Origin: Owenia fusiformis
Lineage: Eukaryota > Annelida > Polychaeta > Sabellida > Oweniidae
Direction: 5' to 3'
DNA: 64,000 nucleotides
NCBI GenBank assembly: GCA_903813345.2
Contig: CAIIXF020000009.1
Coordinates: 22,843,759-22,907,758 of the forward strand
Shown here: positions 1-64,000 of the stretch, in pieces
Position numbering within the stretch: the first letter of the stretch is position 1
Layout: each line of letters begins with the position of its first letter
Position numbers and translations under genes: made by a program
Notes under the pieces: model-generated
Told to the model about the DNA's origin: nothing
What the model saw: only the letters and a program-made list of their open reading frames with translations
The model's database searches: none

Positions 1-1690
1 TACGACTTCTACAATGTTGCAATAAATAACAAAGATAACTGAATAAATGTTGTTGTTGTTGTTTCTTTTTATTCACTATTTTGAAGCAATTTTATCAAAT
101 TTACCCCACAAACACTGCAATCGTAAGAACAAAATCAATTTGTACATATAATACTGAATGAACATTTATACAAAATATATACACAATCATTTACATAAAT
201 CACGCATTATGTTCTCGGAGAATTCAGATACAATTACACGATGCAACTACAAAATGACACAAAAATGTAACCCTCTTATCTTAGAATGATTTTTCCAATT
301 GGATGTTTTTGAATTTCCATGATTCATTGCTAGAAACAATTGTATGCATCTTGTTGCATCAACAAAATAGTGTTGATGTAAAATCGCCTTGCTATTCCCT
401 GTGATACTATTTATAAGGTTTCACTCCACTACAAACTTGAAATTAGTTAATTGACAAGGGTAATCAATTTCACTGAATGTTAAAATAGGCATGCACTTGG
501 TTGCAATTTGATATATCATGTCTATGTTTAAATTATTATTATTTTATTTAGGACATGATATTTCTAACGTTTTTCGCACAAAACAAACTCTGTTACATAT
601 TTTATGTCACATGACCTGATAAAAACCATCAGACCACTATGCTATAAATTGCTGAAAATGATTCTAATACACGTGTCTAGTTTATTGAACAGCAACATAG
701 ATTTATATCTGAAATTATTGTGTAACAATAATCAATATTCATATTTTAAATACAAATAGCCTACAATATAAAATTTAGTTGCAATATTTATTTTATCTTG
801 AATTTTTTATATATGGTTATTTGTACTGCAGTACGTAAATGCAACGTCAATGTCATATTTACATAGAGCCTATGTATGTGTATTACTGCACATTCCATTT
901 TATACAATAAATTAATAATAGGAGTATCAAGATGTTTTAGCAAATATGAAATAGACATACAGTCGTGAGTTAATAAAATATTAATAGTGAATAATGTAAT
1001 ATAAACTTTTTATGGTACTTTTATTTATTTAGTACACCCTTAAGCAATTCATTAATTTACTTATGATATCATTGTGAATGGAATTCCAAATATTCCCAGT
1101 TCACGTCAAATGTTTCCTCAATACACTTTGTACTTATAATTATAATCAATTGTTTTTTCAATACACATCTTGTGCTTCATTATAATCATTATAATACTGT
1201 CTCAATACATTATATGTGGTGCATATGCAGGGTGTCACCAGTGTAGACACTAAGGGGCTGAAACCTGCTGGTCAAAATGATATTACGGACCAGTTGCAAT
1301 GTTATTTTCCTATACCTAGTGAAAAAATCAACTGGTCCGTATCAAAAGTAACCAGAAAATGACCAGTGGACCGGCTGTTAATGACAACACTGGGTGTCAC
1401 CAATACAATACAAATTCGATGTAGCTTCACATATCTAGTATAATTTAAGTGTATTTTTGTACCTATCATAAAGCGCCCAGTTAATTGGTGATATAATAAA
1501 TTTTATCAAATATTGTAATAAAGGAACGAAATAGACGATCAAACATTGATAGGCTTCAAGTACACATGTAGTGTTTTTGAAAAACACGTTTACACACAAA
1601 ACACACACGTCTCATATCGAAGGTTTGTTAACCTGATGTATGAGTACACATTTTCAGTGAAGTCAATCACAACACCCATGACTAATATAT
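1..1690. other. 3' flank of the BMP9/10-like gene, no gene seen
   Basis: Very AT-rich DNA without a convincing exon. Two overlapping TTTATT motifs near 1020-1031 would read AATAAA on the minus strand and are candidate polyadenylation signals about 660 bases past the stop codon; that use is inference. Confidence 0.4.
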
Positions 1691-1924
1691 TTACCTGCAA
1701 CCACATTTTGATACAACCATATCATCATATTTATATTTAATTGTCACCACACCCTCTTCGTCAATGTATATAATGCTTATGGGCTCCAGCTCCGTCGGGA
1801 CACAACACGTCCGTGATGTTTTCTTTGGATAGGTGGCGTGCAGAAGTGTTTGTATGATAGCGTGCTTGGTAGGAGTCAAGTGATCAGCTAATGGGAAATA
1901 ACAACGTCCACTACATTCAAACGC
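1691..1924 (-). CDS. BMP9/10-like exon 3: C-terminal cysteine-knot half
   Basis: The acceptor TTGCAG lies directly before GCG TTT GAA TGT (AFEC), so the spliced protein reads [11 protein letters not shown]. It contains six of the seven knot cysteines and ends CGCR followed by TAA at 1693-1691. It has the length and end expected of a BMP C-terminus. Confidence 0.92.
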
Positions 1925-4900
1925 CTGCAACATATATACAAAAATATGATGAATACGGTCAACGAAAAAATTGAACGGTTTCAAAATCCATGAATACAGA
2001 AAAATACCTTATTTCCACCCAATAAATCAATGAACTGATATTCACCGTGAATAAACACTAACTTCCTGATAGTACTTCAATAGGTAACACTTTGCTGAAC
2101 ATAGCTCTATGGAAGTGTCTACAGAAGATAAGATGATAAGTGTACAAAAATAAACTAAATACCAAATTAAAAACGCCTTTACACATCACCAAACTACATC
2201 AACTAACATGCCTATCATATTGTCTGAAAGATTAAAATTTGCACTTTAAAACATTCTAAACGTCTGCATTCTTCCATTGTATACGTCATACCCGTGAATG
2301 TGGAGTGACAGAGTTGCATTTATCTGTACGTACTAATTTTAGTAACAATAAATTCCAGCTCTATCTTAGGGTTACACTTGTTAAATGGGAGGTTTCACTT
2401 TGTGTCGATATATGTTAAAGTACAACATGTATTCAATGTCAAATATGACAAAATGAGTTATTTAAAAGCCGCCTTTGGTATTGATTGCACGCTTTTTCAA
2501 GAAGCTGTGTCTCTTTTTGAAGAGGTTTACACTACTTTTTCTAAAACAACAAAACTTGATATAGTTGCAAGCCACAGTGGAGAAATGAAGTGGTAATATT
2601 TAGTTCATGACCTATGACTTTGTGATAGTCTTTTTGGCCGCCAAAATGAAGGAGGGTATTTTTCTTTGGAGGTAGTTGTCGAGAGGGTGGTGATTTCGCC
2701 TACTATATGTGTCAAGTTTCTGTTATTTTCAGACAGAAAATTAGTTGGCAAGTTGCCAAATCTTAAGGATGATCAACAGTGTCTGCTTTTAAACTTTAGG
2801 AATTTATTTTTAAGAAATATGTTCAATTTATACTTTAAAAATCCCTATGTGGTGTGTAGTATTCCATAGGAATGGTTAAATGGTCAAACAGTTCTAAATG
2901 TCTTCACATTAATTTTTTATTTGATTTTGCACTTTTCTAACTTTCAACGTTTTTGTTCAATTTAGTGAATCTTATTCAAATTCTAAATCTGAACTATAAT
3001 TGTCAGTTCCATATTTGAACCAAATTCAAAACTATTGCTATTACAAATCAAACTGCAAAAAACTTCGAATAACTTTAAAATAACAAATCCAATATACGAG
3101 TACTAAAAATAAACATCAAAGATCAAAAGTCTAGATGTAAAACAATATAAAACAAATCGAACGCCTGCAGAATACCGTTTAACACTCGAATATATTTTAT
3201 GAAAAGTTTGAACACGAAAATGAACAAGAGTTCATACGGAATATCATTTCAGTGTGAACAGAGAAAAGTGAACAAAAATTCGAACTTAGAAATTAAACAA
3301 TATTAGTGTTATAGGGTTTGAGCTTTGAGTTCTTATTATTTGATATTGTTGACTTATTGCTTTTACACACCCGGTGATCGTGAAATTGGGACGGAGGGGG
3401 GGAGCAGGCAATTTCCGCTAGAAAATTCAACAAATCTGGTAAAATTATTTTTTCAAGACAGCGTTTACGATTGAATTGCAAATTGAATAAGCGCACGGTA
3501 TGATAAAATATGTTAGGTGTTCTAGGATTATTTTTCAACCGATACTCTTTTAAGATATAAGATCTATTAAAAAAGGCGCAACGCAACCAACGTGCAAAAG
3601 TCAAAGTTTTTGCTATAAATCAAGCAACAATGGACTACACGACCTGTAATAAATACTTGTAAGTGATGTTATCATAACTAAATTAATGTCATTGCTGAAT
3701 TTATAAAATAAGTTTCAATACGTAAAATAAAAAATAATCGAAAATAATTAAAATGGGACGGAGGGGGGGAGGGGACGGAGGGGGGGAGTAATAATTCTAT
3801 AAAGTGAAACAACTTCACACGAATTCTTGTATTTGAAAAATGAACTCATTAACTTAGTAAGAAACTGGATGATATACCCCTGGAGACTGAAAAATGGGGA
3901 CATTTGGAGTAAAAGGACTTAAAGTCGCGAAACATCTCTAATCATGTCTTATATACATATTGCTCCCCCCCTCCGTCCCAAATTCATTATTTTCGATTAT
4001 TTTTTATTTCACATATGGAAACTTATTTTATAAATTCAGCAATGACATTAATTTAGTTATGATAACATCACTTACAAGTATTTATTACAGGTCGTCCAGA
4101 CCATTGTTGCTTGATTTATAGCAAAAACGTTGATTTGTGCCTGTTGATGGCCTTGCGCCTTTTTTAATAGATCTCATACCTTAGATGCGTATCGTTTCAG
4201 AAAAAATCCCAGAAAACCTAACATATTCTACCATACCGTGTGCCTATCCATTTAGCAATTCAATAGTAAACTTTTTCTTGAAAAAATAAATCTTCCAGAT
4301 TTGTTGAATTTCCTAGCAGAAATTGCCTGCTCCCCCCCCTCCGTCCCATATTCACGATCACCGGGTGTGTTTTAAAGCTTTCTAACCTAATATGTAGTAC
4401 CAATATTTGATTTGACATATTATTTTCCATCATTTAACATTTTTTGCTATTTGCGTTCATTTTCCTTGTTTGATGTCTCGAATATATATTTTGTTTTGAT
4501 ATTTTATTTTTGCAATTTTTTGTTTATTTTTTTCTGGTTTGATATTTTTAACCACTATTCCATGTATTCCGAATATTCATGATATTCCATTCGCAATTTA
4601 TGTAAAATTGACATTAATTATAAGCCAACAACTCAACGTGGAGCATTTGAAAAGGGAGAAATTCGGCAACAATTTCTTAAACTAAATTTAAAAAACTGGT
4701 TTTAAGATAAAATAAATTACAGATTATCACATCCCTGGTACTTTTCCTTTCAGTTTTTCCTTTTGATCTTTGCAGGGTCGAATTTGAACATACTAGTAGT
4801 TCTATAATTGTTGATTTTTAATGGTTGTATATACTAGTAATTTTTAGCTACATTTGTTTTAGTTATTGTTAGCATTGTTTTGATCATAAGTTCTTCCTAG

Positions 4901-7900
4901 ATCATTTTGCTACATTTGTTTTAGTTGTTGTTAGTATTGTTTTGATCGTAAGTTCTTCCAAGATCATTTTGCTAATTGACCAAATGTTTAGTACATTTTT
5001 TCACATTCACCAAGTATCTTAACCATAAACCTAACGTAACGAGAATTGTACAACATCTTCAAGGGTCTACAATCCAAATTAATCCTTGAAAGGGACACAA
5101 CACTTCAGATAACGTGTGATATCTTACACTTCTCAGCGATTCGGATATTATTGGAATTTAAAAAATCTTGTCGATTGAAACAATTTTAGAGTTAACAGGA
5201 AGTTATTTTGACGTAAACACTCAATCTGTTTGAACTCTCGGGCATTGAATATTTTTTACCGTATATAATTCTCCGAAGGTGGGGCTATCTTTCATCATAA
5301 ATGGATGTTTCGTTGTATAGACGAGGATCTCTCTCAACTGTGTAGATTGTTCAATGTTCATAGTCATTAACTCGTCTGGATAATGAAGTGATTGCCATGT
5401 GGTTTGGTTAAGAGAGTGATATTATAATGAAACATAATGTAAATATTAAAATTGATTAAGTAATTAACGTGACCTCTGTCTAAAATGTGCCTAATGATAT
5501 TTTGGACTTAACACACTTCAGTTATCTCTGACGAAATACTCACTAATTATTTTTGCAAATCATGACAGCATATGGTTTGCAGCATCACTACACTGCAAAT
5601 GCAACCAATGGAAAATATCAGACTATATACCTCTTGTTGAGTTACATGGTTTGATTTTTATCATTAAGTTACACGTACATCAATCATCTAGTATTTTCTA
5701 ATTAGTAATTAGAGACATGCATACTTATTGCTCTACATATGAACACATTCGGAAAGCTTCAAAGTACTTTACCTTAAAAGCCAATACGTTACAGACATGC
5801 CAGGCTAAGGTACATGCATAACTACACACGTCAGAAGCTTGTCAACACATCTAGGGTACTAACTATAGTTGGTAGAGCACCTACATCATAGCTTCGCGGA
5901 GCAATAACCCAAGTGTGCCAGTTGATATCCTGAAAGTTCACCACTAACGGTTTTCTTTTGCATGTGTTCTTTCTTGACCTTTTTCTCGACCTTTTTACGC
6001 GTCTCTGGTAAGAAGCACTTGTAGTCAGGTTATAATGTCTCAGTATTGGAGGATATCTATATGGAGGTACATAAGTTTCACTTCTTCCCAACTTCATACT
6101 ATTCCCTGTCCTTGATTTGTGTGAGTGACTAGTGCCTGTTCTTCTTTTTGATAACCCATGTATCATCATTTCATCGAGTTCGCGTTTACTCTCACTTTCG
6201 TAATTCCCTTCATTTGAGAATACGACTAATAGGGGCTCATTTCTTTGCCTTGGACGAGTGTCAATGTCTATATCACCATGTGTGTGACCAAGATCAAACA
6301 CACTTTCAATTCGTACTTCAAGTCTTTGGAAGGAGGATTTCCTAAGGTGCCAGCGACTGACGGCTTGGGTCACCGTAAAAGTCTCCCATCCGCTATGGCG
6401 GCCATATATATTCTTACAAGATATGAGGATATGCTGCCGTTCTGAGGCATTACTGTCTTCTGGTAAGATGACCTCGAATACTGAAACCTTTCTATTGTGG
6501 CCAGAATAGTGATTTCTGTCAACTTCAACAAGTTTATAAAGTCTGAGTTCTGCAACTTGGATTGTTTCATCCTGTTTCAGACTAGTAATGTTGAAGATTA
6601 AGCTATGCACACGTGTTTTGTTACCATGGGTACTGGAATCAGTGATCTTGTAAGGATCTGAAATGATAGAAGAAACAAATATGTTTTAGATCACATGGAG
6701 ATTCGCATGGACTTCACTTAAAGGAAAAATTAAACACATGACCTTGGCTTGTGTTGTAGTCTTACCCAATATCATTAACTGTGATATTTTGTTTTTGAGG
6801 GAATTTTTGTTCGTAAATTGAGGCCGATTTTGTTTTGTTGTCACACGTATACAGTATATTAACACCAATTGGATAGCTTGCATATATCTATTCTGTGTTT
6901 GAAAATCAAGATAATTGGTTGAAATAAAAAAGAAATTAACTCACAAGCGCAGAAAAGTGGTTCAGAGAAAGACATTTTAAAAATATATTGTTTTATTGTG
7001 ACTGTTAAGCATATTTAAAATATATTTAGAGGAGAAAGATATATCGATGAATTTTGTAAACAAGTTATGCAACCTGAATGACATCACGGCGCGTAACCTG
7101 CTGCCACCACTTTTAAATGCTTTAAAATATAATGCAAGACTAAGGCCTACGTATGCATAACAATTAAATTAGAATGTTGAAATATAATTTGATCTATCCG
7201 ATGGAGTGTAGAAATCAATGTTTTTCGCAGTGCATAATGTTGTATTTGATGATCTAGAAAACGGTTGCTGCTGGGAAATATTTTACAATTAATGAACCAA
7301 TAACTTTTTGGAAAATCAACTTTTTAAAAAAATCAGATTAAGATATGGTTAAACATTATTTTCAAACTTTGCCTTGGGCCTTTAACATAAAAAAAACATG
7401 CGGAATTGTAATAGTGTCGTGTCTGTCATAACATCTCATTCGCCGAGCCAGAAATGTCACTATGACCTAGTATTTTAACAGCCTAATGCAGGTCCGTAGC
7501 CAGGATTTACCCGGGGCGGTTTTACTAAAGGGGGGGGGGGCTTTTGCCAAACGGGAAAAAAAACGTCGTTGGGATTCTACCTACAACGCCTGAACGCGTG
7601 AAATAAGGAAAATGAAAAATCGTACCTTTGACGTTGAAAGCCCATGAGCTTCGACGTTCCGACATTTTGTTACCGAAACGGCTACCAGCGTAATCGAGCG
7701 GATCACAAGTGCACTTGTGAATTTCAAGGCGACATGCAGTCTTTAAAAGTTTGTTCCATCTGTAATTTCATAAATATATAGCCTATCCCACCGACAAGTG
7801 TCAATTTTAAACATTGTTTTTCAATGAGTACGTGACAAGGAACATAAATTGTAACCCGGGCTCAGAGTCAGAACCGGCTCAGAATCGAGTCCGGGAAACC

Positions 7901-10900
7901 AGGCTGCAGTGATTGGCAAGGGGCGATTGGCAAGCGGGAATATGATAGGCCTAATGAAAAATGTGAGAGAACAATATTTATCAAATCCATCTACCAGAAG
8001 TCTGGCCATTAAAATATATTTTGTAAATGAGTGTTTGATTTGCTCTCGTGAGATTAGGCCTACCGGGAATTTTATGAAATTACCGGGGAATTTTATTCGT
8101 ACAAATTGATCTATTAGCCTAACGTCAGAGTCTTTGAAGTAAGGGTAGATCTAATTCGAAATTGGAAAAATAAACACCCCCCTATATTGAAATAAAGAGA
8201 TGGGACGAAATGTAAAGGACGGCAAGGAAGAAGTAATAATCGATAAAAGTATTTCCGTTTAGTGCACTATATCAGTATGTCAGTACTATTAAATATAAAT
8301 GATAAATTCGCCACTGCTTAACAGATAGGTAGCGTGGCCGAGCGGTCTAAGGCGCTGGTTTAAGGCACCAGTCTCTTCGGAGGCGTGGGTTCGAATCCCA
8401 CCGCTGCCAATGCTTTTTTATTTTGGGTGTTCAATTAATTTAATTATAATGCTTTTAATTTTTGTAAACATGTATATCAATACGATTAAAAATATCTTAT
8501 TTCGATATAATTTGTAACGCAAACAGTGTATTCTCAATGATAACAATGCCGAGTCATTTGTTTATTGAAGTTTCGGCGTTTCGCTAAAAGATGTTATACA
8601 AGAAATGTATATTTTATCGATTAATTCTAATATCCGGGTCTCCAAAAAGTCAAATTGTCAAACACTGAATTAAACTTGTGGCTATTCTACAGGGTGTCCT
8701 TAAAGAATGCCGCCCCCCCCCCTTAACAGCAGCAACATTCGTTTCGGGTCGGATATTGAGTTGGAAAAGAGAACTACTGTATGAGGGTAGATACTCCAAG
8801 TGCTTTAAAGTATTACTTTAATATTTAATGTATTTAATGTTATTCAGATGATTCAGGACCTTTTTTTAATATACTAGTGTCTAGAAATTAGAAATGTACT
8901 TGACAAAGGGCATTTTTATCATTTTCGCTTTCAGCAGTAACATACAGGGTGGGCCAAAAAATTTTGGAAATTTTTTTAAAGGCTAGAAAAGTATCAAAAC
9001 ATAAGGGTATTGCCATAAAAACTTATTTACAGAAACTTAAGGATAGGCATATTTTACCATTTAAATGCTAAAGCTAAAACTTGCTTCAATTTTTTTTGTC
9101 AGATCTTTGAATATCAATGGTCAATTGTTCATGTGTCCGAGATTTACCATTTCCCTAGAAAATGTGACTTTCTATGATTTTATGTGATGAACAATAACAC
9201 ATTCATAATGTTCACTAAATCTGCTACAATCTTGAATAACTATTTAAACAATGTCTACCTCAATGTCTAGTTTATATCAGTATCTAGTCACTATGGTATC
9301 ATGTTAAATTGTATTTATTAATTATCTATTTAACAAATGTTCTATGCATCCCCTTTCACCTTCCCTATCGCTCCCAGCCATCGGGCAAAGGTCACTTTGG
9401 AATATCTGGGGGAGATAAGGCTTGATTCATTAGTCCTGATGAATGGCTGCCAAATACCCCAGATGCCAACTCCTGTGACTATCACCATTAGGGGCACCTG
9501 GAGCAGCTTATTGCAGTTAATGGTAATCCCCCACAAACTATTGTTAAACTAAAAGAAGTTCTGCAGGAGAAGTGGAGAGAACTACAACAAGAATCGCTGG
9601 ATTGCGCCATTGACCAGTTCCGCCCATGTCTCCTTGCGCGCTGTAGAGAAGGTGAAAGTTGGATGCATAAAATTTGTTTAAAGATCTAATAGCAAAGGTT
9701 TTGCAAAAATAAATCAATGTAGTATAAAACAAATGTATGTATTATGAAGAAATAAATATATAATGAAAAAAATAGATATGTGTTTGTAATATTGGTATAA
9801 ACTTAAGATTAAAAAGTGTCACTATCTCTTTCATTTTTCAACAAATATAGGCTCACGTGACATGTGACGCGGGGCAGTCAATTTTGATCTATCGTAGACC
9901 ATATCAGTATCAAATTACTGATATTTCAACCTCGTCTTGCGAGGCCATTTTGATTTGAAACATCTTGAATTTGGTGTCAAAATGAAGCTGGTCACGCCCA
10001 CTTTCAGAGTTATCAATGAATCATTTACTACGACTACTATATTCATTTAGGAGGCGTGTAAAGTTAACCAATCAGAAAGACAATTGTTCCATATATGGCA
10101 GTTCATTAACATATTCAGTGTTTACTACTGCTTTTCACGTCATGACAACACGAGTAGTAACCAATCAAGATGCCGTATTTTATCACGTGAGTTCAGAGTG
10201 ACACGCACGCGACATGTTGTCTGGGGTGATCGCGATGTTGAACAATTTCTTCTCGGAATTTGTCCAGAGAAATCAGCGATTCTAAATTAAGGTAGGATCT
10301 GCCATTTTTTCCTGTACAAGTTATAACTTATCTCTATCGAATCCTAAAGTTTTGGAAGAAGATATGAAGCGTAGGTTTAAAAACGAAGCGATTAATTTGA
10401 CGATCTGATTTTGCAATTTGCAATGGCCAATTTACTGCAAGTCCAGTGCATGTATTTGACAAGAGATAGCGCCAAGTCTGGTATCTAAATGCTTGTTAAG
10501 CCACTCAAAAACAAGATCCATATCTTCTAAATTTGATAACTTTGCAGAAAACCTGTTTTCATAATCTGTTTTCCGCGTCTAGATTCAAACTGAGTATGAT
10601 AATAGGATCGCTGGAATCTTAGTCAATGGCAACGGGTCTTCATTCCAGAACTCACATTTTTAGTTGATTCTCCGTCATAGTTCTTGTTTAAAGTCCCCAT
10701 ATCTGCTCTCTTACTGCCATACTTGCACACATTTCCCCTCCTTAAATTGTCTTCATTCAAATTACACCCTCTCGCCGATTTATATAGTCATTTCCCAGAA
10801 CCCGGGAATCAGCCTCGCTGATGTTTGCCATATTGAACATATATCTGTACATTGACTGCTACGCGTTATGGTCACGTGACTAGCGCGATACAGGAAAAAT

Positions 10901-12832
10901 GGGGAATTTCGAAACGACAATTTTTGGGCACTTTTATTGCAAATTTCAGGTATTTATAAAGTGTTTGTGGTATAAAATATAATCCACAGACATAAATGAA
11001 CATCCAAACTACATATTTCATTAAGTTTTGGAGCCTTTTTTGCTCTTAAATCAACATCTTTAATAAATAATCAATATATACATAATATATAAGTGACTAG
11101 ATACTGATATAAACTGAACTAGACATTGGTTGAACAGTTATCCAAGATTGTAAGAGATTTAGTGAACATAATGAATGTGTTATTGTTGATCACATAAATG
11201 AAACATTTTCTAGGAAAAACGGTAAATCTCGGACACATGAACAATAGACCATTGATATTCAAAGAGCTGATAAAAAAATTGAAGTCCAGTTTAGCTAGTA
11301 TTTAAATGGTAAAATATGCCTATCCTTAAGTTTCTGTAAATAATTTTTTATGGCAATACCCTTATGTTTTGATACTTTTCTAGCCTTTTAAAAAAGTTGC
11401 AAATTTTTTTGGCCCACCCTGTAGTTCCTTGTATCTTGAGTTTTATGTTGACTGGTCGACCATGTTAATGAAAACACAGAATGAAATCCTGTGCTAAGGG
11501 CTGGTGAACATTTTTGTTCCGATCTGTTCTTGGTTATGTCTTCTTTCATTGAAGGTATATTGGACAACCATATTGGACCTTTCAGCTACTGATGAACAGT
11601 GAGACCGTCACCTTTTTAACTCTCACCTGTTGAGAAGCAACTACCCAACGAACCAAAACTTGTTTTTTAGAAAAAATTATCCATGGATAATTGCATTTTC
11701 TAAAGCAACGTGACATCATAAAAAGTCGCTGTGTCTTTTCACTGATGTATTTTATTAAATACTATAATGGTGTATTAATCATAAATATTATAATAATGCC
11801 TTATACATATACAATAACATAGTACTATATTACCTAAGTGATCCACGCTCCAGCATCCTCCTAAGCAGGTATCCAGAATGCGTACAGAGAAAGAATATAT
11901 TCTGGATTTTGAAGCCCTGTGATCGGAGGATGCGCTCCAGTGAAGTAAAAAATACTGATGAAACATATACGGTGTCAAGAAATTGATGATAATTATATTC
12001 TCAAGTTCTCTCTGTAATTACCTCCCGTTAAAATATTAATTTGTATTACAATCATTCCATTAGCCCCATTAATATAGGAGTAACTGGCTGAAATCATAAA
12101 TGTTTACATCAATCGATGCAAAAATACCAAGGGTACCATGCTTTTGTTTGCTAATAGCCTAGATAGTGCCTAATACGATAAAACATTAATTGATATTGAT
12201 CGATTCATAACTATTTTATATAGAACATACTGTTTGATTGGGAAATGAAACAATTCGATTGTGTATATGAACTATTGCATTAAAAAGGGCTACACTTGAT
12301 TTTGAATCTAAACGCACACTGATGCATTAAAGGCATACATACCACCATTGACGTTCATAAAACTACGCACAATATCTGATGTCGGCTGGGACTTCCTATT
12401 CCCGAGGTATTCGTGGTATAGATCAAGCATGTATTGTGGAGCTTCGCGTATTTCATTTAATTGTTTTTTATCAAATCTGTGATCCCTGTGGAACGTTTTT
12501 TGTCCAGTGAATTTCTTAAATTGAATATTGATATCTGGTTCAACTTCATTTGTCATCAGTTCATCCAATATTTCATCTGTGTCATAATCAGCTCCATATT
12601 CGGCATAATCCACCTCGTTCGTAGTAATCTTTGAGCGTTCATGGATGTTTGTTTTGTAGTTATTCCACGCCGCTCTTTTCGGTCGTTTTTCACCGAGTCT
12701 GTTAACAGGATCATTTTCACTGTTTTCAAACGCTGACTCAGAGCTTTTACTCTCCTGTGGTCTAGCAAGGAGTACATGAATGAATGAATAAATGAAGAAG
12801 CACGTCATAAATACACCTTTTATTCCCGCCAT
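1691..12832 (-). CDS. BMP9/10-like: BMP9/BMP10-like TGF-beta family ligand, complete, 3 coding exons
   Basis: Secreted dimeric growth factor of the BMP family that would signal through type I/II serine-kinase receptors. Exons on the minus strand are 12832-12343, 6657-5885 and 1924-1691 (490+773+234 nt = 498 codons plus stop); both introns have GT..AG ends and joining keeps frame (phase 1, then phase 0). Start is ATG at 12832 (context GAAATGG), followed by a hydrophobic signal peptide of about residues 1-23. The prodomain contains [12 protein letters not shown], typical of TGF-beta propeptides, and a long basic linker. Furin motif RVKR lies at 383-386, leaving a 112-aa mature part with seven cysteines (C396 in CKRKP, FEC, GRC, TCC, CGC) and ending KCGCR. 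Segments such as [20 protein letters not shown] and LEPISI match vertebrate BMP10/GDF2 far better than other BMPs from memory. The protein is longer than human BMP10 (about 424 aa) because of the linker and N-terminal prodomain. The family call is firm; strict orthology is inference. Confidence 0.93.
3366..4369. mobile_element. Foldback inverted-repeat element, about 1 kb, 5-bp target duplication
   Basis: Two arms of roughly 400 bp are reverse complements of each other around a central spacer of about 200 bp. The ends read CACACCCGGTGATCG and its complement CGATCACCGGGTGTG. The 5-bp direct repeat TTTTA flanks both sides (3361-3365 and 4370-4374). Each arm contains a G-rich or C-rich block (GGGACGGAGGGGGGG and its complement). 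There is no coding capacity; the apparent 103-aa ORF on the minus strand is arm sequence. It lies in intron 2 of the BMP9/10-like gene. Confidence 0.82.
4847..4970. repeat. Two-copy tandem repeat, 62 bp
   Basis: The stretch beginning GCTACATTTGTTTTAG recurs 62 bases later with only a few differences. It lies in intron 2 of the BMP9/10-like gene. Confidence 0.7.
5885..6657 (-). CDS. BMP9/10-like exon 2: prodomain, furin site, start of mature ligand
   Basis: The acceptor is a pyrimidine-rich tract ending ATTTCAG before ATCCTTAC; the donor is GAT|GTAGGT. The first two bases complete an Asp codon with exon 1, giving [10 protein letters not shown] across the junction. The exon carries the conserved propeptide arm ([17 protein letters not shown]), a charged disordered linker, the RVKR cleavage site and the first conserved cysteine of the mature domain, then ends in APRSYD. 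Confidence 0.9.
7493..7560 (+). repeat. Dispersed repeat with G-tract
   Basis: A sequence reading roughly 'tccgtagccaggat...' followed by a run of G. Similar sequence occurs at 20911-20960 (plus) and 40058-40100 (minus). I take these as fragments of one dispersed repeat family; the match is short. Confidence 0.45.
8328..8409 (+). tRNA. tRNA-Leu (anticodon AAG)
   Basis: Full cloverleaf. The acceptor GGTAGCG pairs with CGCTGCC, the anticodon stem CTGGT/ACCAG encloses the loop TTAAGGC (anticodon AAG), there is a variable arm of leucine type, and the T arm contains GGTTCGAATCC. Length is 82 nt, CCA is not encoded and a T-run follows (CTTTTTTA). It lies in intron 1 of the BMP9/10-like gene on the opposite strand. 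Confidence 0.95.
8945..11421. mobile_element. Tc1/mariner-type element with long inverted terminal repeats
   Basis: The ends CAGGGTGGGCC and GGCCCACCCTG are flanked by TA on both sides (8943-8944, 11422-11423), the hallmark target duplication of Tc1/mariner. The inverted arms extend about 360 bp with scattered differences. The interior of about 1.8 kb contains only a decayed C-terminal transposase remnant near 9400-9665, so the copy is not autonomous. It is inserted in intron 1 of the BMP9/10-like gene. Confidence 0.85.
9400..9665 (+). pseudogene. Mariner transposase C-terminal remnant
   Basis: Conceptual translation gives [15 protein letters not shown], an in-frame stop, then GHLEQL... and a helix-rich tail ending RCREGESW. 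This resembles the last catalytic-Asp region (PDxN) and C-terminal tail of mariner-family transposases. A frameshift is needed just upstream and the rest of the domain is missing. The opposite-strand ORF over the same DNA is a shadow. Confidence 0.6.
12343..12832 (-). CDS. BMP9/10-like exon 1: signal peptide and N-terminal prodomain
   Basis: The exon starts at the ATG at 12832 and ends at donor G|GTATGT, whose GT is at 12342-12341. It encodes residues 1-163 plus the first base of codon 164. The reading frame stays open upstream to about 12946 but contains no ATG there, so the ATG before the hydrophobic stretch is the best start. An RPKR motif at residues 50-53 is a second potential furin site shortly after the signal peptide. 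Confidence 0.88.
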
Positions 12833-12961
12833 TTCAATTGTCGCAGACTTTTGGCGCCGTTGTAATAGTTTCTCTTGTATATCCCTAGACTGAACGAAGC
12901 GACTTTTCTCTTTAATATCATTCTTTAAATGTCGTAAATCCTCCAAAATTGGCTTCTTGGA

Positions 12962-15900
12962 GTGGAGATTCGAAAAGTTTATTTCTATTTTGTTCTTCAG
13001 AAGCCACGGCTACTTGAAATGATGGCATCGAAGAAGCGTAAGAAAATTATAGGTCGAGAACCACGTCGCAATAAACACTGCCTTTTAATCACCGTTTGTG
13101 TGTTAATCCTTGGAGTGTTATCAGTCCGCTCCTTCATCCCACATTTTGCGGGTGTCAAAGCTAGGCAAACTGAACCATAATTCTTACTGCTATCAAATCA
13201 GCGCTCGATGGTTTTTGACAGATTTCTCATGCTACAAGGCTGCGCTTTTTCAGATGGTGTTACCGACCAATTGTTGCTGGTAGATCCTTATTCATATGTT
13301 CAACACTTTCCTTGACGGCTCTATTTTATACCAACACGTATTTGTGGAATTTGCTATTGGTGTAAGATAAGGGTAAATACATGCTACCAAGAGAAAAGCA
13401 AAGATTATTAATGCTGCTCATTTTTGATTAATGAACAAACTATTAACATACAACATAAAGCAAAAATTGTACGATCTGAAATAAGATCGAGAGCTGTTGA
13501 TAAAAAGTTAATTTATAACTTGAAAAGAAAAACTGCTTGTATATATATTATAATACTGTATCTGATATCTTCAGAACAAACATATTATAGTTTCAATAGA
13601 AATCAAAAAACCGAAGTACGGAAAATAATTTACTTGGTGAACACCCTGTATCAGGTCCCCTCCCTTGTCACTTTCAAGAGTAGTTCTTATGGGGATACAT
13701 AGGCGTAGCCATTAGATAGAAGATCAAGAAGAAAAGATATATAGAAGAAGAAAAGAAGAATACATTAATTTACTGATCACACACCTTTCAGAGTGATTGG
13801 TTGAAATCCAAATTTTAAAAGCATTTTTAGTGATATCCTTATTTCACTAATCTGATAATCCGTACGTGTCCCTCCAGTAGCTCAGACGGCCTCAATTCTA
13901 CGAGAATATGCGATTCCAATATATTCACAAACAGCGATGCGCACTTTCTAGTATAGGCTTCTAAGAGCTTTTTTGATACAGTTGAGCAATGTTTTATGGT
14001 TGTGACGTTTCTCCTGTGAAATAGAAATTTTGAAAAATATCAAAATCACCCGATGTTGGCATAGTCACAACTTTTCATTCACTCTGGTAATTTTACTTGT
14101 TTTGGCGTAGTAATCAAAGGTCAACTACAATCTTACAAGAAACAGTGTAGGACTTTTTATTAAGAAGCTTTCATTATTAATTTTTGGCAGTGATCAGCAT
14201 TTTCCATAAGCTTTAAAATGATATATCGGAAAGTATGATAACTTAAAAAATATAAAAGTTAAGGGGGGCAGACTTATTTGACGCCCTGTAGAAGAGGAAG
14301 AGCTTTAAAATGTTTTTTTTATATAAGAGTAACACACAATTTATAATTAATTGAAAAGATATAAGTATATTGGTGAATTTTGCACTAAACTTGTATAAAT
14401 CTACCTCTTTTGAAGGTACCAAAGTTCAAATATACCCCGGGTTTACTCCACAGAGGGCGCTCGTGAAAGGTAGAAGAGGTAGAATAAAAAATCTAAAGGA
14501 CCTTATACACCCTCCATTGGGATCTCCCCATGGGAAAAAAATAATTCATCTGATTTTTCAAAATGAGTATTCTGCTTCAATTATTACATTTACCGTATAT
14601 GCACACTAGTATCTTGTTGACCTATATTCAGCACTGTATTGATGTATAGGCCACTTATTAGGGTCATAATTCAATCATGAAGTGTAGAGGCATAGATTCC
14701 AAACCAGGAAGTATTTTTGTGTCTGTCAAAATCCATTTACATCCTACGCATCCCTGCATCTTATCCAAATATGTTACCACATAATGAAATATTATAGTAT
14801 AATCTTTGGTTTTACAAACTTGTATGATATTTAATAAGTGTAAAAGTTGTTTTTGGAGCATTTTTCTATAGCCATTTTGTAGGGAAAAAATGATGAAAAA
14901 ATGTATAATCTTTTGATTTTAAGTATGACCTGAATCGATTGCAAACTTCATATTTGCACATTTGATGAGATAAACCATTTGTGTCGTATTGTGAAATTAT
15001 TAAGTTTGCAATCGATTCAGGTCATAGTGTATTTTTGGTATTTCTGTGATAATCAATGGAAACCAATGGCCTCTATTAGGATCTGCTGATATCCTCATGT
15101 TAAGTCAATGGTGCACAGCCTCATGTAAGTCAATACAACCTTACTGAACGAAATGATCCCTATCTCAGCTTATGTGTGTCCGAGCACTTTAATATTTTCC
15201 GAAGTATTATATGACATTTTATTCTTCATGTTACACCTACGAATGATTCATTTTGACCATAGGGATATTTGCCAATAATTGCACCTTGACCTTTAAAATC
15301 GAGTTAATGGTTGTTTGAAATCAAGATTTATCAGTGCAATTACCAGTGAAAATGAACAGATATTATTTTTTATTTTATTTATCTTGTGTATATATCATTT
15401 TGCAAGAAGTATGACGAAATGATTCGGTTTACTTTAAACATTTGACTTTTTGTGATGGTGGTTTTGAGTTTGAAATCTATTAAAAATCGTTTTAAAAAAC
15501 ATTTTCAGTTTTAAAGGGTACTTGTGGAGCCATTGTGCTATATTGGGTTAGGTACCGAAATCTCTTTCTGAGCAATACCATGTGATTCTACTACTCACGG
15601 TACTACTGTATTTATTTCATAATTATTCCGAAGATTCTAATGTTTCTCCATTGGATTGGATTAGAGCATTTGTCTGTGTAGTTAAGTGGCAAGTCCACAT
15701 TTAGAACAGAAAATGTTAATCCAATGGGCCATCGTACGAATATTTCTCAATCCAAGATTTCAGAAAATCAACCACCATGTTCAAGAACACTATGTCCCCT
15801 ACCAGTGATAAAAATTTGAAAAAGATTTAGTCATAGATATCAAAAGTTTTGACCTGCTGTACTCTATTCAAATTTCTTAGAGTTTGGCGTTTGAATCTGG
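12962..15900. other. Intergenic, no gene recognised
   Basis: Short ORFs are present but lack family motifs or codon structure. The stretch contains a 101-bp hairpin (14925-15025) and two mariner-end-like motifs near 13645 and 14283. It includes the presumed 5' flank of the BMP9/10-like gene; no TATA box is obvious at a suitable distance. Confidence 0.4.
14925..15025. repeat. 101-bp hairpin with perfect 24-bp arms
   Basis: ATGACCTGAATCGATTGC... on the left is exactly complemented on the right, with about 53 bases between. The termini can be read as TA|TGACC...GGTCA|TA, so a small TA-target MITE is likely. Confidence 0.7.
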
Positions 15901-15948
15901 TCAACTAGTACATGTCACAATGTTCCACATCGAACATTATGGAATATA

Positions 15949-16723
15949 CAGGGTGTCTCAAAAAAGGAAACCGAGATTAAATTGCTAATTTCTCAAATAT
16001 GAATAATGTTAGGGACAATTCGCAGGTAATGTCTTTTGCGTCATTATGTCCTCTTTCGTATGGTACCAGGATGTTCTATTTCCCCCCACAGATGACTGAG
16101 CAATGAGGAGTTTAAGTGACCATGTCAAATGGGTTTGTGTCACTTTCAGCCAACAAGTCAATTCACTATATCATATCATAGTGATAAGTAACAACAGACA
16201 TCAGGACATTTCTCTTTTACTCATTTATTCCAATTAAAGTTACACATATCACATTAAACCCCCCTTTTCAATCCCAATGACCATTCAAAGTTGTTTTAAC
16301 CTCAGTGTCCTTCAACATGACCCCCATTTCTCATGCATCTCATCGCACATACTGCATCCCTGATGATGTCTCTCTGTCCCCTAAGATCCACCACTGCTGC
16401 AACAATCCCGGCCCTTAGATTATCAACGCCTCTTGGTAATATGTAGACTTTATCCTTGAGATAATCCCAAAGGTTACAAGACCCTCCTGGCATTGTCATT
16501 TTAATCCCCCATTGTTAGTCATTCATGAAAGAAAAAGTGGCACAAACCCATTTCTGACATGGTCGCTAAAATCCCTTTGAACTAAGTCATCCGTGAAGGA
16601 AAATAGCCAACTTTGGTATCATAAGAAAGATGACAGCATAACCTCTTAGATGGTATCTGCAAAATTATCCTTTATGTGAGAAATAAGCAATTAAATCCCG
16701 GTTTTCTTTTTTGAGACACCCTG
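15949..16723. mobile_element. Internally deleted mariner-like element, 775 bp
   Basis: The ends CAGGGTGTCTCAAAAAA and TTTTTTGAGACACCCTG are flanked by TA at 15947-15948 and 16724-16725. The inner parts of the arms (roughly 60 bp) also match as reverse complements. The body carries a minus-strand transposase remnant, so this is a relic of a formerly coding element. Confidence 0.85.
16302..16499 (-). pseudogene. Mariner-like transposase C-terminal remnant
   Basis: The 65-aa minus-strand reading frame includes NLWDYLKDKVY, the segment that follows the third catalytic Asp in many mariner transposases, then a helix-rich tail. It covers only the C-terminal end and lies between the element's terminal repeats. 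Confidence 0.65.
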
Positions 16724-17732
16724 TATAATTTATTGTTAAAATGTTTCACCACCACATTTTCATTCAAGATGGCGCTGCTACAGAATACTTTCAGGAACTA
16801 TATTTACAGTTTTAAACATAGATATTTTGTTCCCTCAATTTAGCGAAGGGATATAAATGTGTACTTAGGCATAACCTCTCCATTTCCACTATTTGGAAAT
16901 CCGCAATGAATAATTTTCTGGTCGCTCATGACCCCCATTCGGATCAGATGGCGGGTATAGTAGAAAGTTCACTATTAAAGTTGGGGACAAAAATAAATGA
17001 CAGGTCGATTTTCGATCACCATTTCCTAATTATGGTGGTCTGAAAGCCCATAATTTCCAATATTGTCTAGATATATATCCCTTAAAATTTGTATATTTTA
17101 CATTTTGTATAATCTCATCCACTGATGTATGGCCTCTTGTAAATTCTCTTATTTTTAACATGGGAAATCCTCACTTCAGCAAATCCACCTGTCATTTATT
17201 TATGTCCCCAACTGTACTTAAATATTATCAGTTTTAGCGGTTCAATTTTAACATCACCCTTATGTATCTACTAGTTATAAAAATATTATTTGTCCAAGAT
17301 AAAAGAAAAGATATTTCACTTTTTGTGATTTTATATCATGGGGTATATGGGAAATCTCCCCGAACTAGAACTCACATTTTCCTCAAATTTTCGAAATCAT
17401 TTTTCTAGACGTCAATCAAAATTATTTTTACTTGCATCTAGTCTATTAGAAAACAACAACTTTTAGGTCAAATTATTTTGAGTCCATACAAAAATAGCGA
17501 CCATAGGATAAAAATGATATCCTATGATTTTCTAGAGCTATAATTTCTAACCACTCTTCGATATCGCCAATGGTACTCATTCGCTGCGCTCACTCCTGGA
17601 GATGGATGACTACCACTTCCTGGATAAAAAATGTCAAAAATAATAGGATATCCTCTCAGGGATATCCTATTCTGCCTTTAATATAGATACCGTTGTTAAA
17701 AATCATGGACATTTATTCAACGTACCACAAGA

Positions 17733-17813
17733 GGTAGCGTGGCCGAGCGGTCTAAGGCGCTGGTTTTAGGCACCAGTCTCAATGAGGCGTGGGTTCGAAT
17801 CCCACCGCTGCCA
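17733..17813 (+). tRNA. tRNA-Leu (anticodon TAG)
   Basis: Nearly identical to the tRNA-Leu(AAG) at 8328, with anticodon loop TTTAGGC (anticodon TAG) and a different variable arm. The acceptor stem GGTAGCG/CGCTGCC and T arm GGTTCGAATCC are intact. The two genes differ by one base in the anticodon and otherwise mostly in the variable arm, so one probably arose from the other by duplication. Confidence 0.95.
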
Positions 17814-18404
17814 ATTTATTCTTACTTCTAAGTCTTTTTAACATATCTGTCATTCGACCCGAGACCACTAAGGATTTACTTCCTGCGAAAGCTATTTGGA
17901 TTTTCAAAATCTAACATGGCTCTCGAAGTGAGTAACTAAGGATACGTTCCAATTTGAGGAGGTTTATCCCCAGGTATCACCAGACAGAGCGATAAGCCCT
18001 GCGGTGCTCATTACATGCTCATGTGTTTTCAATCAAAAAGCTAATTCAAGCGCATTACACTCACATAAGTATTTTGAAAACACGGTTTATCACAATCGAA
18101 CTCCCATGGTGCAGAACAAGCCAGCGCGGTAACGCGAGCAGCCGACAAGGTTGCAACAGCGTAATTAATTAGCGGTCCAAGAGCGCTTGGATGAACTGCT
18201 TTTGTTGAAAACGTGTGAGCGAGCATGTGTGAGCATTTTATCAGTCGTGTTGTACCGCACCCTGCGTGCAGAGTCTAGTTAAACTAAAAGAAGACGAAGC
18301 TCTCTTTTAAGAAGTGAAGTCAAACGAATGCAAAGGGTAGTTGTACCGTACCCTGCGTGTTCAACTGTCACGCTGAATTTGGTACGTACCCTGTGGTACT
18401 ATTC

Positions 18405-19234
18405 CACAGGCTAGTATCGAAATATTTGTCCGCTGTGACGGAGCATGCTATTTTTCATAAAAACACTAAGAATACTTCCCGATTTATTTTTTAACTCATA
18501 TGTTTCGTTATACCATACAAAATTACTTACTGCATGCAATGGATATTTCATTTGCGGGTAACTTTCACTTCTGTTTGAAGTCCAATTACGCTGGGAAGAA
18601 AAGCTATTGAAAATGGCGCCGGAGTATCATACTTCAAAATGTACCATTTCTTGTTTAAGTTTCTAATGGCACGATATAGTGACACGATAATATTTACACA
18701 TGGTTTCAACATAACTATGAAGGTATAAATGAGATGTTGATGTATTTGGTCTTTTTAATTCTTTTATAAAAAATAATATTTGATTTTTTGTCCGCTGTGA
18801 CGGAGCAGTTGCAAATGTGAACTGTGAAAATGCTCCGTCACAGCGGACAAAAAATATTAATATTATTTTTTATAAAAACATTAAAAAGACCCAATGCATT
18901 AATATCTCATTAATAAATTCAGACTTATGGTAAAAACATATGTTAATATTACCGTATCACTATATCATGCCATTAAAAAGTTAAACAAGAAATGGTACAT
19001 TTTAGAGTTTGATACTCTGGCGCCGTTTTCAATAGATTTTACTCCTAGCGTTATTGGACTTCAAACAGAAGTGAAGGTTACACGCAAATGATATATCCAT
19101 TGCAGGGAGTAGGTAATTATCTTTGATATAACGAAACATATGAGTTAAAAAATGAATCGTGACGCATTCTTAGCGTTTTTATGAAAAATAGCATGCTCCG
19201 TCACAGCGGACAAATCTTTCGATACCAGCCTGTG
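18405..19234. mobile_element. Foldback palindromic element, 830 bp, TSD TATTC
   Basis: Almost the whole element is a palindrome centred near 18815. The ends are CACAGGCT and AGCCTGTG and the flanking 5-bp direct repeat is TATTC (18400-18404, 19235-19239). The motif TTGTCCGCTGTGACGGAGC occurs four times, at both outer ends and both sides of the centre. A diverged fragment of the same family occurs at about 53108-53150. A related empty site may exist at 23643-23670, where CTACTATTCCATTCATATTT is uninterrupted. Confidence 0.85.
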
Positions 19235-19244
19235 TATTCATATT

Positions 19245-19321
19245 TTATTTAAATGAGTTACCCATAAAATACTAGGTTAATCAGGTAGCCGACAGGCGTT
19301 AGTTGCATTCGCGAATACAAG
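19245..19321 (+). repeat. Terminal part of a dispersed repeat, related to 22977-23722
   Basis: The stretch from TTAAATGAGTTACCC to GCGAATACAAG matches, in opposite or same orientation, the two ends of the inverted-repeat element at 22977-23722. The 18405-19234 foldback sits directly beside it and probably inserted into this older repeat. Confidence 0.6.
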
Positions 19322-19459
19322 CTCAGTTTTGATGAATTTCAAGAGATTTCGATCGTTTTGCGAACAAACCTATTTTATTTGAGCGGAGTAGTTGAGTCCA
19401 CCTCAATGATTTTAACCTTGAAGTCTTGGATATATTCATTTTGTGATATATTTATATCT

Positions 19460-19532
19460 GGTTCCGTGGTGTAGTGGTTATCACATGTGCTTTACACGCA
19501 CAGGGTCGCGGGTTCGAACCCCGCCGGAACCT
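19460..19532 (+). tRNA. tRNA-Val (anticodon TAC)
   Basis: 73-nt cloverleaf. The acceptor GGTTCCG pairs with CGGAACC, the D arm reads TGGTGTAGTGGTTATCA, the anticodon stem TGTGC/GCACA encloses loop TTTACAC (anticodon TAC), and the T arm is GCGGGTTCGAACCCCGC. A T-run follows within a few bases. Confidence 0.95.
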
Positions 19533-19539
19533 TTTGCTT

Positions 19540-21520
19540 ATCTGTCAACAAGACAATTTTTTAAATATGCAATGTACCTTATATTAGTTCATGGTATCAC
19601 TGTGTTATAGCATGACGGTTACGTCAAGGCGATTTGCAAAATTTTGCGGTAACGATAACAAAAAATGGCGGTTGGGAAAGGCAGCATGTCCTCTTTCTCG
19701 CCTGTAGGCAATATTCACAGATAAGATTTCCTTTTAAACTAGTTCCATTCGGTGACGTATATATGGATGGTTATAAAGACTGGGTCTTATCTGCCAGGTG
19801 GTCTACAAAAACAGAATATAAGCTGTAAACCTACCGACTGAGATATCCAAGTTCATAATTTTTGGTCCATTCTCGTGTTTTCTCAGTACATGTGTCTCAG
19901 AGCCACTCAAAATATTAACTGTAAGTAAACTGTGTATAAACAAGGCAAAAATGACAAATCCAGAACAGAAACGTGGTGTATATCGTAAATAATAAGGTTT
20001 CAAACGCAATGTCGTTAGACGACTACGTATGACTTCTATCGAATTCTATGGACGGTAACGTATTGTATTAGTTGTACATAAGATATTTAGCGGACGGTTA
20101 CGTGCATGTAGATCTGTCAAGTCAAGGTTGCTAGATCTGATAGCCTCTTTCCATGTTATTGTTATAATGGGTAGGAAATGGAATATTGAATTTACTATAT
20201 TTGTTTTCAGGACTCGCAAGAGACGCTGTTGTTTCAACCTCTATAAGGCAAGGAAAAAACCGTCGCTTGCTTTATTTATGAAACCGATGAAAGTGTAAAA
20301 GATAGCAATGAAGAGGCAAAAGAAGATTTAGGATCAAGTACTGATGAAGATGACAAAATTAGCAACAATGAATCGGGGTTTCATATTTGAATCAGGTTCG
20401 CGTAACTGTCCATCAATTTTTTACGTTACCGAAAATTCAAAATACATTATTATGGCCTGAGTAGAACATATTAGGTGGTTTCCAATGCTCATTTGGCTTT
20501 GTATAATCGTATGTAGGTTACATCTAAATACCCCGAGGTTTTTAGGCAATGTAGACCATGCACTAACAACAAAAATAAACAAATTACTGTGTAGTTTTGA
20601 ATTTCAAATTCGACAGTTTTTCTCTTATTTCATGTTTTTCCCGGGCATCAATTTGCAAAGACTACGTTCAAAATATACATTACTGATCATGAATGCATCA
20701 CCGAATGCGACGCTTACATAAATCGTTCATCCTTTCAATGATACACAGTAGTAGAAAATAATGCACCAACCCTAGTTTTCTCTTCCATCGCGGCCATTTT
20801 ATTGGATAAATCAGTGAACATAGCCTTCCAACCTCGTTTTCAGAGGTGGCGTAACCATCATGCTATAACACCGTGGGTATGTAATTCCTAGGACGCCTAA
20901 TACACACTTCCCAGGGGCGGATCTGGGAACCAGCAAGGGGGGGGGGCAAATTTCTGGTCTGAGAAAAAACTTGCCCATTGTCTTCAAAATTTGAAAATGT
21001 GATTTTTTTATTCACACATAGCTATAGGCAAGGTGTGTCCGATTCCAGCCAATCCAAACAGAGTATTCACATAATGAACCGTGTGTGAAATATCAATGCA
21101 AGGTCACTAGATAAACAGTTGTCATGGTGATGAACGGATTTTTCACATTGGATTTCATGACTAGCCAACTCGACCCTTGCAAAAAAAATTCATTGAAAAT
21201 GTGTTCTTGTAGTGATTTGGTTCCTTTTAGATGATTTTATAAAAAAAATTGCAATGTGTGAAAAGAATTAAAGCCCTGAGACTCAATGCATTGTAGCTGC
21301 TTCATTCCAACCGGGATTATATTACCATTACTGAATATACATTCATAATAAGTTGAATCCGGAAAATGTTAACTAATATTTTGATAAATTCTTGTGTGTC
21401 TTGAAATTGTTTGTGTGGAAATACGACCAAAACCTTCCATTGAAATCCTTTGTGATCCCATGGGTCCAAATTAACCATTCAGTAGCAAAACTGAAGAAAT
21501 TTGTCGTAAATATGCACAAA
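19540..21520. other. Intergenic, no gene recognised
   Basis: The short ORFs show no domain or codon-usage support. A G-tract dispersed repeat lies at about 20911-20960. Nothing else is supportable. Confidence 0.35.
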
Positions 21521-21524
21521 ATAT

Positions 21525-21597
21525 CGCCCAACGTGGGGCTCGAACCCACGACCCTGGGATTAAGAGTCCCATGCTCTACCGACTGAGCTAGCCGGGC
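21525..21597 (-). tRNA. tRNA-Lys (anticodon CTT)
   Basis: The minus strand begins GCCCGGCTAGCTCAGTCGG (box A) and has anticodon loop CTCTTAA (anticodon CTT) in stem TGGGA/TCCCA and T arm GTGGGTTCGAGCCCCAC, ending GTTGGGC plus a G discriminator. All stems form with only G-U wobbles in the acceptor. The plus-strand ORF across it is an artefact of this gene. Confidence 0.96.
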
Positions 21598-21799
21598 AGT
21601 TATCCTACAGTGTGTTTCGACTAAAAATCGATTAATTTCGACTTTATTACAAAATCTATTATAATAGTGCAGTCACTTGAAAACCTTTGAATTAAAATTC
21701 AACACTTTTGAAATTAGGGTTGAATTATTTTATTTCCGGTTGATACGAGTATAACGTCGTAACGGCGCCCGGCCGATTGAGTATTTTGTTCAAAATTGA

Positions 21800-21980
21800 A
21801 TACAATATTGAAGCAAAGACGATGATGCAGGAGTGATGTAGGACTTAAAAAATTAATATTGAGAATACTTGAGAGATTTCATGTTTAATTTCGTGTGTAT
21901 TCGTTTAGGAAGACATTTAACTTTCTAATAACGTTAAAAGATTTTCGAACAGTGCTCGATTTTTACGTAGTCAATACCAC
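21800..21980 (+). repeat. Dispersed repeat shared with 41424-41600
   Basis: About 170 bp, including GATTTTCGAACAGTGCT and AGGAAGACATTTAACTTTC, is closely repeated within intron 4 of the antistasin-like gene at 41424-41600, in the same orientation. No terminal repeats were seen, so the class is unknown. Confidence 0.7.
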
Positions 21981-22976
21981 GGGTGTTAAAACACGAATAT
22001 ACCATGAGCACATGCTTTGAGGATCCGCGTTATTTGAACCTACCGCCGAGCACACTTATACATTAAGACCCGTTACACAGTCATGATACCGCCGAGCAAG
22101 CTCATTGCATCATCGGGTCGGCTTTACCCCCGTGAATACTATACCGAAAAGAAACATTAAACAATCAACAACTCAATGTCAAGCCGCAGAGACAAAAGTA
22201 AATATTGTGTCTTTTGTCTACAGTGCTGATATATAATAATTAAGGGTGCGTTTTCAAACTAAACGAGAGTGCTCCTATCAAAATGAATTTGCCTACATAC
22301 CCCTGAGACTCTTATCTGATAGATAGAATGCACAAATAAAACAAAAGTTTTGCTATAGGTAAAAAGTTCTCTTGAAATTTCGGAGTGATTTTACCTGTTA
22401 ATTCTGTCCATGGTCCGCCATTTTTGCGGAAGTTACACTGAAACGCAAACTCGATGAAACGAAACGAAATCACTAGAAAAAACATGGCACACATTGTGCG
22501 CATGTGCAGCAAAGTTTAGACCAATCAGATTATTTGATTATTTTGCGCACACGAATTATTTGCTTCTGAGCACTTACAAGCTTACCACAATAAACAAACC
22601 TGGCAGAGACTACCCTTAGCCTACTCCATTTTGGCGAAATTTCAGCTCAAACTCGTGACAAATGCATTATACATACGCTGGTGTGAAGCCTTGGAGACAC
22701 TCATTTTGGTAAATATGATTTATGGGGTATACTTTTCTGCAGTTTGTGGGAGTTTGGAACATTAAATGTTAAAATTCAAGAAAATATGCCAATTAAACAA
22801 CTGATCAATTAATATATACCAGCACTGTAGTCGATGTAATCCTCGATTTACCTTTCCAATGAAAAAGCATTAGCATTTAGAATGTATGAACTGTTTATTC
22901 AAGGCTATGTATTTTGTGTTAAGCATTGTAAACTATAAAAACTATATAATATATTAATATAAGTAATATACAGCTT

Positions 22977-23722
22977 GTATTCCCGAATGCAACTAACGCC
23001 CGTCGGCTTCCGGATTAACCAGTACTATTTTATGGGTAACTCATTTAAAGGGTTCCGATTAGCATCCCGTATAAAAACAATATGGCGGCTCCAGGCGAAT
23101 CAACTGGATCAGTCCATTTTTAAGAAATAAGGGGAGTTCTGTAAAATCCAGTTTATTGAAATTGTCTTTGAGATAAAGTAATCCGTTTATAATGATTTTG
23201 AAAACGTTATCCAAAGAGTGATTGCGTTCAAATAATACATGTACAACAGCCAATATAAATTCTTGTATTAGAAACCGGTTTGTCTTGCTGTGTTTCATTT
23301 GTAGGATATTTCATATGCCAAGCTGTGTGCTATTACGTTATGGGGAAATTTAGATGCAAATTTTTCCTTATTATACACAAATAGAAGATCCTGAAACTTC
23401 ACCCATAAATGTGGAATTGATTTGTCAAAATAAAAATCACCCTTTTATAAATGTGTGACGATCTATAATATACTTATGCTATATAACAGTTAGAGGTGTT
23501 GACACAACGACCTCGAACCTGTGAACCCTTGAGTATTATTCCGGGATCGGGCCTTTTATACTAAACGGTGAGCAACACCAGAAACGAGCGTTCGATTTGC
23601 TAAACGATATGCGTCACCCTTTAAACATGAATAGAACCTGCTACTATTCCATTCATATTTAAATGAGTTGGCCATAAGACAGTAGGTTAATCCGGTAGCC
23701 GGCATTCGCGAATACAAGGTAA
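22977..23722. mobile_element. Inverted-repeat element with about 75-bp arms
   Basis: The left end begins CTTGTATTCCCGAATGC and the right end is GCATTCGCGAATACAAG. The arms continue inward through TAACCAGTACTATTTTATGGG and its counterpart. No target duplication is clear, and the interior ORF (23059-23298, minus) has no recognisable domain. Confidence 0.65.
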
Positions 23723-23729
23723 GTCAATA

Positions 23730-25350
23730 AGAAAACTGGCAATAAAAATGTACACAATGCAATTTGCATTTACATTTAAGTGTTAAATTTACCCTCAACC
23801 TGGGAGGCGAAGGCGAAGTCAATCCGATCGGTGGCCAGGGACCAAAGTCGTGTTCAAATAGTTGTTTTTTTGGCACTTTCCCTCAAATAGAATTATTCAA
23901 TCCGAATCGCTCATATGAACTTCTGTTGACACGCGATTCTGAAAATGTTTTTTTATATCGCATTCCTTGACAAAGATCAAACACCAGATCCCTAGTGCCC
24001 CCCCCCCCCCCCCTAGTGGCTATATTAAGTGAACCATTTTTCTTTGGATACTACTTGTGATTAAATATCAAATACCTAAGTAATTTACTTTACATCACAT
24101 TCATAATACTATCACAATGCAAATATAAAATCAAATAAAGCTACGTGCGGAATATCTGGAATGATCGAAACAATATTTGAACAAGTTTTGTACGTGTGTA
24201 TAATCACATTTATTTTGAAGGATGTTTATCACATTTTTAAGTACACACATTTACAAAAATCTTAAGAATGCACCCAGTTGCTCGTCGGAAGGTAAACACG
24301 ACAATGACTGGCTCTGAAACCTTATACTCTAGAAATCCTTTACATCCATAGATCACTGATTCGATGCGTCCGTAAACATCATTCCCAATAAGTTACTACG
24401 ACATATACACTCCCCTCCATATGTTTGACAACTCGACCCACATTGGACCACATGTCGATTTAAAAGGAATCATCAAAAGACAAGCTTGGTTTCATGAAAA
24501 ATATATATAGAAATAACACCCAAATAAAATTATGAATATTCAAAAGAAGACATTTTAGTCTACAATATGTATAAATAATATCAAAAGTGTCCGAAGCAGG
24601 CGTAACCTGCAGTAGACCGATTCAATAAATGACAAGTCTCGGTTTGGAGAACGAAGTTCGTAAGTCTACTGCGCTAATATTTTTATGAAAAAATATAAAA
24701 ATAACACCCAAATTAAATTATGGATATTCAAAAGTATCAAAAGTTTCCAAAGCAGGCGTAACGTGCAGTAGACTGACGAACTTAAAACCTAGACTAGTCC
24801 TTTGCCATTTTCTGAACTATTCTATAAAGGTTGGAACATTGAAAGTCTTTTGTTTGCTATCAGATGTAAACCTCCGTTGTCTTATAGGGGGCATGTACTG
24901 TATGATAGCAAGCCATCTTCTTCAGTTCTCACATATTGCACATTTATTTAGTTTATGTACCCAATCAACGTATTTCTGACACTACAATATCGAGTGAAAC
25001 CTGAAAAATATCAATAATAAAAAGGACGACCACATTTTCGAAAAAATTCTTACAAATATGATAGTCGAAAGGAGCGATCACCCCATCAACATTACTTTTC
25101 AGGATGGTAGTTTGGGCCAATACATTGTGTATCAAATTAAAACTTTGGAAAGGGTCTTGTTTGAAATATAAAGGCTACTAGTTATAAAAACTCTGTATAG
25201 GTCTTTTTCAAATATAGCGGCCATTGGTTATAACTGTAAAGGGCATTGTCCTGTTTCAAACAAATATTAGTTATAAACCTCTGGATGGGATTTTTCAGCG
25301 TGTTCTAGATGAAATAATATATTGAAACATATTTCGGGACTAGCCTTTGT
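23730..25350. other. Intergenic, repeats only
   Basis: Contains a poly-C run (about 23998-24013) and a short duplicated segment around 24500-24780, where GCAGGCGTAAC...GCAGTAGAC occurs twice. TTTATT near 24949 could serve as a minus-strand AATAAA for the gene ending at 25355; that is weak. Confidence 0.35.
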
Positions 25351-25354
25351 GATA

Positions 25355-26478
25355 TCAAAAAGCCAGCCCCCTTTCTTTCATAAATTCCTCCACTTTATCG
25401 CTCATTTTTGGCTTCATCTCTTTAATTCTACGAGGAGTCACATGCAGGGCATCCATGCTTTTGATAACCGTTCTCACTTTTGTAATGTCCATGTCCTCAA
25501 TGCACTCACAATCCATAAGATATGTATTGGTCAGAGCTTGTTGTAGTTTCATGTATCTATTATCAAACACTGGTCCTTTCTGACCTACTTTTGGGGAGTG
25601 TCGTCTCCGACTCTGCGAAGAAATGTCCGCAACAATTGCAATTGATTTGACTGAGTTGTTTTCTCGCAAACCATTATTGTTATTCGGGGGAAATGTAGCT
25701 CTTGTTTTAGGTTTCAATTTATCGGCCTCTTTATTTTCAGTTTCTTTTGCAGGTGGCATATGTCCAACAGAAGGTAACTTTTCAGATTGTTTAGGAGTAG
25801 GTATGTTAAAGTTGGCAACATTTGTGTTTGGACGTGGTGGGCTTTGACTTTGGGCAAGTTTTGGCATTGCGCTTGTAGACGGTCTCGGGCGAGACACAGC
25901 AATCTCTGGCATAGAGGTTTGCCTTTTGGTCGGAGGCCTGTCGCGATCCCCGACTATTGTCGCACGGCGTTGTAAAGTTTGCTTGTCATTTGTCATCAGT
26001 TCATGTTGGTTACTTGAACTCTTTCTTTTTACGAATAGAGTATTCACATCAATGCCCCTCAGGAGATCTTTCATCACTGACGTTTTCCTTTGCTGCCTGT
26101 CGACAAACACTTTCTTCTCATATTCCGATTGAGATATGAACTTATACCGTTCCTTTGATAATTCCATTAATTTCGATGATAACATTCTCTCCTCAGTAAC
26201 GTTATCGGTTAGTTGACCTGAAACTCTCGCCATATCATTTCTCTTTCCCCCATATTCACCCAATATCCAGGCTTCAATCTCTTTAGCAGAATCTGATTTA
26301 TTACTAAGGAATTTAGAATGGAGTGCTCGTCCACTTCGGTTCAAATGTACTACTGGTTTAAGGTCCGCCGGGGTCCCAGCAACAGGAACAGTCGTCCCGC
26401 TGTCCATTTGAGGACTCAAATCCACACCAGGCATTGTAATTCCATCGAGTGTCAGTGCTCGTTTCTGAGTGCCAGCCT
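25355..26478 (-). CDS. Unrecognised basic, low-complexity protein, terminal coding exon
   Basis: A single long open frame ends in TGA at 25357-25355. The first ATG is at 26434 (359 aa), but the frame continues upstream to a good acceptor (TTTTTTGTAG at about 26479), adding AGTQKRALTLDGIT, so this may be the last exon of a longer gene; I could not place upstream exons. Residues 30-160 are mixed charged and helical (EIEAWILGEYGG, MLSSKLMELSKERYKF), the middle is Ser/Pro/Asn/Lys-rich and probably disordered, and the last 75 residues look structured again (LTNTYLMDCECIEDMD, VRTVIKSMDALHVTPRRIKEM). There is no signal peptide or membrane segment. The length and the structured-disordered-structured order make coding very likely. 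I do not recognise the family. Confidence 0.75.
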
Positions 26479-26479
26479 A

Positions 26480-27880
26480 CAAAAAACCCCAGAAAATATT
26501 AAAGTATAAATTAAGCGGAACAGTATTGGTATAATATTGTGGTATAGTTAAAATTTAAAAGTAACCCTTTATAACAATATGCCTGGAGAGCGTATGCTTT
26601 TATTGTTATATGAACATTCTGATCGATTTGTTTTAATTGTTTACCATGTTTTGTTTTTTATATTGCTTGGTAATAATCCTTCGGGCTAATGTTTGAATCG
26701 GTTTTAATTAACTTCCTTATATTCCTTATGTTCATATGTTGCCTGAAGAAGTTTCATTATGATGCCATCCGATCTTGAATTTGTTGTGGAAGACTTTGCA
26801 TTAACCAACCAATTAATACAACTAGAGTACCAGACGGTGCACGTACGAATTGATTAAATATTATTGATGTGTACCCTTTTGATCAAAATGTCATCGGGTT
26901 CTGCTGGTTGAACATAACATCTTATGGAATTCCGATCCCACTAACAATACCCATCGTCATTTCAATAGTTGCATTGCTTCTATCTTTAAATGATATATCA
27001 ACACTTGAAAAGGTTCAATATTTTGTAGCGCTATATTGAATTCACAAAACATAAAAGGTACAATGGTTGCTTTAAAGGCTTTTAGAATTTTGTTAATAAT
27101 AGATGTGATTATTGTGTCGTTTAGAAGTTGTTTACACCAACTTTTCAATTATAAGACCTTTTAGTACCAAATCTCATGTTTACAACACTGGAATTTAGTT
27201 ACACGTAACATTCCGTTACGACAATGTGTAATATGACACACAGACATTATGTTTTTGTCGCTGAACCTTACATCCATTTCAAAATCAAAAATATATAACA
27301 ATAAAGCTAATATGATGTTTTGTTTAAATAGTTAATTATGTTAACTTACATTAATAAAAAAGTTACAATCCACTGACTACATTCAGAGAAAAAAGTTAAT
27401 CCAAATATGTATCCCTGTATCCCTGTCACCAAGTATGTTCGAAGACTAAATATCTACAAGTTTATAATGGAGCTTTTCCCCAAGGTAAAATGATTTAGTA
27501 TAAAGGACTTGTCTCAAGGCAACAAATATCATAATCGTTTCCCAATACACAAGTACAATAGCCATCAAACAAGTCCTATTACTGAATATGCGATTAATCC
27601 CTGTAAACTTTGAATAGGACCTATTAAAGATCGTAAATAATGCGGATGGATAACAATAGACTTAATAAATAGTTCCCCCCACATTGATTCTAATCCAATT
27701 CTTCTATTTCAGCTCTGGTAACGCGAATGGTTGATCTGGTTTAATTTTTCTGTCCATTTTTGAGAAATAACAATAGGCATGGAAAAAAACAATAGGTCTT
27801 TATAAATCATGAGTAATATAAGATTGGAGTATAGCCTTTGGATGGTAACATCAGAATTGACTTCCAAACGTAAATTGATT
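26480..27880. other. Upstream region or intron of the 25355-26478 gene
   Basis: AT-rich with no convincing exon. One GTAAGT-type donor on the minus strand near 27346 has a stop codon just upstream in the needed frame, so it could only be a 5' UTR or false donor. Confidence 0.35.
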
Positions 27881-27882
27881 CA

Positions 27883-28814
27883 CAGTAAAACCTGTGTATA
27901 GTGAACATTTTTTGCCGAGAAAAAGTGTTCACTGTTGGTAGGTGTTCACTACAGCAATGATTTTATTTCGCGGCATTTGCTGTATTATATAAAGAGACTA
28001 GTTAAACAAGGCTAAAAGAGAGGAGGGAATAATCAATTAACTTTGTATTTTCTACCCATGATAACCAATGACACTCTAGCGATAAGTTTTTGTTTTATTG
28101 TAGTGTTATATAATTATAAAGACTCATTCTAAACCTGACTGTCATCTGAATGATTCATTTTTTTCATTGAAAAATTGTAATCTCTTTATTATTCTTTGTT
28201 GTGTAATAATAATCTCATTGAGATGATCCTTTAAATCGTGGAATCCTTGACACATTTGAGTCGGATAAAGGACACTATTGAATTAATTAAAGGACATGGT
28301 AGAGTCAATTAAGTGTGATCATTTGAATTTCAATTCAATCTGTTTTCAAATTGATGGGGATAAGAAAAAGATTGAATTGGGACTTATCAGATCGAGGTAT
28401 TAATTGTTAACCAGATCATCTCCAAAACAATCGATGCTAGACGAATATTCTGTCTTACAAAAACAAAGCTTATTAAGAATTATAATTAGTCACACCTGTT
28501 TCAACAGATAAAAAGAGGAGAGCAAGATCTCAAATTGACATTTTGATTATTTTTTGGCAGGTTATAAACATGAACTGCTTACTCTAAAGACAGTTGCAGA
28601 AATCGTATATCTGATTCAATGTTCACTAGAGGCAGGATAATTCAACTGCTTTTTGCCAAAATTTAGTGTTCACTGTTCACAGTAGGTAGGTGATCACCAT
28701 AGGATTGTACTTTAACATGGGAGTCAATGGGAGAAAGAGGTTTTGCCGAAAATAAACGTTCACTGTTGATAGGTGTTCACTAGAGAGATGTGCCCACTAA
28801 CTCGGGTTTCACTG
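27883..28814. mobile_element. Pogo/Tigger-like non-autonomous element
   Basis: The ends CAGTAAAACCTGTGTATAGTGAAC and the complement of GGGTTTCACTG match the general form of pogo/Tigger termini. Sub-terminal motifs with TGTTCACT and GTAGGTGTTCACT recur at both ends. Only a short piece of TA is visible at the right flank. There is no transposase. The left boundary of the 2.8-kb segmental duplication lies inside this element. Confidence 0.55.
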
Positions 28815-29165
28815 TACATGTATTGCACAAGTTTAATGTCTTCATCAAATACTCGATTGATCTTCTCAATTTGATTACCACCACTCTAATTAATGATGAT
28901 AATTAAATGTTTGAACATTGACCACAAGGAAGAATGCACAACAAAAAACATCAAAATATTAGAGTACGCCATCTTTTATGCATTTGCAATAATGAAATAA
29001 TGCTCTGATAATGACGTTTCATTTCTGACAAAGAAAACGGTTCTTTTTGAAATGATGTTGTTGTAGACTAGTAGGGGCAAAACAAGATCAGTTTTATGCA
29101 AAATTATCATGATATATTAGTTGCTCCGAAGTAAGATATTGTAACATCTCATCTGTTATCAATAC

Positions 29166-29323
29166 CAAGGTACATCGTGTTCTAAACCTTAGTACGTCTC
29201 CATCAATAGTTATATGTATTTTCTTCGCAGGTTAAGTAAAGGTACAAGGTACATCGTTTCCTAAACCTTAGTACGTCTCCATCAATAGTTAAATGTATTT
29301 TCTTCGCAGGTTAAGTAAATAAA
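29166..29323 (+). repeat. Tandem repeat, 79 bp, two copies
   Basis: CAAGGTACATCG... to ...TCGCAGGTTAAGTAAA occurs twice in a row with minor changes. Its last part overlaps the dispersed repeat family ending in TATGGAGGGGAG. Confidence 0.75.
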
Positions 29324-29392
29324 AATTCATAAAGAGGCTTTGACACGTAGTTCAATGGGAGAGCTAGGGTTGGCAAACTTATGGAGGGGAGT
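29205..29392 (+). repeat. Dispersed repeat family ('TATGGAGGGGAG'), copy 1
   Basis: Shares the series GTCTCCATCAATAGT, CGCAGGTTAAGTAAA, GAGGCTTTGACACGTAG, and CTTATGGAGGGGAGTG with 32545-32700 (plus), 39225-39282 (plus, partial), 60672-60860 (minus) and a short piece near 24408-24440 (minus). No coding content or terminal repeats were seen. The copy at 60672 shares at least 180 bp, so this is a genuine interspersed family. Confidence 0.75.
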
Positions 29393-30091
29393 GTAAATAA
29401 TATTCGACGATTAGTGTCATATTTAAGTAAATACTTAGAAATAGAAATAATGTTTTTGATACGAACGATCAATGGAGCGTGCAATTGTTGCAATGTAATA
29501 TGACATTTGCAACGTCTGGTATAATCAGAATGTCATTAATCAACAAATTTGCGCAATTATCACGGGTACCAACCAGACTCATCCTGAGAAAACATACGGC
29601 CGAATAAGACCCGCTGATACCATGTTTCACCAATAAATAATTGTCAGAGCTGAGAAATGGACAAAATGGTAATTCAGGCATTGATTGCACTCGTGTCAAA
29701 ATGGATGTTCTTCTGTTCGTGGGATTTCTTATGTGGGCCAAATCTCCATTGATGCAATGTTAAATTCTTGAAGAGCCTTGGTTTTTCCGTTCAACGACCA
29801 ACATTTTCGTGATTAATCACAAGGTGTACATTAACAGGATCATCCAATAATATGCCATTCAGCTATATAGCAATTCCCTTATTGAGGGGGACATACCGTT
29901 TGAACTATATCATATACTAGGTCTAGGTCTAGGTCTCAAGGGTATATCGTTGAATAGAATTTAACTCAATGATACAACGGATCATACTCGCAAACTCCTC
30001 TGATTCTACAGCTGCCTTACTCGCGGTACACATGCTTTATCACGTGTGGCGCAATGGATCTTACAAGATCTTAAAGTTTGGAAATTGTCCG

Positions 30092-30273
30092 GGTGTCAAC
30101 GTATTTATAGTCCGCCAGTAAATATAGTCCGGGGTTATATTGTATACCAATACAGAAAATATGGTCCGGGTTAGACCATACACCCTAGGACACCAGGTCC
30201 TCCGGACCTGGTGTCCTAGGGTGTATGGTCCTACGGACTATATATTCAGGGAGACTATATTTACTCTGACACC
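30092..30273. mobile_element. 182-bp palindromic insertion with perfect 26-bp hairpin core
   Basis: Terminal repeats GGTGTCA and TGACACC are followed inward by matching TATAGTC/GACTATA stretches. The core 30175-30229 has two perfect 26-base arms around a 3-base loop. The paralogous copy B at about 33508 has no insertion (reads straight through GTCCCGGGTC), so this is a real insertion after the duplication. No clear target duplication. Confidence 0.85.
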
Positions 30274-30436
30274 GGGTCTTTCTTTACTCGACGGTATGCT
30301 GTCTTCAGCGGGATCGAGTTTATGCCCGTACATTACGCTGACTTATGATTTGTAAATACCTGGTGTTGTTAAATACGTAAAAGTCACACACATTAGAACA
30401 TCGAGCTGTGGGAAAAGGACACCAATCTTTGTAATC

Positions 30437-30507
30437 ATGAGAATATTGCTTCTTATTTCAGTTGTCGTTTGTGTCTCGACATTTCATGAAGCAAATGCAG
30501 GCCAAAG
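30437..30507 (+). CDS. Antistasin-like gene, first exon copy A (signal peptide)
   Basis: ATG at 30437 encodes MRILLLISVVVCVSTFHEANA, a typical cleaved signal peptide, then GQ and two bases of a Ser codon; the donor is AAG|GTAAGT. It splices in frame to exon 2 at 35170 (first base C). An equivalent exon, copy B, lies at 33691-33761. There is no evident TATA box upstream. Confidence 0.8.
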
Positions 30508-33500
30508 GTAAGTAAACGAAACTACATGTTATCACAAACTTATGCAGTGCCTTTTATAGCCTCGTCCAAAAAAAATTTTGCGCGAGGTTACAAATCCTTC
30601 AGGGCAAACCATAGGTAAACCATATGACCGTAAAGGTCGAGAAAAGTTACAAATATTGAGTAAGAATAGCAAAGTTGAATTGAGCTTACATCATTATCAT
30701 TTTATATCTTGTTTTATTGGGGGAGAATTAATTTGTGCCTTTTTGGGGAGTGTTGAGTTGGCGGAGTGGTCTAAAGCGCTGAACACACAAGGATATGCGC
30801 TGTTGCCTAAACCATGAGGTCGTGAGTTCGAGCCTCACGAACTCCTTAGGTTTATTTATCCATTAAAGCCAAACATACACCAATGGTCAAGTTGGGACCT
30901 CCTAAGACGGGCGTGGGGCCTCGTGGGACTTCATGGGATTTTGCCCGATGGAGTCCGTGGGACTCCATGGGACTTCCTCCGATTTTGCCCCTCGGCCAGA
31001 TTGGGCAAAACCCCATGGAGTCCCATCAAGCTCCATCGAAAATATTATTCTCTCCATGGGCCATCGTTGGATTTTTGATCGATTTACGACATGTTTTATG
31101 AAGCCTAGCATACACCAATTGGACACGGTGGGATTTGATGGGACTATGGGACATGATTTCGCGGCATTTGCTGCATCATATAAAGAGACTAGTTACTAAA
31201 CAAAGCTAAAGAGAGCAAGGAATAATCAATCAACTTTGTATTTTCTACCCATGATAACCCATGACAAGTTTTTGTTTTATTGTAGTGTTATATAAACTGA
31301 CTTATTTTAAACCTGACTGTCATCTGAATGATTCATTTTTTAATTGAAAAATTGTAATCTCTTTATTATTCTTTGTTGTGTAACAATAATCTCATTGAGA
31401 CGATCCTTTAAATCGTAGAATCCTTGACACGTTTGAGTCAGATAAAGGACTTTATTGAATTAATTAAAGGACACGGTAGAGTCAATTGAGTGTGATCATT
31501 TGAATTCCAATCCAAGCTGTTTTCAAATGATGGGGATAAGATTGGGACTTAGCAGATCGAGGTAATAATTGTTAACCAGATCATCTCCAAAACAATCGAT
31601 GCTAGACGAATAATCTGTCTTACAAAAACAAAGCTTATTAAGAATTATAATTAGTCACACCTGTTTCAACAGATAAGAAGAGGAGAGCAAGATCTCAAAT
31701 TGACATTTTGATTATTTTTTGGCAGGTTATAAACATGAACTGCTTAACTCTAATAAGGCAGTTGCAGAAATCTTTTATCTGATTCAATGTTCACTAGAGA
31801 CAGGATACATCAACTGCTTTTGCCAAGATTTAGTGTTCACTGTTCACAGTAGGTAGGTGATCACCATAGGATTGTACTTTAACATCGGAGTCAATGGGAG
31901 AAAGAGGTTTTGCCGAAAATAAACGTTCACTGTTGATAGGTGTTCACTAGGGAGATGTGTTCACTAACTCAGGTTTCATTGTACATGTATTGTGCAAGTT
32001 TAATGTCTTCAACAAATACTCGATTAATTTTCTCAGTTTGACTACCACCACTCTAATAATGATGATAATTAAATGTTTGAACATTGACCATAAGTAAGAA
32101 TGCACAACAAAAAACATTAAAATATTAGAGTACGCCATCTTTTATGCATTTGCAAACACAAATTATTTTTTGTAACTTCATTTAAAATCGAATGCTGGAA
32201 ATGGCCTGGATTGGATCGATTTAACTTATGAATTTTCAAATTATTTCAATATAATATAATTAATTAAAAGCCAAGTGAAATTGAAGTTCGACGGCAAATA
32301 TGCGATTCTGTCTTTGAATGTTTAAATATTTTTACTCTTTAAAAGTCTGTTGTTTAAAATGATATTTTGTCTTTCTGTTCTCGAGTGGTCGTCCAAACGT
32401 TGCATGGACTGGAACAGTGTCTTGATGGAAAGTGGCATAAAACATTTCCTAGCACGGAGAATGACGATTACGTCGAATGCCACTCTTGTGCGCTAACGTG
32501 ACACATGAGATTTTAACCAATAAGGGTAAAAGGGGAAAAATTGAGAAAAATAGATATTGGAAATAAAGTCAAATTACGTTTCCATCAATAGTATAAGTAT
32601 TTTCATCGCAGATTGAGTAAATAGAAATTCAAAGGTAAAGAGGCTTTAACACGTAGTTCAATTGGGGAGCTAAGGTTGGCAAACTTATGGAGGGGAGTGT
32701 AAATAATACTCGACGATTAGTGTCATATTTAAGTAAATACTTAGAAATAGGAATAATGTTTTTGATACGAACGATCAATGGAGCGTGCAATTGTTGCAAT
32801 GTAATATGACATTTGCAACGTCTGGTATAATCAGAATGTCATTAATCAACAAATTTGCACAATTATCACGGGTACCAACCAGACTCATCCTGAGAAAACA
32901 TACGGCCGAATAAGACCCGCTGATACCATGTTTCATCAATAAATAATTGTCAGAGCTGAGAAATGGACAAAATGGTAATTCAGGCATTGATTGCACTCGT
33001 GTCAAAATGGATGTTCTTCTGTTCGTGGGATTTCTTGTGGGCCAAATCTCCATTGATGCAATGTTAAATTCTTGAAGAGCCTTGGTTTTTCCGTTCAACG
33101 ACCAACATTTTCGTGATTAATCACAAGGTGTACATTAACAGGATCATCCAATAATATGCCATTCGGGTTGCAGACAGGTTCAACCAAATCTTTTTGACAA
33201 ATCGTGAACTTAAGTGACTATTTCACGTTTTTGCCACATACAGTAGCCTCTGGCAGTCTGGCCCATCTATTTATTCTGACATAAAATTCAGCTATATAGC
33301 AATTCCCTTATTGAGGGGGACATACCGTTTGAACTATATCATATACTAGGTCTAGGTCTCAAGGGTATATCGTTGAATAGAATTTAACTCAATGATACAA
33401 CGGATCATACTCGCAAACTCCTCTGATTCTACAGCTGCCTTACTCGCGGTACACATGCTTTATCACGTGGCGCAATGGATCTTACAAGATCTTAAAGTTC

Positions 33501-36500
33501 GGAAATTGTCCCGGGTCTTTCTTTACTCGACAGAATGCTGTCTTCAGCGGGATCGAGTTTATGCCCGTACATTACGCTGACTTATGATTTGTAAATACCT
33601 GGTGTTGTTAAATACGTAAAAGTCACACACATTAGAACATCGCTTGTTATCATTTTGAGCTGTGGGAAAAGGACACCAATCTTTGTAATCATGAGAATAT
33701 TGCTTCTTATGTCAGTTGTCGTTTGTGTCTCGACATTTCATGAAGCAAATGCAGGCCTAAGGTAAGTAAACGAAACTTCACGTTATCACAAACTTATGCA
33801 GTGCCTTATAGCCTCGTCCAAAGAAAATTTTGCGCGAGGTTACAAATCCTTCAGGGCAAACCATAGGTAAACCATATGACCGTAAAGGTCGAGAAAAGTT
33901 ACAAATACTGAGTAAGAATAGCAAAGTTGAATTGAGCTTACATCATTCTCATTTCATATCATGTTTTATTGGGGGAGAATTAATTTGTCATTAAAGGTCA
34001 TCGAGGTCCCATGGGACTCGGTGGGATTCGATCGGCCAAGTTGATATTCGATGGGGCAAATGGAACTCGATGGGTCAAGTTGGATTTTGAGGATTTTGAG
34101 TTCCCTGAGACTGATCGGGGGAAATAAATTGATCAATATAAAACCCAATCCCTGGCCAGTATTTAAGCGTTGTATATCACATGCTTTTGAATGATTGAAA
34201 GATAATCTAAATATCAAAAAGATGATCCATGGAAAAATAATAAATCACATTTTATATATTTTTATGAAACTTTTATTGATAATACATTTTAAAAAAAATT
34301 TGGTGAAAAACTAAAAGAAAATGAAACCTTTCGAAAGGTCTGTAGGAATGTATACCAAACACATCAAAATATTTTCAATTTGGGTCCATTTTGTATCTAT
34401 ACGAAGTTATTGCAAGGAGTTATTGTAAATTGACAAAATCATATTTGTTTGATAATTCTATGGTAAAAGATACCATTTATGATTTCGGTTTACAGAGTTC
34501 AAATGAATGTAGTTTGAGATACCCTTCAATATTTTCTCTTCATATTTGGTCACATTGTTTATCATATTTTATTACAACTAGTTTCAAATGTGTTAACCAT
34601 CATTGGCTGAAATGCAGCAAAAAAGTTGATGGCTAATCACCGTTCCACAGCTGGATGAATCTAACTGCAGCTTCATTCAAGATGGTTGCCGAAATTATTT
34701 CGTTTTCGATAAACCTCCGATTTCAGCTTAACTAAGTTGAATCTGAATTCCAAATGTTTCGCCATGCAAATTGATAAAGCTGCGATGGTAAATAACCACA
34801 AATAAAGGCTCACACAACTGCGATATCAGAGAACTTTAATGAAAATTGTTTCACTTAGAATGACACTGAAGTTGATGATGACGTAATGATGACGTAGATC
34901 ATCAACTTCAGTTAGAGTCATTCTAAGTGAAGCCGCGTTTTCTTTAAAATACACTAATATTGAGGGTGTTTGGGCATTCATTTTAGTTGAATACAATCGT
35001 AGCTTTATTAATTTGCGAAACTTTTGGAATCAAGATTCAACTTAGTTTGGCTGAAATCGGAGGTTTATCGAAAACGAAAGAATTTTGACAACCATCTTGA
35101 ATGAAGCTAACTGCGGTTAGAGTCATCCAGCTGTGGAACAGTGCTAATGAAAAACTTTATATTTTGAAGCTGTGAATACGAGGGGAAAATATATCATCAG
35201 GGAGAAAAATTTAACAAGGATTGCAACAAATGTAGATGCAACAAAAATGACGAAATAACGTGTACCATGAGAACCTGTGGAGAGATGTGCGAGTGGAAAG
35301 GTAAACCATGATATTATATTTATTCGATCTAACCCCCCTATCACACCAAACTAGTTCTTACCCGTTCTTGCCAGTCCTACAAAAACGTCGTAAAACGGGC
35401 TCAATCAGGCTGTGGTCGGGGAATATGTCTGAAATAATTAGCTTCTTCGTTCTTAAACAGTCTCCAATACGTCCATCTCGTTCGCAGTTCGTTCAGGTCG
35501 CACCACGTCGGTGTGCAACGTCGTAGAACGCGTCCCTTAGTCTAGAAGGTCAACATGACCTGATTACAGAACGGTATGGTCGCCATCGAATTTTGAATCG
35601 ATTCAAAATACTAAAATCACATTCCCGTCTGAGAACGTTCATAAAGTTCGTAAATAGACCTTAGAAAGTTGCAGCTATACGTTCATTCCGTTCGCACATA
35701 GTTTAAAACCAGTTTTGAAGAACGCAGTGGCAACTTGTTTGGTGTGATAGCTATATTTTTGCTAACTCGTTAATAAGCAGTGTTAAACACGTTCTTAATC
35801 AGTTTAAACCCGTTTGCAATTAGTTCTACCTCGTTCTCAACACGTCCTCAGACAGTTCAACCAAGGGAAAGATCAATACCCGGTGATTTCAGCGGGAAGT
35901 GGCGTTTCGTTCAGTGGATGAGCTGCGCGCGCACGCATAAATGTGATTATCCAATATATCAATACCCGGTGATTTCAGCGGGAAGTGGCGTTTCGTTCAG
36001 TGGATGAGCTGCGCGCGCACGCATAAATGTGATTATCCAATATAATTAGGGGAGGGCTATTTGAAGTAGTTTTTGGTCTCAGGCGCGACCCAGGGCTGTT
36101 GTCTTAAGGACATTTCGTTGAAAATGAGCCATTCGGCTGATAATTGGTAAGAGTTTGCGATCTTATAATGTATAACTGTTACTCAGACACATATTTTGAC
36201 ACGATTCTGTTGGAAATAAGCTTTGAACCGAGAGATATTCACGATTGATATGCACATTTTTGATTGTGCCATTGCTTTTCTATTGCACAATCCATGTATT
36301 GATAGAAGAAACATTAATAATGCAGATTGGTTTACCTTCAATACATGGCAGACACTACATATCGGTCTATTAATACCAGTTTGTGCCTTAAATAGTTTTA
36401 TATTTCCATCCACGGCCTGGAGCCTGGGTGTGTTTGTCTCTTATGTGTATGCTTGTGCATGGACTTCTAATCACTAGCAGAATTTAACATGATGCAAACT

Positions 36501-39500
36501 CGACATTATAACTCATGCTGTAACATTTTGACTTCGCTGGAAAACAATAGGAATTATTTTTCTTGCCAATCAATCATGAATCACAATCAAAATTTCAGAA
36601 TGATCAATCAGGCAATTGTCCAAATCAAGTTATAACATTATATGATATTCAGCAAGAAGTCCGGTAGAAATACAGAATATTTAAACATCAAAGCTGAAAG
36701 TTAAAAGCTAATCTGTCAATTTTCTGTCTGCAAAAGAGCGTTTACATTTGACACAATAACAGACTGAGGCTTTGAAATCTAGGATTCCCCAGGAAAATAT
36801 GACGTCATACTAATTAGCATAAGGATTTCCCTATTGGTATGGGTCGAGCCTTGTTCGAAAACACAATCCATAAATACATGCTAATTTCTAAGGAGATAGG
36901 AAGTGTATAACGTGTTTATCGATTTTGTTTAAAGATTTAATCAATTATCAAATTGTTTAAGTGGATAAAGTGGTCACACTTGCTTCAATTCATAGCGAAA
37001 TCGACGGATAGAAACTGACCGAATTCCCGATATCCTACCCCGTATTACTGTAGGCTATAAGCACAGTGACCTAGAGAGGGCGCTATCACAAACAAGTACT
37101 GCACGAACCGATAAATTCCCGGGTATTGTAACGCCCTTGGTTCAACTCGTTGTTAAAACGTACCTAGTAGGATTGAAGTACGACGGTTCCGTTCGTAGTA
37201 CGTCCAGCTCATCGTTAGTACGTTGTCACTCGTTCTAATTGTAGAACGTGACGACCACGAGAACATTTTGAGCATTGTCTAAGTTCTAGAGGACCTACCC
37301 GTTCGAGTACGTTCGATGAAGTTTGTAAATAGATCCCAAACGGTTCTTAGTAGGTCCGGTCCGTTCGTACACAGTTGAAGCCCGTTTTCTTAGAACGTAG
37401 TGAGAACTAGTTTGGTGTGATAGTAGGGTAAGATAGACCTTAGGCCTGGCAATAAAGTAATAAATTGTGTATAGTCACGCGGTACTAAAGCTACGCTCAC
37501 ACCAATGGCGCTTTGATGGCGCTTTAAAGCGGCTTGTAAAGCGGCACCAAAGCGTAACAAAGCTTGATTAAAGCGTCGGGGTCGTAATAGGTCGTAGAAA
37601 GGCTCGGAGTAAAGTGGGATATTCGGCAAGAGCGCAAAAAATTAAAACTGTTCAAGCTACGTTCGCACCAACGGCGCTTTGATGGCGCTTTAAAGCGGCT
37701 TGTAAAGCGGCACCAAAGCGTAACAAAGCTTGATTAAAGCGTCGGGGTCGTAATAGGTCGTAGAAAGGCTCGGAGTAAAGCGGGATAATCGGCAAGAGCG
37801 CCAAAAAATTTTAAACTGTTTAAAAATTTTGGGCGCTCAGTTACGAATTGATAAAAGCGCCGAGAGCGTATCAAAGCTTAACAAACCGTAACAAAGCTCA
37901 GCAAAGCTTGACCCAAAGCGTAGGAAAGCTTTACAGAGCTTAGTTCAAAGCGGGGACCCTAGTCTCTTCACTGTCTGTTACCACTTGATACGCTTCGTTA
38001 AGATCTCTCAAGATTTGCTACGATCTGGCATAAAGATCTGACACGAGGTCAGACGCTTTCATCAATATCTGACACTCTTTGATACATTTTCATGAAGGAC
38101 TCTCAAGCTTTCCAACGAATTGAGACGCTTTAATCAAGGATTGAAACGCTTTGCTAGGCTTAGTTACGCTTGACAAGTTTCCACACGCTATATCACGCCG
38201 TGCGACAAACACCATGTCTTCTTCAGATAGGTCATGCTCTGGTCCATCTGGAATTTCTGGATCTTGTTGTTCTGCCATCGTGTTCTCGAGTCAAAGATGC
38301 AATGGTTTTATGGATCTACTGCATCTTTATATAGTTATTGGATCAAAAGTGGCATGAAATTGGCAATCTCGACATTTTCCAATGCGTGACAGAGCTTAAC
38401 AGAGCGTAACAATGCACAACAGAGCTTGGTATTCGTATCAGAGCCTGATTTAAAGCGTCATTATCGAATCAAAGCGTAATAATGCTTATCAAAGCGTGAT
38501 TTCAAGCGTAACAAAGCCTGGTCAAAGCGGGATCAAAGCGTGAGGAACCTATCAGAGCTATGTTAAGCTTTCCTACCCTTTGGATCAAGCTTTTCTGAGC
38601 ATTGTTACGGTTTGTTAAGCTTTGATACGCTCTCGGCGCTTTAATCAATTCGTAACAGAGCGCCCAAAATTTTTAAACAGTTTAAAATTTTTTGGCGCTC
38701 TTGCCGAATATCCCGCTTTACTCCGAGCTTTTCTACGACCTATTACGACCCCGACGCTTTAATCAAGCTTTGTTACGCTTTGGTGCCGCTTTACAAGCCG
38801 CTTTAAAGCGCCATCAAAGCGCCGTTGGTATGAACAAAAATGATAAAAATGACGGCGCTTTGCTCGCCGATTTAAAGCGTGGCATTCGCCGTTGGTGTGA
38901 ACATAGCTTTAGTCACCAGGGCGTATCGAAACCAAAACGCCCCGCAAAGCCGTTAATTTGAATTTCAAACCAATGATTGTGAGTCTCATAGTATACCGTT
39001 TTTCTTCAAACTCGTTCCATTAAAACCTTCACAGAAATACCTTTCAGTCGAGACATTACTTTTGTGTACAGAGTCACTCGTTTTAGCGGCGTTTTGGTCC
39101 CCAGAGGAGAGAAGATGCAAATCTTTAGCCTCCATATATCGCCAGTTCCTTTATTATTCTCCCCTATATTTTGCACAAGGACTCCCATTACAACCCTCCA
39201 TCTCTGCATCAACAGAGAGAGGCTTTAATACGTAATTCCATAGGGGAGCTAAGGTTGCCAGCCTTATGGAGGGGAGAGTATGACTCCTGGTTCAAAAGCT
39301 CGCCTATTTTCAAAATGGCCGTCATTTTTGTCAAAAAATTTTGGCAAAATTTCTTTTGGACCATTTGGTAGCTCTATGAATAATTGCAGGTTCCCTGCAT
39401 TGTAAAAATCCAATGTAAAGAGTAGTTGTATGAAATAATTTTGTTGCATAAAATCGCCAACATATTTTCAGCCATTTTAGTTAACATTGATTTGTCCATC

Positions 39501-42500
39501 TGTCTCTCAGTCAGTCCACAATTGTGACACGTTTAAAAACTTTTTGTTCAACATCGATACAGAAAACCCATCTACTGCTGGTTCAAAAGCTTGCCTATTC
39601 TCAAAATGGCTGCCATTTTCGTCGCCTAAAATTCACTTTTGGACCATTGGTAGCTTTATAAATAATTCCAGTTGTCCTGCATTGTGAAAAAAACATGTTA
39701 ATGTAAAGAGTAGTTGTATGAAATAATTTTGTACAAAAAATCGGCAAAAAATTAAATCCATTCTCTTTTTATTTTCAGTCATTTTAGTTAGCATTGATTT
39801 GTTCACCGCTCAGTCAGTCCACATTTAGTGGTACATTTTAAAACCGTCGATAGGATTCCTGTTTAAGTTATCTCTGTTCAACGTCAGAAAACCCTCTTTG
39901 ACAAAAGCTCGCCTATTTTCAAAATGGCTGCCATTTTTAATTTTCAGCCATTTTAGTTGACATTGATTTTTACTATTTTTACTCAAATGTTTTCAATAAT
40001 TGGTTTAAGAGAAAAACAATGTTGAATCCATTTCGCGATATCGGTGATCGATTTGAAATGTGCCCCCCCCCCCTTGTTAACTTCTGGATCCGCCAGTGTA
40101 GGGAGCTTGAAAATATGAGCCCCCTAATATGGTTGTCAGATTCAAGAGAATTTTACAAAAACCTGTGGTATTTACATACATACCTGCAAGGAATACATCT
40201 ATCGGTTGGCCCAGAACCCCTGGCGAAATATATTTTAATAAAGATATTCGTACACAAGTATAGTCCAACTGTTTTAGACTGTTCGAAAGTACCGTGTCCC
40301 TTGCTCAGTTGTGTCCATGGTTCACACACGCCTGCAAACAAATGCTGCCCTGTTTGTAACCCAGGTACGTATTTGTTTTAATTCAAAGTAACAAGTAAAA
40401 TGTTGCAACGTCTACTTTAATATCATTATTAAAACGACTTCTTGTTTCTACCTCACCCTCTAGACCGCTTCCAATTTGAAGAAGATGTGATTATGCCTGC
40501 AACCAATTTGATTGAAATTAAATATCGAAATACGATTGAAATGTCGAGCTCAAACATTACGAGAAATCTAGAATTTAGCGATCTGCCTAGATATGTATAT
40601 TGTTGAATCGATGTTATGAAAAGCCATCGACCTGCGCCTGCAAAGTCGACCTGCGACCGTGGGACTTTAGGTATCAAAAAAGAAGTGGACTACCTTGATG
40701 ATAATTGAACAAATAGTTTTCAGGATAATGCAATTTAAGATTACAAAGTATTCTCCAAGAACGAATCTAGGCTTATAAGAGAAAGGTGGAAAAATAGGAA
40801 TCGGGAATGTGTCAAGGAAAATCAGTATATCATATTTGAAAACCTTCCGTTACATTTGTTCAAAGATTTAAATGGCAGTACCCTACGTGGTACATACAGC
40901 TCACGTCTCCCAATGCGTCTTCAAGGAAAGTCCTCACAACTAGGTAGTTCTTCTATGATGTCTAACATTTATTTGATATTCCTGCCATGTGATGCAAAAA
41001 TTAAGCAACGTTATCTAGAATTGTGTCCTGTGGGAGCAGCATGTGCATGGCGTCTATTTGTAGATCGTAGGTAGAAGGCAGGTTCAGGTTGTGGGTCTTA
41101 TAACATTCATTTTTGAATCCAGATCCAGCACCTAGAACTATGGCTATGGGGGTGGCATCAGTGTGCAGTCCAGTGACGTGTAGAATGTATTGCGACTTTG
41201 GATTCGTGAAAAATGACACTACAGGATGCGACATTTGCAAATGCAACAAGAGCCCATGTGATGTAAGACATTTTCCCCATCGATTGGTCAAATGGTCCAA
41301 TCGAATACCGTTTAGACCAATCCTTAAGTTTGCTGAGACAAAAATCACGCCTAACCATCGACAAGGCACAGTGACAAAATATACCGTTGTACACTTTAGA
41401 TGTACGATGTCACTATTTAACCGATTTGAAGCAAAGACAATGATGCAGGGGTGGTGTAGGTTTTAAAAAATTAATCTTGGGTATACTTGAAAGATTTCAT
41501 GTTTAATTTCGTACATGTATTCGTTTAGGAAGACATTTAACTTTCTAATAACGTTTAAAGATTTTCGAACAGTGCTAGATTTTTTCGTAGTCAATCTACT
41601 AACGAAAATTGATTGGTTGGAAAATGTTGGGTTTTTCACATTTCCTTTGATCATTTTTTCCCTGTTGCCTAAGAGTGTCGATTATTTTTATGAGAATATG
41701 TTTCTCTATACTACACAATTTAGGACGGGTGGAGATTAATAAATATTCAAGTATTTATTGTAATTTAAAATAATCAGGAATGTGCGTTGTCAACTCGAAT
41801 GTACGTTGTCCCTGTAATTGAAATTCATGAGATATATGTAATATTAACACAATGTAATGATTTCATTTCAAATTCATTAAGGTTTTTACGAGTAACAAGT
41901 GATCTTTCACGAACAAGTTAAAGTATCCTTTTTGCTTTTTCACTTTATGAAAGTATTGTTGTTGTGGTGGTTAAAGACATGTTAAGCAGATATGTAGGTC
42001 AGTATTACATAATCATGAAATGAATAAGTCTGAAAATACAATTGGTCAGAATGTACTAAAACCTGCTTGAAACTAAAAAACATTGCATGCTCTATTCCAC
42101 ACAATTTGGAAGCTTTTGAAATTCGCAGTAACAATGAATAAGCAGCCTGTATATAATCATTGCATAGAAAACACTTCATGAAGTGTTTATCAGATGTATT
42201 GAGTTGACCAAAATACCCCTTTGTTTACTACACACTGGACTACATACTTGCACCCTTACATATATGTTACTGTACATATTGTAGAATTAGCCCATAAGAG
42301 CTTTGCAAAATCAACATCTTATACTATCAACGTAATAGACGGCTTGCCCAACTTTACAGGCAAACTATTATATACAAATTTGAAGATAAGACTGATATTG
42401 TCACATTGAATTATGATAATAAGTAAATAACATTTTGTAATATTTTGCACAGGTATGACCATGCACAGTAGAATAATACACAGGGTCACCCTAAATTGTA

Positions 42501-45500
42501 GAAACATGAATATGTTTCTAACTTATAATTAATTAATTCATATATCCCAAGGATTTTACCTGTTCCCTTCCTGACCAAACCTTGTTTTATTTTTGATTTT
42601 TACAATAAAATAAACTACTCTATCATTTTTATTTCCATTTATTGACATGAGAACTCAAATAATCAATGGGAAAACAATGCTAAACGTGCACACTTAAATA
42701 GGTATTCCAGCAAGCCTAGGAAAATATGGCAAGAAAAAGATGATACACCTAAGGGCTACAGGTGGACAAACTATTCCCCCTGAAAAGTTTTTTAAGGGTC
42801 AGATCACTAAATTCATGATTGCATTGAAAAGCTTTGAATGCTAATTTTCAAGAATGGATGTATTACAAAAGAAGAAAATATGAAGAATTCATATCGTTTA
42901 TTTCGAGTGATTATTTAGTGTCAAGTTTTGTCTCTCGTGACAGCATGTTACTGAATATCTCATCAAGTGACCTAAACTACAGCAGCTAAAATAAGCATAC
43001 CGAAATATTATAATTTAGTATGATTCTTACAATTTAGCTGAATTCTTGAATTTGAAGATCTACTGCTATATTGTTTAATATGCATTATAACAGATCGATT
43101 TGATGGTAAGAACTAGTATGTGATATGATTTATTTTACCTTTTTGTCATCATTGCTAAGGAATATAATAATACCATTCCAATTAATGATAACTCACTTAT
43201 TGTATTACTTCCGCTTGATACACATGCTGGAAGATATGCTTTTAGAATTAGTAAACCATTACCAAAACTATGGTTACCCTGTAGTAGTGAAAGGCACATT
43301 AAAATGAATATCACCCCCTTCAATCTATTTTTACAGGTTTTTATGATTATTTCACGTTTTTCTATATTTTGCGTAACCAGGACGGTGAATTTTCTTCATT
43401 TTTCTTCAAACATTTCGTCTAACCAATATTTATTATATCTGTCAATTTCAAGAAAATCGCGCCGCTACGTTTGAAAATAATCCAAATTATGTCATTTTTC
43501 CCATTGAGCTCCATTATAAAAATGGAATTTTCAAACTTAATATTTTAAAATTCTACGTGGTGAAAAGTTGCATATTGAGTAGTTAGTTAATGTTATGGTG
43601 TAAAAAATTCAAAACAATAAGGAATAAAGAAAAAATGCCACGGAGAAGTCTCTTTAACAACTCTTTAATTTGTGCCTATTTGGTGTTAGCTTCCAGCCCA
43701 ATAAAACTTTTATTTCCAATCACATTAATACTACAACTTTGGGAATACAACTATTATATCTAAAATTTTGGATCTAGACAACCAGAAAGACGAAGCAATT
43801 CTCAACATTACAAAATTAAAAGACGCGTGAACCCTATTTTAAACTTCATGATATCTCAATTACCGTTGTAAAGTCGAAAATGACCAATTGTTAACGTCGT
43901 TCTCAGGTTGACCCAAACCCCTGCCCAGAGGACAGCGATAAGCCAGTGTGTGATGTACGACAGGGCAAGGCAGTTTGCATTCGCCAACGTAAGTTAGCTC
44001 AGATATATTATGTCCTCTATATATGGGCAAATTTACGATAATTGATATTTCAAAATCAGTTGTTCTACTAAAGCCTGCGTCGTGTGTGGTGATACCAGCG
44101 ACATTTGATGATTGTTATTCTAAAGTCATCACATTTGGTTATCATAGTCATGCGATGTATGCTGAAAATATTGCTTATTATTTCTCAAAAACAGCTTAAA
44201 TTATGATTTTTTGTCAAAAACAAAGTTTTGTTTTGTTTGCGTTGATACAAAACCGGATTACAGCCCATACACAGTACAGAACATAGATTGCGTTGATAGT
44301 TTAAAAGGGCGATGTTAGATGTGTGTTACCCATGCAATGAAATACTTTTTCTATGCATATACCATCTGTCTAATATTTTGTATTCTCCAACACACTTAAA
44401 TTACCATTGCTGGTGCATCATTTGTTAAAGATTTCGCCAGATTTTGTTGGGAATTTAGGTTTTGCTGTCCGATATTTTGTATCCTCCAAACATGAAGATT
44501 TCATCAATGCACACAAATGATTTCAAAAAATTATTTTCAGAAATGAGACTAATTCTATTAAGTATTTAAATGATATTGTTATATAAAATCTCAATCTTAT
44601 CGAATTTTTTAGTAAATTGAATATGTTGAGCATGTGTTGGAGGATACAAAACATATGGACATTATAAAACGTGTTATCTTTTAACTTTTTAATGAGTAAT
44701 ACATATCAAACAACCAGTTCTGAGAGATGGTCGGGAACATATTTTATTAACCAGTTAGAAATTATCGACGGACTGCATATTTTGTTATGTTGTCCTAGTT
44801 TAATTTCCATAGCAAAATCTGATTTTTTGTCAAAAAATCACCATTAAGCTGTTTTTAAGAACTAATAAGTAACATTTTCAATATATATCGCATGGTCATG
44901 GTAAACAGTTGTGTTCACATCACGACAGCACACATATAATATCGTTGATATCAATACACATGGCGCAGGATGTGGTAGAATAGCAGAATTCATGGATTTA
45001 GAAAAATATCAATTATCGTAAATTTGCCCATATGTGATATACAATAATCGTTTTGGCATGCAAATTAAAACATTGACCTATATCCTATATGTGACATGAA
45101 AGTAAGATGATATAAATTGAAAATAATTTTGTTTTAACAGATTGTCCCCCGATATGTGCCATGTACTGCCAATTTGGATTCAAGATTAACGAGACTACCG
45201 ATTGTCCAATTTGTTCCTGTAGAGAACATCCGTGTGCAGAGGTAAAAACTGAATTCCCATACAGCGTTAGATTAAATGTTCCATGTCTCTGTGTGACCAT
45301 TCATCGGGGCTGGGGGTAATTTAGGGGTTGGGCCATCACGTAAAGCCCGTAAAGACTTCCTTATATGTCAACAAATCCACTACACAATGTAATAGCAGCC
45401 TTGCGAATAGGTCAAATTGTCAATTCTAGAGATTGGGAATGTAAACATGCGAACCGAAGTGCAACTTTGTTATCTTCCCGAAAGTATACTTTTCTATACG

Positions 45501-48500
45501 AACGCCCTACCGTACATACCAATCAATGGGAACGTCACGCAAGTTGACGTTGGTGTTTTTTGTTTTACCCTGCCCTCAGAATCTAGTTATAAACGACACG
45601 GTTGGAGACGAAGCTCTCTTTTGAGAAGCGAAGTCGAACGAATTTAAAGGGTACAGTACTCTTCCCTTATAAAATGAAAACTAAAATGACAATGTGAATT
45701 AATATTCACAATTACAATGAAAATGATCGATTCAAGGGATTATGAATGTCATGTATTCATTTCAGCCAAATCCTTGCCCCGATGACAAACCTTTTTGTTT
45801 GGTCAAAGACAGGAAGGCTGTTTGTCAAAGTAGGTGTAATTCTTGTAGGATGATCACGTTATCATTATGAATATTTGGAATTGATGGTGGAGGGGTTAGA
45901 AAAGAGTTTTCAAAATGTATCCCCTCACTTGTTAAATCCCTCTCATTGTCTACAGTAGTCGCATTCTATTCAAGATCATTGAAATTGTAGCTGCTATTCG
46001 CAGGTGACCCAAGTCGAGTTGACGGCCTCTGTCGGTTAGTTCCACGACACCCCATTCATAATATCTTTCCGTGACACAAGATTTGTATACGAAATATAAC
46101 AGATCTTTTCAGTAAAGATGGAGACCTTACCCTACGGAAATGGAGACAATGTTTCACAGTCAGTTGGGCGCCTCGAGCGCCCAGTCGCTAGGGAATTGAT
46201 TGTAATTTGTATGGAAATATATCCGAAATTGCTGTGAAACATAATCTCAATGTCCGTAGGACAAGGTCACCATTTCAATAAGATGGTCTGATTTCGATGT
46301 CGTAAATAAACCGACAGAATGGTGTAAACACCACCGTGTTATGGTCGGTTTTGCTCTGCAGTTCAAATCGCAGAGACGTGTCGCAAAAAGCTCGAGCACG
46401 CATTGTTACACATTTTGTGGCGTAATCCAGAGGATCCTCGCTTTTAACATGATAGAATGTGACGTTTTTGAGAAAAATGAGCACTTATGGAAATCCTTTC
46501 GTCCTCCACATTTGCCTCTATATCTCAAAATATTTAAGGCGAATAAATCTGATATTGTATATGTATTAACAATGGGTTAGGAGCATCATAAAACACGAAT
46601 CAATTGATATTTTAGGTGAAATAAATATACGTGTTGCTGTGCTTGAAAATAGGCGAATGGCGTAAATTAGCCCTATTTTAATGAATTTTGAACAGAACAT
46701 ACAACAGAAAACACATACTTTTGTGAACAAAATCAACTATTTATTAATAAACTAGAGTTTAGGAGCAAAATAATCATGTATGATTTATTAAAAATTGATC
46801 TCGTATTTTTTGTTTTATGTACACCTGAAAAGTTGAAGGTACCAAAAAATGAACAAAAAAGGTCGCTGTCAACAGATTCTATTTTTCAGACTCTATGACG
46901 TCACAATATGGGACGCTTACTAAAATTCATCCTTTGAAATAAAACTTCCATCTACCTTTATCAAGACGAAAAATAAGTATAATAGTCATATATTGTTTGA
47001 GTTATGAGCGTTTAAAGACGAAAAATAATTCAAAATGTAACGTGTCAACATGGGATATTTGCCAGATGTTTTGGTAAAAAACTCTTTTTTAAAAACGAAC
47101 GCGCAAAAAATGTGAACGGAGTGTAGTTGATCTAAAATCTTCATCGAAACAGCTTTAAAATGATATATAAGGTATGAGTACCGTAATCCAACACCAAATT
47201 CGAAAATTCATAACAATACTTTGCACATATGGCGTTCGTGACCAACTATAAAACGCTTACCCCCCATAGTGTTATATATCAAAATGTACCTGTTCATATA
47301 GGGGTTCGATTGATCTACATCAAATTATAGGGAGTCAGGTTACTTTTTGAGATATCAGCGTCCATTTATTGTGACTCGCGTTTGCTACCACTTCCTCAAT
47401 TCTGATATGATGGGCAAACGCGTATTAAACATGCTCACGTCGGAACTATTTTTGACCTACATCGCTATTTTCGTAATTCAAATGAAAGTTGAACTCCTCC
47501 TCTTTATTTTGATACCAAATCGTGGCATACTAGGTACCCTAGAAGCCAACTATGGCGCTATTTAGAACAAAACCACAAGTTTTTAAATGGACTATATAGG
47601 GGTCATACCTTTTGGCGGATGGATATGGAACCTCATACCTTAATGTGTTATGACATCACACTGATTTTTGTCTCTGCAACTTTTTTTGGCAGAAAATATC
47701 ATTTCTAGTTCAAAAATGCATAAAAACGTCGGAACTGGCTGAATATGTGAAAAATTTATCCATTTAGGCTAGAAAGGGTTAATTTGCCCTACCCCAAATA
47801 CGTCTAAATATGCTGGTCTAACTTTGCCACTGTGACGTCACAAATCTAACCTGACTATCTCTGAGTTTATTGAAGAAAATGATACGTCTGACAAACAGCT
47901 TTCATTCCCTATATGGCACACCTTCTACTAAGAGTTGCATCATTGACTAAATCTAAGACAAAGGGCCTGTGCCCCGAGGATTTTGACTGAAATTTGGCCA
48001 TTTTCGCCCAAATCTAACTAAATTGCAGTTTCCCTCACACCTGTATTTTGAAATAAATATTGCTACAATGTAGCAATTTGAAAATCACACATGCTTACTG
48101 TTTCTGTCGACCTGACACGTGTATCTAGCCTGTAAAAATGAAAAATCGCTACATTGTAGCAATTTCACTGAGATATGGGCCCTGAAAATCATGTCATTTT
48201 AGCAAAAAATGAAGAAATAACCTGCAATTTTGACGGAATTTCAGAGGGCTTTCTTTCATTCCAGACCCTCCACGGGCCTCTTATGACCATTCTTATACTC
48301 ACAGAATGGTTGAAAGTGATTTCAAATCATTGTTTGCCCTACGCAGAACGAAAAAATCGATTCTGTTCTCAAAATCTGCTAGAATATTGGTCTCTGGCCA
48401 ACTAGCAGACAATTTTAGGCCTCATATTAAGGTATGAGTACCGTAATCCAACACCAAATTCGAAAATTCATAACAATACTTTGCACATATGGCGTTCGTG

Positions 48501-51500
48501 ACCAACTATAAAACGCTTACCCCCCATAGTGTTATATATCAAAATGTACCTGTTCATATAGGGGTTCGATTGATCTACATCAAATTATAGGGAGTCAGGT
48601 TACTTTTTGAGATATCAGCGTCCATTTATTGTGACTCGCGTTTGCTACCACTTCCTCAATTCTGATATGATGGGCAAACGCGTATTAAACATGCTCACGT
48701 CGGAACTATTTTTGACCTACATCGCTATTTTCGTAATTCAAATGAAAGTTGAACTCCTCCTCTTTATTTTGATACCAAATCGTGGCATACTAGGTACCCT
48801 AGAAGCCAACTATGGCGCTATTTAGAACAAAACCACAAGTTTTTAAATGGACTATATAGGGGTCATACCTTTTGGCGGATGGATATGGAACCTCATACCA
48901 TAACTTCAATTAGAATATTATCTTATAATCCAGGGAATCAAAGTTACATCCACGCGATACCCTTAAAAAACAAATGCGCCACCTTTTTGCGACACGTCAG
49001 ACAACTCTGACGTACTGGAGATTGTGAGTTCGATTCCCATTGATGACATTACAATGTCAGTTTTACTTAGATATTCAAGAGTTCACTCATTGAATTTTAG
49101 AATGCAGTCCTGTACAATGTATGATGTTCTGTCAATATGGCTTCCAGACGGATGAAAATGGTTGTGAGATATGTAAATGTAAAGATAACCCATGCATGGT
49201 AAGGTGACTCTGAGAAGTTTAAAAATGTATTCCAAAAGTGAACTAAGATGTATGGTTACTAGCTTAATTATCGATATCATTCATCATGCCATGTCAATAT
49301 ACCAATTGAAAGGTGACAGAATCGGATTTGATGATTTGGCCTACTTGCGAAGCTTCTTTAATGATAAAGTTGCCTATTTAACCATTCCATCAACAGAGGA
49401 ATTGAAATGAATTGCAATTTTATTGAAAACAAATATTTTTGAACAGATGATTGGTGGCATGATGATTATAAAAATGGGCGTGGCACTTTAAGTCGGGTCA
49501 TGTTTTCAGTTTTAATCTCTTCTTGACTATACATGTTTACATTTACGTCTAATGTTTTGTTTTCTGTTATGCATTCTTGACCACGATTTAGCAAGGATGA
49601 TACAGTTATTCCGAGTGTCAGGGTATCATCAAACACTGGAATAGCGTCGAATTCTTTTGATCGTTTGATCGTTTGCTCAATCGATCGTTTTTCAAAGTAA
49701 CATACATTGGTAATATAACGGACTTTCGTCACAAAAGCGAGGGGCTAAATATATGAATTGCAACTTAATTTACAAAACAGATTCCAAATCGAAGAAACTT
49801 AATAAAACTAGACTATATTTTCTAGCTTTGTGCCAAATTATAATCTGCAACTTAACTTATCAGTGGTTTAATCCAGAAAATAAAAAACTCGTTACCAGGA
49901 AGTTCATCCATTTTGTTACATTGACGTTCCATCAAAGTGACTAGTTTTGGAACAGTGATAAAGTTAACTATTACAATGAAAATGATCGATTCAAGGGATT
50001 ATGAATGTCATGTCATGTGTATTTATTTCAGCCAAATCCTTGCCTCGATGACAAACCTTTTTGTTTGGTCAAAGACAGGAAGGCTGTTTGTCAAAGTAGG
50101 TGTAATTCGTGTAGGATGATCACGACCGTAAATCGATCTTAACATAAGGGGAAGTAGAATTTTTAAAGTCGAAGATTACCAGGCAGTTTGTTAAAGTACA
50201 TGTATGTGTAACTTCATCTGAACTGAAATGTTAAAGCGAGTGTATGAATAAATAAATTAATATTTACTTTTAGAATGCAGTCCTGTAATGTGTATGATGT
50301 TCTGTACGTATGGTTTCAAAATGAATGACAACGGTTGCCCAATCTGTTCATGTAAAGAGAGTCCATGTAAGGTAAAAAAAAACAATCGCCTTAATCATGC
50401 AGTGCCATTAGATGCCAAAAGAGGGAAAAACTAAGAGCATTACTAAATCCAGAAAAAAGAAACCCCATGCTCACAGGCCCTGTCATATAGAATAGCATGA
50501 TCTAACGCACAAGGACACACTCCCCATCCAGGAATTAATACCACGGTTTAAAACCAATAATCATCGGCCGTGTAATTCAATCTGAAGACATTACATATTG
50601 AAAAAAATAACTTACATAAATGCTTAAAATTACTACTCATACACTATCCGGTCTCAAGTTGTGAGACGGATAACGGTTGTGTCCAACCGCAACTATTGCC
50701 GAATTCCATAAACCTGTGGCTGGCCATCTAGACCAATGTATCGTCATACTTTTAACGCCTCTCCTGCCGACAGGCCAAGTGGGCCCTGTATCGTTAGGGT
50801 CTGGTACGCGAACGCCGCTCCTGTCAAATGGACCCTGTATCATTAGGGTCTGGTACGCGATCGCCGCTCCTGCCAAGTGGACATTGTATCATAAGGGTCT
50901 GGTACGCGAACACCGCTCCTGCCAAGTGGACCCTGTATTATTAGGGTCTGGTACGCGTCTTGTGTCCTCAGCGGTTAGGTTAGGGTTAGGGTTAATTCTT
51001 TTTTTTATTTGACACACAAGTTTGTCTTGTAAATGGAATTCTTTTTTTTTCTTTTTTGACATACATATATATGCATGGTCTTTTTGAGTGCAAGTTCTGG
51101 ATATACCGCTGTGCAAAATGAGTTTTTACGTTCAAAATCATTTCTGACGCAGTACAACATTGTTCTTACGGCGTCAGTCATTTTCAATGGCGTAAATGGC
51201 GGTCCAAAATGATTTTTAACGGCATACAAATTTTTTTTGACGGCGTTAAAAGTAATTCTTATAAAATTCGCATAAAAACGGAGTTAAAAGTAGATGTTAC
51301 GGCGTTAAAAGTATGACGATACATTGCTCCAGATGACCAGCCATATAAAACAATAATTGACGACAGGTCAGGAGCCGGGGCAATGATGGCTGGGTTTGAT
51401 CTGCATTCACATTAACATGAATAAAACGTTTCTTAACAGTGAGGGGTACGACGTCATTAAATAATTTATAAAAATATGTACATGTAGAGAAATGTAGTTT

Positions 51501-52784
51501 TGATTCACCAAGGTATTTTGCATGTTTTCACTAATCTTGTTGTTTATTCTAATTCTTTCAGGAAAAGACTTGTCCAACGGGAAATGTTTGTGAAGTTCAA
51601 AAGAGTGAATGCGACAAAGAACCTTGCCCTCTTGTTGCTACCTGTATAGGTAAGTCCAGTGGGAGATAGCTAGGTAAGTGTAGCATGCGTGACTGAAGTC
51701 TGTACTCCCTGTGTGCTGAAAGTGTTAAGGTATGTTTAGTCTGGGACATGCGTGTAATGGGAAAGTGTACACTATAGGTGTCTGAGGTGTATATGGTACA
51801 TATATTTTCACTCAGGATAAACTATATGGGGTGCCATGTTTACTATATTAAATTGAGTGATATTGATCGAAAAAAGATTGATTCAGTGTTGCTTCAAGAC
51901 CCTTGACCCCCCCCCCCCCTATCTCCTTTACTCCAGGTTGTGTTGAACAATTAGATAGGGGGAAGTTCACAGTCTTGAAGCGAGACTAAGATTGATTTTG
52001 CCATACCACGTTATACCTTTGCGTTCCCATCTTTTCAGTTGATCCCGCCTTACCATGCACAGACCCAGAAAAAGATGGAACTGGAAATGTTGTATTCTGT
52101 AACATTAGTAATGACTGCTCGGATGACTACAAATGTGACAAATCTGCCGGCGAAGATTTTGCCACATGTTGTCCGTTAAAACAATGTGAACATGGTGACA
52201 AAACGTACAATGACGGGGATGGAGTTCCCGCTACTGATGGTTGTAATAAATGTGTCTGTGCAAACGGTCTGGTTGCATGTACACGTATGATGTGTGTCGG
52301 TTGTAAACATAATGGGAAAACCTACAAAAACGGAGAAAGCTTCAATCGGGGAGACGGTTGTAACACGTGTAGTTGTTCGAATGGGATTGTTAGTTGCACG
52401 AGGATGTATTGTGCTCGTAAGTTAACCGTTTATAAGTTTTAGAGGTTTCTCTATCTTATCCAAACGGGCCGAAAATGTTAGCCACATATTAATCGTACTC
52501 GTCTAAGATTTAAAATCTGTTTAATCTTGAATATAAATAGTAGACTCCTTAGATCGTTTATCTTTTGTTTCTCAGACTGCTTGAAAGATGGTATCATGTA
52601 TCCTGTTGGTGAAAACGTGAAGGGAGATGGGATTTGCGATATATGCACGTGTATCAATGATCCTTTTGAGCCTTCTGGTACTAGAGTGGCGTGTGCAGTA
52701 ATCGATTGCCCACCATTAGACATGCTGGGATGTGACGATCCAATCACTGACCCTGACGAATGCTGTCCGTACTGTCCTCTTTAG
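30437..52784 (+). CDS. Secreted VWC/antistasin multidomain protein, 13 exons
   Basis: Secreted cysteine-rich protein. Antistasin modules are known as serine-protease inhibitors in leeches and other invertebrates, and VWC domains often bind BMP ligands or matrix; which applies here is inference. Exons: 30437-30507 (or 33691-33761), 35170-35300, 40278-40364, 41123-41262, 43907-43988, 45141-45241, 45766-45829, 49101-49198, 50032-50095, 50274-50371, 51562-51649, 52039-52416, 52576-52784 (TAG). All introns are GT..AG, and the sum is 1611 nt, 536 aa in one frame. Order: signal peptide 1-21; VWC 25-94; antistasin-like modules at about 97-143, 144-204, 205-258, 259-312; Cys-rich segment 313-341; lustrin-like module about 346-389 (ending CCPL); two VWC-like half-modules about 390-468; C-terminal VWC 469-536 (CCPYC). 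Most antistasin modules are encoded by an exon pair with phase 0 outside and phase 1 inside, which favours module duplication. Confidence 0.87.
30755..30848 (+). other. tRNA-Leu-like pseudogene or tRNA-derived repeat head
   Basis: A box A-like TGGCGGAGTGG and box B-like AGTTCGAGCC are present at tRNA spacing with a good T-arm stem (GTGAG/CTCAC), but the acceptor stem does not pair (3' side GAACTCC, 5' side GTTGAGT) and the anticodon arm is unclear. I take it as a degenerate tRNA or SINE head. It lies directly after the end of duplication copy A. Confidence 0.4.
30880..31150. repeat. GC-rich short-motif repeat zone (TGGGACT/CCATGGG)
   Basis: Many interspersed copies of TGGGACT, CCATGGGA, GATTTTGCCC and their reverse complements, giving local inverted repeats. 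A shorter zone of the same style follows copy B at about 33990-34085. It separates the two duplicated segments. The three overlapping ORFs here are low-complexity artefacts. Confidence 0.55.
32545..32700 (+). repeat. Dispersed repeat family ('TATGGAGGGGAG'), copy 2
   Basis: The counterpart of 29205-29392 within duplication copy B. Here it is longer toward the 5' side and matches the minus-strand copy at 60672-60860 from AAAGTCAAATTACG through GGAGGGGAGTG. It shows that A and B differ by loss or gain around this point. Confidence 0.75.
33691..33761 (+). CDS. Antistasin-like gene, first exon copy B (signal peptide)
   Basis: Encodes MRILLLMSVVVCVSTFHEANA then GL and two bases of the next codon; donor AAG|GTAAGT. 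It splices in frame to exon 2 at 35170. Compared with copy A there are two amino-acid changes (I to M in the signal peptide, Q to L after it). I give no preference from sequence on which copy is transcribed. Confidence 0.8.
34638..35143. mobile_element. Foldback element, 506 bp, TSD CTAAT
   Basis: Arms of about 200 bp are reverse complements; the ends are CACCGTTCCACAGCTGG and CCAGCTGTGGAACAGTG, and the 5-bp repeat CTAAT flanks both sides (34633-34637, 35144-35148). It lies 22-27 bases before the acceptor of antistasin exon 2, so the element ends inside the splice-acceptor region. The CTAAT repeat itself resembles a metazoan branch-point motif. Confidence 0.88.
35170..35300 (+). CDS. Antistasin-like gene exon 2: first half of VWC domain
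   Basis: Acceptor TTTTGAAG, donor AAAG|GTAAAC. Encodes CEYEGKIYHQGEKF and CNKCRCNKNDEITCTMRTC, the N-terminal part of a VWC fold; the rest is in exon 3, which supplies CCPVC. Confidence 0.85.
35338..37427. mobile_element. GTTC-rich foldback element, about 2.1 kb
   Basis: The left end begins CTATCACACCAAACTAGTTC; the right end is GAACTAGTTTGGTGTGATAG. A second inner right end lies at about 35743-35754. Both arms are rich in CGTTC/ACGTCC and their complements (for example CAGTTCAACCAAGGG at 35855 and its counterpart at 37132). The interior includes an 86-bp tandem duplication. No transposase was seen. It occupies the start of intron 2 of the antistasin-like gene. Confidence 0.65.
35872..36043 (+). 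repeat. 86-bp tandem duplication, two identical copies
   Basis: The sequence from ATCAATACCCGGTG to ATTATCCAAT is repeated back to back with no difference that I can see. Unusual GC-rich content (GCTGCGCGCGCACGC) compared with the flanks. Identity suggests a recent event. Confidence 0.85.
38090..38278 (-). CDS. Short ORF in the centre of the AAAGC-rich element
   Basis: ATG at 38278 starts a 62-aa acidic peptide (MAEQQDPEIPDGPEHDLSEEDM...) that later runs into the AAAGC-repeat arm. A TATA-like box (38334-38325) lies about 47-56 bases upstream. It could be the 5' end of a captured host gene or of a former transposase gene. I do not recognise it, and its translation is not supported beyond this arrangement. 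Confidence 0.4.
   Translation of the reverse strand: MAEQQDPEIPDGPEHDLSEEDMVFVARRDIACGNLSSVTKPSKAFQSLIKASQFVGKLESPS
38325..38334 (-). promoter_or_regulatory. TATA-like box before the 38278 ORF
   Basis: CTATATAAAG on the minus strand, at a spacing compatible with transcription starting about 20 bases before the ATG. Found only in the unpaired centre of the foldback element. Confidence 0.4.
39288..39970 (+). repeat. Tandem repeat, unit about 290-320 bp, about 2.2 copies
   Basis: Marked by GGTTCAAAAGCTCGCC and CAAAATGGCTGCCAT at about 39291, 39582 and 39904, with ATGTAAAGAGTAGTTGTATG and CAGTCAGTCCACA in between. Diverged copies. In intron 2 of the antistasin-like gene; ORFs here are repeat artefacts. 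Confidence 0.7.
40278..40364 (+). CDS. Antistasin-like gene exon 3: second half of VWC domain
   Basis: Acceptor CTGTTTTAG, donor CCAG|GTACGT. Encodes DCSKVPCPLLSC...KCCPVC, the C-terminal half of VWC, with the diagnostic CC-x-x-C end. Confidence 0.87.
41123..41262 (+). CDS. Antistasin-like gene exon 4: first antistasin-like module
   Basis: Acceptor TGAATCCAG, donor GAT|GTAAGA. Encodes VCSPVTCRMYCDFGFV...GCDICKCNKSPCD, which has the C-x3-C-x3-C-x2-G...GC-x2-C-x-C pattern of antistasin. Its leading CP-rich half is not in a separate exon, unlike modules 2-4. Confidence 0.87.
41424..41600 (+). repeat. Dispersed repeat shared with 21800-21980
   Basis: Same-orientation copy of the repeat described at 21800-21980, here within intron 4. 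About 90% similar by eye over the best part. Confidence 0.7.
43907..45241 (+). CDS. Antistasin-like gene exons 5 and 6: second module
   Basis: Exon 5 is 43907-43988 (VDPNPCPEDSDKPVCDVRQG...), exon 6 is 45141-45241 (CPPICAMYCQFGF...CPICSCREHPCAE). The exon pair is phase 0 outside and phase 1 inside, 183 nt. The intron between contains a TA-flanked inverted-repeat element. Confidence 0.87.
44023..45032. mobile_element. Inverted-repeat element with TA ends, about 1 kb
   Basis: The ends read TA|TGGGCAAATTTACG and CGTAAATTTGCCCA|TA. The arms match over about 200 bp (for example AATTGATATTT/AAATATCAATT). A second, inner inverted repeat (TTTTGTATTCTCCAACAC and complement) lies within. TA on both sides suggests a Tc1/mariner-type MITE. 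It lies in intron 5 of the antistasin-like gene. Confidence 0.7.
45766..45829 (+). CDS. Antistasin-like gene exon 7: start of third module
   Basis: Acceptor ATTTCAG, donor CAAA|GTAGGT. Encodes PNPCPDDKPFCLVKDRKAVCQ. Differs from exon 9 by a single base (Pro vs Leu), and the identity continues into both flanking introns. Confidence 0.87.
46118..46275. repeat. Hairpin element in intron 7
   Basis: GACCTTACCCTACGG is complemented (with a few mismatches) by CCGTAGGACAAGGTC, and an inner symmetric TGGGCGCCTCGAGCGCCCA lies near 46165. Similar in general plan to the GC-apex hairpin family at 57.8-59.2 kb, although off-centre. Confidence 0.55.
47168..48899. mobile_element. Two identical 472-bp direct repeats around a 788-bp spacer (LTR/TRIM-like)
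   Basis: 47168-47639 and 48428-48899 are identical as far as I can see by line-to-line comparison, offset 1260. Each unit begins TAAGGTATGAG and ends CTCATACC, so the unit's ends are inverted. The spacer has no recognisable protein. Two readings fit: a small terminal-repeat retrotransposon, or a tandem duplication of a 1260-bp unit. The identical 72-aa ORFs inside both repeats are probably not real genes. Confidence 0.7.
49101..49198 (+). CDS. Antistasin-like gene exon 8: rest of third module
   Basis: Acceptor TGAATTTTAG, donor ATG|GTAAGG. Encodes CSPVQCMMFCQYGFQ...GCEICKCKDNPCM. Diverged from exon 10 at roughly a quarter of positions, unlike the neighbouring exon pair 7/9. Confidence 0.87.
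50032..50095 (+). CDS. Antistasin-like gene exon 9: start of fourth module
   Basis: Acceptor TTTATTTCAG, donor CAAA|GTAGGT. Encodes PNPCLDDKPFCLVKDRKAVCQ, near-identical in DNA to exon 7, including about 60 bp of upstream intron and about 30 bp downstream. Confidence 0.87.
50274..50371 (+). CDS. Antistasin-like gene exon 10: rest of fourth module
   Basis: Acceptor ACTTTTAG, donor AAG|GTAAAA. Encodes CSPVMCMMFCTYGFK...GCPICSCKESPCK. Same length (98 nt) and phases as exon 8. Confidence 0.87.
50713..51347. mobile_element. Inverted-repeat element containing a 49-bp minisatellite
   Basis: The left end GGCTGGCCATCT...TATCGTCATACTTTTAACGCC is complemented at the right end (51301-51345). Near the left end, a 49-bp unit ending CTGGTACGCG recurs four times (CTGGTACG at 50801, 50850, 50899, 50948). 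The right half has spaced ACGGCGTTAAAAGTA motifs. A short TTAGGG-like run lies at 50975-50996. The 111-aa ORF over the minisatellite is an artefact. Confidence 0.7.
51562..51649 (+). CDS. Antistasin-like gene exon 11: cysteine-rich linker
   Basis: Acceptor TCTTTCAG, donor ATAG|GTAAGT. Encodes CPTGNVCEVQKSECDKEPCPLVATC, similar to the leading half of the antistasin modules but with no matching trailing exon; the next exon begins the lustrin-like part. Confidence 0.85.
52039..52416 (+). CDS. Antistasin-like gene exon 12: lustrin-like and two VWC-like modules
   Basis: Acceptor CTTTTCAG, donor GCTC|GTAAGT. Begins with a Cys-rich module ending CCPL that resembles lustrin/WAP-type repeats, followed by two half-VWC/pacifastin-like units (GCNKCVCANGLVACTRMMC and GCNTCSCSNGIVSCTRMYC). 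The two units are clearly internal duplicates within one exon. Confidence 0.85.
52576..52784 (+). CDS. Antistasin-like gene exon 13: C-terminal VWC domain and stop
   Basis: Acceptor TTTCTCAG. Encodes CLKDGIMYPVGENV...CDICTCIND...CAVIDCPPLDMLGC...CCPYCPL then TAG at 52782-52784. A complete VWC pattern with the closing CC-x-x-C. Confidence 0.88.
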
Positions 52785-52807
52785 AAAGAATGCACGTGCA
52801 GTACCTG

Positions 52808-53105
52808 AAATAACTTGAATCCACTCCATATTTGAAATGAATGAACTCTGTATCTGAAATCGAACCACTCTGTATTTGAAATAAATTTCCTCAGTATTTG
52901 AAATAAATGCTCACTGTTCATGAAATAAATCCAATTTGTATACGATATGAATCCCTCTGCCTATTATATGAAATAAACCTACTGGTTATATGAAATAAAT
53001 CCACTCTGTATATGAAATGAATCCAGTCTGAATATGAAATGAATCCAGTCTGAATATGAAATGAATCCATTCTGTATACGAAATAAATAAACTCTGTATA
53101 CACGG
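52808..53105 (+). repeat. 22-27-bp minisatellite with repeated AATAAA, presumed 3' UTR
   Basis: Units of the form 'TATATGAAATAAATCCACTCTG' recur about a dozen times, with period 22 where best preserved (52970-53070). At least six units contain AATAAA, so the array supplies multiple potential polyadenylation signals just 25-300 bases after the stop codon. Use as poly(A) sites is inference. Confidence 0.8.
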
Positions 53106-53107
53106 GT

Positions 53108-53250
53108 TGGTATCGAAAAATGTGTCCGCTGCGAAACATGCTAATTACATGATATAGGGACACAGTAACTCTGAAGGTATTTATGAGATCTGGATGTATG
53201 TTTTTTTTTATCTTTTTTTATGAAAAAATAATGTTTAAAGGGGACATGCC
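53108..53250 (+). mobile_element. Fragment related to the 18405-19234 foldback element
   Basis: TTGGTATCGAAAAATGTGTCCGCTG and downstream pieces resemble the outer end of the 18405-19234 element. Only one end is present, so it is truncated. Confidence 0.5.
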
Positions 53251-53639
53251 AGTAGGACGCCATTCTCTGACTTGGTCATTTTTCAAAAGTGTGAAAATAA
53301 AAAACTCACAAAAAGTTCTTAAAATATTCTGAATAACAACTTGAATGTATATATTTAATGAAGGCACAAACAAAATTCTGAAAATTAACAAGAAATGAGG
53401 CGTTTTGACATGCAAAAGATATATTTGACGTGATGAAGAAATAGATTTTTTGCAGTAACAAACCAATTACCTCTTGTAGAAATGAATCTCATATTTATTT
53501 CATCGCAAATATAGAACACAAAAATATTATAAAAAACAAGTTTCTATTAATTGCAGAAGTTAGCTTCCATGTCATGATTGAGTTTAGGTGTTATTTCTAG
53601 AGAAAAAAAGATAGTATTGTATATTGGTATGTATTTCAT

Positions 53640-53935
53640 ACCTACTGAGGTTCTAGGTACATAACGAGCGGGAATATATACTGTATCTAGCCAAGGCCCG
53701 GAGCGGGATGGATACACGCTGTATCCATCCCGGTCCCGCTCCTGAAATTTTTTTTCACAATTTTTTCAAATTTATTTTTCAAATTTTATTTTTCAAAATA
53801 TGAGTTATATGAGTTTGAAAATCTCAGAAACTTTAAAAACCACTTTATAACACCAAGAAAATGCGTATCTTAAGTATATTTTTGAATTTTGGAACTTTAT
53901 AAGGTATATGACGTACCTAGAACATCACAGTAGGA
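53640..53935. repeat. Palindromic element with GC-rich centre
   Basis: CCTACTGAGGTTCTAGGTAC is mirrored by GTACCTAGAACATCACAGTAGG. Inside, GAGCGGGATGGATACA... pairs with TGTATCCATCCCGGTCCCGCTC. No target duplication is clear. Similar in plan to the hairpins at 57.8-59.2 kb. Confidence 0.6.
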
Positions 53936-53939
53936 GGAC

Positions 53940-55440
53940 ACATTGCCTTAACCCATCAGTTTTATGACGTGCACATCCGCGTGGGACTATATCTTTACAG
54001 CGGGGATTTCAAGTTTTTGTCAGTGCAGACATAGAAAGTTGCGGTTCTCATACGCGCGCGTTTTTTAATATTTTCATTTGAAACTTGCAGGAACGGTGCT
54101 TTGAATCTAGCTCTCTACTCTTTGAAAACGTCATGTATAATCAATACAGTTGAACTATTTATTTTTTGTCGTGAAAATATTATTTTTTTAGTTTATTTTT
54201 ATTTTACAACTTTTTGGGAAAAAATGTAACAAATTTTTATTTCTTGTCATATTTATCCGATATTTTGTCATCATGAAATTCCAGATTCTTTTTAATGATG
54301 GTGCAAATTTCATAACAATTGATGACTTTTTATTATCAGTGTTATGTTTTCCAAAAACGGTGTACCACTGTGCATGTTTCTTTAATTGACGGCACATTTG
54401 CCTTTAATTGGGCGAACGTACAGGTCCCGACGCAATAAGCTTTATTTGATTTAATACACTCAAAAATAAAGTTTGCTATCAAATCGGAATGTTCATAAAA
54501 CATAAACCTTGCCTTTGTTTTCCCAATTCTAAAAGCAGGCCAAATAAACTATGATAATCGTTTGACTCTCGAGACTACAGAACTTGAACTTGAACATACT
54601 AAAATCGAAGTTATACCTATAGTTACGCTTCTAAAGTTAATTACATGTTTAACGGCCTGCTGAGTGAATGTATCTAATCAAATTTGTGACATACCCATAA
54701 GATCGTAGATCACAATTCTAAGTTTAAAATGTATTTTGGATTCGTAAGAAGTATTTCTGTTTTAAACTTACCTTTATTGCTGTCTGAAAAAGATCAATAT
54801 TCATAGACGGGGATGTTGAAACCTATATTTCCTTTGAATGACCTGCATTTGTACTACGAAATGATCCTGTGGAGAAAGGTTGATGAATTCCAAACAGCTA
54901 GTTCTAGCAAATCTACTAGTATAAGCTTACTTTCTAAAAGTATTTCAATGTTAAAAATATCAATTCAAATGTTTCATTTTTTTTAAATGATCTTGACTTC
55001 CCTTAACTTAAATGTGTGACTTATGAAGAATGATTTTTACCACATCAAACTTAAGACGTGAACTTGACAATTACTCGATACATGTTATAACGCGATTTTC
55101 TTTCATTTTCTACAAAAATGGTATGTTTTCGAACGGTCACGTATGTTAATCTATGACCGTGGTATGATTGAAAATGAAAGAACTGAACCAAGTATTGTCG
55201 ACTTGTTTGAATTGTAAGATTTATTTTGAATGATTTAATCTCTTCTTGAATTTTAAAACTTTTGTCCGAATTACATCTGCTATGGAATTAAAGTTCAAAT
55301 ATACCTCAGAATTGCTTACTGAATTAACCTAGCAATTAATTTGAAAATAATTCTTTACATAGGTTATATATCATAGATCATAGATATGTAAAAAATAAAA
55401 ATGTGTTTTGAAAGATGAATTGATAACAAACGTTTTCGCA
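53940..55440. other. Intergenic, no gene recognised
   Basis: AT-rich, with no conserved reading frame or clear repeat. A few palindromic short motifs only. Confidence 0.35.
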
Positions 55441-57335
55441 CACGTGCCATTTCCACTTTCAGCCCATTTAAAGCGCGAAATCCAGTATGACGTAATATAA
55501 CGAAAATGCGCAGATAATTGATATTTTTTATTTTAATTCAATTCAAATACCGTTCAGTTATGAACGTGTTTAAAGTTCTCATGTTAAAATGAATAAATAT
55601 GTGGAAAGGCAATGGTTTAAAGCTAATGAAAATGTCAAAATCATAATTCAGTTTTTAAAATAAGACATTGACATGCATTCACGCACACGTGACATTATCT
55701 CTTTTTGTGCGATTCAAACATAAAAATCTCATTACAGTTGTACATAAGAACCAATCTTAGCCATGCCTTTCTAATAGAAGGAACTAAATTTGAAACAAAA
55801 AATAATTCTGTGTAAAGATGATTCTCCATAGATATAATAAATGTCAAAAATGTCAAAAAATTTATCAAAAATAAATACTCACACGCTTTTAAGCACGCAT
55901 GACCTTTTCCAGTTTTGCTCATTTAATTTACCTTGAAAACCAAGGAGACCGAACGCAATTTCTAAATACAACCTTGATACGTGTACCAGGTCTATAATTG
56001 CATTTTCTCATGGAAGGAACCAATCAAAAATTATAAAAATAATTCTGCGTAGAGGTCATGCTTCACAAATAATATTAATGTCAAAAAATAAATTCATTTC
56101 TTCAAAATTAAATACTGACACACATTTACGCACACATGACCTTTTCCAGCTTTGCTTATTTCATCTACCTTGAAAACCAATGAGACTGGACGCAATTGCC
56201 AAATACTTCTTTGATACGCGTGCCAGGTCTATAATTGCATTTTCTCATGGAAGGAATCAAGCAAAAATTATAAAAATAATTCTGTGTTAAGGTGATGCTT
56301 AACAAATAATATCAATGTCAAAAAATTAATTCATTTCTTCAAAATTAAATACTGACACGCATTTACGCAGACATGACATTTTCCAGTTTTGCATATTTCA
56401 TTTACCTTGAAAACCAATGAGACTGGACGCAATTGGCAAATACTTCTTTGATACGCGTGCCAGGTCTATAATTGCATTTTCTCATGGAAGGAATCAAGCA
56501 AAAATTATAAAAATAATTCTATGTTAAGGTGATGCTTAACAAATAATATCAATGTCAAAAAATTAATTCATTTCTTCAAAATTAAATACTGACACGCATT
56601 TACGCACACATGACCTTTTCCAGTTTTGCTTATTTCATTTACCTTGAAAACCAATGAGACTGGACGCAATTGTCAAATATATACTTCTTTCATACGCGTG
56701 TCAGGTCTATAATTGCATTTTCTCATGGAAGGAATCAAGCAAAAATTATAAAAGTAATTCAATGTTGAGGTGATGCTTCACAAATAATATTAATGTCAAA
56801 ACTTTAATTCAATTCTTCAAATCCAAATATTGACACGCTTTTGCGCACACGTGACATTTTCTTCTTTTGCTCATTTCTTTTATCCTAAAAATCAGTGGGC
56901 CTAGATAAATTGTCCGATACTTCTTTAATACGTGTCAGGTCTAAAATTGCAGTTTATCATGAAAGAAATCGAACAATTATTATAAAAATAATTATGTGTA
57001 AAGGTGATGTTCTTCAGATTATATAAACATCAAAATTGTAATTCATTTATTGAAAGTTAAATATCCACATGCTTTTAGGCGCACACAACCTTTTCCCTTT
57101 CGTTCATTTTATCTATCTTTAAAATCAGTGAGCCTGAACTCATTGCTAAATACTTTTTGATACGAGTCAGCTCCAGGTCTAAAATTGCATTTCATCATGG
57201 AACAAATCGAGCAATCATTATGAAAATAATTCTGTGTAAAGGTGATGTTCCAAAGACAATATATATGTCAATTTGATAATTCAGTTACTCAAAATGAAAT
57301 ATCCACATGATTTTACGCACATATGATAATTTCCT
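55440..57335 (+). repeat. 237-bp tandem array, about 8-9 copies
   Basis: The landmark (C)ACATGACCTTTTCC and diverged forms occur at about 55443, 55691, 55901, 56138, 56375, 56612, 56852, 57088 and 57325, i.e. spacing of 237 in the middle (three exact 237 steps), then 240, 236 and 237. Other shared marks: AAAACCAATGAGACTGG, CAGGTCTATAATTGCATT, CTCATGGAAGGAA. Middle copies are closest to one another and edges more diverged, as expected if unequal exchange homogenises the centre. No ORF persists. Confidence 0.92.
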
Positions 57336-57339
57336 GAAT

Positions 57340-57850
57340 GACGCTACTTTTTGGATTCAACCATGCATATAACGTCGTAAAAGACACATTTCTACCAAAA
57401 TTATGCCCAGCCGTTTTCGTAGAAAATGTAACAAATAAAGGCATTTTATCGGAAATGATTGATATTTGGTACTTATAAAATATCGTATTTACTTTAACTT
57501 TTAAGCGATTCAGACATTTAAAAAAATTATGTTTAATCAATGTTAATTTCGCACGAATATAGGGTACAAAATGAGTGAAAGTCTCACGTGTTTGATTGCA
57601 TTTTACTCCCATTTATGTGCACTTTTCTAACATTAAAATGAGATAGTTGGAAAGAAGAGATCAGTAGAATTCTATCCGTCACTTTCATTTTCAAATGTTT
57701 AAATGTTTCCCGTTTCATTGGACCTCATAAAGATGGTAGCCAACGGACCAGAAACAAGTAGTGCGATGACGTCATATATCGCTACACCACTTTGATATAA
57801 AGTTTGGTAAACAACAATGGGTTTTTTCAATGTGTCGTCCTACTGTCAGT
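57340..57850. other. Intergenic, no gene recognised
   Basis: The 99-aa minus-strand ORF at 57313-57612 starts inside the tandem array edge and has no family features. Confidence 0.3.
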
Positions 57851-57861
57851 GGGTATGAAAT

Positions 57862-58010
57862 ACATCTGTTATGTACGGTCGGTTTTGGATACAGGGTTTA
57901 TCCCTCGGGAAATATGTGTATATCCCTCGGTCCCTGCGGTCCCTCGGGATATACACATATTTCCCTTGGGATAAAACCTGTATCCAAAACCTCCCAGTAC
58001 ATAACCCTTA
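57862..58010. repeat. Hairpin element with GC-rich apex
   Basis: GTTATGTAC...GGTTTTGGATACAGG...TATCCCTCGGG is mirrored by CCCTCGGGATATACACATATTTCCC...CCTGTATCCAAAACC...GTACATAAC. The apex reads CCCTCGGTCCCTGCGGTCCC. About 70-base arms with few mismatches. Confidence 0.8.
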
Positions 58011-58077
58011 TACACTCCATATTTAATCCTCTTAGTAAATAATAATTTACAGATGTCATGAGAATTTTTTGAGGGAG

Positions 58078-58395
58078 ATATAGCTTAATTCACTCTTCAA
58101 AGTAATTCCCCTGGTTGTCTTATCTTGTCTTTTTATTATCTGTTGGTGCCTCATCAACCACTCTTTAATATACCTTCCCAAATCCTTCTTTAGCCATTTC
58201 TGAAAACTCCCTTGAAACGGCATCCTAGCCACATGGCCTGCTTATCGTCGTTTAAAGTCCCCAAAGAAATAAAAGTCTAGTGGAGCAGAATCTATGAGTA
58301 TGGTGATGTAAATAAAGTTTCAATAGAAAGCCAACAGATAAGAAAAGATAAGACAACTAGGGGAATTACTTTGAGGAGTGAATTTAGCTATAAAT
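58078..58395. repeat. Inverted repeat, arms about 65 bp
   Basis: TATAGCTTAATTCACTC and AAGTAATTCCCCTGGTTGTC at the left are complemented by GACAACTAGGGGAATTACTT and GAGTGAATTTAGCTATA at the right. The middle is unpaired. No coding content. Confidence 0.7.
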
Positions 58396-58499
58396 TTGTA
58401 TGATATCAATAACTAATGTGCCAAAAATTGAATACAGTACAATCAAAACACCGCTACATTACAGTTGAGAAGGTGTGTAAAATGAACAAAATGTGACGT

Positions 58500-58622
58500 A
58501 AATAGAGATCATCCTGTATGAGGTTCAGGATATTGGGATTATCCCGAGGCAAATATAATATATCTGCCCGAGGGCCGTAGGTATATCCTGAACCGACTAA
58601 AGGATGATCTGTTTATCCCATA
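58500..58622. repeat. Hairpin element with GC-rich apex, deleted copy
   Basis: Closely related to 58858-59022 (both have GGTTCAGGATATTGGG and CCCGAGGGCCGTAGG), but lacks part of the right arm after the apex. Confidence 0.75.
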
Positions 58623-58699
58623 CCAATCTTGGTCATCTGGTTCACATTTTTCAATTGGCCATAGTTCAGAAAATTTCCAACATGCGAACTTTACAAAAA

Positions 58700-58860
58700 T
58701 TAACCAATATGCGAGTGGCGATTATGACGTACTAGTAGTGGGCAGATATACTATATCTGCCCGCTCGGAGCGGGTCGTAAAGCTTTATCTGCCCATTGAT
58801 GAAAATATAGGTTTTTACAAACCTGCTTTATGTACCTGTAACACGTCCAAGTATGGGATA
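58700..58860 (+). repeat. Direct repeat unit, also at 59735-59862
   Basis: CGATTATGAC...AGATATACTATATCTGCCCG...TTTTTACAAACC..CTTTATGTACC..TAACACGTCCAAGTATGGGATAAAT occurs in both places. Contains a small GC-rich palindrome at about 58741-58790 in this copy. The two copies bracket the hairpins at 58858 and 59097. Confidence 0.7.
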
Positions 58861-59022
58861 AATAGAGATTATCCTATATGAGGTTCAGGATATTGGGATT
58901 ATCCCGAGGCCAATATAATATATCTGCCCGAGGGCCGTAGGTCCCGAGGGTAGATATATTATATTGGCCAAGGGATAATCCCAATATCCTGAACCGACTA
59001 TAGGATGATCTGTTTATCCCAT
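58858..59022. repeat. Hairpin element with GC-rich apex, intact copy
   Basis: GGGATAAATAGAGATTATCC...GGTTCAGGATATTGGG is mirrored by CCCAATATCCTGAACC...GGATGATCTGTTTATCCC; the apex includes CCCGAGGGCCGTAGGTCCCGAGG. Arms about 75 bp with few differences. Confidence 0.82.
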
Positions 59023-59096
59023 ACCAATCACATTGTTTAATCGGCCTAAGTTCATAAACTTTGCAACCAACCGTGGAATTATGTACAAATAGTGAC

Positions 59097-59230
59097 TGCC
59101 ATTGAGGGAAATAGTGCAAAATATTTTCCTCAAGGGAATATCCTGTCCACTGACATGTTCCCGAGGCTGCAGGCCGAGGGAACAAGTCAGTGGACAGGAT
59201 ATTCCCGAGAGGAAAATTTTTACACTATTT
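59097..59230. repeat. Hairpin element with GC-rich apex
   Basis: GAAATAGTGCAAAATATTTTCCTC...GGGAATATCCTGTCCACTGAC is mirrored at 59175-59230. The apex reads TTCCCGAGGCTGCAGGCCGAGGGAA. The 86- and 103-aa ORFs across it are by-products. Confidence 0.8.
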
Positions 59231-59734
59231 CACGAAAATGTGGCAGTCACTATTTGTTTTATTATATACCTGATAAGTACTCTGTAAACAAAAACAAAAT
59301 GAGAAGTCTTCATTTCAATATCAAATGTTCACAGGTTCTTATTGGCATTTAAAGGCATTTTACCTTTCAACTCCTATAATCTCAGATTTGGGGGAAGATA
59401 AAACGTACTATTGACTGGTCACATGACCTAACTGGTGATTAGTACAATTCATCTTCCCTGAAAGCAGGGATTTAGGACTTTCCAGGGAATTAGTTCATCT
59501 ATTCCATGTCATGTGACCATGAATAAGCTAATGAGCATCTAGAATACATTTGAGGTATATAATAATATAAAATATTCATGTCCAGTTTTGTATTCTTGTC
59601 CGTAGCCAGATTTTCCTGTTCAAATCTTTGATTATCAACGGGGCATACTGCTCCTTCCCTTTTTAAAGCATCAAACAGATCGCAATTGTCTGCGTTTTTA
59701 TCCATTGCCGATTACAGTATGCATACGTTGCAAA

Positions 59735-59862
59735 TAAAGAACCAATACGGGAACAGCGATTATGACAGATATACTATATCTGCCCGCTGATGAAACAATG
59801 ATATAAGTTTTTACAAACCGGCTTTATGTACCCGTAACACGTCCAAGTATGGGATAAATCGT
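59735..59862 (+). repeat. Direct repeat unit, second copy of 58700-58860
   Basis: Same order of motifs as 58700-58860, without the GC palindrome. Suggests a duplication, or insertion of several hairpins into one ancestral repeat. Confidence 0.65.
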
Positions 59863-60671
59863 CATATTTCTCCGACAACTCTGGGGTATGTGGCGACATG
59901 TCAATCAATTGATAATAAAATCAAAAATATAATAGCCATGAGGCTGAAATTGATGTCAGTTATTCCTCAATGTTTGTTTAATGAGTGTTCCTTTGACAAA
60001 AAATACACATGCCTTATATCTCCATCCTCCTTGTATATCTCCCTCAACATATTCTCATGACATCATTCTGGGACACCATGTATGTGTGACGTCGAGGATC
60101 TGGGGTTTGGGTAATGAATGTGAGACATGAGTTGCTACATTTTGAATCTCATATTCGATATGTTCTTTCTTCAAACCTTCATATTTGATATTTATTGCGG
60201 GATGAATGAATGGGTGGTGTTTTGAATTTTATAGGTGAACTATGGGATAAATAGAACATCCTATGAATTTTCGTGATATCATATTAATCCACTCATTGAT
60301 ATGAATATCTATACTCATTAGACAAAGATAATGATATCGGCTCGTGGATAAAAATGAAATCACTCAAAATCATATGATATCCTATATCCTTTACTGTGCC
60401 ACAACGTTAATAAAATGAGATCTCTGTTTTGAAAACGAGCTTTAAGATTAGTGAAATAGGCATTTATTGTTAATTGAGGAATGGGGGTTGATTGACGTTT
60501 AGTTAACTTAAACATATTATTGTTCATATTCCCTCACACACCTGGTAGATCCCATTGCTGCCCAATGATGAGGCTAACTCAACCCGCCTTATCACAAAAA
60601 TAGGTTATCTTTGATTTTCCTTGTATTTAAGTTCTTTAAATGTTGCCCTTTGTGCTCTTCGACTAATTCAA

Positions 60672-60860
60672 ATGCACACTCCCCTCCATAAGTTTGGCAA
60701 CCTTTGCTACCCCATTGAACTACGTGTTAAAGCCTCTTTACCTTTGAGTTTTTATGTACTTAACCTGCGATGAAAATACTTATACTATTGATGGAAACGT
60801 AATTTGACTTTACTTCCAATACCTCCAATTTTTTTCCTCAATTACAATAGGTCGAAAATT
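60672..60860 (-). repeat. Dispersed repeat family ('TATGGAGGGGAG'), copy on minus strand
   Basis: Reverse complement of the repeat at 32545-32700; starts CACTCCCCTCCATAAGTTTGGC on the plus strand. Nearly all motifs are in the same order. Confidence 0.75.
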
Positions 60861-61085
60861 GATGATAAATTTGATGAATATTTGAAAATCGACATTCCCA
60901 TGTTAACCAATGGGAAATGGTATATGATGATGAAATATGATGATTATAAGATCGGATGAAATGTTAAAAATTTAACTTCACACCATAATTGAAGTGTCCG
61001 TTTTCAGAATTTCAACTCCATAAGTATTTTTGGTGAATGCAAAAATACATATTTACCCTTTCATCCCCAAGGGCTCATTTATTAA

Positions 61086-61688
61086 AGGAATATTCCTTGC
61101 CAGACCCTTTCTCTCTCGATATGGTAGCTATAATCATATATATATAGTTTCCATATTTAGCAAAACATGGGAAAATGTTTTAATATGGTCAATATTGATC
61201 ATTTAAAATCTAGTGCTTATTTCCAGTGAGCTGCCATCTTTTAAGATTTCTTGCATGAAGTGATGTCATCAACTCTCAACTTCTATAACCTTGCCCATAA
61301 CAGTATAGAAAAGTAGCAGAAAATCAATTCTAGACAAGTGATCATTACTTTCTGTGCAAAAATATTTTAAGGGCTTGTCAACTTAGAATAAAAGAAGAGA
61401 TTTTCAGAAGGATTAAATAAGATACAAAGTTGAAAAAGAATATTTAGCTGGTTTTGTAATTCTTAATAGCTCCTCACCTAATGCAATATGCAAAGTTGAG
61501 AGTCGATGACATCACTTCCTGTGTTAAATTTTAAAAGATGGCAGCTTACTGGAATTGAGCATCACATTTCTAAGTGATCAAATTTGACCATATCAAAACA
61601 TTTTTGCGTGTTTTGCTAAACATGGCAAGCATATATATGGTTATAGCTACCATATGAGGAGAGAGATAGTTTGGCAAGGAATATTCCT
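61086..61688. mobile_element. TTAA-flanked inverted-repeat element, 603 bp
   Basis: TTAA at 61082-61085 and 61689-61692; the ends are AGGAATATTCCTTGCCA and TGGCAAGGAATATTCCT (with a mismatch). Arms about 200 bp (for example GCCATCTTTTAAGAT with its mirror, GTGATGTCATCAACTCTCAAC with its mirror). TTAA targeting fits piggyBac-type MITEs, but the termini themselves were not matched to that family. Confidence 0.7.
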
Positions 61689-62640
61689 TTAATTTCATGA
61701 AATCAATTTCAAAATATTTAAGGGTTTGGACACAGATAGGCTGAAATAGTGGTCATTAAGTGTCGTTGCTATAATTAGTTCCTAAGGAGCACGCCCAATC
61801 TAAATAAATGGTATAGTGATTCACGATGTCAAATCAAGCTTGAGTGAAATCCATCCAGCCAAATATTTGACCTCTATTGCAACACCTACAGTATTTACTA
61901 ATATAGCTTCTTTTTATTTCACTCAAAAGTAGAATTCAATCGTAAGCATGCATAATGTCTAATATGAAGTGATTCCAATAAATAGTTTCTGAGACATAAC
62001 AATCCATATAGGCATTCGTAGCCTTGCCCCCGGGCCTTGCCCAAGTCGGTATCTTACTTATCTTAATTTCTATCCCATGGTGAAAAATATGACCGTCTAA
62101 AATCACTTTTCTTGGATTCATTGGACAACAGGAGACCACCTCATCAGAGAATCAGAGAACGACGCAAAGCTGACGCCCAGTTGAATATCTCACACATATC
62201 TCACACATAGGCAAAGGGCGATAGAAATAATTTTTTAAAGTAAAGATGGCATGTTAATCGATCTGTGTTTATTTATAAATATTATATATATTTTGTATAG
62301 AAAAAGATAATACTGGATTCTGTTTGTGCTGCCATCTTTATATCGACCCAGAACCTATGATCTCACACAAGAGATTGCACTTCATATGAATTCGTGTAGG
62401 TACCAAACCCATAACATACTGTAATGTGTACAAACAACATACCCTTTGATTCTACCCCAGAATCAACTGATATACCAACAGCATGATACCCCATAGCTAA
62501 ATCGGCCATTTGTATCGATAAACAACATATATAACCTATCACAACCAAACACAACCAAGAAGATCACCAATCATACAACACATGATAGAACATAAACCAG
62601 CACCTAAGCCAGATGATAGCGCAACCTGACTTACAACAAC

Positions 62641-63136
62641 CATGGGCTTTCAATTAGAAGGGTATGCAACTCTGTGAAATAGCATGAGACCTTCAAAATT
62701 AAGGCCGTAATATTTCAAAAAGTATCAGATGAATGTATATGTTTTAATATTATTTTGAATAAAAATCAATTTTCAATATGATCTAAGCATTAAATATATT
62801 CAATATCATGTAAAAGCATGGGCTTTCAACTAGCTTAATTGAAAGCCCATGGTAAAAGTAAACAAGAATAAGAAGTATCAAGATGTTTTCTTCGAGTATT
62901 GCATTGTGGGTATTATTCAAGAACACATTCCAATAAAAACATAATTTGTGGGAGAATGTTCACTTTCTGTATTGTCATAATTATGATGAATTCCATTTTT
63001 TATTAAATTATAAACATGTATGTAGATAACCATGTTTTTATTTTTGAGTTATTACATTCTCCTATTTTGAAAACCAAGGCAATGCTTATGTATGAAATAT
63101 GGGAAGTTGCCTACCCTTCTAGTTGAAAGCCCATGC
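62641..63136. repeat. Inverted-repeat cluster marked by CATGGGCTTTCAA
   Basis: CATGGGCTTTCAATTAGAAGGG at 62641, CATGGGCTTTCAACTAG at 62818 followed at once by its mirror CTTAATTGAAAGCCCATG, and CCCTTCTAGTTGAAAGCCCATG at 63114-63135. Looks like two adjacent elements of one family, arranged head to tail or nested. No coding content. Confidence 0.65.
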
Positions 63137-63139
63137 AAC

Positions 63140-63802
63140 CACCAAAACACAACCAACTACAAAAAATGATGCATTGACCTTTATTCTCTACGTTTGAATC
63201 ACCGTGTCTATCAAGACTAAAAATCGGTGAAATTCGGATCTTTGTGAGCCAGTTATATTAGTTTACAACGGATCCTTTTCTCCCCAGTAATTTAAGCTCA
63301 GGGACCCAGACTTTGCTGTTACCGACCCGGGTTTAAGCCATCGGACTGAACACTGCACGAAAATTCATTGATCGTTCAACAAGCACCAAGCAAATTACTC
63401 CGCAATATAATATAAATCCAGATTTGAAGTCTGTTGAAGTGTGTTTTCATCTACAATTTGCACATTTGATGTTAAAGATCACATTTACATGGTATTTCAT
63501 ATTTTTTTGATCAGAAATCAATTCTAAAAAGACAAATGTGAAATTAAAAAATATGAAAATAGTTTTCAAATAATACACTTCCGCTTCACCAGAGTGATTC
63601 GGTTCAAATTTTGAAAGAGAACACGAAGATGTGACAAAATAAGTTTTTGAATGTTTATTTCATCAATCATCTGCTTAGTATATACATTAGAAGATTAACG
63701 AACATATCCGCTAGTTACCAGGGAATAAACCAGCGCTTTCCTGAAAATCTGAGGTACTGAAAAGAGGCATTTTATGAACGAAAAAAATTGAAAATAACCA
63801 AA
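63140..63802 (+). promoter_or_regulatory. GRB2 upstream region
   Basis: Flank just before the GRB2 ATG. No TATA box that I would rely on. The 5' UTR may contain an upstream noncoding exon, which I cannot place. Confidence 0.3.
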
Positions 63803-63880
63803 ATGGAGGCAGTCTCAAAACACGATTTCAATGCGACTGCTGAAGACGAATTAAGCTTCAAGAAGGGAACAACATTAAAG
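63803..63880 (+). CDS. GRB2: GRB2 adaptor protein, first coding exon (partial gene)
   Basis: GRB2 links activated receptor tyrosine kinases to SOS and Ras through an SH3-SH2-SH3 architecture. The exon encodes MEAVSKHDFNATAEDELSFKKGTTLK, which matches the start of the N-terminal SH3 domain: ALYDF-type motif (KHDFNATA) and the acidic DELSFKKG loop. 26 codons, phase 0, ending AAAG|GTATGT. The human protein, from memory, starts MEAIAKYDF and is split at the same point. The ATG context is AAAATGG. The rest of the gene lies beyond 64000. An alternative is another SH3-first adaptor (for example drk/sem-5 type, which is the same orthologue group), so GRB2 family is firm. Confidence 0.92.
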
Positions 63881-64000
63881 GTATGTACACCCATATTGTT
63901 GATTTTATAGTGGCGAAGACTCAGAAAATTATATTTTGATACCCATTTTACGTCACACACTTTCGATTTGACATGAAAAAGTTGTTGTTTTTTAAAATTT

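Follow-up and report, generated by a model that had tools for sequence, protein, structure and literature searches.

Two copies of a signal-peptide exon ahead of one gene body

The signal-peptide exon of a predicted secreted VWC/antistasin gene is present twice, in direct tandem, ahead of a single gene body, and on the sequence it is plausible but unproven that the two copies are alternative first exons of one gene. The locus lies in a stretch of 64,000 bases (the window) that is A+T-rich, contains 0 N and carries four tRNA genes together with intron-containing genes of animal type. Exon 1A occupies positions 30437..30507 and exon 1B positions 33691..33761, both 71 bp in length and on the + strand. 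As the preliminary description had it, each copy opens with an ATG, encodes a signal peptide (MRILLLISVVVCVSTFHEANA-GQ in 1A and MRILLLMSVVVCVSTFHEANA-GL in 1B) and ends in phase 2 at the donor AAG/GTAAGT. The two encoded peptides differ at two positions, I7M within the signal peptide and Q23L directly after it, which are the amino-acid changes that had been proposed. At the DNA level, base 21 of the exon is T in 1A and G in 1B, and base 68 is A in the first and T in the second. The predicted mature N-terminus is GQSC... or GLSC..., and the A-N-A motif preceding G22 is consistent with the signal-peptidase cleavage rule.

Candidate first exons, defined as an ATG frame of 14-60 codons that reaches GT[AG]AG in phase 2, were sought in the first 63000 bases of both strands. 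Among the 18 candidates (12 on the + strand and 6 on the - strand), 1A and 1B had the two highest hydrophobic cores, at 3.58 and 3.29, in agreement with the hydrophobic core claimed for each copy; the next were a minus-strand frame (2.22) and an internal ATG of 1B (2.20). On the + strand between 12000 and 35169, only three candidates were found, namely 1A, 1B and the internal ATG of 1B. The donors also stand out. MAG/GTAAGT occurs at only three sites on the + strand (1A, 1B and 23719) and at one more on the minus strand, and when GTs were scored with a donor matrix built from the 11 other donors of the same gene, at most 3 of the 3575 on the + strand scored as high as the donors of 1A and 1B.

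The predicted gene body

The exons downstream were traced by splice signals, phase and cysteine pattern, and all of their boundaries are predictions. Joined to either 1A or 1B, 12 further predicted exons produce a single frame of 536 residues with 84 cysteines and a stop at 52784, which bears out the earlier claim that both copies of exon 1 are in frame with the one exon 2 at 35170. All of these exons are on the + strand. Exon 2 (35170..35300) encodes a VWC/pacifastin-like segment and is in phase with exon 1. It is followed by exon 3 (40278..40364) and by the exons that encode parts of the antistasin region: exon 4 (41123..41262), exon 5 (45141..45241), exon 7 (49101..49198) and exon 9 (50274..50371). 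Exon 4b (43907..43988) was found by a phase and cysteine search because the phases of the exons demanded another exon. Exons 6 (45766..45829) and 8 (50032..50095) are identical at 63 of 64 bases. Exon 10 is predicted at 51562..51649, exon 11 (52039..52416) is again VWC/pacifastin-like, and exon 12 (52576..52784) encodes the last VWC domain and the stop codon.

Exon 2 has a weak acceptor, ...TTTTGAAG, at the 76th percentile, with 24% of 3079 AGs scoring as high. The exon begins one base before its first cysteine codon and right after a stop in its own frame, and therefore requires an upstream exon of the 1A/1B kind.

Using Pfam to search the 536-residue model, we found antistasin in 4 stretches (E 7e-25), VWC in 4 stretches (E 3e-13) and pacifastin in 3 stretches (E 1e-8), all three above their cut-offs, while four further weak families lay below theirs (7 matches in all up to E 1). 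The best match among solved structures was antistasin itself (1skz, E 2e-4). No transmembrane-like stretch follows the signal peptide, the highest 19-residue hydropathy past residue 25 being 1.21. Since the model has these Pfam domains and no transmembrane-like stretch beyond the signal peptide, its description as a secreted VWC/antistasin gene is correct for the predicted protein. A pattern scan of viral contigs with the 536-residue protein matched no pattern, and of three pattern matches among genome contigs 0 were confirmed by tblastn. Among the titles listed by literature searches made without a species name, none concerned this locus, which is a weak negative.

Only one gene body follows the two exons, as had been stated. 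No second exon 2 or later exon was found between 30508 and 35169 by self-comparison at E 1e-10. We also considered 1A as the start of a separate gene and rejected it, since this interval has no second exon 2 and its three + frames have no Pfam match up to E 1. Two matches below their cut-offs were taken as chance: NopRA1 (E 0.039) in copy 1 near 28166-28300, and SlyX (E 0.47) on the minus strand near 31352-31405.

Structure of the duplicated segment

The extent of the duplication was determined by a blastn comparison of the window with itself and by alignment. Copy 1, the distal one, spans 27966..30735 (2770 bp) and copy 2, the proximal one, spans 31157..33987 (2831 bp), both on the + strand. 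They match in four collinear direct blocks at an offset of 3.2-3.4 kb: block 1 (27965-28989/31156-32155), block 2 (29272-29860/32575-33164), block 3 (29857-30094/33286-33516) and block 4 (30272-30736/33511-33988). Over the trimmed blocks the copies differ at 80 of 2260 aligned sites (3.5% overall), a count in which three copy-1 bases that sit in two blocks are included twice. These differences consist of 50 transitions and 30 transversions, and there are 18 small gap events in addition.

The middles of the two copies (28989-29275 and 32155-32579) have no match to each other, and each copy has pieces of its own. At 30090-30271 copy 1 carries an insert of its own, 182 bp net, whose edges are ambiguous by about 5 bp. 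It has CGGG at both edges, inverted ends (GGTGTCA/TGACACC, found by eye) and an internal hairpin at 30155-30247 detected by self-comparison, and its 3' edge lies 165 bp before the ATG of 1A, a proximity that the preliminary description did not mention. Private to copy 2 is a 125-bp piece at 33161-33285 with ATTC at both edges, seen by eye, which would be consistent with a microhomology deletion from copy 1. A second private piece of 15 bp (33642-33656) lies 35-49 bp before the ATG of 1B, and together with the GAG that follows it forms a modest site at 33660 that resembles an acceptor and whose score is at the 78th percentile of AGs. The preliminary description of a 2.8-kb direct duplication was right in that two direct copies are real, and left out the unmatched middles, the private pieces of 182 bp and 125 bp and the 421-bp junction between the copies; its start at 27957 was about 9 bp too early.

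The junction (30736-31156, 421 bp) was delimited by the self-comparison and the alignments, and may be a diverged or rearranged tail of the duplicated unit or an insertion. By eye it contains a tRNA-like stretch that was not called by ARAGORN or Rfam, along with GGGACT-type repeats.

The possibility of an assembly artefact

The two copies could instead be two alleles of one locus placed in series from uncollapsed haplotypes, an explanation that we regard as unlikely. In a highly polymorphic animal, differences of 3.5% overall and 5.7% locally could reflect heterozygosity, patchy divergence comes naturally between haplotypes, and false exon gains of this kind are documented (PMC9516828). According to that source, false gains mostly have a gap between the copies, and sometimes a gap in read depth; against an artefact here, the 64 kb contain no N, so that there is no gap between copies 1 and 2.

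If alleles had been misjoined, the junction would be expected to match, at allelic identity, either the flank to the right of copy 2 or the one to the left of copy 1. With blastn-short at E 0.01 the 421 bp had no match to either outer flank, and local alignment to the left flank gave a score of 18, which 153 of 200 shuffles equalled or exceeded. One short stretch does favour a misjoin: positions 31115-31142 of the junction and 34008-34035 of the right flank are the same at 23 of 28 sites, with a local alignment score of 31 that 0 of 200 shuffles equalled. The gapped score between the last 300 bp of the junction and the right flank was 64.4, below the maximum of 69.2 among 300 shuffles (mean 39.6, sd 7.3). 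On these comparisons, the junction sequence is probably too unlike either flank to be allelic.

A near-identical tract over the promoter-proximal region

The divergence between the copies is patchy, with near-identity over the part proximal to the promoter, a point absent from the earlier description. The low-divergence tract covers 29446..30456 in copy 1 and 32752-33710 in copy 2, that is, from -991 to coding base 20, and differs at only 5 of 823 aligned sites. To the left of it, 66 of 1160 sites differ (5.7%; Fisher P 5e-11 against the tract) and to the right 9 of 277 (Fisher P 0.002 against the tract), with no significant difference between left and right (P 0.13). Since the edges of the tract were picked after viewing the data, permutation tests carry more weight than these Fisher values. 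The longest run free of substitutions is 441 aligned sites (29631-30078/32937-33499), counted with gaps ignored and spanning four indels; in permutations that ignore variation in mutation rate, the longest run averaged 136 sites and was at most 322, and 0 of 5000 reached 441. By a hand count, the tract has 6 indels to 5 substitutions compared with 15 to 75 elsewhere (P 0.009).

Of the causes considered for this near-identity, the likeliest is gene conversion of the promoter-proximal DNA. Conversion together with six indels in the tract implies that the indels arose later, which is a cost to that reading. We also considered that selection maintains both 5' ends, the tract being constrained regulatory DNA and the two promoters differing partly in expression. 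The extent of the tract, -991 to coding base 20, does coincide with the expected place of promoter elements. However, constraint should suppress indels, and the six in the tract include the 182-bp insert and the 125-bp difference; the 441 substitution-free sites resemble conversion more than scattered binding sites. Nor is exon 1 conserved above its own flanks within block 4, with 2 of 71 sites differing in the exon, 2 of 165 upstream and 7 of 226 downstream. Functional constraint is thus less likely than conversion, because the tract holds 6 indels for 5 substitutions, and maintenance of both ends by selection appears highly improbable. A patchy pattern would likewise be expected if the copies were an assembly artefact with a mosaic of haplotypes, and this tempers our confidence. 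An antisense gene in the tract was considered and rejected: neither of the minus-strand ORFs, 29472-29759 and 32778-33116, matches a Pfam family up to E 0.1, and their frame is shifted by an indel of 2 bp between the copies.

Use of the two first exons

The explanation we propose, to which we give about an even chance, is a partial duplication of the 5' end in which either exon would be spliced to exon 2, with 1B as the main start and with later gene conversion. By a partial tandem duplication, the signal-peptide exon would have been copied along with upstream DNA and the first part of intron 1, and each copy would have brought its own promoter. Transcripts begun at 1A would skip 1B, because 1B has no strong acceptor, and either exon would then be spliced to exon 2. 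The product from either start would be practically one secreted protein, differing by one mature residue, with 1A acting as a weaker and redundant start. Once the copies had diverged, gene conversion would have made them alike again over about 1 kb that takes in the promoter and the first bases of the exon.

The duplicated segment includes any promoter within about 2.5 kb before exon 1, and therefore transcription could probably start from either copy. Against the proposal, no TATAA is found in the 600 bp preceding either ATG, and the acceptor of exon 2 is weak. Exon 1B is probably the main start, because the insert in copy 1 ends 165 bp before the ATG of 1A and because 1A is farther from exon 2 (4662 bp, compared with 1408 bp for 1B).

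In order to gauge the intactness of the two exons, neutral evolution of a copy of exon 1B was simulated under the observed substitution spectrum and gap rate, and a simulated copy counted as intact if it kept the ATG, the frame and the GT. Intact copies made up 55% at 2.5% divergence, 44% at 3.5%, 27% at 5.5% and 10% at 10%. Intact exons are therefore weak evidence of use, since 27-55% of the neutral copies survive intact over the range of 5.5-2.5% divergence. This result favours the view that one exon 1 is in use, most likely 1B, and that the other is a silent relic, intact since the duplication is too recent for it to have decayed. That both differences in exon 1 are nonsynonymous, an outcome with a probability of 0.52 under neutrality, is compatible with a relic, as is the position of the 182-bp insert so close to the ATG of 1A. 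On the other side, the 165 bp before that ATG are little changed (2 substitutions and one 15-bp indel), so that a promoter in the copied DNA should have been active at first. We regard a silent relic as possible, on the unlikely side.

The 15-bp difference suggests one more arrangement, in which it made 1B an optional internal exon and a chained 1A-1B-2 transcript would encode a tandem double signal peptide. The acceptor-like site before 33660 scores about as well as the acceptor of exon 2 (78th and 76th percentiles, with slightly different matrices), and the chained reading is in frame. This score is unremarkable, the frame would agree by chance in one of three cases, and the 15 bp may equally represent a deletion in 1A; we consider the chained form almost certainly wrong.

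In a further reading of the proposed two-start arrangement, two working copies of promoter and signal exon, kept alike by conversion, would represent a change in the dosage or timing of one secreted regulator and not a diversification of the protein. This seems to us very doubtful, and the same low confidence attaches to a suggestion that forms part of it, that the antistasin/VWC gene adjoins a divergently oriented TGF-beta-type ligand gene.

Comparison with known systems

Genes with a duplicated first exon are already known from other organisms, and by analogy the present locus would be a further member of this kind, apparently a young one, to which it adds the near-identical tract over the promoter-proximal DNA. 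In Arabis alpina, the report on PEP1 describes a tandem duplication of about 2 kb that contains the first exon and parts of the promoter and first intron, and two transcripts from two start sites (PMC7927791). PEP1 (PERPETUAL FLOWERING 1, an FLC orthologue) resembles our locus in that the first exon is tandemly duplicated before one gene body. It differs in being a plant MADS-box gene and in that its transcripts have been shown in that report, whereas the two exons here are predicted. PEP1 is not known to have a signal peptide. Human PGM1 is described as having two promoters and two related first exons, 1-1 and 1-2, which form an older pair than 1A and 1B, with encoded segments about 51% identical (PMC7101342). 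Like genes of the PEP1/PGM1 type, the locus has two paralogous predicted first exons in direct tandem, both of which join the same exon 2 in frame. PGM1 is a metabolic enzyme and is not known as a secreted protein.

The clustered protocadherins and the chelicerate sDscam genes, as described in PMC4835542, have repeated 5' units that are spliced to constant exons and that in general carry a promoter each. These clusters can be seen by analogy as elaborations of the duplicated-first-exon kind. They consist of many diverged cassettes that alter the protein, in contrast to the two near-identical exons here, whose signal peptide is expected to be removed. A sea urchin gene is reported to have alternative first exons with an effect on its signal peptide (PMC5457136), and the accessible portion of that report does not state a duplication origin.

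In domain content the predicted protein can be compared with CRIM1, which is described as having an N-terminal IGFBP motif, four antistasin and six VWC domains, and a transmembrane segment with a cytoplasmic tail (PMC11922885). Both combine VWC domains with four antistasin domains in a single extracellular protein, in agreement with the 4 antistasin stretches of the model. They differ in that the model has 4 VWC stretches (Pfam up to E 1), not six, has no IGFBP family among its 7 Pfam matches up to E 1, and lacks a transmembrane segment and cytoplasmic tail, the stop following the last VWC.

If both exons are used, the locus would be a young natural case of alternative promoters derived from tandem duplication in which the proteins are still nearly identical, and would let one follow whether paralogous promoters diverge, undergo conversion or die. 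If the duplication is an assembly artefact, it would be a caution against counting such exons. For annotation, it matters that a gene caller may pick either first exon.

A foldback element next to exon 2

Intron 1 also contains a palindromic foldback element of 506 bp (34638..35143), which the preliminary description did not mention. CTAAT flanks it on either side, and 26 bp separate it from exon 2. Matches to microRNA families at 30160-30242 and 34842-34942 lie on hairpins of inserted elements and were rejected, being below the Rfam gathering scores; the best microRNA-family match was mir-9457, with 51.3 bits against a gathering score of 90 (E 2e-8). CTAAT occurs 61 times on the + strand. The inner CTAAT of the foldback, next to exon 2 and about 22 bases ahead of its AG, could by this position be a branch site.

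Repeats within the VWC/antistasin gene

Two predicted internal exons of the VWC/antistasin gene, exons 6 (45766-45829) and 8 (50032-50095), are identical at 63 of 64 bases, and the window self-comparison showed their surroundings to be 92.5% alike over approximately 160 aligned positions. Given this similarity, the gene was also enlarged through internal exon duplication or conversion. The same comparison revealed a 481-bp direct repeat in a predicted intron of this gene (47163-47643 and 48424-48903), whose copies are 99.6% identical. In intron 1, a 506-bp foldback element (34638-35143), a palindromic insert with CTAAT on either side, ends 26 bp upstream of exon 2; its CTAAT target repeat would double a branch-site-like motif.

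Other repeats and neighboring open frames

Self-comparison of the window also identified a tandem array at 55768-57334 (period ~236 bp, shifted copies 74-84% identical to each other) and a dispersed repeat at 32552-32700, 60676-60824 (minus strand) and 39218-39280. The dispersed-repeat stretch at 32552-32700 lies in copy 2 of the tandem duplication carrying the candidate alternative first exons, and the repeat is present in copy 1 as well (29272-29394).

A 373-codon minus-strand open frame (25358-26476), which had no Pfam match up to an E value of 0.1, is possibly a piece of a mobile element, although this is a guess. Pfam matches marked three further minus-strand frames (1694-2008, 5834-6685 and 12311-13009) as similar to a TGF-beta/BMP-type ligand (TGF_beta, E value 2e-20; propeptide, 6e-18), with a weak match for the third (0.024), and the three probably constitute one gene. 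Ligands of this type are often bound by VWC proteins. The ligand frames are divergent in orientation to the plus-strand VWC/antistasin gene.
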